Below, one piece after another: positions 1 through 64,000 of a stretch of DNA of 64,000 nucleotides (position 1 is the stretch's first letter; each line of letters begins with the position of its first letter). This DNA comes from Umbilicaria muhlenbergii. Taxonomy: Eukaryota; Ascomycota; Lecanoromycetes; Umbilicariales; Umbilicariaceae. The stretch lies in assembly GCA_000611775.1 (NCBI GenBank), contig KK106982.1:186001-250000 (forward strand), read 5' to 3'. The notes under the pieces were generated by a model that saw nothing but the letters and a program-made list of their open reading frames with translations, was not told where the DNA came from and ran no database searches. A program made the position numbers and the translations under genes.

Positions 1-704
1 CTACTATTGCTACGCTCAGCGGACTGGGCCCGACTTTCTCTCCTGGAAGGCTACGTCACTTCAGCTGGCGTTGGTTCCGAGTCACTGCTTCGAGCTTCGA
101 GAGCCGCCTTGGTCGATTATGCCGAGCACCTCGCTATCGCTGATCTGGTAGCCCTTTGCCAAGACCTAATCGAAATTGTGCGGCAACATATCGCCGATGA
201 CAGGCTTATAATCCCGGCATTAGAGGTCGTCGCCTTTCTCTTCGACGCAGGTCAGTTCCAGCGCATCAACGATGTTGAGTTTAAGTAAGTGAATTTATCA
301 CACTCTAAATGATATCAACTAAACTATGAAGATGGCGGATTTTCTTTGCCTTAATTCAGAAATCCCACTTCAAGTCCGGCAATGTCCATAAGCTCGAAGC
401 TGCGGTGAAGGTATACGGCGGGCTTGCAACTATCGACGTGTTACAACAAGACGTACTCGCGAAGCTCTGCAGCATGCTATTGCACCCTTTTCCGCAGGTA
501 AGCAGACTGGCACACGTCTACTCACGAACATGTGACTCGGCCCTTGCTAATGAAAGGTAGATCCGTAATGCAGTTGCCGATGCTCTGTGGGTCATTGCAG
601 AAAACGATCTTCTCAAGGGGGAGGACTGGTCTAAACCGCCCAAGGAGCTCAAGGAGGTGGCGAATGGCATTCGAACACAGATCCTGGTAGGTGTCCAAGG
701 ATGA
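1..704 (+). CDS. Tubulin-folding cofactor D, C-terminal part (5' end outside window)
   Basis: The protein is a chaperone that works with cofactors C and E to assemble alpha/beta-tubulin dimers. Only the last part of the gene lies here. Proposed exons are 1-284, 332-497 and 561-704, with introns of 47 and 63 nt. Using the acceptor at 330-331 rather than the one at 358-359 keeps the frame and yields the family-like stretch WRIFFALIQKSHF followed by HKLEAAVKVYGG. The next exon gives LLHPFPQIRNAVADALW, the conserved C-terminal segment of the family, and ends with GVQG then TGA at 702-704. The frame is open through base 1, so the gene continues upstream. Assignment rests on recognising the C-terminal signature; the exon joins are inferred from motifs and phase. 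Confidence 0.85.
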
Positions 705-1801
705 TCTGCCGCGTTAGCAGAAGGTCGTACGTCCATCAGGGCTTTTTAGCCACTAGCACTACGTCAAGCTAGGAGTTGTCGTGATGGGAAGACCAGTATC
801 TTCCTAGCGTTCCTCTAGATGTGGAAGAACCCAATCATCACCCGGGCGTTGAGCGGGCCACACCCTCAGCCGGTACCGTATCAAACCGGAGTGCCGTGAT
901 ACGATCCCTAGGGGAAGTCAGCCGCGCGAGATGAGTGAGGGTAATACGCCAGACAGTTTTGTGGGAGAGGAGAGGAAACGGTTCCAGGAAGGGGCGCGGA
1001 GATTAGGCGGTTTCGATTGGCTAAATGATGACTTGAGGATTGGGACGTTTTGATTGAAGGCATTCTGCTTCCCTTTTTCGTACCTAGGGATTCATGAAAT
1101 GCTGCTGTAGGATCCAAATTAATGGTAGTCTCGGCAGCGAAGGCTCTTCAGCAGGGCACGATTAAAAGAACTCACACTTCCTCTGACGAAGTGTTGCTGC
1201 GTATGTCGCACTCAACGCCAGTGCTCGTACAAGGATTTCAGAGGTACTCGTAGTCGTACTTCTTTCCAGAAGCGACGAAGACCAAGGGCCATCAAAGAGT
1301 CCCCCAAATCACCTTTAACCCTTTCTAATCCACTTCAGATTACCGCGACATATCGGAGTAGATCGATCCACTTCTAGGGTACCGTAGTTCTGCGGGAAAA
1401 GATGGACGCTACTGACCAATGACATCTGCAGGCCGTTGCCAGGGTCAGGCACCGCATGTCGCGTTACTCCGAGTACACACTGCTAACGACTAACGTCAAC
1501 ATGCCTGTTCCCTCACGGCCCCACTAGGAACGTCCGAAAACGTGGAGTCAAGACGTCAACATGACAACATCATCAATAATTGCTTGGGATCAAGGGTCTG
1601 CGCGGGCATTGTGTCATCCCTCGTACAGCTCGAACCCCTCACTGGAGGTAGATATATGAAGGGACCTGCTTCCATTTACCTACTATCCTTTCCCATCAAT
1701 CCAAACCAAACCTGACCACCCAAGCCGAATCGAACTAAGCCAGACCGATCCAAAACCTAAACCTAATCCAATCTAATCCTCCACCACCACACACACACAC
1801 A
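705..1801. other. Intergenic stretch without a gene
   Basis: About 1.1 kb lies between the cofactor D stop and the small KGG gene. No frame shows family features. The last ~150 bases before the start at 1802 become rich in C, A and T, include a TATA-like TATATG near 1652, and end in a short CA repeat (about 1788-1800). This is consistent with the promoter and 5' leader of a strongly induced gene. A single CCCCT stress-element core lies near 1636. Confidence 0.5.
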
Positions 1802-2179
1802 ATGACCGACAACACCAACCCAGGCAACTTTGCCAACCGCCCCAAGGAAGAAGTCCAAGCCGCTGCTTCCAAGGGCGGACAGGCCAGCTCGGGAGGTTTC
1901 GCGTCCATGGACCCAGACAAGCAGGTCCGTTCCCTCTCACCTCATTTGCACACCCCAAGCAACTACACCCCCCATCCCCACTCCATTCCCCCACACCCTC
2001 ATCATTCCTCTTTTGTCTCTTCACACAATCTGCAACGACGTACTCTACAGACTCGGTTCGGCACTGACGTCTAACAGCGCGAGATCGCATCCGAAGGCGG
2101 CAAGGCCAGCAGCGGCAGCTTCGAGAAGGGATCCGAAGCCGCCAAGGAGGCCGGCCGGAAGGGCGGACTGAGCAGCTAG
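1802..2179 (+). CDS. Small KGG-repeat stress/conidiation protein (Con-10/GsiB-like)
   Basis: Two exons (1802-1924, 2078-2179) encode a 74-residue hydrophilic protein. It has no membrane segment or signal peptide. It carries two copies of a glycine-lysine motif: AAASKGGQASSGGF at about residues 20-33 and ASEGGKASSGSFEKG around residues 45-59. A third short copy, AGRKGGLSS, is at the very end. This repeat defines the bacterial GsiB and fungal Con-10 family, small proteins accumulated during conidiation, desiccation and general stress. They are thought to act as hydrophilic protectants. The start is preceded by a CA-rich leader, and the 153-nt intron is longer than the others in the window. Splicing keeps phase 0 and joins the repeats cleanly. 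Family assignment is firm; the precise role in this organism is not known. Confidence 0.85.
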
Positions 2180-2455
2180 ATCTAGCCCTTGCCTTTGTCT
2201 AGCAATAGTTAGTGGGCAGGTGTTGGGAGCTTCTGGGTGGGATTATACGATATGATAGCAAACAACCAGAGGGTGCTTGATGAGATAACGAGTTGAAAGG
2301 CTTGACATGATGAATATATAGCATTGCTCAAAGTGTTTGGTATCATGAAATATACATGTGGACGCCCGCAACTCCTCGACTCCTCCGCATCGTTATTTCC
2401 GAGCGTGCACCGCCTTACCATTTTTCGCCGTGATCCATCCAAAATTACGTCGTGA

Positions 2456-5602
<3,147 letters not shown>

Positions 5603-5715
5603 GATGATGGGTCCGTCTGAGTATTAATGGTCGCTGTTCCAAGTGGGTTGATGATAGAGAGTGCTCGGGCAACAGAAGAAAGGTTGAAGTTGATGATCGC
5701 GATTTGGGTTGAAAG

Positions 5716-5728
5716 ACGCGTTACGCGT
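5716..5728. promoter_or_regulatory. Pair of MluI cell-cycle boxes upstream of MCM6
   Basis: Two ACGCGT motifs lie at 5716-5721 and 5723-5728, one base apart and about 115 bases upstream of the MCM6 start codon. In yeasts this hexamer is the MCB site bound by MBF, which drives G1/S transcription of replication genes. The motif is palindromic, so it has no strand. Function here is inferred from motif and position. Confidence 0.6.
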
Positions 5729-5854
5729 TGAGCGCGTAAAGTGGCTGCATAGGGCTGAATCCATTACAATACCGCCAACTCCTAAGATTGGTAGCAGTTT
5801 CATAGCGGAGAGATCCGGGGGCTCGTCAGCAGCGTAATGATGATGAACAGCATA

Positions 5855-6852
5855 AGGTAGGCCACGCTTCTGAATAAACCCTTCCCCTTTCTGAATAGAC
5901 CCCAAAACTTCTAAATAGACCCTACTGACCTGATCGGGTTATATGGCCTCAGCGCGTCGATTTTACGCGTCAGAAGTGATAGTTTCATATGAAGATAAAA
6001 ATTGAATTAAAAGGCTCAGTTCCTCACGATTCAGATTTCAAATTTGACCTTCAAAAGTTATTCAAAAACTGGATATATGCTAATTGACATGCAGATCTCT
6101 CACCCCACGCTTCCCACATTACCGCCCCCCCTCACTGCCTCACCGCCGCTGACCCCCCCACCTTTGCCGCCGTCGCCGCCTCATACCCCCCATAACCACC
6201 CCTCTGCTAAAATTCTGAGGTGGTCCCAGCCAACGAAGTGCTGTCCAATTTCAGCCAGCTCACCCGCCAATGGATCACTGACTGGACGGCATGCTTCTAG
6301 GACAGTGACCTATTGGCGGGTGAGCTCAAATGGCCCTATCATGCTGTCTGAGATGCCCCGATAGGATGAAGCTCCCTGGCCTCGCTGCCCCTGCTGACTC
6401 GAGGTCTCATGTTCCTCAGACGGTCTGCCACAGGGGCAGAGTCAGTGAATTGAGACAGGGTGGTCTGCTGCTGCTGCTGCAATGACAGTGTCTCCTCTGG
6501 CTGCTCCTGCTCCCTCAGAGCTCTCAGAGCTCTTGATGCTCACTGGCTGCTTGCTCATTGCCGCCCTCTACGCCCCTGTCCACACCCCCGCCCACGCCCC
6601 CATCACTGATTTGCTGACTGGCTAGCCCCTGTCTCCGCCCCCGCCCCTCCGGCCGAACTTGAAAGAAGATCTGAAAATTCGTCCATGGTTGATTTTTTTC
6701 GAAAAGAGCAGGCGTATTCACAGGGCAAGAAATTGAAGGGTGGGGGGACCCGCACGTCTATACACGTATTTATACCCAACCGGGTTAGTAGGGTCTATTC
6801 AGAATTTTTGAGGTCTATTCAGAAAGGGGAAAGTCTATTCGGAAGTGTGGCC
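5855..6852. mobile_element. Non-autonomous DNA transposon with ~85-bp inverted ends (Mutator-like?)
   Basis: About 998 bp are bounded by imperfect terminal inverted repeats at 5860-5944 and about 6768-6852. Both ends read GGCCAC, then copies of CTGAATAGACC-like motifs, when viewed inward. A 9-bp direct repeat AACAGCATA flanks the element exactly (5846-5854 and 6853-6861) and fits a target-site duplication. A duplication of 8-11 bp together with long inverted ends is typical of Mutator-like elements. The left end carries five extra bases (AGGTA) outside the inverted repeat. The interior is C-rich with a hairpin at 6257-6326 and no transposase frame. It is therefore a passive, MITE-like copy that would need a helper transposase from elsewhere. 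Similarity between the arms is judged by eye. Confidence 0.75.
6257..6326. repeat. Hairpin inside the inverted-repeat element
   Basis: Two 24-nt arms (6257-6280 and 6303-6326) are reverse complements with about two mismatches. They share the core CCGCCAAT/ATTGGCGG and are separated by a 22-nt loop. The hairpin lies near the middle of the transposon-like element and belongs to it rather than to a host gene. Confidence 0.7.
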
Positions 6853-6861
6853 AACAGCATA

Positions 6862-7186
6862 TTGTCATTTAGTAGAAGTAAGGATATACTGCTAGAGCTC
6901 AATAACTTCAATTTTCAGCATCTGCGCATCGCCTTTTCACTCCATCCTCCCGCTAGCAGAAGAATATCGAGGGGCCTCCTCATCAGAAGACCGGAATTGG
7001 TGGAGGTGAGTTAGCTAGAGTTTCATGGGCTAAAATTGCTGAACTGCAATTGTCTAAGCCCATAATGCTAACGACAAGCTGAATCTGGTCAACTTAAGTC
7101 TGGCCGTTGAATCTGGTGGTCCTGAGCAGTTCCGCCTTTTCCGATCGACATGCCAATAATGTTCTCTCCGTCACCCAACTTTCGCT
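6862..7186. other. Intergenic, nothing recognised
   Basis: This is about 325 bases of AT-richer sequence between the inverted-repeat element and the 3' end of the zinc-finger remnant. I see no gene, RNA or repeat in it. Confidence 0.5.
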
Positions 7187-8518
7187 TTAGGTTCCACTTG
7201 TGCCTCTCTCTGTGCATTCACAAGTCCGCTTCGTGAAGGTAACCTTGGAGCAACCTTCGAAATCGCATGCGTATGGTCGTTCCTCCACGTCTGGGTTCAA
7301 TCTACAGTCGTAGGTTGTATGCGATTCGAAAGCGAGTTGCCTCTTGAATGTAAGCCCGCACGGGCAGACAAACACAGCGTTATCCGTGTGTATCTTTGAA
7401 TGGATACTGAGTTCTCATTTGTGGTCAAAAGCGGACTTGCAATCCTGGACAGGACATGGATACTTCTTGTCTTCGGCGGGTATGTGGGTGCGGCGGTGGC
7501 CGTATATTTAAATTCCGATCTGGTGGTTGAGTAGTTGCATCCGTCCTCCGGACAAGAGAGCCTCGGTCGATCCGTATGCCTCTCTTGCACATGGTGTGTG
7601 AGCTTCAGATGAGTAACAGCGACGAATCGACAGCCTCAACCTTACACGGAAAGACACCGACAGGGTGCAGACATCGGACATGCTTTGCGAGATATATTTT
7701 GGCCGGCACGATATAGAAACACCCATCGACCGTACATGGAAAGGTCTCGCGCACATAGTGCGTGAATTTGACATGGGACCGGAGGAACTTTGAGGCTGAT
7801 GTTGAGAATCCGCAGCCGTCCACGAGCGCTCCGCCTCGTGGCCAACCTCGACATGTACAGCCAGATTATATTTCCCAGGCGATTGGTAGGTGCAACCCTC
7901 CTCGATACATCTGAAGATAACTGTCAATGGTGGTTTGATGTGGGAGTTTCGGATGTGAACTGAGAGCTGATGCTCCGATGTCGTCGTGTACGCGCAGCCC
8001 TCGAAGCCGCAACCGAATGTTTTACCCGTCTCGTTGTGAACCGACGACTTCAAGTGCGCCTGGAGATCGGCCTTTAGCCACCCGGCAAACGTGCAGTTAT
8101 CGTGGTGGCACTCGAAAGGTTTCGAATTATCTCCGTGTTGGGTAGAAATGTGGGTCTTCAGGTTGTTCTTGTACTTCGTAACGTACTCGCAATCGGCGTT
8201 TGGACAAGGAAACGTCGGAGCATTTTCATCGTGAACGCGGGAGATATGGGAGTTGAGGCTGTGTTTGGTGCTCGCGATGTACTTGCAAGTGGGTATAGAA
8301 CAAGGAATGTTCGGAGAAGTTCTATCGTGAACGCCCGAGATGTGCGCCTTGAGCACGCCATTCGTCTTGGCTGCGTAACTGCAGTCTGGACGAGTACAGG
8401 GGAATTTCCTAGGGGTTTTATCGTGTATTCGTTCGATGTGTGTCTTGAGGTTGTGTTTCCGCGTCGCTGCGTAAGAAGTACCCTTGATGCGGACTTGGGA
8501 ATGTTCTGTCTGCCGTGA
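7187..8518 (-). pseudogene. Decayed tandem C2H2 zinc-finger array
   Basis: Read on the minus strand, this stretch encodes about eleven zinc fingers of the form C-x4-C-x12-H-x4-H. Six consecutive good fingers lie in one frame from about 8420 to 7840, for example PCTRPDC...HISGVH, PCSIPTC...HISRVH and GCGFEGC...HIRNSH. The array then continues in a different frame (finger PCTVDGC...HVRCLH, around 7750) and changes frame again below 7600. Half-fingers (SCPEDGC..., YACDFEGC...) continue to about 7190. The first finger lacks its cysteines and an in-frame stop lies just upstream, so no start codon is supported. Tandem arrays like this bind DNA or RNA. The frame changes do not fall at convincing intron borders, so I call it a pseudogene. 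An unrecognised exon structure is the alternative. Confidence 0.65.
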
Positions 8519-8748
8519 TCAATGCTGTGCCTAGGGATAAGGTGAGATGCCATCAGACACAAGTAATGTCACAAGTAATGTCTTACTGCTTTGAAGTGAA
8601 TACCTTATGCGCGGATAGAAACCTTGTGCTAATGGTGAATGACGTATCGGCAGACTCACCTAGGGCATGGCTGCACGGGCGGACCCGGCTGTGGTAAAGG
8701 CATCACATTGCGAAAGAAAGTAATCTAGACAGGACAAAACAATTGTAA

Positions 8749-9740
8749 TCACAAAGGGAGGAAAGCTTTCATTGTGGTCTTGTCCCCACCATACTTCACG
8801 ATCTGATCCCGAGCCATTCTCTCCAACTCGCCGCTTCTACGGATTCGAACTGCGTTCAGTTTGTCCACGCCCGATCCAGCGTTTCTTCCTTCACTAACTC
8901 TTCCTCCACTAACACTCCAGTCATTAACTGTTCCTTCCTTAAATCTTCCTTCACTAACTATTCCGTCACTAACATCAGCATGGGATCCGTTGCAGCGACC
9001 CGACACCTCAGATATGTCGTCCGTACCACTTCCACGTGTTACCAATCCGGTGTTGTGATGTGAAACGGCTGTGGATTTTCTACGTGGGCAGCTCGCTACT
9101 TGTACCACTGACACTAGTCCTAATAGGTCATAGGGCGAATTCCAACATCCGGCACAGGCAGATTGCGAGACTTGAACTTCATTGGCGGCTTATATCTTCC
9201 TTGCTGTTATGTAGTTCCACCTTCCTCCCAAACTGCTATTGCATCCACTGTTCAGAGAATTTCCATCCGGTTTCTTAACACTCTCGATCTCCTCTTTTAT
9301 CTCAGCTTGCGCTTTCTTGGTTAATATGCCTTCCTCTGTCTTGGTAGGCGCAGATTATCAAGGATTCACTAGATGTCGGGTAGCGGCCTTGGCTTTTTAT
9401 CTTGGATACACCGGCAGCGATGCTCTGACGCTTCGGAGCGCTGGATAAATATCAGTATGATGACACTTAAACGTAAGAAGGATGAATACGTGAGTTCCTG
9501 CACATCATAGCTGACTTCGTCATTACCGCTCTGCGCAAGGGTCCCGTAGTCGCGTTTGTATGATGCCTCTTCGTGCAAGTCCCCCAGTATGCTATGTGAA
9601 GATTGGCCAGAGTAGCCGGATAAACTACATGAGCGGAATTTGCCTCCGTAAGTTCAGCCCAAGTCCGACTTCCTCCTGCCTGTGTTTCCCGAGACGTAAC
9701 GTGTTCACCTTCGAGGCCTTCATGAACGCAACTTCATCTT
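8749..9740 (-). CDS. Doubtful multi-exon hypothetical gene with a pentapeptide repeat
   Basis: Several protein-like pieces appear on the minus strand. The last (9114-8749, 121 codons) ends ELERMARDQIVKYGGDK...FLPL then stop. It contains about six degenerate five-residue repeats (VSEGR, FKEGT, VNDWS, VSGGR, VSEGR) encoded by a 15-bp DNA repeat. Upstream pieces at about 9580-9470 (LHEEASYKRDYGTLAQSG...) and 9740-9640 also look coding. I could not settle splice sites that join them, and I recognise no family. The alternative is that only the last piece is translated, or that the whole is a relic like the neighbouring zinc-finger array. Confidence 0.3.
8888..8977. repeat. 15-bp tandem repeat, about six degenerate copies
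   Basis: Units resemble CTTCACTAACTCTTC on the plus strand and differ from each other at several positions. The period is a multiple of three, so it makes five-residue repeats on either strand. Confidence 0.65.
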
Positions 9741-9810
9741 GAGAAGTTGCGGTCTTGTTCTTGAGCTTAGTGTGGTACCAGTTTCCAGTCCAGCCAGAAT
9801 ATTCCGCAGA

Positions 9811-10490
9811 TACAAATTCAGCGGATAAAAGAAAGTGGTCTCGGCGGATAAAACAACGGATAAAACAATAGCCTCAGCAGAATGATCTCCGCGGATAAAA
9901 TACTAGATGTCAATAGGTTTGCGCAGATGAACAGCATAGAGAAAACCCAGATGATAAAATGGTTTCGGTGGACAAAACACCACATGTTAAAATGATTCCA
10001 ACAGATAAAACAGCAAATTATAAGATGGTCACATCAGATAGATCATCAGATAATGAAATGGTTTCCGTTAGATAAACACTAGATAAACACCAGATAAACC
10101 ACCAGATATAAAATGGTCCCAGCGGATAAAACTGCAAATGAAATTGCAGTTCACGGCAGATAAAATAAACAATCTCAGCAGATAGACACCAGATATCAAA
10201 ACGGTTTCAGCAGGTAAAACAACAGAGACAAAATGATCTCCGTGGATTAAACACCAGATAAAATAAAATGGTCTCTGCAGATAAAACACCAGATAATAAT
10301 TCAGTTTCAGAGATAAACTCTATACACAAAATAGTTTCTGCAGATAAATACTAGATAAAATACCAGATAATAGAATGGTTTTCGTGGATAAAACAGCAGA
10401 TAAAAAATCAGATAATAGAATGGTCTCGGCGCATGAAACACTAGATCTAAAATCCGGAAAAAACTCATAGTCTCAGCAGATTAAATTCCC
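9811..10490. repeat. Degenerate ~30-bp repeat array dense in GATA cores
   Basis: About 680 bases are made of diverged units of the general form GATAAAACACCAGATAAAATGGTCTCAGCG (consensus split here as GATAAAACACCA + GATAAAATGGTCTCAGC). I count about 27 GATA cores between 9811 and 10420, all in the same orientation and many as AGATAA or GGATAA. No open frame is supported. The array lies between the doubtful gene at 8749-9740 and the 3' end of LST4. It is either a decayed minisatellite or a cluster of sites for GATA-type zinc-finger regulators; the sequence alone does not decide. Confidence 0.75.
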
Positions 10491-11068
10491 TCCCGAGTTC
10501 GTCTGCATCTAATAAGAACAAACAAAACCGCTGACATCCTCCCACAGCCCAGTCCCACAATCATCAACTCTAAGATGAATATAAATAGTATTCATTCGAC
10601 CTAGATTACTTTCATTTCACACCCATCCACCCATTACCGCCCCAAAGCCCCTAAAGTTCCTAGCTACCGATACGCACGCAAAGCCAACACCCGATACCCG
10701 AAACCCCCCCCTCCCTGATCTAGTCTAGAGCGACCGGCCTGTTCTCTACAGTGGAACCTGTAATTCTAGTAACCCTCCGCAGCCACCCGCAGAAGGCAGC
10801 CAAGCCCGCCTTTTTCCCTTCCCGCCCCCACCCCGTCCGTTGCCCTTAAAGAAAGACGCCCGGGTATAACACGCTAAAACGCACGATCGAGAAGCACAGC
10901 ACGGCAAAACCCAACCCGGCACAGCCAAATCACCGCCTCCCTCGCTTCTCGTCTATTCTCCTCTTCCCTTCCTGCAATCTCACCCTCTTCCCACCATTCC
11001 CCCCCGCTTCCCAACATTTCGCCGCTTCCCACCATCCCAACCCCTCCCTCCTGCCCGCGCACTCATCC
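10491..11068. other. C-rich 3' flank of LST4
   Basis: This stretch has no supported gene. The plus strand is strongly C-rich, especially 10640-11068, continuing the composition of the LST4 3' end. No terminator-like motif stands out. Confidence 0.5.
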
Positions 11069-14000
11069 TCACCCCTCCCCCTCCACACAACTCAACCATC
11101 TCCGCACCCCCTCCCTAAGCGTACCATCCGCCGGCAACCCCCTCTCCCTCCCCCTTTCCCTCCGCGCCCTCCCCTCCTCATCCCCATCCATCCCAACCCC
11201 CTGCTCCGCACCCCTCGCCAACTCATCCGCAACGCTCCTAACAACCTGCTCCAGCGCACCCAGAATGATCCTCTTACACTCGCGGCGCGGAACCTCCGCC
11301 ACCTTATCCGCAACCGATGAAGCCAATCCAGGCGCTGGCGCCGTAACGCTAGCGCCCGCTTCCGACCCTCCCCGCCGATGTGACGACGGCAATTGGTCCC
11401 GAGGATGCGGGGAGGCAGCTCGAGAAGAAGCTGTAGAGGGGACTTTGGACGCACGGCCGCTTTGGATGAGGAGGCGCTCGACGGCGTCGATAAGGGTGGG
11501 GTCCATATCCATGATGGGCTCTTCGAGGATTTCTTCTTCGGTACGAAAACCGGATGGGTCGGCGGAAGGGGTGGGCTCGGTGAGTGAATCTGTAGTTATT
11601 GGCGCAGACGGAGAGTTGCGTGTCGTCCTGCGACGTAAGCGGAGGCGTGTGATGGAGAAGACGGTGGCGTCTGCGATTAGTATGATGCAGACGTCTTTCC
11701 ATTTCCCATCCGGGGCGGCTTTTGCGCCTGGCGCTATGAGAGGCGCTGATGCAGAGGGTTCCGCGCGCATGGATCGCTTGATGTCCTCCTTCAACGTGTC
11801 ATATGGGCGAACGGCCTGAAGCGCGAAATCTTCATGATACCTTTTGAGCCAGCCTACAACATTATCTGGAGTGCTAGAGTCCGTGTGGAAGGACTTCGGT
11901 GCTGGAGCGTGGGAATGCATTGAAGCGTGGTCGTTGAAGCTGCTGGCAGCAGTCAGGCACTCATTGCCGGAGCTTATTGGAGATCCAAAAGATGAAAAAG
12001 AGCTTGTCACGGGTAGCTCGACATCGATAACTCCATCTTCGTTGTCTATGGAGAGCTTCAACGGTGGTCGACATGACCTGGGTCGTTCTGGGATGTCCTG
12101 GGCGGGAGTGGACTGATCAAGTGATGTCGTTCGCCGAATTTGGTCTTGGGAAGCTTGAGTCGAGCTTGGACTCGGAAAGCCCTTCATATCGAGCTTTGTA
12201 CCAACTTCATCTTTATTGATTCCGCTGACTTCGTCCACCATTTGCGCAAGCTTACCCAACGGCGCTGAAGCACCCCCATCTTTCGAGAGGCCAGTAATCC
12301 CCAGACCCTCTTGAGATGACGCCATGAGATCGCTGTCTTCAGTTGTGGATCCCCGCCTGTTGCTCCAAAAACCACTAAGCATGCTACCCCATGTACTATT
12401 CTGCTGAGAATCCGTGCTATTGCTGAGACCGCTACTCTCGGCACGCTCGAGATTGTGTCGCAGAGTGAGCGAGGCAAGGCTTCCGTTGCTCCTAGGTCTT
12501 AGCACCGCTGAACGGTCTGTAGCTGCACTGGAGCTTGCGAAATGAGGCACAGGTAGTGTGGCCTCCGGTGTAACGGTGGAGGTGGTCGTTGTGCTACTCT
12601 TCCTAGTCTTCGAGACATTTGAAGGAATGGGTAACGAAGCACCAAGGATAGTCCTCGTCTCTACGGTAGAGCTCTTTCGCTGCAATTTGGTATGGTCATG
12701 GGGACCTGCATGGGTGTCGACCTTTGCCGTTTCTTGCGTAGAAAAGCTAACAGACCTTCCGTGGCTGCTAGGATTTTGGCCGCCATGGCTTTTGCCTCTT
12801 GCTCTTCTGTTGATTGTTCGGCGCAGAGATTGTTGTCTGAGCACCGGCATACTTGACGGAGGAGACTGTGAGTAGCTGGGGTGGAAAGTCGAGGTGGCCG
12901 GCCAAGGTGAGAAGTCAGTTCCATTCGTACCATGTGTGGCCGGCAGGAATGCGGAGAGCAAAAATATCAGGCGTCTTGCAGCCATTTTATCCGATGAAAC
13001 GATGATGGTACGATGTGGCATTGCGCTGTCGTCCCGATAAAGGGAACGCTGTTGCTGCGTATGCCGACGTCGATGCCAGATTGGACCTAAAGAATCGAGC
13101 CATTCTGTATGGTTTCCGAGAAATGCAGTGAGGAGGTTGAAGAAGAAGAAATTCTGCTCCTTCCCACCAGCCCAACGTCCGACCCACCGAGCTTCTTCTC
13201 TCCACACACCCCATCTTCCTTGGCCCACAACGACCCTGCGAGATCTTAGCCCAACAGCAATCCTAACCACAGTATGCCCCGCTGCTTTTTGCACATGCTC
13301 ACAGTGCTCCAAAGCCCTGGGAGGGAGTTGAAGAGTCTGGCGAAGAGGCTTCGTGAGGCCCTTGGGCGTAACACTTAACATGCCATCCGAACTCGGAACT
13401 CTCGAGAGTGGCTGCAAAGGAAGGGAAAAAGTCGATATAACGTCAGACTGTTTCAACATGTCGTGCAGCTGGTGCTTCGCAGCCCGTTCTAACGATGACA
13501 GAGCTCGCATGACGATATCCCAATGGCCCAGGACGTAATCTAAGTGACGGTCGATGTCACTATCGGCTACGGCGGACGACACCATGCTGTCCTGCTGTCC
13601 TTTGTTCGGCATTCCCCAGTCAGTGTTCGTCTCGAATCGAGAGGGCGACTGAGAAAGCCGGCTGGCCTGAAGGCTACTCGCTGAAAATTGCTCCCGTCGA
13701 ACAGATGGGGTTGATGGACGCCGTTGATTAGACGGTAGTTGCAATACTATAGCTACCGCGTACATGGGGATCTTCGTATGTTGAGTCTTTTCTGAGCCTT
13801 TAGTACCAGCAGGACGCTTCAACTGCGGGAATGGATAGCTTCTAGTGTCTGTCATAAAGCTCTCTGCATTGGGTGTTTGGTCGTTTTCAACGTCTGTCGA
13901 TGGGGAAATGCCTGGTAGATCGACAGAAAATAATCTTGTGACCAACATTGAGGGTCTATCAGGCTGAGGGACATAGCGAGTTGAGCCTTCGCCCGTCGCA

Positions 14001-14881
14001 GACACTAACCCAGCAACGATATCCTCCGCCGTTACCGACCGTGTAAGAGGGGTGCGTCTTTTCGGGAAAGATTTGGGTGATGACGGCTCTGCAGAAATCG
14101 GGCTGGATCCGGCACTAGCAGCGGCTCTTGATGGCGTGGCAGGTCTGATATGAAGTTTCGTGCTGGATACCAGACGAAACCCCGTGGCTCCGAACATACA
14201 ACCTAGCAAAGCCTCCGTGTCCTCTTTCCCTTCCCTCGCCATTCTTCCTTGAGCAGTCTCGCTTCCACTCGATCCCGGCCTTATCTTGGATGCCCGAAGT
14301 CTAGCGTTACTGATGGCGCCTCCAAGCCCAGATTCAAACTGGTTGGGAGAAGTGGGGGATGATGTTGCATCACTAGTGGCGCCTTGGGAGTTCCATGTCA
14401 AGGAGTGGTGTCGGTCATGTTTTGCTCTCGAGGTCGAACGTCCCAGCTTTGGACTTTTCACATCTTGGCTCAGGTCTGAACCTTGGGCCCTTTGCTTCGC
14501 ATCCACGGCGTCCGTTGCATCCGGTGGTGTAGCTCTGCTAGCTACGGGTAGAGACAAACTGGGTTGAGAATCATAGAGCAGCTCGGGTTTATGTGAGCGT
14601 GTGTTGGCATCTTGTGCTATCATAATCCTGATATCCCGGGGTCCTTGTATATCCAGGCCTCCACGGTCATCGAAGCTGGCCGCAGCAGCGGCTGTGGACG
14701 GAGTACCGCCATGGTGTAGGGGAGCGAGTTGATGTTGTGTATAATGCAAAGCGCTTGCGTCAGGATAGAGAAGGCTATGTGTATGGACCTCTTCGGTAGT
14801 CGACTCGAGTGCTGTTTGAGGTCTGCTCGCGGTGTGTGGGCTGAGCGACGAGGCAGCTGTGTGCAGGAGTCGGCCTAGCAT
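11069..14881 (-). CDS. lst4: LST4 / folliculin-interacting protein (FNIP) homologue
   Basis: A single exon of 1,270 codons. FNIP/Lst4 pairs with folliculin (Lst7) at the vacuole or lysosome, where the complex acts as GTPase-activating protein for RagC/Gtr2 and promotes TORC1 activity when amino acids are present. The start MLGRLL is preceded by an in-frame stop about 40 bases upstream. Visible pieces are the N-terminal strand DIRIMIAQD (residues 83-91), the FNIP N-domain GCMFGATGFRL (about 225) and MYAVAIVLQLP (about 375). The DENN core NFFFFNLLTAFLG...EWLDSLGP lies at about 580-605 and IIVSSDKMAARRLIFLLSAFLP at about 630-650. A C-terminal domain (DVCIILIADATVF, about 1085) ends in a helix LEQVVRSVADEL. 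Long Ser/Pro-rich linkers separate the domains, as is usual in the family. It lies tail-to-head with IML1. The family call is strong; orthology to yeast LST4 is inferred. Confidence 0.85.
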   Translation of the reverse strand: MLGRLLHTAASSLSPHTASRPQTALESTTEEVHTHSLLYPDASALHYTQHQLAPLHHGGTPSTAAAAASFDDRGGLDIQGPRDIRIMIAQDANTRSHKPELLYDSQPSLSLPVASRATPPDATDAVDAKQRAQGSDLSQDVKSPKLGRSTSRAKHDRHHSLTWNSQGATSDATSSPTSPNQFESGLGGAISNARLRASKIRPGSSGSETAQGRMAREGKEDTEALLGCMFGATGFRLVSSTKLHIRPATPSRAAASAGSSPISAEPSSPKSFPKRRTPLTRSVTAEDIVAGLVSATGEGSTRYVPQPDRPSMLVTRLFSVDLPGISPSTDVENDQTPNAESFMTDTRSYPFPQLKRPAGTKGSEKTQHTKIPMYAVAIVLQLPSNQRRPSTPSVRREQFSASSLQASRLSQSPSRFETNTDWGMPNKGQQDSMVSSAVADSDIDRHLDYVLGHWDIVMRALSSLERAAKHQLHDMLKQSDVISTFSLPLQPLSRVPSSDGMLSVTPKGLTKPLRQTLQLPPRALEHCEHVQKAAGHTVVRIAVGLRSRRVVVGQGRWGVWREEARWVGRWAGGKEQNFFFFNLLTAFLGNHTEWLDSLGPIWHRRRHTQQQRSLYRDDSAMPHRTIIVSSDKMAARRLIFLLSAFLPATHGTNGTDFSPWPATSTFHPSYSQSPPSSMPVLRQQSLRRTINRRARGKSHGGQNPSSHGRSVSFSTQETAKVDTHAGPHDHTKLQRKSSTVETRTILGASLPIPSNVSKTRKSSTTTTSTVTPEATLPVPHFASSSAATDRSAVLRPRSNGSLASLTLRHNLERAESSGLSNSTDSQQNSTWGSMLSGFWSNRRGSTTEDSDLMASSQEGLGITGLSKDGGASAPLGKLAQMVDEVSGINKDEVGTKLDMKGFPSPSSTQASQDQIRRTTSLDQSTPAQDIPERPRSCRPPLKLSIDNEDGVIDVELPVTSSFSSFGSPISSGNECLTAASSFNDHASMHSHAPAPKSFHTDSSTPDNVVGWLKRYHEDFALQAVRPYDTLKEDIKRSMRAEPSASAPLIAPGAKAAPDGKWKDVCIILIADATVFSITRLRLRRRTTRNSPSAPITTDSLTEPTPSADPSGFRTEEEILEEPIMDMDPTLIDAVERLLIQSGRASKVPSTASSRAASPHPRDQLPSSHRRGGSEAGASVTAPAPGLASSVADKVAEVPRRECKRIILGALEQVVRSVADELARGAEQGVGMDGDEEGRARRERGRERGLPADGTLREGVRRWLSCVEGEG

Positions 14882-16136
14882 CGTGAAGACGACTCCGTCG
14901 TCCGAAGGCTGATTCTAACTCGGGCTCCTCACGCTCCTCACGCTCCGCGGGCTTGACGCTGTGTTTGCGAGAAAAGTGGCATTGTTTGCCTTGGCCTTCG
15001 TCAGCCCTGTTGGTACAGCTGTAGCTGCTGAGCTGTCAGCGGCATCGGCACGTCTTCCATGTAGGCGTTCGTCTGCGGCACAAGTGCGATCCTCGTAGCG
15101 CACGACATGTGGACGAAAGATGGATTCATGTGATGGAGGGAGGCAGTATAGGATGGGTGAAGAGGCCAAGTCAGTGAAGGCGCTGGTGTTGAGTTTGAGG
15201 CAGTCCCGCATGTGCGATGGCGTCTACTTTCTTAAGCTAGATACTTTCCACTTGGCCCTGTGGCACTGTGGCACTGTCGCCCTCTCGCCCTCTCGCCCTC
15301 TCCCCTGCTGAAGCGGGCAAGTCCCTCGGTCTAAAATGGCGGTGTGGGCCATGTGGCGCCCGGCTCCCACGGCTTTGATCGGTAGCCGTCCAGGCACTGG
15401 AACTTTCGTCGCTCGTACCACGTAAGCCGCAACGTCGCACCCTCACGGCCTCGCAACCTCACCCCTCAATAACCTCACATCAGGGCATTATCCCACTCCG
15501 TGGCCCCTTCAGCAGGACATCATCAACCAGAATGATACTCGAGCTATATCCTTCAGAGCTCTTGAAGCATTTTACTCTCTGGGCACTGTGTCTTCTCTTC
15601 AAGCCGTCGCTTTCGACGTTGCTTATCGTGGGGCTCCCGCAAGTGTCGACTGTGACCTCGACTAAAGTGAGCCCTGCCTACCTACGCTCGACATTCATGC
15701 AGCAGATCAGCATTCAATTAATGTGTGACTTCTTTTACCCGCAGTAGAGTGCTTCGTATTCTCCTCTTAGCTTTGTTTCGCTGGGAGAGGACACTCCTCC
15801 AAACGCTATTTACGTAACTTGCGGATTACCCAAACCTAAAGATTCGTACACGGCAGTGATCATCTCAATTCCAATACAATGCTCCCTCCAAGCGCATGTC
15901 CAACCTACTGCACTGGATATTAGTATTGTAGCTAGAATGTCCAAGTCGTCCTCTCTCGCAGGCAAAGTAGGTGGAGGACGTAGATCTTTGTGCCAGGAAA
16001 AAACTAGCACGCAATCCGGGTATCTAAAGGAAACATGACAAACGACAAATACACAGGCATTCTTGTTGTACCCGGGTCTCACCAACCATGACTGCTATGC
16101 GGGGATCTCTCCCCATTACGCATCAGCGTGGCTATC
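14882..16136. other. Intergenic region between LST4 and IML1
   Basis: About 1.25 kb holds the promoter of LST4 and the 3' end of IML1. A short tandem CGCCCTCT repeat lies at about 15278-15303, next to a doubled GTGGCACT at about 15261-15276. A minus-strand frame of 98 codons at 15211-14915 exists but has no family features, and a stop separates it from the LST4 frame. Confidence 0.5.
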
Positions 16137-19100
16137 TCATGCGTCCAGCGCGTGTACTAGAGGACTATGCTGCGTCGCACCGCTATCCGCCCTAGTCTTG
16201 CTAGAAGCCGGACTGGGCGACAAAGACGCTTCACGAAGGTTCAAGCTGGGAGGCAGTCCCAAAGTCGGGATGCTGCTTTCCATGAGCGGCGATGCCGACG
16301 CCGGAGACATCGCCGTGCTCAACACCTCCTCGTAGAATTTCTTCAGTGTCTCACTGCTATGGCAGAACGCTTCCAGCTCGTTCTTGATCCTCTCCGTTTC
16401 GGGTGTGATGAATGCAGGGGCGAGGCCTGGGCGAACGGATCCAGTGCCGAGTGAATCTGGGCTCGCTCGGACCAGAGGTGAGGAGAACGGTGTGAGCTGG
16501 GGAGATCCTTCAAAAGGGCTCACTGTGCCTCGACCTGCTGGATGGAACCTATGTCCACCCGCACCACGGTCATGAGTTTCGTCATTTTCCCCTTTGCCAG
16601 AATCTTTGGCTGCTGCGCTGCGGTTGTTGTAGAGCTTGTTCTCCAACAATATGAAATTTCCCTCGTCAGTGATCTGAGCGAGCACGACTCCGGAGCGGTG
16701 TATATACTGCGGATACTGATAGTCCGGCCTTCCCCAGGAGTAGGTGACCTCAACATGAGGAGGGAAATCTTTGGCTGCTTCAAGGTCCAGCACAAAATTG
16801 AACTTCTTCATCAAGGCCTTCTGGTAGTAGTGATCGTCGGCCCTGGGCCGGGGAGTAAATGAAGAAACGATAGAATCATCTTGCGGCTGTCGACTTGGCG
16901 GATGATGTGCAAGCTTAACGAGATAAGGAGCCCGGAACGGATGAATGCCATTGATGGTGGATGCCTCGCCAATGGGAACCTCGACTAGCCGCAATCCGAA
17001 CCTTTCAGCGGACGTTGCCCATGAAACAATAGCGTCTTCAATGAGCTTCGAGGTCACATTCATCCAATCGATCTGGATATGATAGCAATTATCTGGATTA
17101 TGGAGGCGGTCGTAGTGCAAGTTGATGACCTCTGGTCGGTACGATCTTTTGCGGTGGTCCACATCGTATCGCAACGACTTGCTGAGGGCCACTCCCAGTT
17201 GTTGCTTCGAGCCAGCTGGCACCGACGGGCCATGACGTGGAGAATCTTCGTTGTTATCAGAACCAGAACGTGACCGCGAGACCCTGGCCGAGTCTCTGCC
17301 GAAGTGGTCTGACGCCGGGGTGGAGGGAACCGCCCTGTCAAGCCTCCGTGATGATCCGAACCAGCCACCTCTGGACTCTGGGCGAGGCGCGCGATACTCG
17401 CTCGCAATCTGATAAAAGAAATTCCCGTCTCGGAAATTATGACGTCTCTCCACATGTTGGAACAGGCCCTCTTTCATCAGTTCGTTGCCCAGGTCAATGG
17501 CCTCCTCTCGTGTATCAACGTCTTTGAAATTCGTCAAGAGCCAAGTCGTCAAGTCGGAACCTATGAAACAGTTGTAGTGCAATCTCCAATGCCATCTTCG
17601 ATCCATGAGCCGAACCCCTTTGTCGCCCTGTATCGTTTGAGCTAGAGAAGCTAGGTTGAAATTGGACCGCTGATAAAGTTCGGTATCAGGTAGCAATTGT
17701 ACCGGCCGCCCACTTAGATCATTTTCTGCTAGGAGCGTGCTATCCAACCTGTCCAATTCGGCTGCGATAATAGATGAAGGGTTACGAGTTTGATATATTA
17801 TATCCAATGGATTGGTGTCTTTAGGTGTCCACATTGGGGCTTGGAAGCGACGCTCGTCCGGAGGTATGTAGCGGTACCGTTGCCATAGCTGCGTTAACTT
17901 CCTGATACCTTCCAATCGTATCTCTTCCTCATTGTCTTCATTAACTGTTTGCAAGGGACGGCGAGTGCTTGACGGTGGATCGACAGGTATCAACACAAAG
18001 CGAGCACGCCAAAAGCGGAGGTGTTCAGCGAAACGACCAGCTTGCTGTTCTTCATGTCCGGCGATAAATGAGTCAACGACATTCCAGTTGTACTCATCGC
18101 GCTGTGGTGTAATGATCATGTCCCGCGGATCGTAGGCGTCTGCAAGCATAGTACGGATCGCAGGCTTATAAGCTAGTGATCTCCCTTCATTCGCCTCCAA
18201 GTCCAGAGATGCCATAGGGCGTCGCGTGTAGCGCTTGACCTCAACCTCGCCATCTTCAACGCATGAAAGCTGGTGAATAGTGCTGCCCCGTGAAAGGAAG
18301 ATGACAGTACCGTCTTGACTCAGATATTTGTCGTCGAAAATGTCAAAGACTTCCGAAGCCGGCTGCGCCATGGCTTGTGATAGTCGTGGGCCCACCACTA
18401 TCTGAAACCCATGTGAGAGACGGAAGGATATGAGCTCCCGGACAAGCCATTCCCGGGGCTTGGGCATCTCCGAAAGATCTTCTTCCTCGTGCACTGCAAT
18501 ACGATATGGGCTTTCTTGATACTCGGCTGCGAGCTGGTCGGCGGTTGGGAATTGTTCAGTAGTAAGTGGTACAGATGCTGGGGAGCATAGTGACTTCCAT
18601 TTGATGGTCGAAGCACGAAGTCGGCGGGGAAACACATGCTGCCAGCGGCCAAGGCGACTCGCAAGATCATTGTCCATTTTATGAGGATTGGATGGGTTCA
18701 AAACCGTGAGCCAAGGAGCCATTGCGCTGCCTGGTGAGAGTGCTGCCGGTATCTTTGGGGCACTGAAACGATCAGCAACGTCCACCTTAGGCCCACTTTG
18801 CTTGCGTAAAGAAGCATTTTGGAGTACATCGAGCCGTTCATGCGGTTGTCCTTCATTAGTTGGCTCCTCGGTATCCAACTCGGCTTTGATCGAGTGCTGG
18901 TGAGGATGCCCAGTCACCCGGATTGCTGTTGTATTTCTAATAGCTATAGGACGAGTAGGGTGCTTCTCAGCGTCTACACTCGAGACGCGTGAAGCTCCCA
19001 GCCCGCGGGGACTAGGGGGCTCAAGGCGTGGGCCACTGTAGTCTGATGAGCCCCCCTTGGCTTGCGTTGGGTACCCAGCTTCCTTGACTCTTGTCCTTGG

Positions 19101-21740
19101 CTGCGCCCGAATGCCCCGGCTCGACGCGGACGTTGGCTTTGCTTGCTCGGAAGACATCTCTGTACTTGCAAGAGCTTTTGGCGCCGGTGCACCGAAACCG
19201 CGGAGGCCAAAGCTGATCTGCCGTGATAGCTTTGCCGGCTTCACGAGGATCTTGGAGTTTGCAGAGGCAGTGCTAGTAGTGCTGACGATGCTGTCCTTCC
19301 GCTTGCTCACACCCCGGCCGGTGAGTCTGTCTTGCATTCTATGTTCAAAGTGCGCAGGTTCTGTTGAGTTTCGTGCAGGGCCTGATGGTAGATTCTGGAC
19401 GTTGTATGGTGAAGTACCGAGCATAGTAGTCTGCTTGCCTCGATTAGCTTGCGCTTGCGAAGCATGTCGTGCCGACTGTATTCGTCGAGATTGCTTGTCT
19501 AAGGCCTGACGTTGCCGAGGATCACGAAATAGTTTGTCATCGTAATCATCCATCCATTGCAAGGCGCCGCTGTCCAACCGTGATGTAGGGGCTTCGACCG
19601 TTCTCTCAGAGTACGATTGAGAACCATGCCGAGCATTGAGTCCTGTGTGGGTAGCGGCTAAGATCCCTTCGTTGTCCAAGCGTCTTGAGTGAGTTGAATT
19701 AAGGTTGTTAACGTTCGCTATAGAATCTTGCCCAAAGGTGGACTGTTGGTGTAAGTAGGGTATTGAAATGTTGCTCATCTCGTTCTCCATCATACCCATC
19801 ATCTGCACTGAATACATCCTGACTCTTGGCACAAATGTTTTGTGGCGCTTCACTGAGAGCTTTGACGTATTAAAGCCTTCTCTATTGGCAGAAGCATGTA
19901 ATCCTCTCTCTTCGGTGGCCGAAAGCCAGAACGAGACGTCTATCCAGTGTGGGATACCATACCTCCAATCACCTGGTGAGCCAGTTTTATCACTGGAATT
20001 TACCAGAGGTAGACTGCCCTCTGACCTAGAGAGGTTCGAAGACGAGAGATTGTGAACCCGACTGGAAAAGCTACCGAATGCAGCATCCTTCGCTTTAGGA
20101 GTGCTACCACCTGTTCCAACGGCGAAGATATTAACAGGTTCCGGCTGAGATCGTGGCGGTCTGTACTTGAACAAAGGAACCGAGTGCAACGGCATGGGCG
20201 CCAAACATACCAAGTCTATGCCAATGCCATTCTCGATCAGGATATCTGTAGTCGTGGTAAGCAGGTTGTAGTCTACCTCGAAAAGGCCGGTCCCTGGAGT
20301 AATAACCACTATCGATATCCCGGTCCTTACAAGGTCACGGTCGATATAGTCGTTGGAGAATTGCGACGAAGCAAGATTAATGGCTTCGAGGATATTGCCC
20401 CGCGTCGCTGAGGAAGGGTGTCCGGCAATCACACCCTTGGGGACGTCGACAGCCGTGGAGTCAGTCTCCACTTTAGTTGTTACGAAATCTCCAACGATAG
20501 GCTTGCGAATAAGGACATCCCTCAGAAAGACTTTGAACTCTCGTTTGAGTTGCTGTAAAATGGTTGACCATTGCCCGCTGGCCATGTCACTGACAACAAC
20601 CCGGTAAAAGTCTTTGTAAGGGGTGTTGTCTGCAGCAGTCTGCATGCTGGGATCCTCGACATCCACTGCGGGATGCACAAACCCAGATGCAATTTCCCTC
20701 TTATACTCTACTCTCGAGAAGAGTATGATGCTCACCAGATGGCGTGCTTTGATCTCTTGCCAACGCTTGAAAAGTTCCGGAAGGAAACCATTGATCACCT
20801 TGCTGAACATGATCTCTCCAGTTCCGTTAGTGTCAAAACCCCACATCTCCTTCGACATCTGTATGAAAAGAATGTAGCGGGCGGATTCACTCCGGAATAT
20901 GGGCTTTGTGGTAACGTTGAAGTACGCCGATCGAACTTTCTTTCCTCCGACATATATGGCATGCACTGTCGCCTTGATCGTACTCATGAAAAGCAGCTTC
21001 TGGCCCTTATAGACGGGCTTCTTGGCTAGCTCAGAACTGACCAGACGCCACATATCCGCACGCGTCAAATACTCGTCTCGAAAGGTGATTTCGACATGCG
21101 AAGCAGAGCATTTCGACTGGTCGATGGCGGAAACCATGACTTGAGCGCGGTTCTTGAAGCCAAATGCAGAAGCGATTGTAGAGGATATAGAGATTTGCAA
21201 GGTGGGATTTCTCGAGAGGAGCTCGGAACCCATCTCCTTGACTTTAAAAACATAGCGTATGCTTGCATCAGACTCGTTACCATTGGAGAAGGCGCTCTCT
21301 TCCTTCGCTGATACTTCCATGGAGTTGGTAGATGGCTCCTTCCCGTGGGTTTTCTCGCCGTCTTCTCCGCTACGGTGGCTCGCCTTGACGTCCTGCCCAG
21401 CATCGTGACGGTGCTCAAAGTCCTTACTAACAGTGTCTGAACTCTGAGGCACGACCTGAATCAAATCCCCAGCCTTCACAGTTCCCCGGGGAAAGAGAGC
21501 TAGGTTCAACAAGACGTCGTCCTTGGAAAAGTTATCATCATGGATCCACAGAGAGCACAGTCGCTCAACAGAAGACGTAGTCCCATTGGTGTCTTTGGAC
21601 CCCCCGGATTCAATTGCCTCGCCACTGATGTCCTTGTCCGTATGGCTATCATTGTTCAAGGAACTTCCAGTACTCATGTGGCGGAGGTGGGATGCCCGCA
21701 TCTGCCCGCGGGTTACACCCGGGGCTACGTTGGCCGACAT
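16137..21740 (-). CDS. iml1: IML1 / DEPDC5, SEACIT (GATOR1) subunit
   Basis: A single exon of 1,867 codons, within the range of fungal Iml1. Iml1 works with Npr2 and Npr3 on the vacuolar membrane as GTPase-activating complex for RagA/Gtr1, shutting TORC1 off when amino acids are scarce. Features include an N-terminal domain (LWIHDDNFSKDDVLLNLALF, about residues 64-83) and a central vWA-like fold (DLVRTGISIVVITPG ... GIGIDLVCLAPMPLHSVPLF, about 470-530). Disordered Ser/Arg-rich stretches follow. A DEP domain (HYNCFIGSDLTTWLLTNF ... ELMKEGLFQHV, about 1385-1440) and a conserved C-terminal domain (FNFVLDLEAAKDFPPHVEV ... GNFILLENKLY, about 1635-1695) complete it. Start and stop are both clear. 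Upstream neighbours run divergently. Identification rests on the DEP domain, the order of domains and the length. Confidence 0.93.
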   Translation of the reverse strand: MSANVAPGVTRGQMRASHLRHMSTGSSLNNDSHTDKDISGEAIESGGSKDTNGTTSSVERLCSLWIHDDNFSKDDVLLNLALFPRGTVKAGDLIQVVPQSSDTVSKDFEHRHDAGQDVKASHRSGEDGEKTHGKEPSTNSMEVSAKEESAFSNGNESDASIRYVFKVKEMGSELLSRNPTLQISISSTIASAFGFKNRAQVMVSAIDQSKCSASHVEITFRDEYLTRADMWRLVSSELAKKPVYKGQKLLFMSTIKATVHAIYVGGKKVRSAYFNVTTKPIFRSESARYILFIQMSKEMWGFDTNGTGEIMFSKVINGFLPELFKRWQEIKARHLVSIILFSRVEYKREIASGFVHPAVDVEDPSMQTAADNTPYKDFYRVVVSDMASGQWSTILQQLKREFKVFLRDVLIRKPIVGDFVTTKVETDSTAVDVPKGVIAGHPSSATRGNILEAINLASSQFSNDYIDRDLVRTGISIVVITPGTGLFEVDYNLLTTTTDILIENGIGIDLVCLAPMPLHSVPLFKYRPPRSQPEPVNIFAVGTGGSTPKAKDAAFGSFSSRVHNLSSSNLSRSEGSLPLVNSSDKTGSPGDWRYGIPHWIDVSFWLSATEERGLHASANREGFNTSKLSVKRHKTFVPRVRMYSVQMMGMMENEMSNISIPYLHQQSTFGQDSIANVNNLNSTHSRRLDNEGILAATHTGLNARHGSQSYSERTVEAPTSRLDSGALQWMDDYDDKLFRDPRQRQALDKQSRRIQSARHASQAQANRGKQTTMLGTSPYNVQNLPSGPARNSTEPAHFEHRMQDRLTGRGVSKRKDSIVSTTSTASANSKILVKPAKLSRQISFGLRGFGAPAPKALASTEMSSEQAKPTSASSRGIRAQPRTRVKEAGYPTQAKGGSSDYSGPRLEPPSPRGLGASRVSSVDAEKHPTRPIAIRNTTAIRVTGHPHQHSIKAELDTEEPTNEGQPHERLDVLQNASLRKQSGPKVDVADRFSAPKIPAALSPGSAMAPWLTVLNPSNPHKMDNDLASRLGRWQHVFPRRLRASTIKWKSLCSPASVPLTTEQFPTADQLAAEYQESPYRIAVHEEEDLSEMPKPREWLVRELISFRLSHGFQIVVGPRLSQAMAQPASEVFDIFDDKYLSQDGTVIFLSRGSTIHQLSCVEDGEVEVKRYTRRPMASLDLEANEGRSLAYKPAIRTMLADAYDPRDMIITPQRDEYNWNVVDSFIAGHEEQQAGRFAEHLRFWRARFVLIPVDPPSSTRRPLQTVNEDNEEEIRLEGIRKLTQLWQRYRYIPPDERRFQAPMWTPKDTNPLDIIYQTRNPSSIIAAELDRLDSTLLAENDLSGRPVQLLPDTELYQRSNFNLASLAQTIQGDKGVRLMDRRWHWRLHYNCFIGSDLTTWLLTNFKDVDTREEAIDLGNELMKEGLFQHVERRHNFRDGNFFYQIASEYRAPRPESRGGWFGSSRRLDRAVPSTPASDHFGRDSARVSRSRSGSDNNEDSPRHGPSVPAGSKQQLGVALSKSLRYDVDHRKRSYRPEVINLHYDRLHNPDNCYHIQIDWMNVTSKLIEDAIVSWATSAERFGLRLVEVPIGEASTINGIHPFRAPYLVKLAHHPPSRQPQDDSIVSSFTPRPRADDHYYQKALMKKFNFVLDLEAAKDFPPHVEVTYSWGRPDYQYPQYIHRSGVVLAQITDEGNFILLENKLYNNRSAAAKDSGKGENDETHDRGAGGHRFHPAGRGTVSPFEGSPQLTPFSSPLVRASPDSLGTGSVRPGLAPAFITPETERIKNELEAFCHSSETLKKFYEEVLSTAMSPASASPLMESSIPTLGLPPSLNLREASLSPSPASSKTRADSGATQHSPLVHALDA

Positions 21741-23473
21741 GGAACAGCATTGATACGCATCTCTTTTTCGACATTCACTACGAGCGTTTCAACATGGCTA
21801 CCTTATCAGGAACGAGAGAGGTTCATTGTGCCTTGCTTCCGGGGAGAAGGTTGCGGTCTTTCGGGCGACACCGTGGCAGGGGTGAAACTGCAGCAAAGTT
21901 AGCGAGGGGAGCTAACGGCTCCGGTAAAGCAGCTGCTCAGGAGGCGGACTGTTGCCCTTACGTATTTCCACATTTATTACTCGGACCAATTTTATTCTAC
22001 TTATTCTTATTTTCCGAATCTCAGCTGCGGAGTACAAGATGCCTAGCGGTGGGTCATCAGTTGTCATCCGTGATTACTCCGAGTAAGCCCTGCTTCTAGT
22101 GGCAAAACTCGAACCTGGTGGACGGCAGGACTAGAGAGGCGAGCCCACGGCAATGTCTAGGCATAAATCGTAGGGAGTCATTGTGGCTCCCCAAAAGTGT
22201 TCGAATATAATGCTCCGCATTATTTACGCGTTGTTGTTGATGTTCACGCTCATTGTTTAGGTATCTTTGTTTTGGTACCTTAGGACAAAGTCATCAAACA
22301 TGATTTTCGAAGGGCATGCGGGGATGCCATGATACCCAGTTCTGTTACCGTACTCCATAGGGATGGTCGGAAGGAGCTGCACGATGATGGCACGCTCAGC
22401 TTCCGTTGAAGCGCCCAGCGGACTGATGGCCTTGGCGAAATCCCGCCAGCGCAACTGGCCAGACTCACCAGGGAAAGATGGGCCTTGATCTTGATTTCAT
22501 TAGGGGCATCATCGATCATTCCCCCTTCGATGATGCGATGATGCGACAGCGAAGTGCCAAGTCAGACCAAGTGTCACCAAGTCATTTCCAAGTTGCTCGG
22601 CACTGGGTAACACGAGATTCTTATTTGCTCAAGCTCAGAGACCAAGCGGTAACACGCTTTGCCAATTGCCACGATCAATGCGCTCATTTCAACCCATCAC
22701 CACCACGGCTGGGGTAACAAAGCTCATCTGGAATGGGAAGCTTGTTTGCACATCCGCCACACCGCATATGTCGCAGCCCGCTGTGCACCTACCTTACTTG
22801 TAGAATAATTTGACCATTTCACACTTGACCACGACGAATTTGAAATTGTCGTCTGTTCGCACCTCTCCGTGAAGCCTTACTGCCTTGCCGCCTTGCCGCC
22901 TTGCCGCCTCGCCTCACTCGCCGCATCCATCATTGCGCTTTGCCCGTTAGAACGAGGAAACGTGTGGAGACGCCCCTGTTTACTGTGGCGCTTAGCGTGT
23001 GGCTAAGCCAGGGTGCGAGGGAGCAGCAAGTTGCAAGGGCAGGTCAAGTCGCTCAGTCCCAGTCTGCGCCTTTTGTGGACACTCCTACTTCTACTCCTTA
23101 TCACTCATCACTTATCCCGCAAGCCTTCGCACACCGTGGCAAAGGAACACTTGAAGCGATCAACCAAATTCACTCACTACGGGCCTAAAATAGCCTACAA
23201 GTCAGTGGCGCCTCGCGTAACAAGGCTGATTCATTCATTCGCTCCATTCCATTGGGCACCATACAAGGCTGCATCGCTCCAGGCAACAGCATTCCGGCAT
23301 TGACCCGATCTCACCATAGCTTTGGCCCCCAAACTTATCATCCTCATCGGCAGGTGAGTGTCCCTATATGTTCCATGGCCATGCAACTGACACTGGAGAT
23401 ACCAGATACGCACAAGCGCCACTTCGCTCACTTTCGAGACTTTCCCGTCGTACACTGACGTTGCGCTCCTGGC
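21741..23473. other. Divergent promoter region between IML1 and the Ca2+/H+ exchanger
   Basis: About 1.7 kb separates two divergently transcribed genes. I find no supported gene. A four-copy 8-bp repeat TTGCCGCC lies at about 22884-22910. Short overlapping open frames (for example 22901-23188 plus) lack family features. Confidence 0.5.
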
Positions 23474-25596
23474 ATGCGTAAGTCTCTGTCTAATGCGCCG
23501 TCTCCTGGGCTTCAGCAATCTGTCTATCTTAAAGCACATCCATATTCGCATATAGTAGAGCTCACATCTCCAATTTCAGATAGATGGAGATCTGCCGCTC
23601 GATCTGCCGCTTGGTGGGATGAAGAGGGCGATCCACCGAGCTACAATCCCTTTCGCAAGCTCAATCCACGCCGGAGACGTGGAGTCGATGATGAGGAGAC
23701 CGCTCGAAGCCATACAATCCAGTCGGAAAATGACGTTACGACGAGCATAGAGCAGAATCGAATAGATGAACACATCGCAGGACCTCGTCACCCAAACACT
23801 TTCCCGCCAAACCATACAAGCCTGGAAGGACAATCTCCGACATATCACCCCCAATATCCAGCTTCTGACATCAAGAACAATGAAAAGGAACACAGTGAAG
23901 CTTCTACTGCTGGTACGAGTGCCACTATTGTGGCGGATGGGATCCCTGACGCCCAGGGAGATCGTAATGGGGGCATGAAGCAGCGCAAGTCGGGCCTCTT
24001 GGCTAGGTTCCACAAGAAAGAGAAGAACCAGGACGACAAATCCAAGCGCACATCTGCATCAACGAAGAACGGAAAGAAGTCTAAATTTACCCCTGGTAAT
24101 CAGCTCAAGCGCACGCTGTTCAATTCATGGATCAATGTTCTTCTCATCATGGCTCCGGTGGGCATTGCCGTCAACTACGCACATGTCCAACCAGTAGCTG
24201 TCTTCGTCATCAACTTCATCGCTATAATACCATTGGCAGCGATGCTCAGTTATGCAACGGAGGAGATTGCCTTACGCACGGGAGAGACACTTGGTGGGCT
24301 GTTGAACGCAACATTCGGGTGAGTCTGTCTCTGCTAACCGTATAACTTCAGTCTATTGACGTCATGACAGTAACGCTGTGGAGCTCATTGTATCGGTATT
24401 GGCTTTGGTAAAGGACGAGGTTCTTATCGTGCAGACCTCCTTGATTGGCAGCATCCTCTCCAACCTACTTCTCGTCATGGGCATGTGCTTCTTCTTCGGT
24501 GGCATCAACCGACCCGAACAACATTTCAACATGGTAGTGGCGCAAACAGCTTCGAGTCTCCTTGCTCTTGCTGTTTCCAGCCTTATTATACCTACAGCCT
24601 TCAGTACCTGGGCCCAAGGTGATGGTAAGCTAGACTATACAGCTGCTTTCTAGTACTTTACAATTCCTTGCTAATTCCAGATCCAGCGACGAAGAACGCA
24701 TCAAATATTACGGCACTGTCACGCGGCACATCTGTGCTACTCTTGCTCGTTTACGGAGCCTATCTGTTCTTCCAGCTGAAAACCCACGCCGATATGTACA
24801 ACGAACCAAGCCAAAAAGTGGACAGGAGGGAAAAGAAGAAGAAGAAGATAGAAGGAGGCGAGGTAGAGGCGGGACTTGCAAATATTGGAGCCGGCATGTC
24901 CGGTACAACAGGTCCAGTGAGCGGTAAGAATGAGTCGGGCGGTCCAGAATCACCATTAAGAAAACCGAAGAAGGACGAAGAAGAGAAAGAGGAGCCACAG
25001 CTGCACATTTGGGTGGCAGTCGCCACCCTGGCCATATCAACAGCCCTAGTGGCCGTCTGCGCAGAATTTATGGTTGACAGCATCAACGCTATCACGGATC
25101 AAGGTGGTATCTCCAAGACCTTCGTCGGACTGATCCTCCTTCCCATCGTGGGCAACGCCGCCGAGCACGCCACCGCCGTCACTGTCGCCGTCAAGGACAA
25201 GATGGATTTGGCTATAGGAGTCGCAGTCGGCTCCTCGATGCAGATAGCCCTCCTTGTCATTCCGTTCGTTGTTGTGCTGGGATGGATCCTGGGCAATGAT
25301 ACCATGAATCTTGCCTTTGATGGATTCCAGATCGCCATACTGTTCGTGTCTGTTCTGCTCGTGAATTACCTTATTCAAGATGGCAAATCACACTGGTAAG
25401 TGTTTCTGAGCTATATGTCCCTTCTGTCCCGGAAGTTGTACTAACGACTTCTCTACTCTAGGCTCGAGGGTATACTATTGCAGACTCTCTATATAATCAT
25501 TGCTATAGCTGCTTGGTACGCGCTCTATCCTATTATAATAACAAAGCAACGCTAATTAATTGTAGGTTTTACCCTGCAGTTGGCGAAGTCGCATAA
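23474..25596 (+). CDS. Ca2+/H+ (cation/proton) exchanger, CAX/VCX1 family
   Basis: A membrane antiporter that loads Ca2+ into the vacuole in exchange for protons. Proposed exons are 23474-24318, 24371-24624, 24681-25395, 25462-25515 and 25566-25596, giving 632 residues. The N-terminal ~200 residues are hydrophilic and basic. Two homologous membrane halves follow. The first exchanger motif is [28 protein letters not shown]-like, with the helix split by the first listed intron; the second is [19 protein letters not shown]. The acidic, lysine-rich cytosolic loop between the halves holds KKKKK and EEEKEE runs. The GNAVE and GNAAEH cores are the cation-binding signatures of the family. A 102-nt stretch at the start (23478-23579) looks like an in-frame optional intron, which would remove 34 residues. 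Paralogues exist in most moulds, so the exact gene name is left open. Confidence 0.92.
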
Positions 25597-27480
25597 GCCA
25601 ACACTCAAGCTTCTGCTATATGGCGCGTCCCAAATGACAAACAGGACGACCCTGCCAACACTCCCTCAGCGGCAAGCCATGATGGATGATGGCTATGAGG
25701 AAAGTGAACAATTAACACACACGTGTCCTCGCTCGCGGGAAGAACCAGGGAAATGCAGGAGCTCAGTGGCTCAGAGAGCTGCCAATTAACCCAGCAGTGC
25801 TGGACCATAGTGTTCGCGTCCGAGGACAAGTATTGACTTCTCACAGCTTGCGCACGAAGCCTACGAATATTTCTCAAGGATTTTGCATTTTCCCCGAATA
25901 TGTTTTCCTAGTACTCTTTAATCTCCAACTCTTCAGGCGTTCGGCGGCGGCCTTCTATCGCGTTTTTCGCGGAAGAGAGGGCTTTGAAGCAATTCGATAC
26001 CCGAACCTCGAGCATCTTCGGATTGTACAATACTGTCGCTTTCTTACTTAGCCATTTCCGGTACGGGTCTTAGAGCGGTGCGAGTTAGAGTTATGGCGCG
26101 AGAAAATGGGAGAGTTATTACCATGTTCAGTCCGCGTGATATCGCCGACAATATTGATAATTATACCTCTAAACGTATCCGCTTGTGTTTTGGTAAGTAT
26201 CCAGTGCTCCACCACAGAGGGCGCGACCAGCATGAATACTGACAATGCACGGGAGCACTCCAGATTCGTCTTCTTTCCTGTCGACTGCGCCCACAGTGCC
26301 TGAGACCCAAGGCTCCCATATCAACCCTCCGGCGTCCAAGGCACTAGCGACACCTTTTCGCTCCGCTCCCCGGATGAGGATTCGAAAGCTACCCACGCTC
26401 CCCTTGCACTGTCTTCGAGCCAGGACCCGAGGCGGACGTTTAGGATGGGAGATGCCTAGTCCAGCTAGCCTAGGCCTAGCGCATCTTCGACCCGTCACCG
26501 TGGTGACTCCATTGGTATCTCGAACGGTCCTGTTGCCGACGAAAGGTCTCGGACAGGCCGGTGGGGGTTTGGGTGCCGCCTAATGGTACCCAGACCGGAG
26601 TGGATGCCAGATTTTCCTTTACCGCACCGAGCGGTGGGATGAGTGGATGAGTTGCTGGCGGAACGCACGTGCCGGGTGGGTGGAGGTCGGTCTTTAGTTG
26701 GCGTAGTTCAATTGGTGGAGGGGCCCCCCCGGGGAGAGGGGGTGGGGGTGGGTTGGTAAGGTAGGTAGGCTTGGGGATCGAGATTGCGCGTGAGGTGCGT
26801 GTGCCGTTCGGACTAGGGATTTGCGGGATGGTTGGGGGATGTTCCTGGGAGTGGAGGTGTGGGAGAGGAGATAGATGGTAAGGTTGGAACGAGCGGTCTG
26901 GGTTGGGGGGGATATGTGATCTTGGGGGGTTCCCTTAGGCTGTTGGCTTGTTGTCTGAGCTACTGGCTTCCACTTTGGCCCTGTCCGGCGAGTATCGCTG
27001 GATGAAGATGACGAGAGGTCTTGATCACAATCGAGCAGGCTTACTGACATCTCGTTCCCTCAACTTGCGACGAGTCACTTCCCCACTACGAAGCCTTTGC
27101 CTAAGCTCTCTGCATCTGGTCGAGCCCCCTTGGCTGCCTTTGCACAGATAATTTACCAGCACGGTAGACCATCTGCGACGTGTCTGCCCATCTTCTTCAC
27201 GTCCCCATCGAGTTCATTTCTGTGCGTTGGTGCAGACTTACTTGCATCGTGTATCGTTGAAGCTATCAAGCTACTCTGATATCTCCCTTTGATATCAATT
27301 CTGTTTTATCGTGTGCTCTGTTCCCCTTTGGAAAGCAAGGGCTCATGTTTGTCCCGCAGACACGACAAGAACTCATTTCCACCTGAATTCCCCACTCTTC
27401 TCCTGGAACTTCAGCAACCTGGTGCAGGTCAACTCCGCAGAGATATGAGGGGCTCAGTTCCTCCTTACTCTGTTGATCCC
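25597..27480. other. Gene-free stretch
   Basis: About 1.9 kb follows the exchanger. Overlapping open frames on both strands around 26169-26583 cover each other and have no family features. The 26640-26940 part is strikingly G-rich on the plus strand, with runs of five to seven G or C. No RNA gene was recognised. Confidence 0.45.
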
Positions 27481-27489
27481 GCGAAGCTG

Positions 27490-28099
27490 CAAAACAATTA
27501 AGGTACGAAACATCTTCCTACATCAACAATATCTCTGCATCGCCGATGTATTTCTATTTCAACATCTTCCATCATCTACAACATTTCCCCTCTTTACAAC
27601 ATCTCCCTCCTATCTCCCTCCATCTGCATCTCCCTCCACCAACTAAATCACTCTATGTCATCAATTTCTTTCTACATCCACCAAATTTCCATACATCAAC
27701 AGCATCTTTGTACTTTCAACATGACCCTTCATCAACATCTCCCTCCATCAACATCTCCTTCCATCGACATCTCCTTCCATCAACGTCTTCTTCCATCAAC
27801 ATCCCTTCCTTCAATACCATCTCCCTTCTAACCTTGCCTTACTTGTCCGTCAATACCGTGGAGCGATCACCTTACTTAACATAGACATCATCAGAGAGCT
27901 GACTGCCTGTCATACGGCTTAATTCGCTCTCAATTTGGATTTTAGTCACAGAGGATCAACAACTTCCCCGCAAATCTTCTTCTCTTGTAATGCTTCCTCC
28001 TTTTTGATTGGAGCACATGACAGCACGTTCATCCGACCTTACCTCAATCTGATCTGCGCCACATAATCATACGGTTTCTCGGAATGTTCCCGTCTTGCA
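27490..28099. repeat. Pyrimidine-rich low-complexity stretch with CATCAACATCTCC-like repeats
   Basis: From about 27500 to 27870 the plus strand is built of diverged short motifs such as CATCAACATCTCC and CCATCTCCCTCC, with few G. It begins just after an exon-end-like AAG followed by GTACG at 27490. No reliable protein is encoded. Confidence 0.55.
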
Positions 28100-29625
28100 C
28101 ACTGAGGACATGTTCTCTCTAGGTGCAGCAAAGGGCAGTTCATAAGTGTAAGCATTCCTCCATATGAATTCTTGCCATACAACATCTACTTTTCCTAGGA
28201 CTGTCTTTGTCCGCAAATATGTATTTCCACATTACGATAGCATGTATCTCGTACGTCAAGGCTTTCCTCGATTTGATACGTGCTGGAAAGCCATACATGT
28301 TTTTGCCAAGTCCTCGTTTCGCTCACTAAAGACATCCTCTTCTGCAACAAATCCCAAGTGTAGGTACTTCTCCATCTTCACGCTTTCCATTCAAAGTCCA
28401 CAACTCCCCGAAGCCTATTTGGGTTTTAAAGACCTGCTTTCCATCATATCAGCATACAGCTCGCACATACTAGCTTTTTTCATTCTGATACTCATCGCGA
28501 AGTCATACATATCATTCTCAAGTCTTCGTTAAGCTCACTGAGGACATATCCTTATGCAACAGCGGGCAACTTTCAAATATAAGCACTCTTCCACCTTCAC
28601 TCTTCTCCTGTCGTCTACAACTCCCTAAGACGTGTTTGCGTTTTCAACGCCTGCGTTCTATCATAACAGCACACATCTCACACATCCAGGCTTCTCTCAT
28701 TCGCTCACTGTGGACGTAGTCTTCTGCAACAGTAGGCAACTTCTAAGCGTAAGCACTTTTCCATCTTCACTCGTCTCACACAACCTCCGCAGATCCCTGA
28801 GACCTATTTAGGTTTTGAAAGATCTACATTCCCTCAAACCTACATACCTCTCCCACGTGCAGGCGTTTCTCCACTAGTACTTGGTACAACCACACTTGTT
28901 ATTTTCAAGTCTTCTTCCTTCTTCCTTCTCTCTTCTTCGTTTTGCCCTCTAAAGACGTGCTCTCTTCAGCCGCAACAACGGACGGACTATAAGTGTAAGG
29001 CACTTCTCCATCATCATTCTTCCCTTACAACGTCTACAATTGTTGCGACCATGTCCGGGGGCTTTGAAAAACCTGCGTTCTTATCACAACAGCACATAAT
29101 ACATACGTCCACGCATTTCTCAATTTGATACTCACTATGAATCGTACATGTTCGTTCCGAGTCTACATTTTGCTAACTAACGACATGTTCTCCTCAGATG
29201 CAACAGCGGGCGACCTGTAACTGTAAGTACTTCTCAATCCCGATTCTGGCTGAACAAAGTCTACGAGCCCTGGGACCTATCCTAAGTCCTTCGAGAAGCC
29301 TGCATCCTTATCACAGCAGCACACAACCTGTCATCGAAGTGTTTCTCAATTTGATTCCCATCACACCCAGTACATGTTCTTTCAAGTCTATGTTTCGCTC
29401 CTACTAACATGCTCGCTTCAGGTGCAATAGCGGGCGACCCGTAACTGTAAGTACTTCCCATTCTCCATTCTGGCGATACAAAGTCTACCTCCCTGGAGTC
29501 TTTTCTAAGTCTTCGAAAAACTTGCGTTCTCATCACAACAGTACACAAAATATAGGCCTGCGCCTTTCTCAATTGGAAATTCACCATGACTGTCATACAA
29601 CTTCATGGAAAGCCTCTAACGCTAT
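28100..29625 (+). repeat. Seven-unit tandem array with repeated micro-exon-like modules
   Basis: Diverged units begin near 28100, 28324, 28536, 28706, 28948, 29175 and 29400, with periods of about 170-242 bp, mostly near 225. Each starts like CACTGAGGACATG, then a pyrimidine tract, then TGCAACAGCGGGC, a donor-like site and a ~190-bp tail containing AACAGCACACA. In units 1, 5, 6 and 7 an AG is followed by exactly 25 nt and then GTAAG: 28123-28147, 28970-28994, 29198-29222 and 29422-29446. Units 3 and 4 keep the 25-nt core but have lost the AG, and unit 3 has also lost the donor. Unit 2 has a shortened core. Because 25 is not a multiple of three and the frames hold stops, coding is unlikely. 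Further decayed units may extend to about 30200. The arrangement suggests repeated micro-exons of a spliced non-coding RNA or a duplicated intron segment. Confidence 0.7.
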
Positions 29626-32600
29626 AGCGCTTCCCAGGTCATACTCTCTGTCTTCCCAGAACCTAGCCTCCATCTTCCCGGAACACAATCTCTATTTAAA
29701 GCAGCGGATAGCTATGACCAAGCTGTTCTAGATCTGGGTTCTTGCCTCAAGAATCCTACCATTTTCGGTAATTTTTTATCTCAAATCACCCAACACCTGC
29801 TTCGAAACTGCAGCAACAGTTTGTATACACGGTCAAACCTTCTAAAGCTGACACTCATCATAGAGTCGTACTATTCTTGGAAAGTCCTTGCCTTGCTCAT
29901 TCAAGGTACGCATTCTAGTCGCAGCAACAGACAGCTCATACATCTGAGCTTTCTCGACTTTTGTTCTGCCCTAGGAAATTTACAACTTCCTAGCACATTG
30001 TCACGGTCACTAAACACCTACGTCCCAATTGCAGCCAAAGACAATCAGTAAGATTCGTTTAAGCTAATCTCAACCTGAATCTTGTCGTATGAATTCCACA
30101 TCTTCCTGACTTTTTTGCCCGGACATCGGAGACCTGATTTCTATTTGCAACGCTGGGCACTCCAAGGACTGGTTTGAACGCTCTCCGAAGTACGTCTTTA
30201 TTCTGCTTATAGCAAACACGCAACCAGCTTCTAAATCAACCCGCTCAACTCCCATCTACCTCGAGGTATTACTTCCGGTACGTCTGGGGTGAGTATTTAC
30301 TGTCTCGGTAAGTTGTTTCTTTTTACGCCATCTCTTGTTGATCCTTTACATCAATCGGTGCCACATTCAATCCGCCGTCCACTCCTTCGCATTGATCTCT
30401 CGACGCTCCTGTTCTGCTCTGGACATAGTTGGATCACACTTCTCACCCTTTGCTACTAAAAATTGTCGCTCAGGTACGTCCATCAAGGGTACGCTGCGCT
30501 CTGAAGCTGTTGCACCTGTATATCGCCCTTTGGCCGTCCGCTCTACGCTGTTACACTCTATGCCAGAGACACTCGATTTATCCAGCCTCGCAATCGATTG
30601 TCCTACCGCTTTCAACTCTGCTTATTTCCCATCCTCGTTTGAGATCGGTCCATCTTTCTCAGCGCAAGTTAATCGTTCATCCCACCACTTGCTCTAGAGA
30701 CATCTCCTTTACACTCATCTCCACTACCTACCCTCTCCACGCTTCTCCTCCGCAGTTTTCCTCCCACATCCCTGCATACATCTCCTCCGATTTCTCCTCC
30801 AACCCCTCTTGTAAGTTCTCCTTGGCTCTTTATCTCTACACTATTCCAGCGTGCACTCCTAACCTAAGATTCCTCTTTTCACTTCTGCCCCGCGCTTCTT
30901 CTCTGCTCCGTTTCGGTATTCCGTTGCTGCACTTTGTCCTTGCAATCTCAAACTACACTACCCTTTCCACATATCCTCTACGTATCCACACTACACTACT
31001 ACCCGACACTACTCTACTATACCACATTCTTACTCCTTCCGTACACTATTCTTATGCACTACCTCGCTCCATGCCTACTCTATTCTAAACTGCTAACATA
31101 CATGTCTACCACACACATACCTTCTACACTACCCCATCACACATCTACCCTACATCTCTTCTTGTGTTGCGTTTTTACACCTCTACCCTGTACTTCATTT
31201 CTACCCTTTACTATCCCTCATTCCTACACAGCTGTGCTATCATCTAGACATACACAGATTGTAGTTCTTACTCTTTGCTACTAGTTTTGGTGCGACGAGA
31301 ACGTCCGCAACGATTCAGCATCTTTGGAAGCTGCCTCGTTCCTTTCCATCAGTAACTTGTCGACAGGTAAGCAGCTCTATCTACATCTATTTTTGCACCT
31401 CCAAAAACCCGAGTCGTTACTCTCACTCTTCACCATCACACTTTCAACCCACAACTGATTCAGCGAAAACTCTAATGCTGTTGCGATCGTTTCCTTCTCC
31501 TTAATCGCCGTAAAGGTACTATTAAAACACCTTACATTTGGAGGTTGAGACTTGCACTTAGGACATACTCAAGTCGTCCTTATTCTCGTTCTTCTTCCTA
31601 TTCTTCTCCCACTTCTTCTTTCTCTCTTCCTCTAGCTCTACCTCTACCTCTTCCTCTACCTCTTCCTCTTCCTCTTCCTCTACCTTTTCCTCTACCCCTT
31701 ACTGTACGTCTTCCTCTACCTCTCTCTTCACGTTTTCCTGTATGTCTTCCTCTACCTCTTTCTCTACCTCTTCCAATTCTTTTAACTCTTGCTCCACCTC
31801 ATCTTCTACCTCTACGTCTTTCTCTTCCTCTTCCCTCGCCTCTCCTTCTCTTCCTCTTCTTCTTCCTCTATTTTTTTTCTCCTTCACCACTTGACCATCC
31901 ACTACAAGCTTTAACCTTGCACTCAGCATATACTTGATGACCTGACTTAGGCCTTAATGACGTACTTGGTAGACCAAAAAAAATTTAGTGAGGATGCACC
32001 GTCGCCTTTAGTACTCACCTCAAACCACCGTCGATCTCTCATATCCAAGAATCCCAAACTTGTCTTTCACAACCACAGACTCTTCTGCAGGTAAGTCTAG
32101 AGAGGCCCTACCTACCATCAAATTTACTTTCTTACTCAATTCCACCTCTCATATTCCCGTAATATTTCTGCAAATACTTGCCCTTTACTTCACTCTGCAC
32201 TACAGCGCACTACAACGTCTATCCGGCTGCATAGCAATAAATTTGAACAGTCTCCGACTTTCCTCAAACTCTCTACCTCGAATCTGCTTCCTTTCGATAC
32301 TTCGCCTCTTGCTTTCAGTATGCACCTCTGCATCGTCTTGCTCTGTGCTTTAAATTATACCGACTCCAAACGTTCTTGATTTTCCCCACTGCACCTATCC
32401 TAAACTTTGCTCCTGTAGCTTTTCAGATTACCATGTATCTCGCCAACTCTCATTGCACAGCGACTACTCTGTAGCAACTCGCTCTTCTAGCGCTGTGTAT
32501 CCATAGCAAGCTCTTCTCACCTCGCCGATGGTTACGTGAAGATCCCCTTAGGGGCCGTTAACCAGTCTGAACACTAATTGTGTTGTACTAGGCCCATCAG

Positions 32601-32794
32601 ACCAGTGCGGGATTCTCAGGGTTAGTCTAGACGCTCCCTGGCAACCGCCAGCGTTCTGAATAGTTCTGAATAAGGTTTCAACGCTCAGAGCCACCGTACT
32701 CGTCTCCAGCAAAGCAGTCTTGCGGCATACGTCTACATACCACCAAGGAGACCTCCCTTGTCTCTATTATCACGCAGTCAACTCATTAACAGCT
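29626..32794 (+). other. Pyrimidine-rich region upstream of the SNF2/RING gene, no protein gene
   Basis: About 3.2 kb has a plus strand rich in C and T. Apparent exon ends, that is AG abutting a strong donor, occur at about 29904 (AAG/GTACGC), 30473 (CAG/GTACGT), 31366 (CAG/GTAAGC) and 32090 (CAG/GTAAGT). One plausible exon is 30431-30473, between an ATAG acceptor and the donor at 30474. Open frames here (for example 30429-31088 and 31545-31937) are low-complexity and rich in Leu, Ser, Thr and Pro, as expected from pyrimidine-rich DNA. The block may be transcribed as a spliced non-coding RNA or as a leader of the downstream gene, but nothing proves it. Confidence 0.45.
31585..31885 (+). repeat. 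Long polypyrimidine tract (CTTCCTCTAC-type repeats)
   Basis: About 300 bases are almost entirely C and T on the plus strand, with scattered A and very few G, built from CTTCCTCTACCT-like units. Long mirror-like pyrimidine tracts of this kind can form triplex DNA in other systems. Here that is only a possibility. Confidence 0.75.
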
Positions 32795-35700
32795 ATGGAT
32801 TACGAAGACGATCCAGTACTTGGAGGATCCCCAGAAGACGTCCACGACGACATGGATTTCGAGGAAATCCTTAGTCGTACCCAAACATCACAATCACAGA
32901 GGGTCCTCCTGCTACCAGATATGAACTTCGACCCAAACTTGCCCCCAACCAATCCCGACTCAACAGATCTATTGACCGCAGCAAATAGCATGAACTCAAC
33001 TCAATCTCAGGTTGAGTCAAGCAGCGAAAATACTGGTATGGGCGGTAGTTCTGAAAAGCAACCCTTGCCAGGCTTGGGAGCCGTTCCGCAGAGTCCGAGA
33101 TCAGAGAGCTCATCTCAAGGACCGACTCCGACTCAGCGCTCCCATGAGTCAAGCTCGACACGCAACTCAATATCAGTCGATGTCGAAGGCGCAACCAGTC
33201 CCCAGATCGATGGTTCAGGGGCCCCCCAGCATACAATTCTGGCCAACGACGATGACGATATTGTCATTTTGGAAGAGCGTTCCTCGCCAGCCATTAAGAA
33301 GGAGGTAACGGATGATAACTCAGGCCATGCCTCCAAGTATGCTGGAATGGAACCCATCGTAATTAGCGACACCGACACCGACATGGATGAACCGGGGGCG
33401 CCTCAGGGAACCACGTCTCATGATGGAGCACACCCCACACTTGCAGCCAGCGGTGTCGACCTTGGGACGAGGGCTTTCTTACGCACCCCAAATGCCAAAA
33501 GCAAACGCACTCCTGCGCAAATTGCGAGGATGTTAGAGGCCCAAAAGCGACTTGTGCAGCAAGCCACCGGGAAGAAGGTCACTGGTAAGGCCAGTAGCAT
33601 ATTCAAAGGGTTGCAAGAAGCAGCAGGACAGTCGACCGCGGGGCCCTCCGTCAGTACATCGGTGACCGCCAATAACAGGTCTCAGACTACAGAGGAAGAC
33701 GAACACGCTTGGATGAACAGCGGTGCCCCGGAATCCGATGATGAGGACGCTGCTGCGGCTACGTGAATCTCCTACTCAAAGGCTAGAAGCTATATCCACT
33801 GACAATGGAACCAGGTTCGCGCGATTAAAGAAACGGTACCATCAGAAGAGGACGGAGGGCAAGAACAACTGGCAGGATGATGTCAACTTCTTAAAAGCTG
33901 ACACTGCGGAGAACGCTCGACTCAAGAGGATTCAGAGTCAACGTATACAAGCAGGCTCCAGGTACGTGGGGTACCTTTTCATCCCTATGGTTTTATAAAC
34001 ACGTGTCTGACTTTAGCAGTGACGACGTGCTTCTAGCTTTCAACGATAATGAGGAACTCTTCATGAGGCAAGCGGACCCAGGTTCATCAACCCAGAAACG
34101 TCCCCATCCCACGGCCACCGCAAACAGCAACGAATGCGGCGAATGCGGCGACTATACCAATGTCAATGAGTATGGCCTCTATCTTCGATGTAGGGAAACT
34201 GTCTTGCGACTGATGATGCAATTTCTAGATCTGGTTCAGGTGATGACAGATATCGCAGCGGCTATCAATCGAATAAGAGGACCTGTGCCAGCAGCACTGA
34301 TGAAGCATTCAACCAAAGCTTGGCTGTTGGTATTGAAGCAGAACTTGCCCGAGATAAGAAGAAAGGAAAGGCCCGGAAGAAGAAGGCTGGCACAACCAGT
34401 GGCAAGACGCCAGGAGATAAGAGCAAGGCCAAAACACCCAGGAAGTCCACGGCAAAAGCTCCGAAGCGTTCCAAAAAGCCAGACCTACTGAAGAATGCGA
34501 ATAGTCTGGTGTCAAGCAATGTCTTTGTTGATACGAGCCACGACAGAGCAGCACTACCGTCTGTAACTGCAACTACTAAGCCTGGAGCCCTGAATGCATT
34601 GCTTGCGTCGGTACCCCTGGAAGACCAAAGTACTGCAAAAAGCGACAAGCAACACGTCTTGAAGGCTACCCGAGTTTTGGGCAACCGCAAGTGCTTGGCA
34701 GATGGCAAAGGAGGTTGGAAGCTGAGAGGCATGATATCTTCCTTAAGACATCATCAGGTGTTGGGAGCGGCGTGGATGTTGGAAAGGGAGACGGCGGTAG
34801 ATGGATCCAACGGTGGCTTATGCGCGGATGAGATGGGGTTCGGTAAGACACTGCAGGTGCTAGCAACCATGATCGCTCATCCTCCGCCCCCGGGTGAAAC
34901 TCGCAAGACGACCCTAATCGTGGCAACTCCGGCGCTAGTATCACAGTGGATGGACGAAATAGAGACCCACGTCGAGGAAAATGCCTTGGGGATAGTTGTC
35001 AGGTACCACGCGAGTTCCAGGGTTTCGGGCACCAATGCCATTCTATTGCTCCAACAAGCTTCCGTTATCTTAACGACTTACGGGGAGGTCCTCAAATCAT
35101 ATCCAAAGTACAATCCACCGGTTGAGATCCTTTCCTTCGAAAAGAAGAAGGAGTGGTGGCAAGCGTACTACAAGAAGAATAGGGGACCATTGCATCAAAT
35201 ACCGTTCTGGCGGGTGGTACTAGATGAAGCCCAGGCTATCAAGAATCGTGACAGCCAGACATCGATCGCCTGCCGTGGACTAACAGCAGTCAATCGTTGG
35301 GCCCTGTCCGGGACACCTGTGCAAAACAATGTTCTGGAGCTCTTCCCAGTATGTCATAGTGGTACCCTTACTCTGAGCGATTCGAGGAATACACTGACCT
35401 CTTTACAGTACCTCAAGTTTCTTCATGTAAAGCATGTTGGGTCCTTCGAAGTCTTCAAAGAGAACTTCTGTGATCCCAATAACGAGGCTTCAAACGAGCG
35501 GCTCCACGCCTTCCTGCGTCAAGTACTCATAAGGCGCACGCACGATGACCAACTTTTTGGCGCTCCGTTGATCTCCTTGCCTAAGTGCAGTGAACAGACC
35601 ATCGTTGTGGAGTTCAACGAGATTGAGAGAGCTGTATATGAGGTAATTCGCAATAGGTACATCCGGCGCATCAACTCGTAAGTGAACTCCACCTCCCTAC

Positions 35701-37104
35701 GTATCTGCGTTCCTACTAAGCACACAACAGATATCAGCGAGACGGGATGCTGCGGAAGCGGTATAGCAACGTGCTGGGTATGTTAACAGTTCTTCGGTGT
35801 CTAACAGCCCACCTATTCCTTACTCAATCGACGATAGAAGAGCTCTTTGAATTGGAAGACGTTGAGCGCTTGTTCCAGGCCACCATTGGCGAGACAGATA
35901 GCATCAAGATCCAAAACCGGAACATGCTTATGCAGATGCGAAAGCTTATCACGGAGAAGAACAAGCCTCCGGAGTCTGCTCAGACGTCTCAAGATGGAGA
36001 GGCTTCTGCAGTCGCAGATACTGAAGACGAGGGCCCAATCAGTCAGAGTCAGCCTCTCATCTTCAAATTCCGTCGCTATCTCCGGGATTTGAGAGCGAAT
36101 TCCCACTGGTCCGAACTAGAAGCTCGCAGCTTGTGTCACCGGTGTACAGATTTGCCTACCGACCCTTATGTCACTTCGTGCATGCACGTCTACTGCAAGG
36201 AATGTCTCATCGCCATGTCATACGTTGCGTCGTTGAATGGCAACGACCGCACAAGTTGCATCGCCTGCGGCAACATCTATACCGAATCCAGACCCTGCGA
36301 AGGTCTTAAAGAACTTGAGGCAGGGGACCCCACCACTCAATCACCCCAACCGGAGATTACCCCAAGAGCTCGTCGTCTCGGCAAAGATCCGGAGCAAGCA
36401 ATGAAGTGGATTGACTTTGAAGGTCAAGTGTTGCCATCCGCGAAGACCGCGGCGCTAGTGGCCCAGGCCGAGTTATGGTTTGCGGAGGAGCCGAAGACCA
36501 AGATTGTCATCTTCAGCCAGTTCCAGATGATGATAAGAATTATCGCCCGTGTATGTCAGCAGCGCGGTTGGGACTACTGCACCTATCACGGCAAGATGAC
36601 GCACGGAGCGCGCGAGCAAGCTATCCGTGACTTCAAGAATATAGCGAGCAAGCGGATCCTTATCATGAGCTTGAAAGCAGGAGGTATCGGGCTCAATCTG
36701 ACCATGGCGAGCCGCGTTATCTGCATCGATCTTTGGTGGAATAGGAGTGTCGAGCAACAAGGTACGAAGCCCGACTTTCAGAAACTAATAACTCCTGCTA
36801 ATATAGCCCAGCATTCTGCCGCATCTTCCGCATCGGACAGGAGTCCGAGACCCGCATCACGAGGTTCGTAGTCAAGAACACAGTCGACGAAAAGTTGCAG
36901 ACGATGCAGGAAGACAAGGAAGTCGCCATCGGGAAGGCTATGGACCAGACTCCGAGCAAATTAAGTCTAACGGACCTTATGCGGCTGTTTGGACCGGTGC
37001 ACGAGGATGCTGATCGCAAAGCCTTCATTATCGTCGACGACGATGATGAGTTTGATGCGGAGGTTCCTCGTGTCGAGACTAATGACCTACCGATGGTCCA
37101 ATAA
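32795..37104 (+). CDS. SNF2-family ATPase with RING finger, Uls1/Ris1 type
   Basis: A nuclear DNA translocase with a ubiquitin-ligase RING inserted in the helicase core. Exons are 32795-33762, 33815-33961, 34017-34189, 34240-35348, 35409-35677, 35731-36761 and 36812-37104, giving 1,329 residues. The N-terminus is acidic and disordered and carries two likely SUMO-interacting motifs, DDIVILEE (about residue 155) and PIVISDTDTD (about 187). The helicase has Walker A DEMGFGKT (about 625), the DEAQ box LDEAQAIKN (about 757), the motif LSGTPVQNN, a RING (CHRC ... CMHVYCKEC ... CIAC, about 1023-1070) and C-terminal motifs FSQFQMM, SLKAGGIGLNLT and IFRIGQ. RING plus SUMO motifs fits Uls1; Rad5 is less likely because no HIRAN domain is seen. 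Most introns are 50-60 nt. The fourth (35349-35408) is 60 nt, in frame and without a stop. The fifth exon phase and the intron at 34190-34239 are inferred. Confidence 0.88.
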
Positions 37105-37835
37105 GTGGCTGGAATTGCGCAGCACTTCTTGACATGGAGGTCTTTTCAACTATCTAAGCGTCTCACTTGCACGAAGAAAATCCCAAGCACATACCCTCAG
37201 CACCTCGGCGAATCCCCCCACCCAGCCCCGTTTGATTTTCACTCTCCCAATCTGCCCCTATGTTTACTCGTGCTTGGTTCACATATGCTAAATACACACA
37301 GCATGTCCGCATTGTTCCTTAGCAGCTAACAGTCGACGTGCTCTTTATTCATTGGAGCAACCACTCAGGGGACCCTTAGCGGTATACTTGGCAAATAGCA
37401 TTTCAAGTTGGAATTTCAAAATCTAAACTCTGTGATTATAATCAACATCAATACTAGTTATAACACTTAACCATAAACTAGACAGTGCATCTAGTGCATA
37501 CGGGGGGCGCCTCCGGTATGGTGAGGGCGGGATAGATATGGGTCCATACCCCTAGGGCTTAGGGCATGCAATCACGACCTTTCCTATATTTCCTTAACGC
37601 GACACTATGATGCGAGGAACAAGATAGCAGTGGCCTTGTCCTCAATTAACACTAAGTTTTGAATATACTCTACATAGCAGATATATAGTCAAAGCGAATG
37701 GCAGCAGCAACAGGGGGGTTCCCCGCCTACCAAAGCACTGGCATTAGGCCTTAAGGACACGATTTCCGCGAATTTCTAGGAGTCATTGAGCGCTATAACC
37801 GGCAGATTTTAAGTTCTACATATAGCGCAGTCTGT
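37105..37835. other. Gene-free AT-richer stretch
   Basis: About 730 bases follow the SNF2/RING gene. No gene is supported. Around 37495-37565 is a GC-rich patch with GGGGGGCGCC and several short palindromes (for example TATGGGTCCATA). It could be part of a decayed element, but I recognise no family. Confidence 0.4.
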
Positions 37836-38032
37836 TGTTGATATAGTGCTGGAGGTCGCCTGGATCCCTTCAGAGCTGGTACTTATTTGGACCCGACGTG
37901 GGCCGTGTTGACACGGCATAAGTAGCCGTCCGCTGTTGATATAGTGCTTGGGGTCGCCTGGATCCCCTACGAACTGCCACTTGTTTTGACCCGGCGGAAG
38001 GCGTGTCTAGACAGTATAAGTGGCAGTCCTCA
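37836..38032. repeat. Two abutting ~98-bp direct repeats with internal inverted repeats
   Basis: Copies start at 37836 and 37934. Each opens with TGTTGATATAGTGCT, then GGTCGCCTGGATCCC. Each contains an inner inverted pair: TACTTAT with ATAAGTA in copy 1, and TGCCACTT with AAGTGGCA in copy 2. Sequence between the conserved blocks is diverged. They may be ends of a decayed mobile element. No coding sequence accompanies them. Confidence 0.6.
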
Positions 38033-38679
38033 GCTGGAGGTCCTCCCGACCAGTCAACAACCGAGACAGATCTTGAGAACCAGTCACTGCAGAGAGGGGA
38101 GAATCCGGATCCTTACAACACCCACTTCAAGGATTTAGATACATCGCTTTCGCTCTTTTAGCATCGAGAGGGCCAATGTTCTAGAGACTGCCACTTCGGC
38201 GAATTTCCCCTGAGTACCCCTTTTTCCGGCTGTTTTATACCTCAACTCTTTTTTAATAGTGATTTTCTGAAGTGAATGTTAGATACTCTGTAAACACCAA
38301 GTAACAGATATTCTACCCCAAGGCTTGGATAAGGAATGATATATCCAACGCTGGCCACCCAACCCCAAACCCTAACCACGATATAGTACATATTTGACCT
38401 TAATCACTCAGCCGCTCACTGCGCTCACATTGAATCCTCACCCTGCTCACTGTGCTCACCCACTGATCCCAACCTACCCGACTCTTGTCGATGTGTTTTC
38501 AGGGTAGATTATTCATCTTCGCAGAAGCAGTGGTACAATATTCATTAGTTAGTGTAATTTACTTTTCGGTGGTCACACCTTCCCACCTGCCTCACGGCAA
38601 CGCGGGACAGAACCACTGATATTTTCAAAGAATAGTACATGTAGGACAGATCTCCATCAACAACACAACATCAGACAAG
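38033..38679. other. Gene-free stretch, likely decayed repeats
   Basis: About 650 bases have no supported gene. Two similar segments (CCGCTCACTGCGCTCAC and CTGCTCACTGTGCTCAC) recur about 35 bases apart near 38410-38460. The last ~50 bases form a CA-rich leader before the small frame at 38680. Confidence 0.4.
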
Positions 38680-38868
38680 ATGACTCAATTCAATTATCAG
38701 CATCTCACTGATGCCTTCACTGCTGCTGATGAGGAGTGTGCAACGCTCTCAAACATTTCAGCAGTTAGCAATAGTCAAGCTCTTGTTGATATCATAAGAG
38801 AGTTGCGCATTGAGATCTTACAAACAGCTATACAAATAACACAGCAGTTTAAACATCATTTAAGCTGA
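38680..38868 (+). CDS. Small protein fragment (62 aa), probably truncated member of a fungal multicopy family
   Basis: The frame encodes MTQFNYQHLTDAFTAADEEC... and ends after a helix-forming stretch (ALVDIIRELRIEILQTAIQI) at a TAA/TGA-rich segment. The N-terminal pattern resembles, from memory, a family of hypothetical proteins repeated in mould genomes, which I cannot confirm. A second protein-like piece in a plus frame at about 39057-39206 (DRHNRLVQRFSHNDEAQ ... LPVPGSTIQPQP) could be a later part of the same gene. Together they look like a decayed or intron-split copy. Function is unknown. Confidence 0.35.
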   Translation: MTQFNYQHLTDAFTAADEECATLSNISAVSNSQALVDIIRELRIEILQTAIQITQQFKHHLS

Positions 38869-39321
38869 CTTTACTACTCTCTAAATCAACATTACTACTC
38901 TCTGAACAGACATCACTTCTTGATTAAATGCAAGGTAAGATCTTTTTGCTTTTTTTCAGCTTTGCAAAATAACATTTTATTCAGTGAGGCAAATTTTTTG
39001 CTAGACTTTATAATTTTATCATCAACAACTCTCACACGATCTTTCAACCTCTTCGAGACAGGCACAATAGGCTTGTGCAGAGGTTTTCACATAATGATGA
39101 AGCACAATCAGATCTCCTGCGCGGGCAGCGGAACAGAGACATAGTGGCCGAAGCTGATGACAGTCGACAGTTGCCAGTGCCGGGTTCCACAATTCAACCT
39201 CAACCATGATCCTTTCTGCAATGGCACCCAGTGGAACGATTTTCCCAGGTTGATTGAGGGCATCTTTTCACAGGTCACTTTCATCTCAATCAGTCACCTT
39301 GCTATAGCCTCTACCGATGGC

Positions 39322-41293
39322 TCAGGCATACAGATGCCCTGGCTCAGGTCTGTTGTTCTCCCCAGTGACGTCTCTGGCTGTAGTGAAAGAACAATGACCG
39401 ACTCGTGACTCAGGGTTTTGAGACACCACACCCCATTGTACTTGAAACATATGAGCCTCTATATCACGAAATGGCCAATGGCAAGCAGCGCTAATGACGG
39501 CACTGCATGTTGAGGCTAAAGGCATTCCGTTGCGGTATCGTCCAAAGACCCCAATGAGAATCAAGACTAGAAGAAGCGCAAAGCCAATTGTGAGTGCTAC
39601 AGCATGTCAGTAATTTTCCAGCGCTAATATGAAGGCTCAGAGCGCTCACAGATTATGATGGCTATACAGCTATATCCAGAGGTAGCGGTCCGATTCGCTA
39701 CGTCCTCCATCCCATTGGAGAGGAAGCGGGTCAGGTATACCACAAAAACACACTGAGAAATCGTGTAGTGAAGGGCACTGAAAACAATGAGTATTGGCAG
39801 ACCATATTTTAAGGGCACAGAAATGAAATAGCTGGACCGCTGATGACCCTGCAGCGTAGTCACCCGAAGTATTTTTCGAATCTTCCCAAATCTATCCCAT
39901 TCATCGGCCACCAGCATAGCCGTCAGTACAGCGTTATACGCTAGATAGAGAAGTAATATCACGAATTGCCAGAGATTTGAAAATCCTGCATTCAGATAGA
40001 GTGCTCTTGCAGACGGCTAACAAATATGTCAGCCTCCTTACATCGCAAGTGGCAAGAATCCTCATACGCCAATCTCAATGAAGCCGATCGATGATTTTGG
40101 CTGAACCGCGCCAAAAACCATGTTGATTAAAGAATGTAGGTCAGTCGGGTATTTTCTGTTGTTGAGTCCTGCAATACCGGAAGCCAAGAGAATAACTCCG
40201 GTGATGAGTGTCGTAAGGGATCTAATGTACATTACTCGGTAATCGCTTCGCATCTTATGACAGAATACAACCTACGAGCCAATGCACAATGCCCATCTCT
40301 TCCAAGTAACGGCATGTAGCCATCGTGGCTGTTGGTCTTGGTATTTCTGAGCAGCGGGTGTCCGCCAGAATGCATCACTATTAGAGACCTGCTGCTTCGA
40401 AACAATACTCATCCTTCGTGTCGGTTTGTCAGGGTTCTGCAAGGAGCATATTGCGTCGCCGATAACGGATAGCGAAGGATCATGGTGGTGTGAGTAGTAT
40501 ACTGCAGTGTAGCAGATACAGATGAATTTGAAGAGGTTGCATAAGCACACGACTGAGAAACCACATCAGTTTTGCATTAGTGAGTTCAGTAAGTATATTT
40601 TGTAAGTGGAAGAAACCTACTTAACATTACTGAGAATGAATACTCAACGCTGCAAAGGTCCTCTAACGACCGCTGACTGCTTAGACAGTAGTCAATCTTA
40701 TAACCGCCAATATTCCAATCTTGTACGGCCTGTACCTGCTGCGCTGAAGGTAGACTGGCTAATCTTCCGCAATCAACAGTGTTCGGAGCCGCACAAAGAG
40801 GATACCCAATGTCCCAGGTGCCTGAAATCGTCATTCCATAGACAAGTAAAGAATTTTTGCTCTTGGGGGCTTCAGAACTGACCATAATGAAATCTGAGCG
40901 ATTTCCAAGCATGGTGTTATATGTAAGAAGACAGGTGAGGGGATCTAAAAGGGTATAATATGTGCGGTCTACTATGAGTATGTTGGACGTAGACTCAAGA
41001 TCTTCCCAAACCAAAGGTGTACTTTGTTCCCAAGCAGTCTCTGTGATGTTGGAAAGCCTGACCTGGCGCTTGAAGATTGATCGAAGGTGTTGAACCCAGG
41101 CTTTTGTTGGATTAGCTATAGGACGCTAAGGTACCAACAAGACTTACGTAGAATATAGGATGAGCCACCCCAGAGAGTGGTATAATGGTGCCCAGAGTCC
41201 AAAGATTGATCATTAAGTATAGTGATCGCGTTCGCGGGATCACTCCTTCTCATGTTCAAAAGACGAATTTCATCAGGAGACAATTTCAGCGCT
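39322..41293 (-). CDS. DUF6536-family multipass membrane protein, N-terminus not found
   Basis: Minus-strand exons with consistent phase are about 41110-40621, 40552-40276, 40221-40068, 40016-39650 and 39596-39322, with introns of about 50-70 nt. An earlier exon, about 41293-41154, is less sure. Family-like landmarks in order are IDYCLSSQRSLEDLCSVEYS, CNLFKFICICYTAV, DAFWRTPAAQKYQDQQPRWL, FGAVQPKSSI, LLYLAYNAVLTAMLVADEWDRF, QRSSYFISVPLKYGLPILI, NGMPLASTCSAVISAACH, WGVV and the ending VGHCSFTTA...LYA. Fungal DUF6536 proteins share exactly this order and are predicted plasma-membrane proteins of unknown function. The usual N-terminal portion (a WR-G motif, first helices and an ASNYCMQCL motif) is not visible upstream to 41640. 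The gene may be truncated, or its first exons may have diverged. No function is assigned to the family. Confidence 0.65.
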
Positions 41294-42215
41294 ATGAGAA
41301 TCAATGATGAGAAGAATGTTATGGAAGACTTCTGTTAATCGTACATTTCAAGGACACAAGATCAAGATATCTGATCAGACTATCTTACGTGCAGCCAGCC
41401 ATGACAATAATAGAATTATGGCTGCTGCTCTGTGTTACGTTCACATCGTAGTGTGCCAATCAAGGAGTCTTTCGCCAACCGCGTTACTCAAGGAAGCATG
41501 CCTCCCAGCGAGGCAATTTTTACCATGCAGAATCCTGTCGTGGAACCAGACTCGGCATGAGAGGCCTGGAACCAATCTTTCCGACACCAATTCCAAGGAC
41601 AAAGTGAACTAGCGCAACAAAGGCCATGTGAGCCAATTGAGTCGATTGTGATTGCTAAAAAAGAGTTGTTCCACGAGCGATCAGTACATATCTTGTGTGT
41701 TCAAGGTATATTTCAATACAAGCACTCATACATAGCAGCAAATCAGGTTGTAAATGATAGAGAATAAACTATAAACAAGGTATTACAAAGATATATGCAT
41801 TATGACTAATGGAAGAGGATGTTCAGAGCGCAAGAATCTGTTGTTCTCGGGCTACATGATGCATATAGACACATAGAAATATATGCATTACTATAGGGGG
41901 TGTGTAGCTAGACCCTAAACTCATAGTAATCATGTAAATATGAGTTCTAATTTGCCAATGAGCAAAGGAGAAGTTATATTTACTATTTGAAATATCCAAT
42001 AAATCATTTAATTTCAAAAATAAAAAGCGGGCTTCTAGATTGAGAGAAATGACGACTTTGAAAACTCTCAAGGACTCTCAGGGGCGGGGTTACTCGGGGG
42101 TCATGAGCCGCTCACAAAGCCCCAAGTAAGAGGGGCGCTTGGGGGGTATTCGCCGTGCCACTTTATGGTCTCCATATGTCTGACGCCTGATAGGTCACAG
42201 CTCCTTGATGCTTCC
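41294..42215. other. Gene-free AT-rich stretch
   Basis: About 900 bases. The first ~300 could contain lost 5' exons of the DUF6536 gene. 41690-42060 is AT-rich with no open frame of note. No repeats with defined ends were seen. Confidence 0.45.
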
Positions 42216-43223
42216 CTAAGTCAGTACCACAATCTTTCCGCCCGCCCTATTCTCCTCCATGCAGCGATGCGCCTCCACGATATCACCCAGGTGAAAGACT
42301 TCCCCGATCTGAATACGCAACGTACCCGCCGCAACCTGCTGGGCCAGTTCTTCCAGCGGCGTCTGCATGAAGTTATCTGACTCGTAGGTGGTCAAGCAGA
42401 CGGCCGTCGGGATGGAATCCATGGGCGCGAAATTTTCAATGGACCATTTGTTGCCCACAATTCCCGTCATACAAACAATCCCACCCGCTTTGGCGCACTG
42501 CAGCGAGTCCTCCAACGTCGTCGTGCCGACCAGTTCAAGCACTTTGTCGAAGCCCTCCGGATGCAATTCCCTAACCCGTTCCGCAATCGCCCCATCGTCA
42601 ACAACGACCTGATCGGCACCACTCGCGCGCAGCATCCCCTCACGGTCAGGCTTCCGAGTTGTCGACGCAACAAAAGCACCATGCTTCTTCGCAATCGCCG
42701 CAGCCGCCAACCCGACCGAAGTGGTGCCGCCACGGATCAGTAACCGCTCGTCGCGTCCCAGCCGCAGCGCCACAAACAGCGACCCCCACGCCGTCGTCAG
42801 CATTTCCGGCATAGCACCGAGAGTTTCCCACGGAAGTTCCGTCCTGACGACCTGCACCTGCGCCGCCGGCACGCAGGTATATTCGGCATAGCCACCGTCA
42901 AAAGCGCGGCCCATACCACCCATCACTGTGGCCACGACTTCACCTTCGCTGAATTCGTTGCCGGGGGCCTCTTCAACGGTCCCGACGGCTTCGATTCCTA
43001 GGACGCGGGGGAAGGCGACGTTTGGGGAATGGCCTTGGCGTGTGAATAGCTCGGAGCGATTGAGGCCGAATGCTTTGACTCGGATTGTTACTTGGCCTGG
43101 GTGAGGTTGGGGGATGTCCTGCGTCTCGATCTTGAGAACCTCGGGGCCACCTGGTTTGTGGATTACGGCGGCTTTCATGGTTATGGTCGTTGTGTCTTTG
43201 GGCTGGGAGAGGGAGTTCGCCAT
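42216..43223 (-). CDS. Medium-chain dehydrogenase/reductase, quinone-oxidoreductase-like
   Basis: A complete single-exon gene of 335 residues. MDR-superfamily quinone oxidoreductases use NADPH to reduce quinones or enones in the cytosol. The N-terminal GroES-like domain carries KPGGPEVLKI (about residues 23-32), AFGLNRSELFTRQGHSP (about 52-68) and FPRVLGIEAVGTVEEAPG (about 71-88). The dinucleotide-binding site is a variant glycine motif, RGGTTSVGLAAAAIAKKHGA (about 163-182), followed by STTRKPDR, whose arginine suggests NADPH preference. No catalytic-zinc cysteine set is visible, so it is a zinc-independent member. The end KIVVLT is typical. A second methionine at residue 16 (MKAAVIHKPGG) could be the true start, because the family usually begins there. 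No neighbouring pathway gene hints at a substrate. Confidence 0.9.
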   Translation of the reverse strand: MANSLSQPKDTTTITMKAAVIHKPGGPEVLKIETQDIPQPHPGQVTIRVKAFGLNRSELFTRQGHSPNVAFPRVLGIEAVGTVEEAPGNEFSEGEVVATVMGGMGRAFDGGYAEYTCVPAAQVQVVRTELPWETLGAMPEMLTTAWGSLFVALRLGRDERLLIRGGTTSVGLAAAAIAKKHGAFVASTTRKPDREGMLRASGADQVVVDDGAIAERVRELHPEGFDKVLELVGTTTLEDSLQCAKAGGIVCMTGIVGNKWSIENFAPMDSIPTAVCLTTYESDNFMQTPLEELAQQVAAGTLRIQIGEVFHLGDIVEAHRCMEENRAGGKIVVLT

Positions 43224-46200
43224 TTTACGCTTCGGGAATTATGTGAGGGGAAGAGGCAGGAGTTTGAAACTTTCCAACTTTCCAGGAATTGGATGGCGTG
43301 AAGATAAAAGTAGTTCTCAGGCCGTTACAACCCCTCAGCGCCATCGTAAGGCGTTTTGGTGATCTCCCCTCATATCACCTCCGGTTGCATTGCTAATATG
43401 ACACCAACACCATAGACAAGGCAAAGTCGGAGTGTCGGTCGGTTTCAACTCCGCGATCTGAACGAGCACTTAACTGCCGTGTTTGGTCATCTAATTGTAA
43501 GCAAGATATGAAATAGTGCAGCCACTTAGGTCTGACGGCGGTCATATCGGTCGAACCGTTACCATTTATTGGTTAGTACTGATTCTACTACTGCACGAAC
43601 AAATGGCAAGGTGCAGGTCTGCGCCAGATCACCCTGCAGCAAGTTAACCTCGTTTACCCGAATCCAAGCCCGAGCCTAAATAGGCATAGGCAGAACTGCG
43701 TCAAAGGTAACCACACACGTCCTGCAGCGCAATAGGACTCCCAACCATGCGTGTTCTCGAGGCGTCGGCTGTGGCAAGCTTGGAGAACCAGTACGGTCTG
43801 AGCCTAACACTGCCGAAGTGTGTTGTACTCTGTGAGTCCACACGAGGAAAACCCGGGCGGCTAGACCGGCTGGATGAGCCAGCGTCACTGGCTAGTGAAG
43901 AGCGAGGTGCTACCCGACTTGGTCAACGCAGGAGGTTTGCATAGATGAGACCACTATGTAGCAAGTCTTTCTGTCGTTACACTATGTACCAATATCATTC
44001 TGTTGCGTTTGTGTATTTTCGTATACGGTCCCGGCCGCTCCAGACGAGCTCAGTATGTATATGTATGGAATATACAGGAGGATTGACATACACCGCCTAT
44101 ATTCTCAAGAACACTTGTTCCTCCTACCCGGGCCTCCTAAGTCGCAGGTACTGAAGTCCAAAGGTACTAGATGCTACGTACCTCATCCGACTCAACCCTC
44201 AGACCCCAATCCAGCATATCTCGCATCCGCACTTGTATTGTCCAAGAACTCCACACCAACACAACAAAACCCCTCCACTACAGCTCGCCTCGTCGCTCAC
44301 TCTGGAGAATCCTCCTCCGGGCCAGCACCCACCCCCACAGCGGGTCCAAGGCCATCATCACGACCTTCAGCGGTGCCGGCACTTACTGGACTAATGAAGA
44401 ATTCGAACCTCAAGCAGTCTAAGTGACAGACAGGAGCGTTACGGTGTTTTCGTTGGCACTTTGACGCACCGGTCTTAGGCTTGGGCAAGGTGGTTAGGTA
44501 CCATTTCCCATCTTGTGTAGGTCGGCGATGGGCAGATCACTGACATGCAGCTTATGGAGGGCACTCCAGGGACAACTAACACTCTCTACACAGACGGCGA
44601 GCGCAGGTGTCAGAACCTTGCCGGAACGGGACGACTTTGAGCTTTAGACGGGGCACTAGGTCCCCGGCTCCCGCGGTTGCAACATGGTAGTGGGAGCTTA
44701 CAGCTTTGGAGTGCGTTTGGTCCTGCCTTGATCTCGCTGCGCTGCTTTCCTCGATGCATCTCTACGAGTTGGTTGTGAAACTTGCATTGGTTGGTTGCAA
44801 ACCTGCTATACCTTGTTACTTCATCGGTTCCTGCTCTGGCGCAAGCAATATGAGATCGATTGGCGTTGCAAAGGATATTCAGCACTTCTACAAGCGCAGA
44901 CTACAGAGTCCTCAATGTCTTCTATCTTCTGCACAGATAATTCTTCTCGCCATGTTTACATCTTTGTCGACTCGTCCGAGAGGTCTTCCAAGCCCTATCT
45001 GTCAAATATCATTTCATTTATTTGTCTTGCTGTTTGTCGAAAGTGAATTATCAGCCAGTGATACTTTACTCGTTTCCAGATATAGACTCTGTCACCCATT
45101 CATCTGACTCTCCACCAACTTTGATATGAATCCAAAAACATCCGCACCCTTTACTTCCCACCCCAACTGCCGCAAAATCTCCGCCTTGCCTCCGGCCCTG
45201 CAGTTGTTCCTACAAAGCAGCGCCGCAAAAGAAAGAATCCCCGCCGCCGCCTCCGTCACCACCCGATCCACATCCGCCGGCGCAATGGCATCATTTATAC
45301 GACTCCGCAGTGACAGCGGGTGCAATCATTCAGACCGAAACTCCTCTTCCACAGCAACGAGACAACATCCCTCGGGCCCGCCCAGTCGCCTCGCCTTCAC
45401 ACGGCGCCAAGATTTTCTTTGTCATGAGGATAAACGTGCTGCCAAGGTCCTCAATATGCAGTTCTTTCCACCAAATCACCCTCGGCCTGACGACAAAGCT
45501 CCGGCTACGCTTGATGATCACATCCCTGAGCAAGGGGGTATGGATACTGCGCTTCTTGATTAGCAGGTGCCTGATGCCGTTCATGACCGGTGGTCAGATG
45601 ATTGCTGTCGGTACGGCCGCTTCTTTGCTGCCGGTGAGGACGGCTTCGTCGACCGCGCGATGCGGGTCGTGACGGTGGTGAAGCTAGCTTCTAAGACAGC
45701 GGCCATCATGTCGATATACCGTCTAATGCCACAACGCCGGCGCCGTTGGTGTGAGCTACGAGGAGGCCGGTGCCGGAAATGTTGATTGGGCGGCCGTATG
45801 GGATTGGGCGAGCTCGGAGAGGAGGTTAGGATTCAAGGGAGTGGGTCTACCGTTGCTGTCCTCGGAGCTAACTGAGCTCTACATCGTCCGTTGCCAAAGG
45901 AAATGTCTGGTGGTGGACTCGTCGATGAGAATCCCAGCTGAAGACTGTCACTTGTTTTGTGCCTATCGCCTGCAATAAGGTAGTTTCGATGCCGAACAAC
46001 AAGCCCAGCCGGAACGAAACGAGCCCTAAACCCCAACCCTGACTATCCCCGAACCGCAACAGCACCCTACGGTGGCCATTCTCTTGTACAAACATCCACA
46101 GAGGCAATTTCGCCGTTGAACTAAACCAGCTTGCCAGACCAGCCATGAATCAACGAGAAGAAATCTGCATACAAACCCCCGGTCACCTTTCTCCGCGCGT

Positions 46201-47679
46201 TTCTACAAACCACGAAGTAAAGGCCCGCGCCTTAGTATCTTACACACCTTCGCACTGAAGCCCGATCGCTCACCCACCCACCCATCCTTCCTTCCATCCA
46301 TCCATCTATGCCTCAGAACCCGAACCAAACCAGAAACTGCGCCCAATCATCTCGGCACGACCCAATCGACCCTCTCCCCCTGCCCGCACCGGTCCACCAT
46401 CCCCCGTCAGCGAGTCCCCTTGTTGCGGCATCCAATCCCAGCAAGCCCTGAAACGTCCCTACACGGTCTCGCCCCCCTTCCCGCTTCCCCCTCTCCCCGT
46501 CAACCTCAGTGTCTGTCTTGACCACCACCACCACCACCATCCTCATCATCATCACCTCACCTCCACCCTCCCATTCTCCCTCTCCTCCCCCTCAGCATCC
46601 ATACCATCCACGTCACGACACCGCCCTCACCGCCCTCTACATCATCACCACCATCACCCCCACCTAGGTCCTTATTCCCGTCCTCCCACTTCCGCACCCC
46701 CTACATCCCTACTGCCCCCTTCTTTATCCCCCTCTTCATCAGCACCATCATCTCTCTTCATCAGCACCATCATCCCTCACACACCCACCCCTCCTCTCCT
46801 CTCACCACCATCTCAATCCGCGTCCCATCCCCACACACAACCTCCCCTTCCCTTCCCCTTCCCCTTCTTCCCCGCCCCCACCCCCCAGCCCCGCTCCCGA
46901 CCGCAGCGAAACACCATCCCATCACAACGCACGTGCACGCCACATCCTCACGGCTCGCCCAGTCCGCCTCTCGTTGATGCTGTGGGTTTGGATTGCGGTA
47001 TCGAAGGCAGACCCAACAGAGGGGGCGAGGGGTGAAAGGAAGGAAGAAAAGTAACTGAGAAACGGAGGGGCCGTGCTGAAGGGGTGAGAGAGTGGAGGAT
47101 AGATGGGAGGGGGAAGATGGATGAATGGATGAATGGATGGATGAATGGATGAATGGATGGATAGAAGGATGGGGTACCATTCTGCGCTCGCCGGGAGGGG
47201 TCCAAGGGCTGGGTTGCCGCTCAAGTATATAAACTCGAGGAGAAAACATGAGGAAAGAAACAGCATTCTCAGCACCAACCACACAGCAGACGGCAGAAAA
47301 ACGTGATCGATTCAACTCCATTCACTCATCCGCCCTACCACTACTCCCCGCGTCAATACTCCTATAAAGCGGAAAACTCTCTCTTCTTCTCTCTCTCATA
47401 TTAAACTATTCGTGCCCCCTCCCTCCAACGAACGAACGACTCCACTCCCCAACCGACCCCACAACCAACCGAGTCCGAAAAAAGAAGCAACGACAAAAAA
47501 GCTCGCGACGCTGATGGTATCACCATGGTATCATCTGATCCGCAACTCTGCACACAGATCTGGAGAAAAACAACCTCACGAACATTCGCACAACAAGGGG
47601 TATGACAACAACAAGGGTATTACTGCCAACAACATACGAAAAGCCACCACTTCCCCCTTCCCTAACCAGAAACACCCAC
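43224..47679. other. Long stretch without a convincing gene
   Basis: About 4.4 kb. Minus-strand GC-rich protein-like pieces occur at 45325-45092 (RSRINDAIAPADVDRVV ... LGWEVKGADVFGF) and, in other frames, around 45584-45330 and 45790-45740. They may be remains of one gene that I do not recognise. 46260-46900 is C-rich low complexity. A GGAT/GAAT repeat lies at 47117-47163. No RNA gene was recognised. Confidence 0.4.
47117..47163. repeat. GGAT/GAAT microsatellite
   Basis: About twelve 4-bp units alternate as ATGG ATGA ATGG ATGG. Translated on the minus strand they give a meaningless run of SIHPFIHPS-like residues. Confidence 0.85.
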
Positions 47680-50651
47680 CTAATAATAAACCTTCTCCTT
47701 CCAAACCGGCGGTCGCGCGTCCTCAAAATTCCACGCCACATTCCCCTTGGCGTCCAACCAGGCATCGTCGTCCGAAATGGGGACGACCCCCGCCGTATGC
47801 CGGATCTCCTGCTTACTGACGCCCATCTCGTCGCGCGGGATCCACAGGACGGGGGTCGGGCTGGAGATGGCCGGGTGGTAGTAGGCGTTGCGCTCGGTGT
47901 CCGGGTCGTAGACGATGTCGGCAAAGTTGCGGGGTACGAGCCGGCGCAGGGTGTAGTAGTCGGTGTATTTGTCCGGGCGGAGGAACTTGGTGAGGAAGTT
48001 TGGTTTCTTGTGCGGGGCCAGGGGGAGGTCTTTTTCGGGGGTGGCGGCCGAGGTGGCGTATTTGGAGACGTCGCCGGCGGGGGCGGGGTCGGCGAGCGCG
48101 GGGTGGCCGTCTTCGAGCGAGAGGAGGTATTCTTCTTCCGTTTCGAGGGATTTGGGGAGGTAGACGAGGAGGGGGTCGAGGGCGGAGTTGAGGGAGACGT
48201 GGAAGAGGATGATGAAGATTAGGAAGACGACCATGAGGACGATGGGGCCGGGGGCGGCGGCGGTGCCGAAGAGTCCGATTAGGCAGATGGTCGCGAGATA
48301 GACTCCTACTGTGGTTTGCTGCAGTGCTCGGGGATATATCAAACCCTTGGTGTCGATGTCCGTGTTGTAGACGAACAGTAGGTTGTAGCGGTACGCGAGA
48401 TAGACAAGGTAAAGGCCGATCGTCGCAAAGCCAAGGACAAGGGGCGCAATGATAGAGTACGTTATTGCTGGAAAGGTTAGCTTCATTCTCCCGACCAAGG
48501 GATCATCGAATCTCGTGCTCACCGATAACACACAGATTGGTAAAGACTGGGAAAACAGTGCCCCAGCCAAGTCCAGATAGGGAGGTGAATCTCTTGTACA
48601 TCTTTCTCGGTGTTGAATCCAGCAACTTCCCCAGCACTCGGTAGAGAATCAAGCCAACAATCTGCAGCACCGTCCCAGCACTCAGGCTCAAGCCTTGCAG
48701 GATGAAATACGAGATGTAGAAATTGGAAGCCCGAGGTAGGTTCTGAGAAAGAATGGTAGTGACGGATCCGGCGCCGCCTGAAGTGATCTGCGTTACTGTG
48801 GCTGCGGCTGAAGATGCCAAAGTGGTTACGAGGAAGACCTGGATGACTATAGACATGAGGTTAGCTTCAATCTCCTGACCAAGAAGACTCATTACGCACC
48901 TTGGAATGCGAAATAGAAGTTCTGGGTCCTCAACTCGATGCGCGACAACGATGGTAAGCCACCGAGCTTAGCCATCAGTCTGAGAATGATCGGCAGAAGT
49001 GCCATGAGAACAGCCAGGAGGACCGATGGCAGGAGGCCTGTAACAACACCCATGATAACTGAAGGAATTTTCTGGATCCATTTCAAGAAAGAAACCGAAT
49101 GGTCGAGGCTGTTGATGTTCGAGATGGCTCCAACCGCGGCCACGGGGATGGCCCAGAAAATGATGAGTAGACAGACAAAGGTAATGGTAGCGATGTTCCT
49201 GATGATTCGTTCCCACCATTTGATCCTTAGATTCTTCCAGATGACCTCGTCCGGGTTTATGCCAATGAAGCGGGGACTCATGTGAAGGGCCTGGTGATGG
49301 GCTGCGCAGTGCAACTGTCAGAATATAATTAACCAGGCTCGACTGAAGTACTCACCGATCATCTGGTATGCTGCTTGCGCGTCGGCCTGGGTATAAAACT
49401 CGGCGAAAACGGAGCTGATGAATTTGGCTTCGCCAGCACGGTGTTTGGCTCGGTCGGCCTCAATTGCTGGAAGCAGGCGCTCAAGCTCGGATCTCGACCA
49501 GTTTCTGCATTGTTGCTGTCAGCGCACGTGCTACCACCCAAGTGTCCTAATCGTGGCTTACATGGTGTCGACCTTCTTGCCAATAAGGAACTTGGTACGA
49601 TGGGTTGGCCTCTTCTTCGAGTCGATATACCGAGCAGCCACCGAGCCAGATTCGCCATCAACGTTGCTGCCATAGTGCTCCTCCTCGTGCCGGGCGCCCC
49701 CTTTCTTGATGGACTTCAAGCGAGCGGCGTTGGCGAGTTTGATCAATTTTGTCTCTGCGCCTTCCAGCTTCATGGCAACCTTGTCCCGCTCTTCAACAAG
49801 CTTCTCCAGATCTTTACAGTCGGTCGCAATCCACAAGTTCTTCAACTGTTTACCAAACATGCGTCGCAGCTTGACCTCGTCGAGGTAGTCTTGGGGCACA
49901 GAGTTGAACAAGACTGTTCTCGAAGAAATGCGGCTGCCATAGAGTGGTGAGAACAAGTATGCCTGGCGCAGGTTGATGTAGAAGATGCTCTCTCGAGCGA
50001 CCATGTACATAATAAAACCTAGACCACATCTTAGTCTCGTCTATAATACGTCTATCTCGACTTTTGAACCGCTCACCAAGGTACACCCATGCCACGAACA
50101 CATGAGCGTAATAGCGGTTGTGCTTCGCGACGTTGCTAAAGCTGATCAAGTCGAGTTGTTGCTTGCCTCCTCCGCCCGTCGCATTGACTGGAAAGAGGAC
50201 TGGAAACGTAATGCAACAGCCAACGAAGCACATGGCGGTAGCAATCTTGAGATAGCGGAGAAAGAGGTAACCATCCAGAGAGTTGTGGTTGAGGACATAG
50301 CTATCCGATATCTTGAAGAAGGCGCCAAACCAGTTGAGCATTCCATTGGGTAGAGTTGGAGAGCGTTCCCTATGATCGAAGCTTATCAGCAGCTACAGCA
50401 ATACCAACATTGATCACGTGTCAGACGTACTGTTCTCGCAGCGCTCCCAGATAAGTACGCGGCGCATAGATGCGGCGTTGACTTCGGCGCAGGATGAGAA
50501 AGAGGAGGAAGAAAGCACCCGCGTAGAGGGCGACTGGAATGAGGGTTGAGACCAAGTTCGAGAGCGAATTGGACGTGGTCGTGTTCGTGCCAGGTTGGCC
50601 GGATTGTCTGCGCAAGATGGCATGGTTGAACGAGTCCATGGCGGTGTCCAT
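47680..50651 (-). CDS. Calcium-permeable stress-gated channel, CSC1/RSN1 (DUF221, OSCA/TMEM63) family
   Basis: A multipass membrane protein of 877 residues. The family forms mechanosensitive or hyperosmolarity-gated cation channels; RSN1 members are also linked to sodium and exocytosis phenotypes. Exons are 50651-50431, 50369-50077, 50018-49562, 49504-49356, 49301-48900, 48846-48523 and 48467-47680, with introns of 53-61 nt and consistent phase throughout. The N-terminal helix is LIPVALYAGAFFLLFLIL (about residues 36-53), with two more helices by residue 180 (YAHVFVAWVYLG...). A cytosolic domain follows, with SSRTVLFNSVPQDYLDE and a conserved end RFIGINPDEVIWKNLRI. The seven-helix core includes VTTLASSAAATVTQI and NFYISYFILQGLS. 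The tail contains PRNFADIVYDPDTERNAYYHP. At exon 5 the acceptor at 49303-49302 is used because the nearer one breaks the frame. Confidence 0.93.
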
Positions 50652-52475
50652 CGTGACCAGATGTAGACCACCTCCGCTCTTGATGAGCTGAAGGGTTCAC
50701 GGAAGTACACGCAGGTGGAAAGTGGTGATGGAACCTCACGCGAAGTCAATGATAGTGGAAAGACGATGGACGATGGACGATGGACGATGGATGAAGGACG
50801 AGTGATGAGTGATGATCGTCCTGTGTATTGCAAGATTGGGAGGAGTGGTCGCGGAAATGATGCGGTCTTGATGCGGTATGCGGTATGAGCTGGTTTATTT
50901 GGATCGGCGCCTGCACTGCCAAACGTGCAAAGCTGAATGTAGTCTCGAGCGTCGAATGGGCGAGCGACAAGGTGCCAGGGGGAAGGGAAGGTGGAGATGG
51001 CCAAGGATGACGTCGAGATCCAGGTGGCGGTGCAACGCGTCTCACATGGAGTGCCCTGAAGCTCAAGAACCGGCTTCCAGGCGTCTTCGACGCAATCTTC
51101 GTCAACAGGAAACACACCGGGGTGATGGTCGATACTCGATCGTCTGTTACAGATCGCTTGAACGCTTTATACTTATCCCTTCGCGCCAGGCAAAGGATGG
51201 TCCTATTCCAGCTCAGATGTGTCTGTGGAAGGACAAAGTAAATGCGGTGCGACCACCGTCTCAGGCTGTGCCCGTCCAGAGTGGATCAAGCCCAGCTCTG
51301 GTGTGTATTGGATGTGCCGCACTGCTTCCTCAGGCTACGAGTCGCTGCAGGAGAGAGATATCCCAGTTTCTCAGTCTCGACACGACACTAGTCCAAGCCT
51401 TACGTCAATTCAGATGCATCCAACCGCGTAGACTTGGGGATCGCGACTACTGCGACGTCCCAATGCCTTAGGAGCCGTTGGACTGCGCCCGGGTCTCAAC
51501 AGGTCCAGGAGCCCTGGTTGGCGGGAGCAGGAAAGAAAGTGCAAGTCCAGCGTGCCAAGGGAGCCAAGCTTTGTCGCGCCCATCCAACCAGCAGGCCTGC
51601 CACTCCTGCCTCACCCTCCCTACGCCTGTTCGTTGCTGCTCGTCGCCACAGCAGCCAAGGATCCTTGTCCAGCTGATTCGCTAGCCGGTGGGAAGAGAAG
51701 AGACTAAGGGCGACAAGCCTCACTTGGTCCAGACCGACATCGACTGTCTGGACTCGGCCAATCTTCAGACATGTTCGCATTGTACCTGGGAGAGTCATGG
51801 TGACACCAAATCTCTTTTGATACTCTCATTCGAGCCGTGCTTCATGTCCGTGCAACAAATGTTTCGCTATGGCCATAATGTCCGGATGGGACCGTGTACA
51901 CGCGACCGGACACCGCGTGTACCTCCATGCGCCGTCATGCAGCCCGCATGCGGCAGCGTGACCAGTGAGGCTGGGACATTGAGTCTAGACTATTCCGTAC
52001 TCATAATTTGTCAAATTCGACATCGTCGTTCGCTCATCACTGTATTTACGCCTTGCAGCAGCAGCAGCAGTATCAGCAGCACTGGATCTCCCAGGCTGTG
52101 AACAACCCTATCGACATGGGTTATCAGCGCTCCCAAGGAGAAGGACGGAGTCATGGTTCTGAAATTGGGGCACGAAAAGCATCTTCTCCCGATTAATTTC
52201 ACTATACTGCTTGATTGCCATGTTGACCCTGCCCGAAACATTCTCGCTGCCCAATTTCCTGGTCGGGACGCTCCCGTAACGCCCTTCCCGAAGTAGAAGC
52301 AGTGGGGGCTGTCAGGCTAGGCAAGATAGAGCCAGCACATACGGCGGGAACCCCAAATCAGATGCACGCAACGGGCACCTGACACGGCGCCCAGCTGGCA
52401 CTCATACTCATGCCTCGATGCCTAATTCATCTTCAGCCAAGTAGTTCCCAGCCCTGCCCCTTTCAATCAAATCCC
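50652..52475. other. Intergenic region between the channel and the 888-aa gene
   Basis: About 1.8 kb contains the promoter of the channel gene and the 3' flank of the next gene. Open frames such as 50878-51471 and 51688-52101 (plus) have no family features. A short CAG run lies at about 52056-52075. Confidence 0.45.
50763..50800. repeat. 7-bp GACGATG tandem repeat
   Basis: Four near-perfect GACGATG units and two degenerate ones lie about 110 bp upstream of the channel start codon, probably in its promoter or leader. Confidence 0.8.
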
Positions 52476-55369
52476 TCACTCGGCCCTGCCTTCCTCGTTG
52501 CCGCCCGCGCTGCTGCTCGCCACCTCCTCCCATCGTGCCACCCCCCCGTCCCCACCAAGCCCGTCACCTTCGTCGCCGTCGTGCCAGAACAACTCGTCGG
52601 GAAACGGGTACAAGATGGCCTCCTCCTCAAACAACTCGTGAGCCGACGGATTCGACTGACTGTCAATGCCAGATCGCGCGCGTGTCTTGCAGAAAGCCCA
52701 AGCTCGGAAGAGAAGCGCTTCGGGAACGGAGAGACCAGACTTGGTCGCAATCGTCTTACTTCCTCCATCGTCCGCAGCACTGTCGTCGATGATCAACTCC
52801 GGAAGCACCCTTCCTCGCAACGCGTCTGCCACGTGGAAAAGACACTCGGGACCCTGCGTTCCCGCCCGATCGTCATGAAGCACACTTTTGTTTAGCCAAT
52901 GGAACAAGATCCAATAAATCTCCGAGATCTCGTCGAGCACTCTATGCTGACCGGCCCACATGCTCTCATTCGTGATCACCACATATCTGAGGTTTCCGCT
53001 CTCGTCCGTCGCAGTGTTGTTGAGCGATGGCAGCAGAGCATTGGCAGCGTCATGGCTCGTAGGGTCATGTACCGGAATCAGATACGTAGGATTAGGGAAG
53101 ACGGAGTAGGTGTGGTGCGAAGTAAGGTCTATAAGATGACGCTCCAGGTCGTATGGGATTGCGATAGGGGCTGTAATCTGTTTTTCCATAACAGATGATA
53201 AGTCCCGACCATAGACTTGGCGTCGAATGCGGCGAGTCAGATAGTTGGCATCTACGACAAAGTATGTAAGCAGTGTACTTACTCCTCACGTTGTACACGT
53301 GGCCTGTCGGTGTGGACTTGGGACGGCTTTTTCAAGAAGAAGCTAGGGACCTCAAAGACAATGAAAAGATCAACTTACATCCGTGGCGTTGATGGGGAAT
53401 CTGCAGCTTCTGGCATATTGCCACTTTGAGTTTCTCAAACAAGATGTTATTGTGAGAAGTTATGGATAGGGCGAATTCTGCAACATTAAAGGACGCATCC
53501 CACTTATACTGGGGCGTGTCCTCGTAGGTGCATGGATCGTAGACTGTGCTGCTGAATCCTGAGTAGTCGAGCCTGTATAATCCAAAAGTCAGCGGGGCAT
53601 TTCCTCCTCTACAACTACCCATGCCGACTAGATAAATCCACATCAAGCATACCTAGCCATGTTACAAGCGTGCAGTCTCCAGGCTTCACAATGCCTCATG
53701 AAAAGCTCAAAGCCACCGATTGCCTTACGGCCACCAGGGAGGTCTTCATGCATGTTTGGGGAGTCGAGATCACAGAGTGAGATCATTGGTGATGGTAAGG
53801 GATAGCGGCCGTCCTTTCTTCTCTGATCATTTGCTGCTTGGTGCGAGTCATTGACGACCATTGTTGTGTCGTAGAGATGTTGCCACAGCCCTGCATCCGG
53901 CCATCTCCATTTCGACCATGTGCAAATGGGAGTGGATCCGAAGTAGAATCGTTGGGTGTAGTTCTGGCCGAGGTAAGCAATGCGTCGGAGGGTTTTGAGC
54001 CCTGGCTCAGAACCCTGGGGCTTTCGGTTCTTCTGCCAAAAAGGAGAGTTCTCTTCTACGTCGTTGTTGGCGCTCGGTAGATGCTTTTCGAGATTATCTT
54101 CCTCCAAGGTCTTCACGTACGAAGGCAGAATGCGCAGTCCAAAGCCGCGGTCGGCGTACTTGAATAGGCGAATTTCTTGCGTGGCTCGACGATCGGCAAG
54201 AGGATGGCCAAAGATTAGACCCATGGTAAAGGTCGAATAGCTGGTTTTATCAGTATGGGAATGTGACTGAGAGAAGATTTCCCATACCCAGTTTCAATCG
54301 CCCGAGCACAGCGCGGCAGCATCAGCACCCGGCTACCGTCAAATCCTACAGCGCATGCGTCGAGGTCAAAGTTTAGCAACGCCTGTGTTGGGGAGGTTAA
54401 TAGTTTGAGAATAATCTGAATCCTACGGTTTGGGTAGTCGCTCAAGAAAAGGATAGTCTTGTGGTTCTTCACCACCAACTGTTGCATCCTTGTCGGCGGG
54501 AGGTTGCTTCTCCAAACGTTGTAGATCTCTTCGACCTTCCGATTGGCCTCTTCTGGGCCAAGACCATACAAGTAGACATCAACATCGCAGTCTCGGATGC
54601 GTTCATCATCGTCTTGGGTCGGCCCAGCGGTGTGTAGCAACGTGGTGACCACCATGCCACCAGCAATGAAGACGTTACTCCAATCGAGACCCCGTAATAT
54701 CCCCTTGGTGATCCGCTCAAAAGTTCCTGCGAATGCAGCGTCATTGGGCTGGATTCTGATAGTCCTTTGACGGCACTCATCAAGTACCTCGAATCCTCCC
54801 TTTGGGGGATCTTTTCGCGTTATTGCCAACGGCGCCTGTGGATCGTCTGACGGGGCTCCAATTACACGCGAAAGGTCTTCCAATGTGACAAGAAATTTCC
54901 CATCACGATTAGTCTCTCCGCCTCTTGAGCGTATATATTTTTCATTGGCTAAGATGGCTTCATCGACGTCGACGGGTTGTCTTGCAGAATTGGCAATGCT
55001 AGGGACTGCAAGAAACGCTCTTAACGTTGGATATGGGGTTCTGGGATCTTTCAGAATCTGACGGAGTGCAACGGAGTTGATGCTCTTTACAATCGTTCTG
55101 ATGTCGGCTTCGACGTTGTCGGATATGTCCAACATTTCAATAATCTTCCCAGCGGACATGGATGACAACGAGGAAATCTTGCTGGCACCAGTGATGCCAT
55201 GCCGATAGTAGTGATCGAGGTGTGTCTTCAGATGGGCTTCAACTAGAGAGGAGACGGTCCACGAGTCCAACTCGCCATTCTGCCTTGCCAGGTACCCATC
55301 GTACCGCTGGAGACGCCAGGCTCTGCGAATGTAGCTCGGGAGCTCTCGATGTTCACCCGCGGTCGCCAT
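52476..55369 (-). CDS. 888-aa protein of unknown function with nucleotidyltransferase-like motif
   Basis: Proposed exons are 55369-54288, 54240-53653, 53572-53379, 53316-53290 and 53251-52476, which close in one frame of 888 codons. I recognise no named family. Around residues 228-265 the sequence FIAGGMVVTTLLHT followed by RDCDVDVYLYGL has the GG...DxD layout seen in nucleotidyltransferase-like folds; that is only a suggestion. The next residues (EEANRKVEEIYNVW ... PNRRIQIILKLL) fit a mixed alpha/beta domain. Further landmarks are FDLDACAVGFDG, the basic segment NYLTRRIRRQVYG (just after the fourth intron) and a C-terminal acidic, Glu/Gly-rich tail. The fourth exon is only 27 nt and the intron after it only 38 nt, so this junction is the weakest part of the model. 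No membrane segment or signal peptide is seen. Confidence 0.7.
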
Positions 55370-56221
55370 ACCTGGACCTATAACGAGAAAGCGAAATCAG
55401 GACGATTTTGAAGTCTTAGAACACTCCGTAGAACATTTGATTGGTAGTTAGAATTCGTTAATTCCGAAGTCTAAGCGTATGACGAACCCGCAAGGAAGGC
55501 AACGTTGACCAGATGTAATAGAGTGTCAAAACACAGATATTTGAGATTGACTTGATAGCCAGATGGAAAGAATCGAATTAAGAGAAAAGGATCTCGAGAA
55601 GGAGATCGATTAACATCAGCAAACTGAAGATGAACGACTAAAATAATTAGGGTAGTGGACTACGATTGCCTAAGGTATGTCCAGATGGCTCTCACATGAG
55701 TCACCCACTAGGCAGCTGAGGCAGCTGGCATGTGAGATTGTCTTCTGTTCACGGGCAAAAGATGATGAAGTTGGTAGTTGAATAGATGATCGACCACAAG
55801 CCTCTGGTTGCCTAACAGCATGCCAGGGATGTCCGATGCCCCTGACGCAAGAGCTTCGCGAACACTTATCCCTTGCTCGTCGAACGAGATGATTACCATT
55901 TCATGATAACTTCCGCAGCACTGAAGGAAGAACCACAATGTGCTGCTATGCCCGTCTGTGTAAATACCGATAGACTCTAGAGGCAATGAACTGGCAGGGG
56001 GCCGTGTTAACATAGAGTTATTCAGCTCAGGCTGCTATTCTCGATCTCAACGTCATCGATAATTGGTTTGCCTTTATAACTCCAACGCAGATTGACTTCA
56101 CTATTCGCAACCCACCTGTACTCACAAGCTTCAATCATTCCATTGTCCAAGGAAAAACACAGCAGCCATAGCTTCCAACACCAGAACAGCTTCTCGCCGC
56201 CTCTCCCACCTCCTCCGCACC
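55370..56221. other. Divergent intergenic region
   Basis: About 850 bases lie between two divergent genes. A minus-strand frame of 101 codons (56013-55708; includes GSYHEMVIISFDEQGISVREAL) looks somewhat protein-like, but I know no relative and it would sit in the promoter of its neighbours. I do not annotate it as a gene. Confidence 0.4.
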
Positions 56222-57127
56222 ATGTCCACCACGTCGCATCACTTGACCGGGCCCGCCGCTCCCTGGAAAGCACTGTTCCTTGGCCATCTCTCCAAGCTCG
56301 ATTCACCTGAATTCGTATTCAGCTCCCTTCACCCCGCTCCGAAAGGCTCTCCGACACCCTACGTGCCCCACGCTCGCTATTGTATCTTCCGGGGTATGTG
56401 GGCGGAGCTGCCCGAGAACAAACACAATGAGGCCCCCATGAACAAACGAGTCTACGAGTCAGAGCTACCGACTTTCACGTCTGATGTGCGTATGGAGAAG
56501 ATACCGGAGATCTTCGCGAGCAGTGCCGGCCATGGGGATAAGAGCCAGAGCCAGGGTAGTGGGGGTGGTGGGCCGGTTGAGGCGGTGTTCTGGATCAAGG
56601 ATGTGATGACACAATGGAGAATCAAAGGTGAGGCATTTGTAGTAGGACAGGACATCGAGGGAGAGGGGGAGGAGAGCAGTGGGGTAAGGACGGTCAAGAG
56701 CGAGATTGGGAGGAGGATGCGGGTTGTGAGTGAAGGGGAGGAGAAGAGTTGGAGCTGGGGCAAGGAACTCACTGCACATTTTGGCAACTGCAGTCCGGGC
56801 ATGAGAGGTGCGTACAAAGTGCATGACTGACGAAAATGGACTTGCTGAGGTGCAACGCTAGGGTCGTGGAAGAACCCTCCGCCAGGGTCGCTGGTTTCCG
56901 AGGAACATCCCGATGAAGAGCATCAGCTAGGCCAGAAAGTGACCGATCTTCACGATTCTATTGCGCGTGAGAATTTCCGGGTGGTGGTCATCAAGCCTGA
57001 GGAGGTGGAGCAGCTCGATCTGAATGATCCGGCAAAGGCTCGAAGATGGAAGTATACGTTCGCGGCCGAGAAGGGACAAGGCGGAGAGCTTACCGGAGAG
57101 TGGAAGAAGCAGGAGCTATGGCCCTGA
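56222..57127 (+). CDS. FMN-binding pyridoxamine 5'-phosphate oxidase-like protein (Alr4036 type)
   Basis: Two exons (56222-56807 and 56862-57127, intron 54 nt) encode 283 residues. The family has the split-barrel FMN-binding fold of pyridoxamine-phosphate oxidases, but the Alr4036 group is of unproven activity. Landmarks are APWKALFLGHL (residues 12-22), the FMN-site strand PYVPHARYCIFRGMWAEL (about 46-63), the fungal insertion NKHNEAPMNKRVYESELPTF, GPVEAVFWIKDVMTQWRIKGEAFVVG (about 117-142), and ELTAHFGNCSPGMRGSWKNPPPG across the intron. The C-terminal part ends WKYTFAAEKG...WKKQELWP, which supplies the last strand near FMN. The protein has no signal peptide and is likely cytosolic. Splicing is needed, since a stop follows the donor closely. 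A Ser/Gly-rich loop and a Glu-rich loop are insertions relative to the bacterial protein. Confidence 0.9.
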
Positions 57128-59448
57128 GCATTCAAATGGAAGCCCTGTATAAGTAGACTGCTTTATTGCTCAGGCCATCGATATCAGCTTGTGTTCTGTG
57201 TGCGTTTTGGGGGCGCTATTCCTCCACGACCACAGCCCCCTGAATGGTGTCATTTCTAAGCTCCGGCATGCGTGGCCTTGTCGTCCTCCCGATACCAAAT
57301 TCCCCTGACTCTTTGTCCTTGGAGGTCAAATAGCCGATGGATCCTGTGGCGACATGACAAGCAGCAGGTACTTGTAGTCTATGACGCTCTATTATTATAC
57401 GGTGATCGAGAAGGAGTCAGGCGACGCAAGTAGTTCTGGTGCATCTGCGAATTCCAGAATGGCCTCGGTACATAAGGAGGCTTACTGCGTATCGCTTGAA
57501 AAAGTCATGCATTGATTGAGATTCGTCGCGCACGTGTCCTGTTCAAGTTTCTCTCGCATTTAGATCTCCAGCCCTAGATACTAGTTATATGTAAAGCAAG
57601 AGACCCGGAAACTTTCGACTATATTTGCCAATTGCGGTAATGTCATTCGATTCGATATGCACTTTCCCTCGCGCTCCATACTGCAAAGAGAAATTCTTTC
57701 GGCTCTCCGCTCGCAGGATGACGATTGTTATCGCTGCAACGGTTGCAGCCGCACGTGGTTGGGACACATGAAACGGCACGATACTGCAAATGTACTCGTC
57801 GATCCGGCCACGTGATTTCATGGCACAGGGAGTGGGGCTCGAGTTCAGCGACATGCAATCAGCCTCGACACATGATTGCGGCACGGCTAGAGATGCTTTC
57901 GGCGTGTTCACTGCTCGCGCAAAACCTTAGTTGTACACCTTAGTTGTGCTTGAGACAACGAGTCCAGCAACAGAAGAGTTAGAGTATCTTCCTCCAACAC
58001 TCCATTGTTCTTCCCTGCCATCCGTAATCCGCCACCCGCCACCCGCCACCCGCCATCCGCCATCCGCCATCCGCCATCCGCCATCCTCGCTTCTCCTCCC
58101 ACTACTGATTTCTCCATCTCGTAATTCTGATTTTCGCCCGCTGGCTGTTCTTCTCCAAGCCGGCCAAACGTGTGGAAAGGTTATCTGAGCCACGTTCCTA
58201 CCTCATACACTTACATCGTGCCTCTAGTTCGATGCAATACAACCCCTCACTCTCCACTCTCCCAGTGCAGCGCAACTTGACTGGATGCCGCGTGCATGTC
58301 AGCATGCTATCCCTGCCTGCCAACGGGCTGAGAGATTACCGCGTGATCGGCATGACCGCCTATCCGTCTGCCGCGCGGAACGTACCGCATGCATTATCGC
58401 AACATTTGGTAGAATGATTAAATGGGACGTTGGCTAGGTTGGGTGGCACTACTGGAGTCCAGGTGCAAAGACTGAGCGGGCATTTTGCAGATTTCCCTCA
58501 CAATTCGTTTCGCTTCCCTTTTAGATGCGTGGACGAAGGAATCACGATTTGTTTCCATGTACGTAGTTAATGCAGTACAGTTGTTTCCTTGATTCTATCT
58601 GGTCGTCTCCTTGGTTCCTGCCTGGTCTTTGTACTGACTCGACCTGGCTGCTCTGGAATTTGCCGAGGGGGTGGGGAGAGAAGACGTATCATCTTGGGGA
58701 GGGTACCTTAGGGAAGGTAGGATGCATATGCATAGGTATGCCAAGCACATACGAGAGGTTCAGATTGTCTCTCCGCGCTTGTGAGAGCAGCCTTCACTAA
58801 AGCCGTTGAGGTCATCCCACCGGGGCGTACTGCACCTGAAACGGCAGAAAGGCACTACGCAACTCCAGTACTCCACACACACTCATTCTGCGTTGCATTG
58901 GCTAGCACTTCGCCCGTCAGTGAGACACCACGAAAACCTCACAGCCAGTATCCCGCAAGGAGGCGCTTAATGTCCCTCCCGAACACAATCCACGAGAGAC
59001 GCGAGTGACTGGAGGGCCTCACATATCGTCTCGGAATCGCCAATGTCATGCAATCCTTCTTGACCCGTATTCCTCGTCCATTCCTGTAGTCGGCTCACCG
59101 CTCGAACGGCGAAATATCAGGACCTTGTAGACCTGCGAGCCATGCTGTCCTTGTTGCTCTTCGAGTGAAAGAGCGCAAGAGAAACCATAATTATATGACT
59201 CGGTCCTCCATCGACTCCGTCACCGCCAATATTCCAACAGAAAGTCAATATCTGGTGGAGGGTCCATTTTGACTTCAGCCAGCTAGTTCCGTATTCCCGT
59301 AAGAATCGAACCCACACCGGGATCAGCGGTTTGAGCACAAACCATCTCGGATTTCGGACCAGCATCAGCAACAGCTGTCGTGGCCCTTTGCTCGACATGC
59401 ATCTCTCTATGTGATCCCCTTACTCGTACAGCGCATACGGTGCCGTGA
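57128..59448. other. Intergenic, no gene found
   Basis: About 2.3 kb. Short frames (58172-58417, 58570-58800 and others) lack family features. A 7-bp repeat at 58024-58086 is the only structure noted. A tRNA-like T-loop at 59306-59325 was examined and rejected. Confidence 0.45.
58024..58086. repeat. 7-bp CGCCATC/CGCCACC tandem repeat
   Basis: About nine units: first CGCCACC copies, then CGCCATC copies. The switch between the two variants midway suggests separate local expansions. Confidence 0.85.
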
Positions 59449-60726
59449 GTGCATACGAAGGAGCCCACCGACATTGAGCCGACGTCCGACCGTCTCCCTT
59501 GGAGAAGACCCTCGAGCGATGCCTCTATAACCACCGTGACGACCGCAACTTACGAGACTCACTCATCTGCTTCACTTTTTTCGTCTGCTACGTCCGGCCA
59601 CGTCAACTTCCCCTTCACGATGGGATCCTCAATGGATCCGGTAGAAAGCTTCACCTTCTTGACAAAGAACCTTCCTCAATGGATGGTCCAAGTGGATGAG
59701 CTTTCCGCCCGAGTTGCAGAAAGATACTCGGAGTTTGCCAAACTCTCCCAAACCCCTCAAAGCAGACCCCCAAAGAAGAGGAATGGGTCTACGGAATCAA
59801 TACGACAAAATGACAATACTCACGACCAGGAACAAGCGGACATACCCCCCCAGGCAGTCGAAAGTAGATACAATTCACAAATGAAGGAGACATCACTAAG
59901 ATCGTCAGCGCCGCGTCAGTCACCAATAAACCCCAACAATCGAATACTCCTTCAAGACGCTCAACGGAAGAGAAAGCCAAGACCTGGCTCCATCCTCTCC
60001 GGCGCCTCAGGCCCAGCGAAGTACCGTTCACGGTCGATGTTCATCGTGTACTACGACTCCGCCATCCAAGAGGCGATCGAGGCCCTCGTACGGAACATTG
60101 GTAGTGCGCGGAACAATCTACGGAAAGGCAAGACAACGGCCAGTTTCAAGGCTCGAATGTCATCGCTTGGAATGGGGCTCCCTTCAATCCCTGCTCCAGC
60201 TCAGCGGGCCAGCAACTTTATGATCTTGGGCGACAAAACGACACGCTCGAAGCTCACGAGTAGAGATGCTCTTCAGGATACGACCCGACCAGATCCTCTT
60301 ACAGCTTTCGACCAAGCGGACAAGTGTTTGGAGACGGCGCAAAGTCTATGCGAGGTAGCCGCGCATCAATTCTTGAGGGACGGCGACTGCAGCGCAGAGC
60401 TAGAAGGTACAAGGAAACGGTTCGAGGGGTGTTTAAGAGTGGCGGAGCAGGAAGTGGCCAGGTTACGCCAGGAAGAAGAAGATGGGACACAGAACCACAA
60501 CGAAGAGGGAGAGGGCGAGGAAGAGGATGAGGACGAGGACGAGGACGAGGACGAGGAAGAAGAAGAGCAAGTGCAAGCAAATGAACCCGACCAACCCGTA
60601 GCAAAGGTCACCCATCAAGCTCGATTCGAGTCTTCGAAGATCGGTATGATTGAGGTGGACGATGACGACGACACGAACTCCATTCACATCGACTTGTCTG
60701 CTTTTCGACGGACAAGGCGAGTCTAA
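59449..60726 (+). CDS. Uncharacterised acidic fungal protein (425 aa)
   Basis: A single-exon frame with no family I recognise. A possible later start (MGSSMDPVESF, at 59620) is in frame and may be the true one, because the first 57 residues are Ser/Thr-rich and unremarkable. The core begins FTFLTKNLPQWMVQVDELSARVAERYSEF (about 69-97, split here for reading), probably helical. A second helical region (YYDSAIQEAIEALVRNIGSA, about 200-219, then TAFDQADKCLETAQSLCEVAAHQFL, about 285-309) precedes an Asp/Glu run of about 30 residues (about 345-375) coded by a GAGGAC-type repeat. The end (IGMIEVDDDDD) resembles a SUMO-interacting motif. Nuclear or chromatin work would fit the composition but is not shown. 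Confidence 0.6.
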   Translation: MHTKEPTDIEPTSDRLPWRRPSSDASITTVTTATYETHSSASLFSSATSGHVNFPFTMGSSMDPVESFTFLTKNLPQWMVQVDELSARVAERYSEFAKLSQTPQSRPPKKRNGSTESIRQNDNTHDQEQADIPPQAVESRYNSQMKETSLRSSAPRQSPINPNNRILLQDAQRKRKPRPGSILSGASGPAKYRSRSMFIVYYDSAIQEAIEALVRNIGSARNNLRKGKTTASFKARMSSLGMGLPSIPAPAQRASNFMILGDKTTRSKLTSRDALQDTTRPDPLTAFDQADKCLETAQSLCEVAAHQFLRDGDCSAELEGTRKRFEGCLRVAEQEVARLRQEEEDGTQNHNEEGEGEEEDEDEDEDEDEEEEEQVQANEPDQPVAKVTHQARFESSKIGMIEVDDDDDTNSIHIDLSAFRRTRRV

Positions 60727-62184
60727 AATCTCTCTTGTCACTTGGATTCTGGACCATACTCCTATTAGCGACGCATTTGGTGGAACGGACATGGTGGATG
60801 GTAAAACTGGGTGCATAGCCATGGGCATTGGACTTTTCTGTAGCATCAAGATTTGGGTTGGGCCTGGAATACATAAATGGTCGCTTACCCTAACGGCTGA
60901 AGCAGGGGGTTGTGGTGCTAGGGTGGGCGTTTACATATTCTTGTATGGAGGATTGCAACACTTTGTGCAATACATTGGCATCGCTGTCCTGATGGAGACA
61001 GTGCTCACTCCGTTTTACATGCGTGCCCTTGTTCTTTGTCCCGAAAGGTGTTGAGCAAAGCGAACAACCGACCCCTGTGCAAGACGCCACGACTTGCAAC
61101 ACATGGACATCTACATGAGAGATGACCGGGACATGTAAGTTGGGGTACTATGGACATCATGGCCTTTCTCCTCGGAGTGCGCTATCTTGTTGACCTCGGT
61201 CCTAGTGTAGTCACTCCATCGCAAACTTATGCCAAGTCCTCCCCCGACATCGTCGAGAGCGAGCGCAGGACTCTACTCCATGATGCTATGCCTATGGACC
61301 GTTCCTGGAGCCATGACACCCTTCACACACCGTCGTTGTGCTGGAGGAAAGTGCGCGATGATACAGCTGATGCGAAATCATGGACTCGAACAATAGCCCT
61401 CCACAATTGAAGGCTGGTGGCTCTGGGAGAAGCGCTCAGCTGAGGTAAGGTAGTCAAAGCTCTTCGACTGCTGACAAGATATAGGAAGGCGAGGTACCGA
61501 CACCAACCTAGTGATCGCACCAAGCTGTTTCAGTTCCACATGAGCAGTCTTCGGTGGATGCTTCATCGCTCACCTCACCCGTGCACCCCTGTGTGAAACA
61601 GAGCGAACTCGGCTCGCCTTGCCCTAACGCAGCCCCTCATCTGCTAATTTCATCCAACCCATGGATTCACTGTCTTTAACTTCCCGCCTCAGTCACGCGT
61701 TACATCTTCTCTTTTCCTTCCTTACCTCTCCCATTTGTCATCCATCTTGACACATTCGAGTGTCTTGTCTCGAGACACTCACGTTCAAGTGCTGCAACAT
61801 CCAGGCCACGTACAGCTGGTCGGCAGAACGTGAGAAGATCAAGATCCAAGAGTGGAATCAACAGTAGCACATGTCGAGGACTTAGGCTGCAGCAGTAAAG
61901 TAAGTGTAACCCCACCACCTCTGAGGTTGTGATACCTAATGCATCTAGAGGTCTGCCTATGTATAGTACACGCAATTGACGTTCATGGAGCCGTTCTTTG
62001 TCAGCCTGTAAATCTCAGCGGTATTCTATTTCCCATGACTCGAGGACAGTCTGGCATCCTCCAACGCCTGATCTAATATTCTCTGTTGAGGTTGCCAAGA
62101 TCCTCACATACGCAACAAAGTAAGCTCTCTACTACGGCGTGCTTTTCCGGCTTCAAATCGCAGTCAGTTGACGGACATGGAAGT
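60727..62184. other. Intergenic, no gene found
   Basis: About 1.46 kb. Short plus frames (60650-61054, 61150-61410) overlap or follow the 59449 gene and have no family features. The 3' part holds the likely promoter of the gene starting at 62185. Confidence 0.45.
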
Positions 62185-64000
62185 ATGTCGTCCGTTCGCC
62201 TTCCCAAAGGCCTCTCCGCGAACAACATCATAGTGACTCCTACACGTGGATCTACTCGCGCGAAGAATCGAAAACGAAATGCCAGTCCTTCCCCAACCGC
62301 GAAGACGCGCGCTACAACACGTGCCGATGTCAAAGGCACTAAGAATGTTGACTACGACATGAAGCACCATCCAATGGACGATACGATGCGCCCAAAAGCT
62401 GCTGCGAAGAGGGCTGCTGTAAACTCCACTACGCATAATACCATTGGCAAGGGCTCAAACAAAAGTTCAGCAAGCGGCGGCAGTAAGTCCAACACGGCGG
62501 CTCTCAAGAAGACGACCTCCAAAAGTGTTGAGCGCAAAACTGCGGCGAATAAGCACCCGGCAAAGCAGGACCTGTCTACTTTGCTCGACAAGCCCTTAGG
62601 AGATGCATGGTCGGACCTAGCGGTAATCGATCGTAGGATATTCCGCCTTCAGGCAGGCGCTCCTGCTGGTGCAGAGACATTGCCTTTCCAGTGGCCTCAG
62701 TTAGCAACCCAACTCGATCAGGAGGGTCTTCTCACGAAAGCACAGCTGAAGGCTTGTGGGGGTATTAACGCTCTGGTTGAACGCTACGAACTTATTCGTC
62801 GACATGTGCAAAAGCTATTTGGTGCAGCAGATGAAGCAACTGACCGGACTGATTTCAAGGTCTTGTACGCCGAAGGGTTCGATTTCTATGACTTGGTGGG
62901 TAGTAACGCCAAATATGTGCACGTCACGGATCGGGACGCAGCGGCAGAACATACAGCGAAGACGGCCAAGGCCAATCTCACCGAAGAGGGTGAAGCAGAT
63001 GTACAGGTGGACGGCGGTATAGCTGAAGATACTGCGGAACCTATTACACCTACAGCGGAACGCACGCTGGCGAGATCAGAGTCTGAAGAGTTTGAAGAGA
63101 TTTCATGGGAAGAGCAGGTGTGGGGCCTTGGAGGAATCCGTCACGAGGACCTTCACGACAACAATGATCCTATTGAGCCCATGGAAGAAAGCCGTGAGGA
63201 TATCTCTGCTCTCATTGACGACGTGATGATGAGTCAAGATGATATGAGCAAGCTCTATGAAGACCACAGGAGTCAGGCGCAGCCGACTGATATCATATTA
63301 AGCGATCGTGCTAGTACCACTCACAGCGATGAGCGCAGTATGAGTATTGCTAGGCAGGAGTTTCCCTCAGCAGTATGGATCAGACCTGGTTCAAGCCACC
63401 TTGTGGTTCCAGTTGCGAACATGACTGCCGAGTCGTCTGATCAAGTCACTAGTCCGCAAGATAGGCGGCTATCCATGCCTGATGTTGCCAATCCAAGACT
63501 TGGGCCTCTCATGCCGGAGAGCGTGGAGAGCTTGACGCGTTCCGCCATTGACCACGATGGAATCGAAAAAAGTAGGCCCGGCAGTTCATCGGTGGATCGC
63601 GAATGGGAGCGGGAGCGGCAGAAGAAGATAGACGAGTTCACAAAGGTTCTCAGCAATGGTGCCTCGTCACTCATGCCAGCAACACCCAAGGAGTCAACTT
63701 CGATTGCGACAGCCATATCGCCTTCTACAGATCTGCTAGTGTCTGGTCAACTCCTTGAAGACCTTAGAGCTCAAGGGTCCGATGCATCAGCATCTACAGT
63801 TGATATACAGTCGGCTGTACAGGATGCTGCAACCAGATCAACCGAGGCAAGCTTTCAAGTCTATGAAGATCAAGCTGGCAATACTCCACTTGTCATGAAA
63901 AAGGTCGCTCGACATCCCCTTTCACCTGGCATAGATATTTCTAAGGAGAACTTTGAGAACGATAGCGATGTCGGTGAAAACAGTGACATTCTGGCATTAT
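62185..64000 (+). CDS. Uncharacterised large fungal protein (3' end outside window)
   Basis: An open frame of at least 605 codons runs from ATG at 62185 to the window edge without a stop. The N-terminal ~130 residues are basic and Ser/Thr/Lys/Ala-rich (ANNIIVTPTRGSTRAKNRKR...). A compact region follows at about 150-260 (LPFQWPQLATQLDQEG, ALVERYELIRRHVQKLFGA, FKVLYAEGFDFYDLVGS), probably the conserved domain. The rest is long, acidic and disordered with Ser/Pro sites (SPQDRRLSMPDV, SLMPATPKEST). This layout suggests a nuclear or cytoskeletal regulator, but I cannot name a family. Use of many Ser/Thr-Pro sites would allow phosphorylation. Whether an intron follows beyond the window is unknown. 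Confidence 0.7.
   Translation, partial: MSSVRLPKGLSANNIIVTPTRGSTRAKNRKRNASPSPTAKTRATTRADVKGTKNVDYDMKHHPMDDTMRPKAAAKRAAVNSTTHNTIGKGSNKSSASGGSKSNTAALKKTTSKSVERKTAANKHPAKQDLSTLLDKPLGDAWSDLAVIDRRIFRLQAGAPAGAETLPFQWPQLATQLDQEGLLTKAQLKACGGINALVERYELIRRHVQKLFGAADEATDRTDFKVLYAEGFDFYDLVGSNAKYVHVTDRDAAAEHTAKTAKANLTEEGEADVQVDGGIAEDTAEPITPTAERTLARSESEEFEEISWEEQVWGLGGIRHEDLHDNNDPIEPMEESREDISALIDDVMMSQDDMSKLYEDHRSQAQPTDIILSDRASTTHSDERSMSIARQEFPSAVWIRPGSSHLVVPVANMTAESSDQVTSPQDRRLSMPDVANPRLGPLMPESVESLTRSAIDHDGIEKSRPGSSSVDREWERERQKKIDEFTKVLSNGASSLMPATPKESTSIATAISPSTDLLVSGQLLEDLRAQGSDASASTVDIQSAVQDAATRSTEASFQVYEDQAGNTPLVMKKVARHPLSPGIDISKENFENDSDVGENSDILAL

What the first reader, a model, noticed from the sequence alone, without database searches (positions are those of the whole stretch)
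28100..29625. Tandem array of micro-exon-like modules
Seven diverged ~225-bp units share a core TGCAACAGCGGGC. In four units the core sits between an AG and a GTAAG donor exactly 25 nt apart (28123-28147, 28970-28994, 29198-29222, 29422-29446). Constant spacing amid otherwise diverged sequence suggests selection on a splicing unit. Because 25 is not a multiple of three, a repeated non-coding micro-exon or a duplicated intron with ratchet-like sites fits better than a protein. I know of no described fungal system of this kind.
Basis: partly seen in the sequence, partly recalled or inferred. Interest (0 to 1): 0.7.

Follow-up and report, generated by a model that had tools for sequence, protein, structure and literature searches.

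The report
Decaying tandem repeat with splice-like sites
Upstream of a fungal helicase gene, a stretch of about 225 bases was copied in tandem long ago; some copies still carry a 25-base piece bordered by splice-like signals, which might be spliced as tiny non-coding exons, but the copies can also be explained as ordinary, slowly decaying duplicated DNA.

Summary
Seven units at 28062-29582 (each E<=3e-45) share 51-69% pairwise identity, a faded unit follows at 29864-30026 (E 1.2e-7), and searches of the 34.8-Mb genome hit only this locus. AG-25 nt-GTAAG occurs at the four stated places. It is not in all seven: u2-u4 lack a 5-bp stretch holding the AG, and u2 and u3 lack an exact GTAAG. The constant spacing follows from common descent and does not itself show selection: the 25-nt interior ranks only 63rd of 201 windows for conservation. 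GTAAG, however, is among the best-kept 5-mers. The last units (u5-u7) have the fullest set of signals, with possible introns of 191-203 nt.
The array lies in a 5.5-kb, pyrimidine-rich stretch, apparently non-coding, directly upstream of a SNF2/RING helicase gene. There, donor-like GTA[AC]G is 5-fold enriched on the gene's strand (18 vs 3.5 expected), while branch-point-like CTNAC is depleted (31 vs 51).
Best reading: an old tandem duplication inside a long, probably transcribed and spliced leader, decayed in u2-u4 and past u7, intact in u5-u7. Whether the micro-exons are used cannot be decided without RNA, and no relatives were available to test conservation.

The parts
27300..32780 (+). pyrimidine-rich, apparently non-coding leader between the exchanger gene and the helicase gene, donor-rich and branch-point-poor
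   Evidence: GC skew -0.28 to -0.54 per kb; GTA[AC]G 18 vs 3.46 expected, CTNAC 31 vs 51.2; its two segments are the longest of 48 pyrimidine-rich segments in 264 kb; 9 of the 14 open runs of 90+ codons there (listed) were scanned, no Pfam match
28062..28278 (+). unit u1: AG 28121-28122, 25-nt span 28123-28147, GTAAGC at 28148
28286..28493 (+). unit u2: acceptor stretch missing, 7-nt gap in the core, donor GTAGGT
28498..28700 (+). unit u3: exact core, acceptor stretch missing, donor place reads ATAAGC
28693..28882 (+). unit u4: acceptor stretch missing, donor GTAAGC at 28749
28921..29133 (+). unit u5: CAG ending 28969, 25-nt span 28970-28994, GTAAGG at 28995
29139..29358 (+). unit u6: CTAAC at 29173 and 29177, CAG ending 29197, 25-nt span 29198-29222, GTAAGT at 29223
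29371..29582 (+). unit u7: CTAAC at 29404, CAG ending 29421, 25-nt span 29422-29446, GTAAGT at 29447
29616..29637 (+). CTAAC...CAG acceptor-like site after u7 (possible intron 29447-29637)
   Evidence: last base read from the sequence (one search used an end one base short)
29864..30026 (+). faded further unit: TAG near the acceptor place, donor lost
   Evidence: E 1.2e-7; E 2.2e-4 with the core model over the window
30029..30142 (+). doubtful further unit: GTAAG at 30048, acceptor lost
   Evidence: E 0.17; E 8.5e-4 for 29999-30100 with the core model over the window
32795..37104 (+). SNF2/RING helicase gene downstream; first intron 33763-33814; end from the open frame to 37101
   Evidence: PF00176 E 2.4e-48, PF00271 E 2.1e-16, zf-C3HC4 E 2.8e-4 just over its cut-off and other RING models below theirs; reading across the first intron is open; open frames

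Best explanation
A stretch of about 225 bp of a long, probably transcribed and spliced, non-coding 5' leader was duplicated in tandem at one locus, long ago. The stretch held a 3' splice-like site (pyrimidine tract, AG) 25 nt upstream of a 5' splice-like site (GTAAG). In tandem, every donor then faces the next unit's acceptor, so each unit becomes a possible 25-nt exon plus a ~200-nt intron. Some units (u2-u4 and those past 29640) have lost sites; u5, u6 and u7 keep them and probably yield optional 5'-leader exons, or at least functional donors, ahead of the helicase gene. Shown: duplication, sequence decay, location, the signals and the donor enrichment. Inferred: transcription, splicing and any effect on the helicase mRNA.
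For: Seven units, found at one locus only (200 kb of other stretches). GTAAG is among the best-kept 5-mers. Possible introns u5->u6 (203 nt), u6->u7 (199 nt) and u7->29637 (191 nt) carry CTAAC 18-22 nt from the intron end (last end corrected). In 24 introns picked from this genome the motif is CTAAC in 9, CTGAC in 7, weaker in 5 and absent in 3, with 5th-95th percentile of distance 13-40; those introns were chosen partly for such motifs. Donor-like motifs are enriched on the gene strand outside the array too: GTA[AC]G 8 vs 1.93, P 0.001, in 2481 bp without array and microsatellites. The 46 other pyrimidine-rich segments give 33 vs 20.3. ATG is mildly depleted there (12 vs 21.2, P 0.019; whole leader 38 vs 46.1, P 0.08), as transcribed leaders tend to show (recalled).
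Against: No RNA data and no relatives. Acceptor gone in 3 of 7 units. CTAAC only in u6 and u7; u1 and u5 have weaker CTGAG and CTAAA there. Acceptor-like CTRAC...YAG is not enriched in the leader: 5 vs 4.7 overall, 1 vs 3.5 outside 28061-29620, and 3 vs 1.2 (P 0.1) inside it, two of the three being overlapping sites of u6. The AG..GTAAG span ranks 2 of 194 for conservation, but its AG columns rest on four units; the six-base donor ranks 9 of 220. With order-2 expectation GTAAG outside array and microsatellites is 4 vs 0.9, rank 4 of 1024, and GTACG 4 vs 1.65, rank 49.
Confidence: 0.45

Rival explanations
1. Neutral: an old tandem duplication of intergenic DNA that happened to hold AG and GTAAG; retention in four units is inheritance and chance, with no splicing.
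For: Spacing is inherited; the 25-nt interior is not specially kept (rank 63 of 201); acceptor lost in 3 of 7, donor GTAAG inexact in 2 of 7; TGCAA and TCTAC are kept exactly in as many units as GTAAG; the six-base donor ranks 9 of 220.
Against: GTAAG ranks 1 of 201 five-column windows; u6 and u7 have CTAAC at slightly different aligned places, both at usable distance; the donor enrichment reaches beyond the array.
Confidence: 0.3
2. Cluster of alternative first exons or U1-binding donors: many start sites in the leader, each followed by a donor, all joined to one far acceptor near the helicase start. Array donors are used, the 25-nt units are not internal exons.
For: Donor-rich, acceptor-poor leader: GTA[AC]G 18 vs 3.46; CTNAC 31 vs 51.2; CTRAC...YAG outside 28061-29620 1 vs 3.5, and AGGTRNG donors there 5 vs 0.27 expected, one of the five (29906) lying in the faded unit.
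Against: u6, u7 and 29637 do have good acceptors; no start-site data. The reversed control CANTC is also low over the whole leader (41 vs 55.3, P 0.018), though not outside the repeats (20 vs 21.2).
Confidence: 0.2
3. Array of protein-binding DNA or RNA sites (core TGCAACAGCGGGC), with splice likeness incidental.
For: GCAACA is the best-kept six-column block (0.90).
Against: The core is exact in only 2 of 7 units; no conserved fold (3 pairs, -0.81 kcal/mol); no Rfam match at gathering score.
Confidence: 0.05

Closest known systems
Intron gain by tandem genomic duplication
   Same: A tandem copy of DNA with splice-like sites sets a donor against the next acceptor, so the copy can be removed as an intron (how it works is recalled; PMC8469720, passage seen, names it as the one proposed mechanism demonstrated in vivo)
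   Different: Here apparently non-coding, many copies in series, and 25 nt between acceptor and donor that could remain as exon; use not shown
Fungal micro-exon of Xlr2 in Trichoderma virens (PMC11121469, passages seen)
   Same: Very short exon (20 nt there, 25 nt here), not a multiple of three, in a filamentous fungus
   Different: Coding, a single micro-exon, RNA-supported and conserved in Trichoderma; here no sign of coding, repeated and unproven
Introner-like elements of fungi (PMC4457414, abstract seen)
   Same: Related intron-like sequences in many copies that degenerate with time
   Different: Those multiplied into various genes; these were found at one locus only, in tandem
Stwintrons of Hypoxylaceae (PMC8469720, passages seen)
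   Same: Repeated intron-like fungal sequences
   Different: Nested introns spread over genes, with terminal inverted repeats; that nesting was not seen here, though not searched for systematically

Membership tests
Micro-exon | exon of about 30 nt or less between AG and GT | tested here: met
   25 nt in 4 of 7 units, as sequence only
Micro-exon | inclusion seen in RNA | not testable with these tools
Introner-like element | similar copies in many genes of the genome | tested here: not met
   whole-array and one-unit searches of the own genome hit this locus only (the search scores only its best candidates); a unit profile over 200 kb of other stretches had no hit better than E 0.9
Recursive (ratchet) splice site | AG and GT directly abut (recalled) | tested here: not met
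   25 nt apart in all four units that have both
Stwintron | one intron interrupting a splice signal of another | not tested
   not searched systematically
Tandem genomic duplication intron gain | tandem copies that carry both splice signals | tested here: met
   4 of 7 units
Tandem genomic duplication intron gain | the copy is removed from the RNA | not testable with these tools

The most novel reading that the evidence does not exclude
A series of tandem non-coding 25-nt exons with ~200-nt introns in a gene leader, used as a counting or tuning device: splicing or skipping of u5-u7 changes the leader in 25-nt steps (a frame change for upstream reading frames; the u6 exon opens with ATG), and so tunes translation of a SNF2/RING helicase.
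Probability: 0.07. Interest if true: 0.7.

Novelty: new variant of a known kind. Interest (0 to 1): 0.33.

Why it matters
If u5-u7 are spliced, this would be a natural case of tandem duplication creating a row of introns and micro-exons in one leader, with intact, half-lost and lost copies side by side: a graded series for testing which losses switch a splice site off. The donor-rich, branch-point-poor leader would also be a test case for long spliced 5' leaders in fungi.

Tried and rejected
Protein-coding repeat: rejected; the six frames of 28060-29625 have 14-32 stops each, longest open run 130 codons, and unit lengths vary. Of the 14 open runs of 90 codons or more in the leader (helicase frame left out), I scanned 9; none matched Pfam at E 0.01. 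Structured RNA: no Rfam match in the window at gathering score, no tRNA, consensus fold of 3 pairs. Mobile element or dispersed intron: no second locus; the 16-base core with up to 2 mismatches gives 24 genome places, 12 per strand, 3 of them in the array, against 8 and 9 for the reversed control, so little beyond chance outside the array. The helicase's apparent frame break at about 33763 is a 52-nt intron with CTGAC (sequence, translation). The organism could not be named: the 5.8S search of the genome found nothing, which may be a limit of the search. The intron training set is small (24), partly chosen by splice motifs, and used only as a rough guide; the first version of the script found too few introns under a strict coding threshold and stopped with an error. 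In one search the script placed the acceptor AG wrongly (16 nt from the donor), so its 'observed 3' and its block rank of 22 of 175 do not concern the real site; one search put it right (4 of 7 units; block from 25 bases before AG to donor+8 ranks 5 of 166). Literature: the searches listed nothing on tandem non-coding micro-exons in fungi; this covers only an open-licence library and only the rows listed. Three papers were opened; all others were seen as search listing only.

Full report
What was checked. The window is bases 186001-250000 of contig 2 of a 34.79-Mb, 7-contig genome. It looks fungal by its genes: the IML1_N_fung Pfam model matches a neighbour at E 1.5e-14. The finding lies between a sodium/calcium-exchanger gene (PF01699 in the exon at 24629-25396) and a SNF2/RING helicase gene that starts at about 32795.

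The array. A profile of the seven units finds each at E 2.7e-45 or better, one further faded unit at 29864-30026 (E 1.2e-7) and a doubtful one at 30029-30142 (E 0.17). The same profile over 200 kb of other stretches of the genome gives nothing better than E 0.9. Self-comparison, which does not depend on the profile, gives 61% identity over 1398 columns at one-unit offset. Whole-genome searches with the array and with one unit hit only this locus; these searches score only their best candidates. Pairwise identities are 51-69%, so the duplication is old (inference).

The splice-like sites. Per unit: u1 AG/GTAAGC; u2 no AG/GTAGGT; u3 no AG/ATAAGC; u4 no AG/GTAAGC; u5 AG/GTAAGG; u6 AG/GTAAGT; u7 AG/GTAAGT. 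u2-u4 share one 5-column gap that removes the AG, best read as a single event copied among neighbours (inference). CTAAC lies upstream of the acceptor only in u6 and u7, and before a further CAG ending at 29637. The three resulting introns would be 203, 199 and 191 nt (the last end corrected).

Is it selection? The claim from constant spacing fails as stated. Tandem copies inherit spacing, and the 25-nt interior is only 63rd of 201 windows in conservation. A weaker claim survives. GTAAG is first of 201 five-column windows (0.886 against a mean of 0.59; TGCAA is equal to two decimals), and AG+GTAAG in 4 of 7 units is a count reached by 3 of 194 pairs at that distance, itself included. Against it, the donor with its sixth base ranks only 9 of 220, and TGCAA and TCTAC are exact in as many units.

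The surroundings say more than the array. From about 27.3 to 32.78 kb the + strand is pyrimidine-rich; its two segments (2950 and 2600 bp) are the longest of 48 such segments in 264 kb, the next being 1250 bp. No coding sign was found: 9 of its 14 open runs of 90 or more codons were scanned and none matched Pfam. Donor-like GTA[AC]G occurs 18 times against 3.46 expected from dinucleotide shuffles, and 8 against 1.93 when array and microsatellites are left out. The 46 other segments give 33 against 20.3. Under a stricter order-2 expectation GTAAG outside array and microsatellites is 4 against 0.9 (rank 4 of 1024 pentamers), GTACG is 4 against 1.65 (rank 49), and GGTAAG, GTAAGT and GGTACG rank 6, 9 and 11 of 4096 hexamers. 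Branch-point-like CTNAC is low: 31 against 51.2 in the whole leader, 15 against 25.3 outside the repeats (P 0.012), while the reversed control CANTC is 41 against 55.3 and 20 against 21.2. So the leader is donor-rich and acceptor-poor, as one would expect of a long spliced leader with many alternative donors or first exons (inference).

Mechanism. The best-supported account is tandem duplication of a piece of such a leader. Each copy sets a donor against the next copy's acceptor; some copies decay, u5-u7 are intact. Whether they are spliced is open; I put the whole account, with some use of these sites, at 0.45, neutral decay at 0.30, and a first-exon/donor cluster at 0.20.

Comparison. It resembles intron gain by tandem genomic duplication (named in PMC8469720, passage). 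It resembles the 20-nt Xlr2 micro-exon of Trichoderma virens (PMC11121469, passages) only in size and in being in a filamentous fungus. It is not an introner-like element by the test of dispersed copies, nor a ratchet site, since AG and GT are 25 nt apart.

Noticed in passing
27300-32780, + strand: Branch-point-like CTNAC is depleted (31 vs 51.2 expected) while donors are enriched; the reason is unknown.
   Followed up: partly
about 27000: Strand skew flips: GC skew +0.17 on + at 26.0-27.0 kb, -0.38 at 27.0-28.0 kb, which looks like a divergent promoter (inference).
   Followed up: no
27716-27814 and 31589-31870: Pyrimidine-rich minisatellites (units such as TCAACATCACCCTCCA and CTCTTCCTCTAC) on either side of the array in the same leader.
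   Followed up: no
37827-38029: About two copies of a 98-bp tandem repeat (76% matches) downstream of the helicase gene, next to a lower-GC stretch at 38-42 kb (41-47% per kb).
   Followed up: no
11072-21785, - strand: An FNIP_N protein and an IML1 protein are encoded close together; both families are linked to TORC1 nutrient control (the link is recalled).
   Followed up: no
L010, L013, L016, L017: Four of 20 sampled 10-kb stretches have 35-38% GC, one 42%, and the other 15 48-55%: AT-rich blocks, perhaps from repeat-induced mutation (inference).
   Followed up: no
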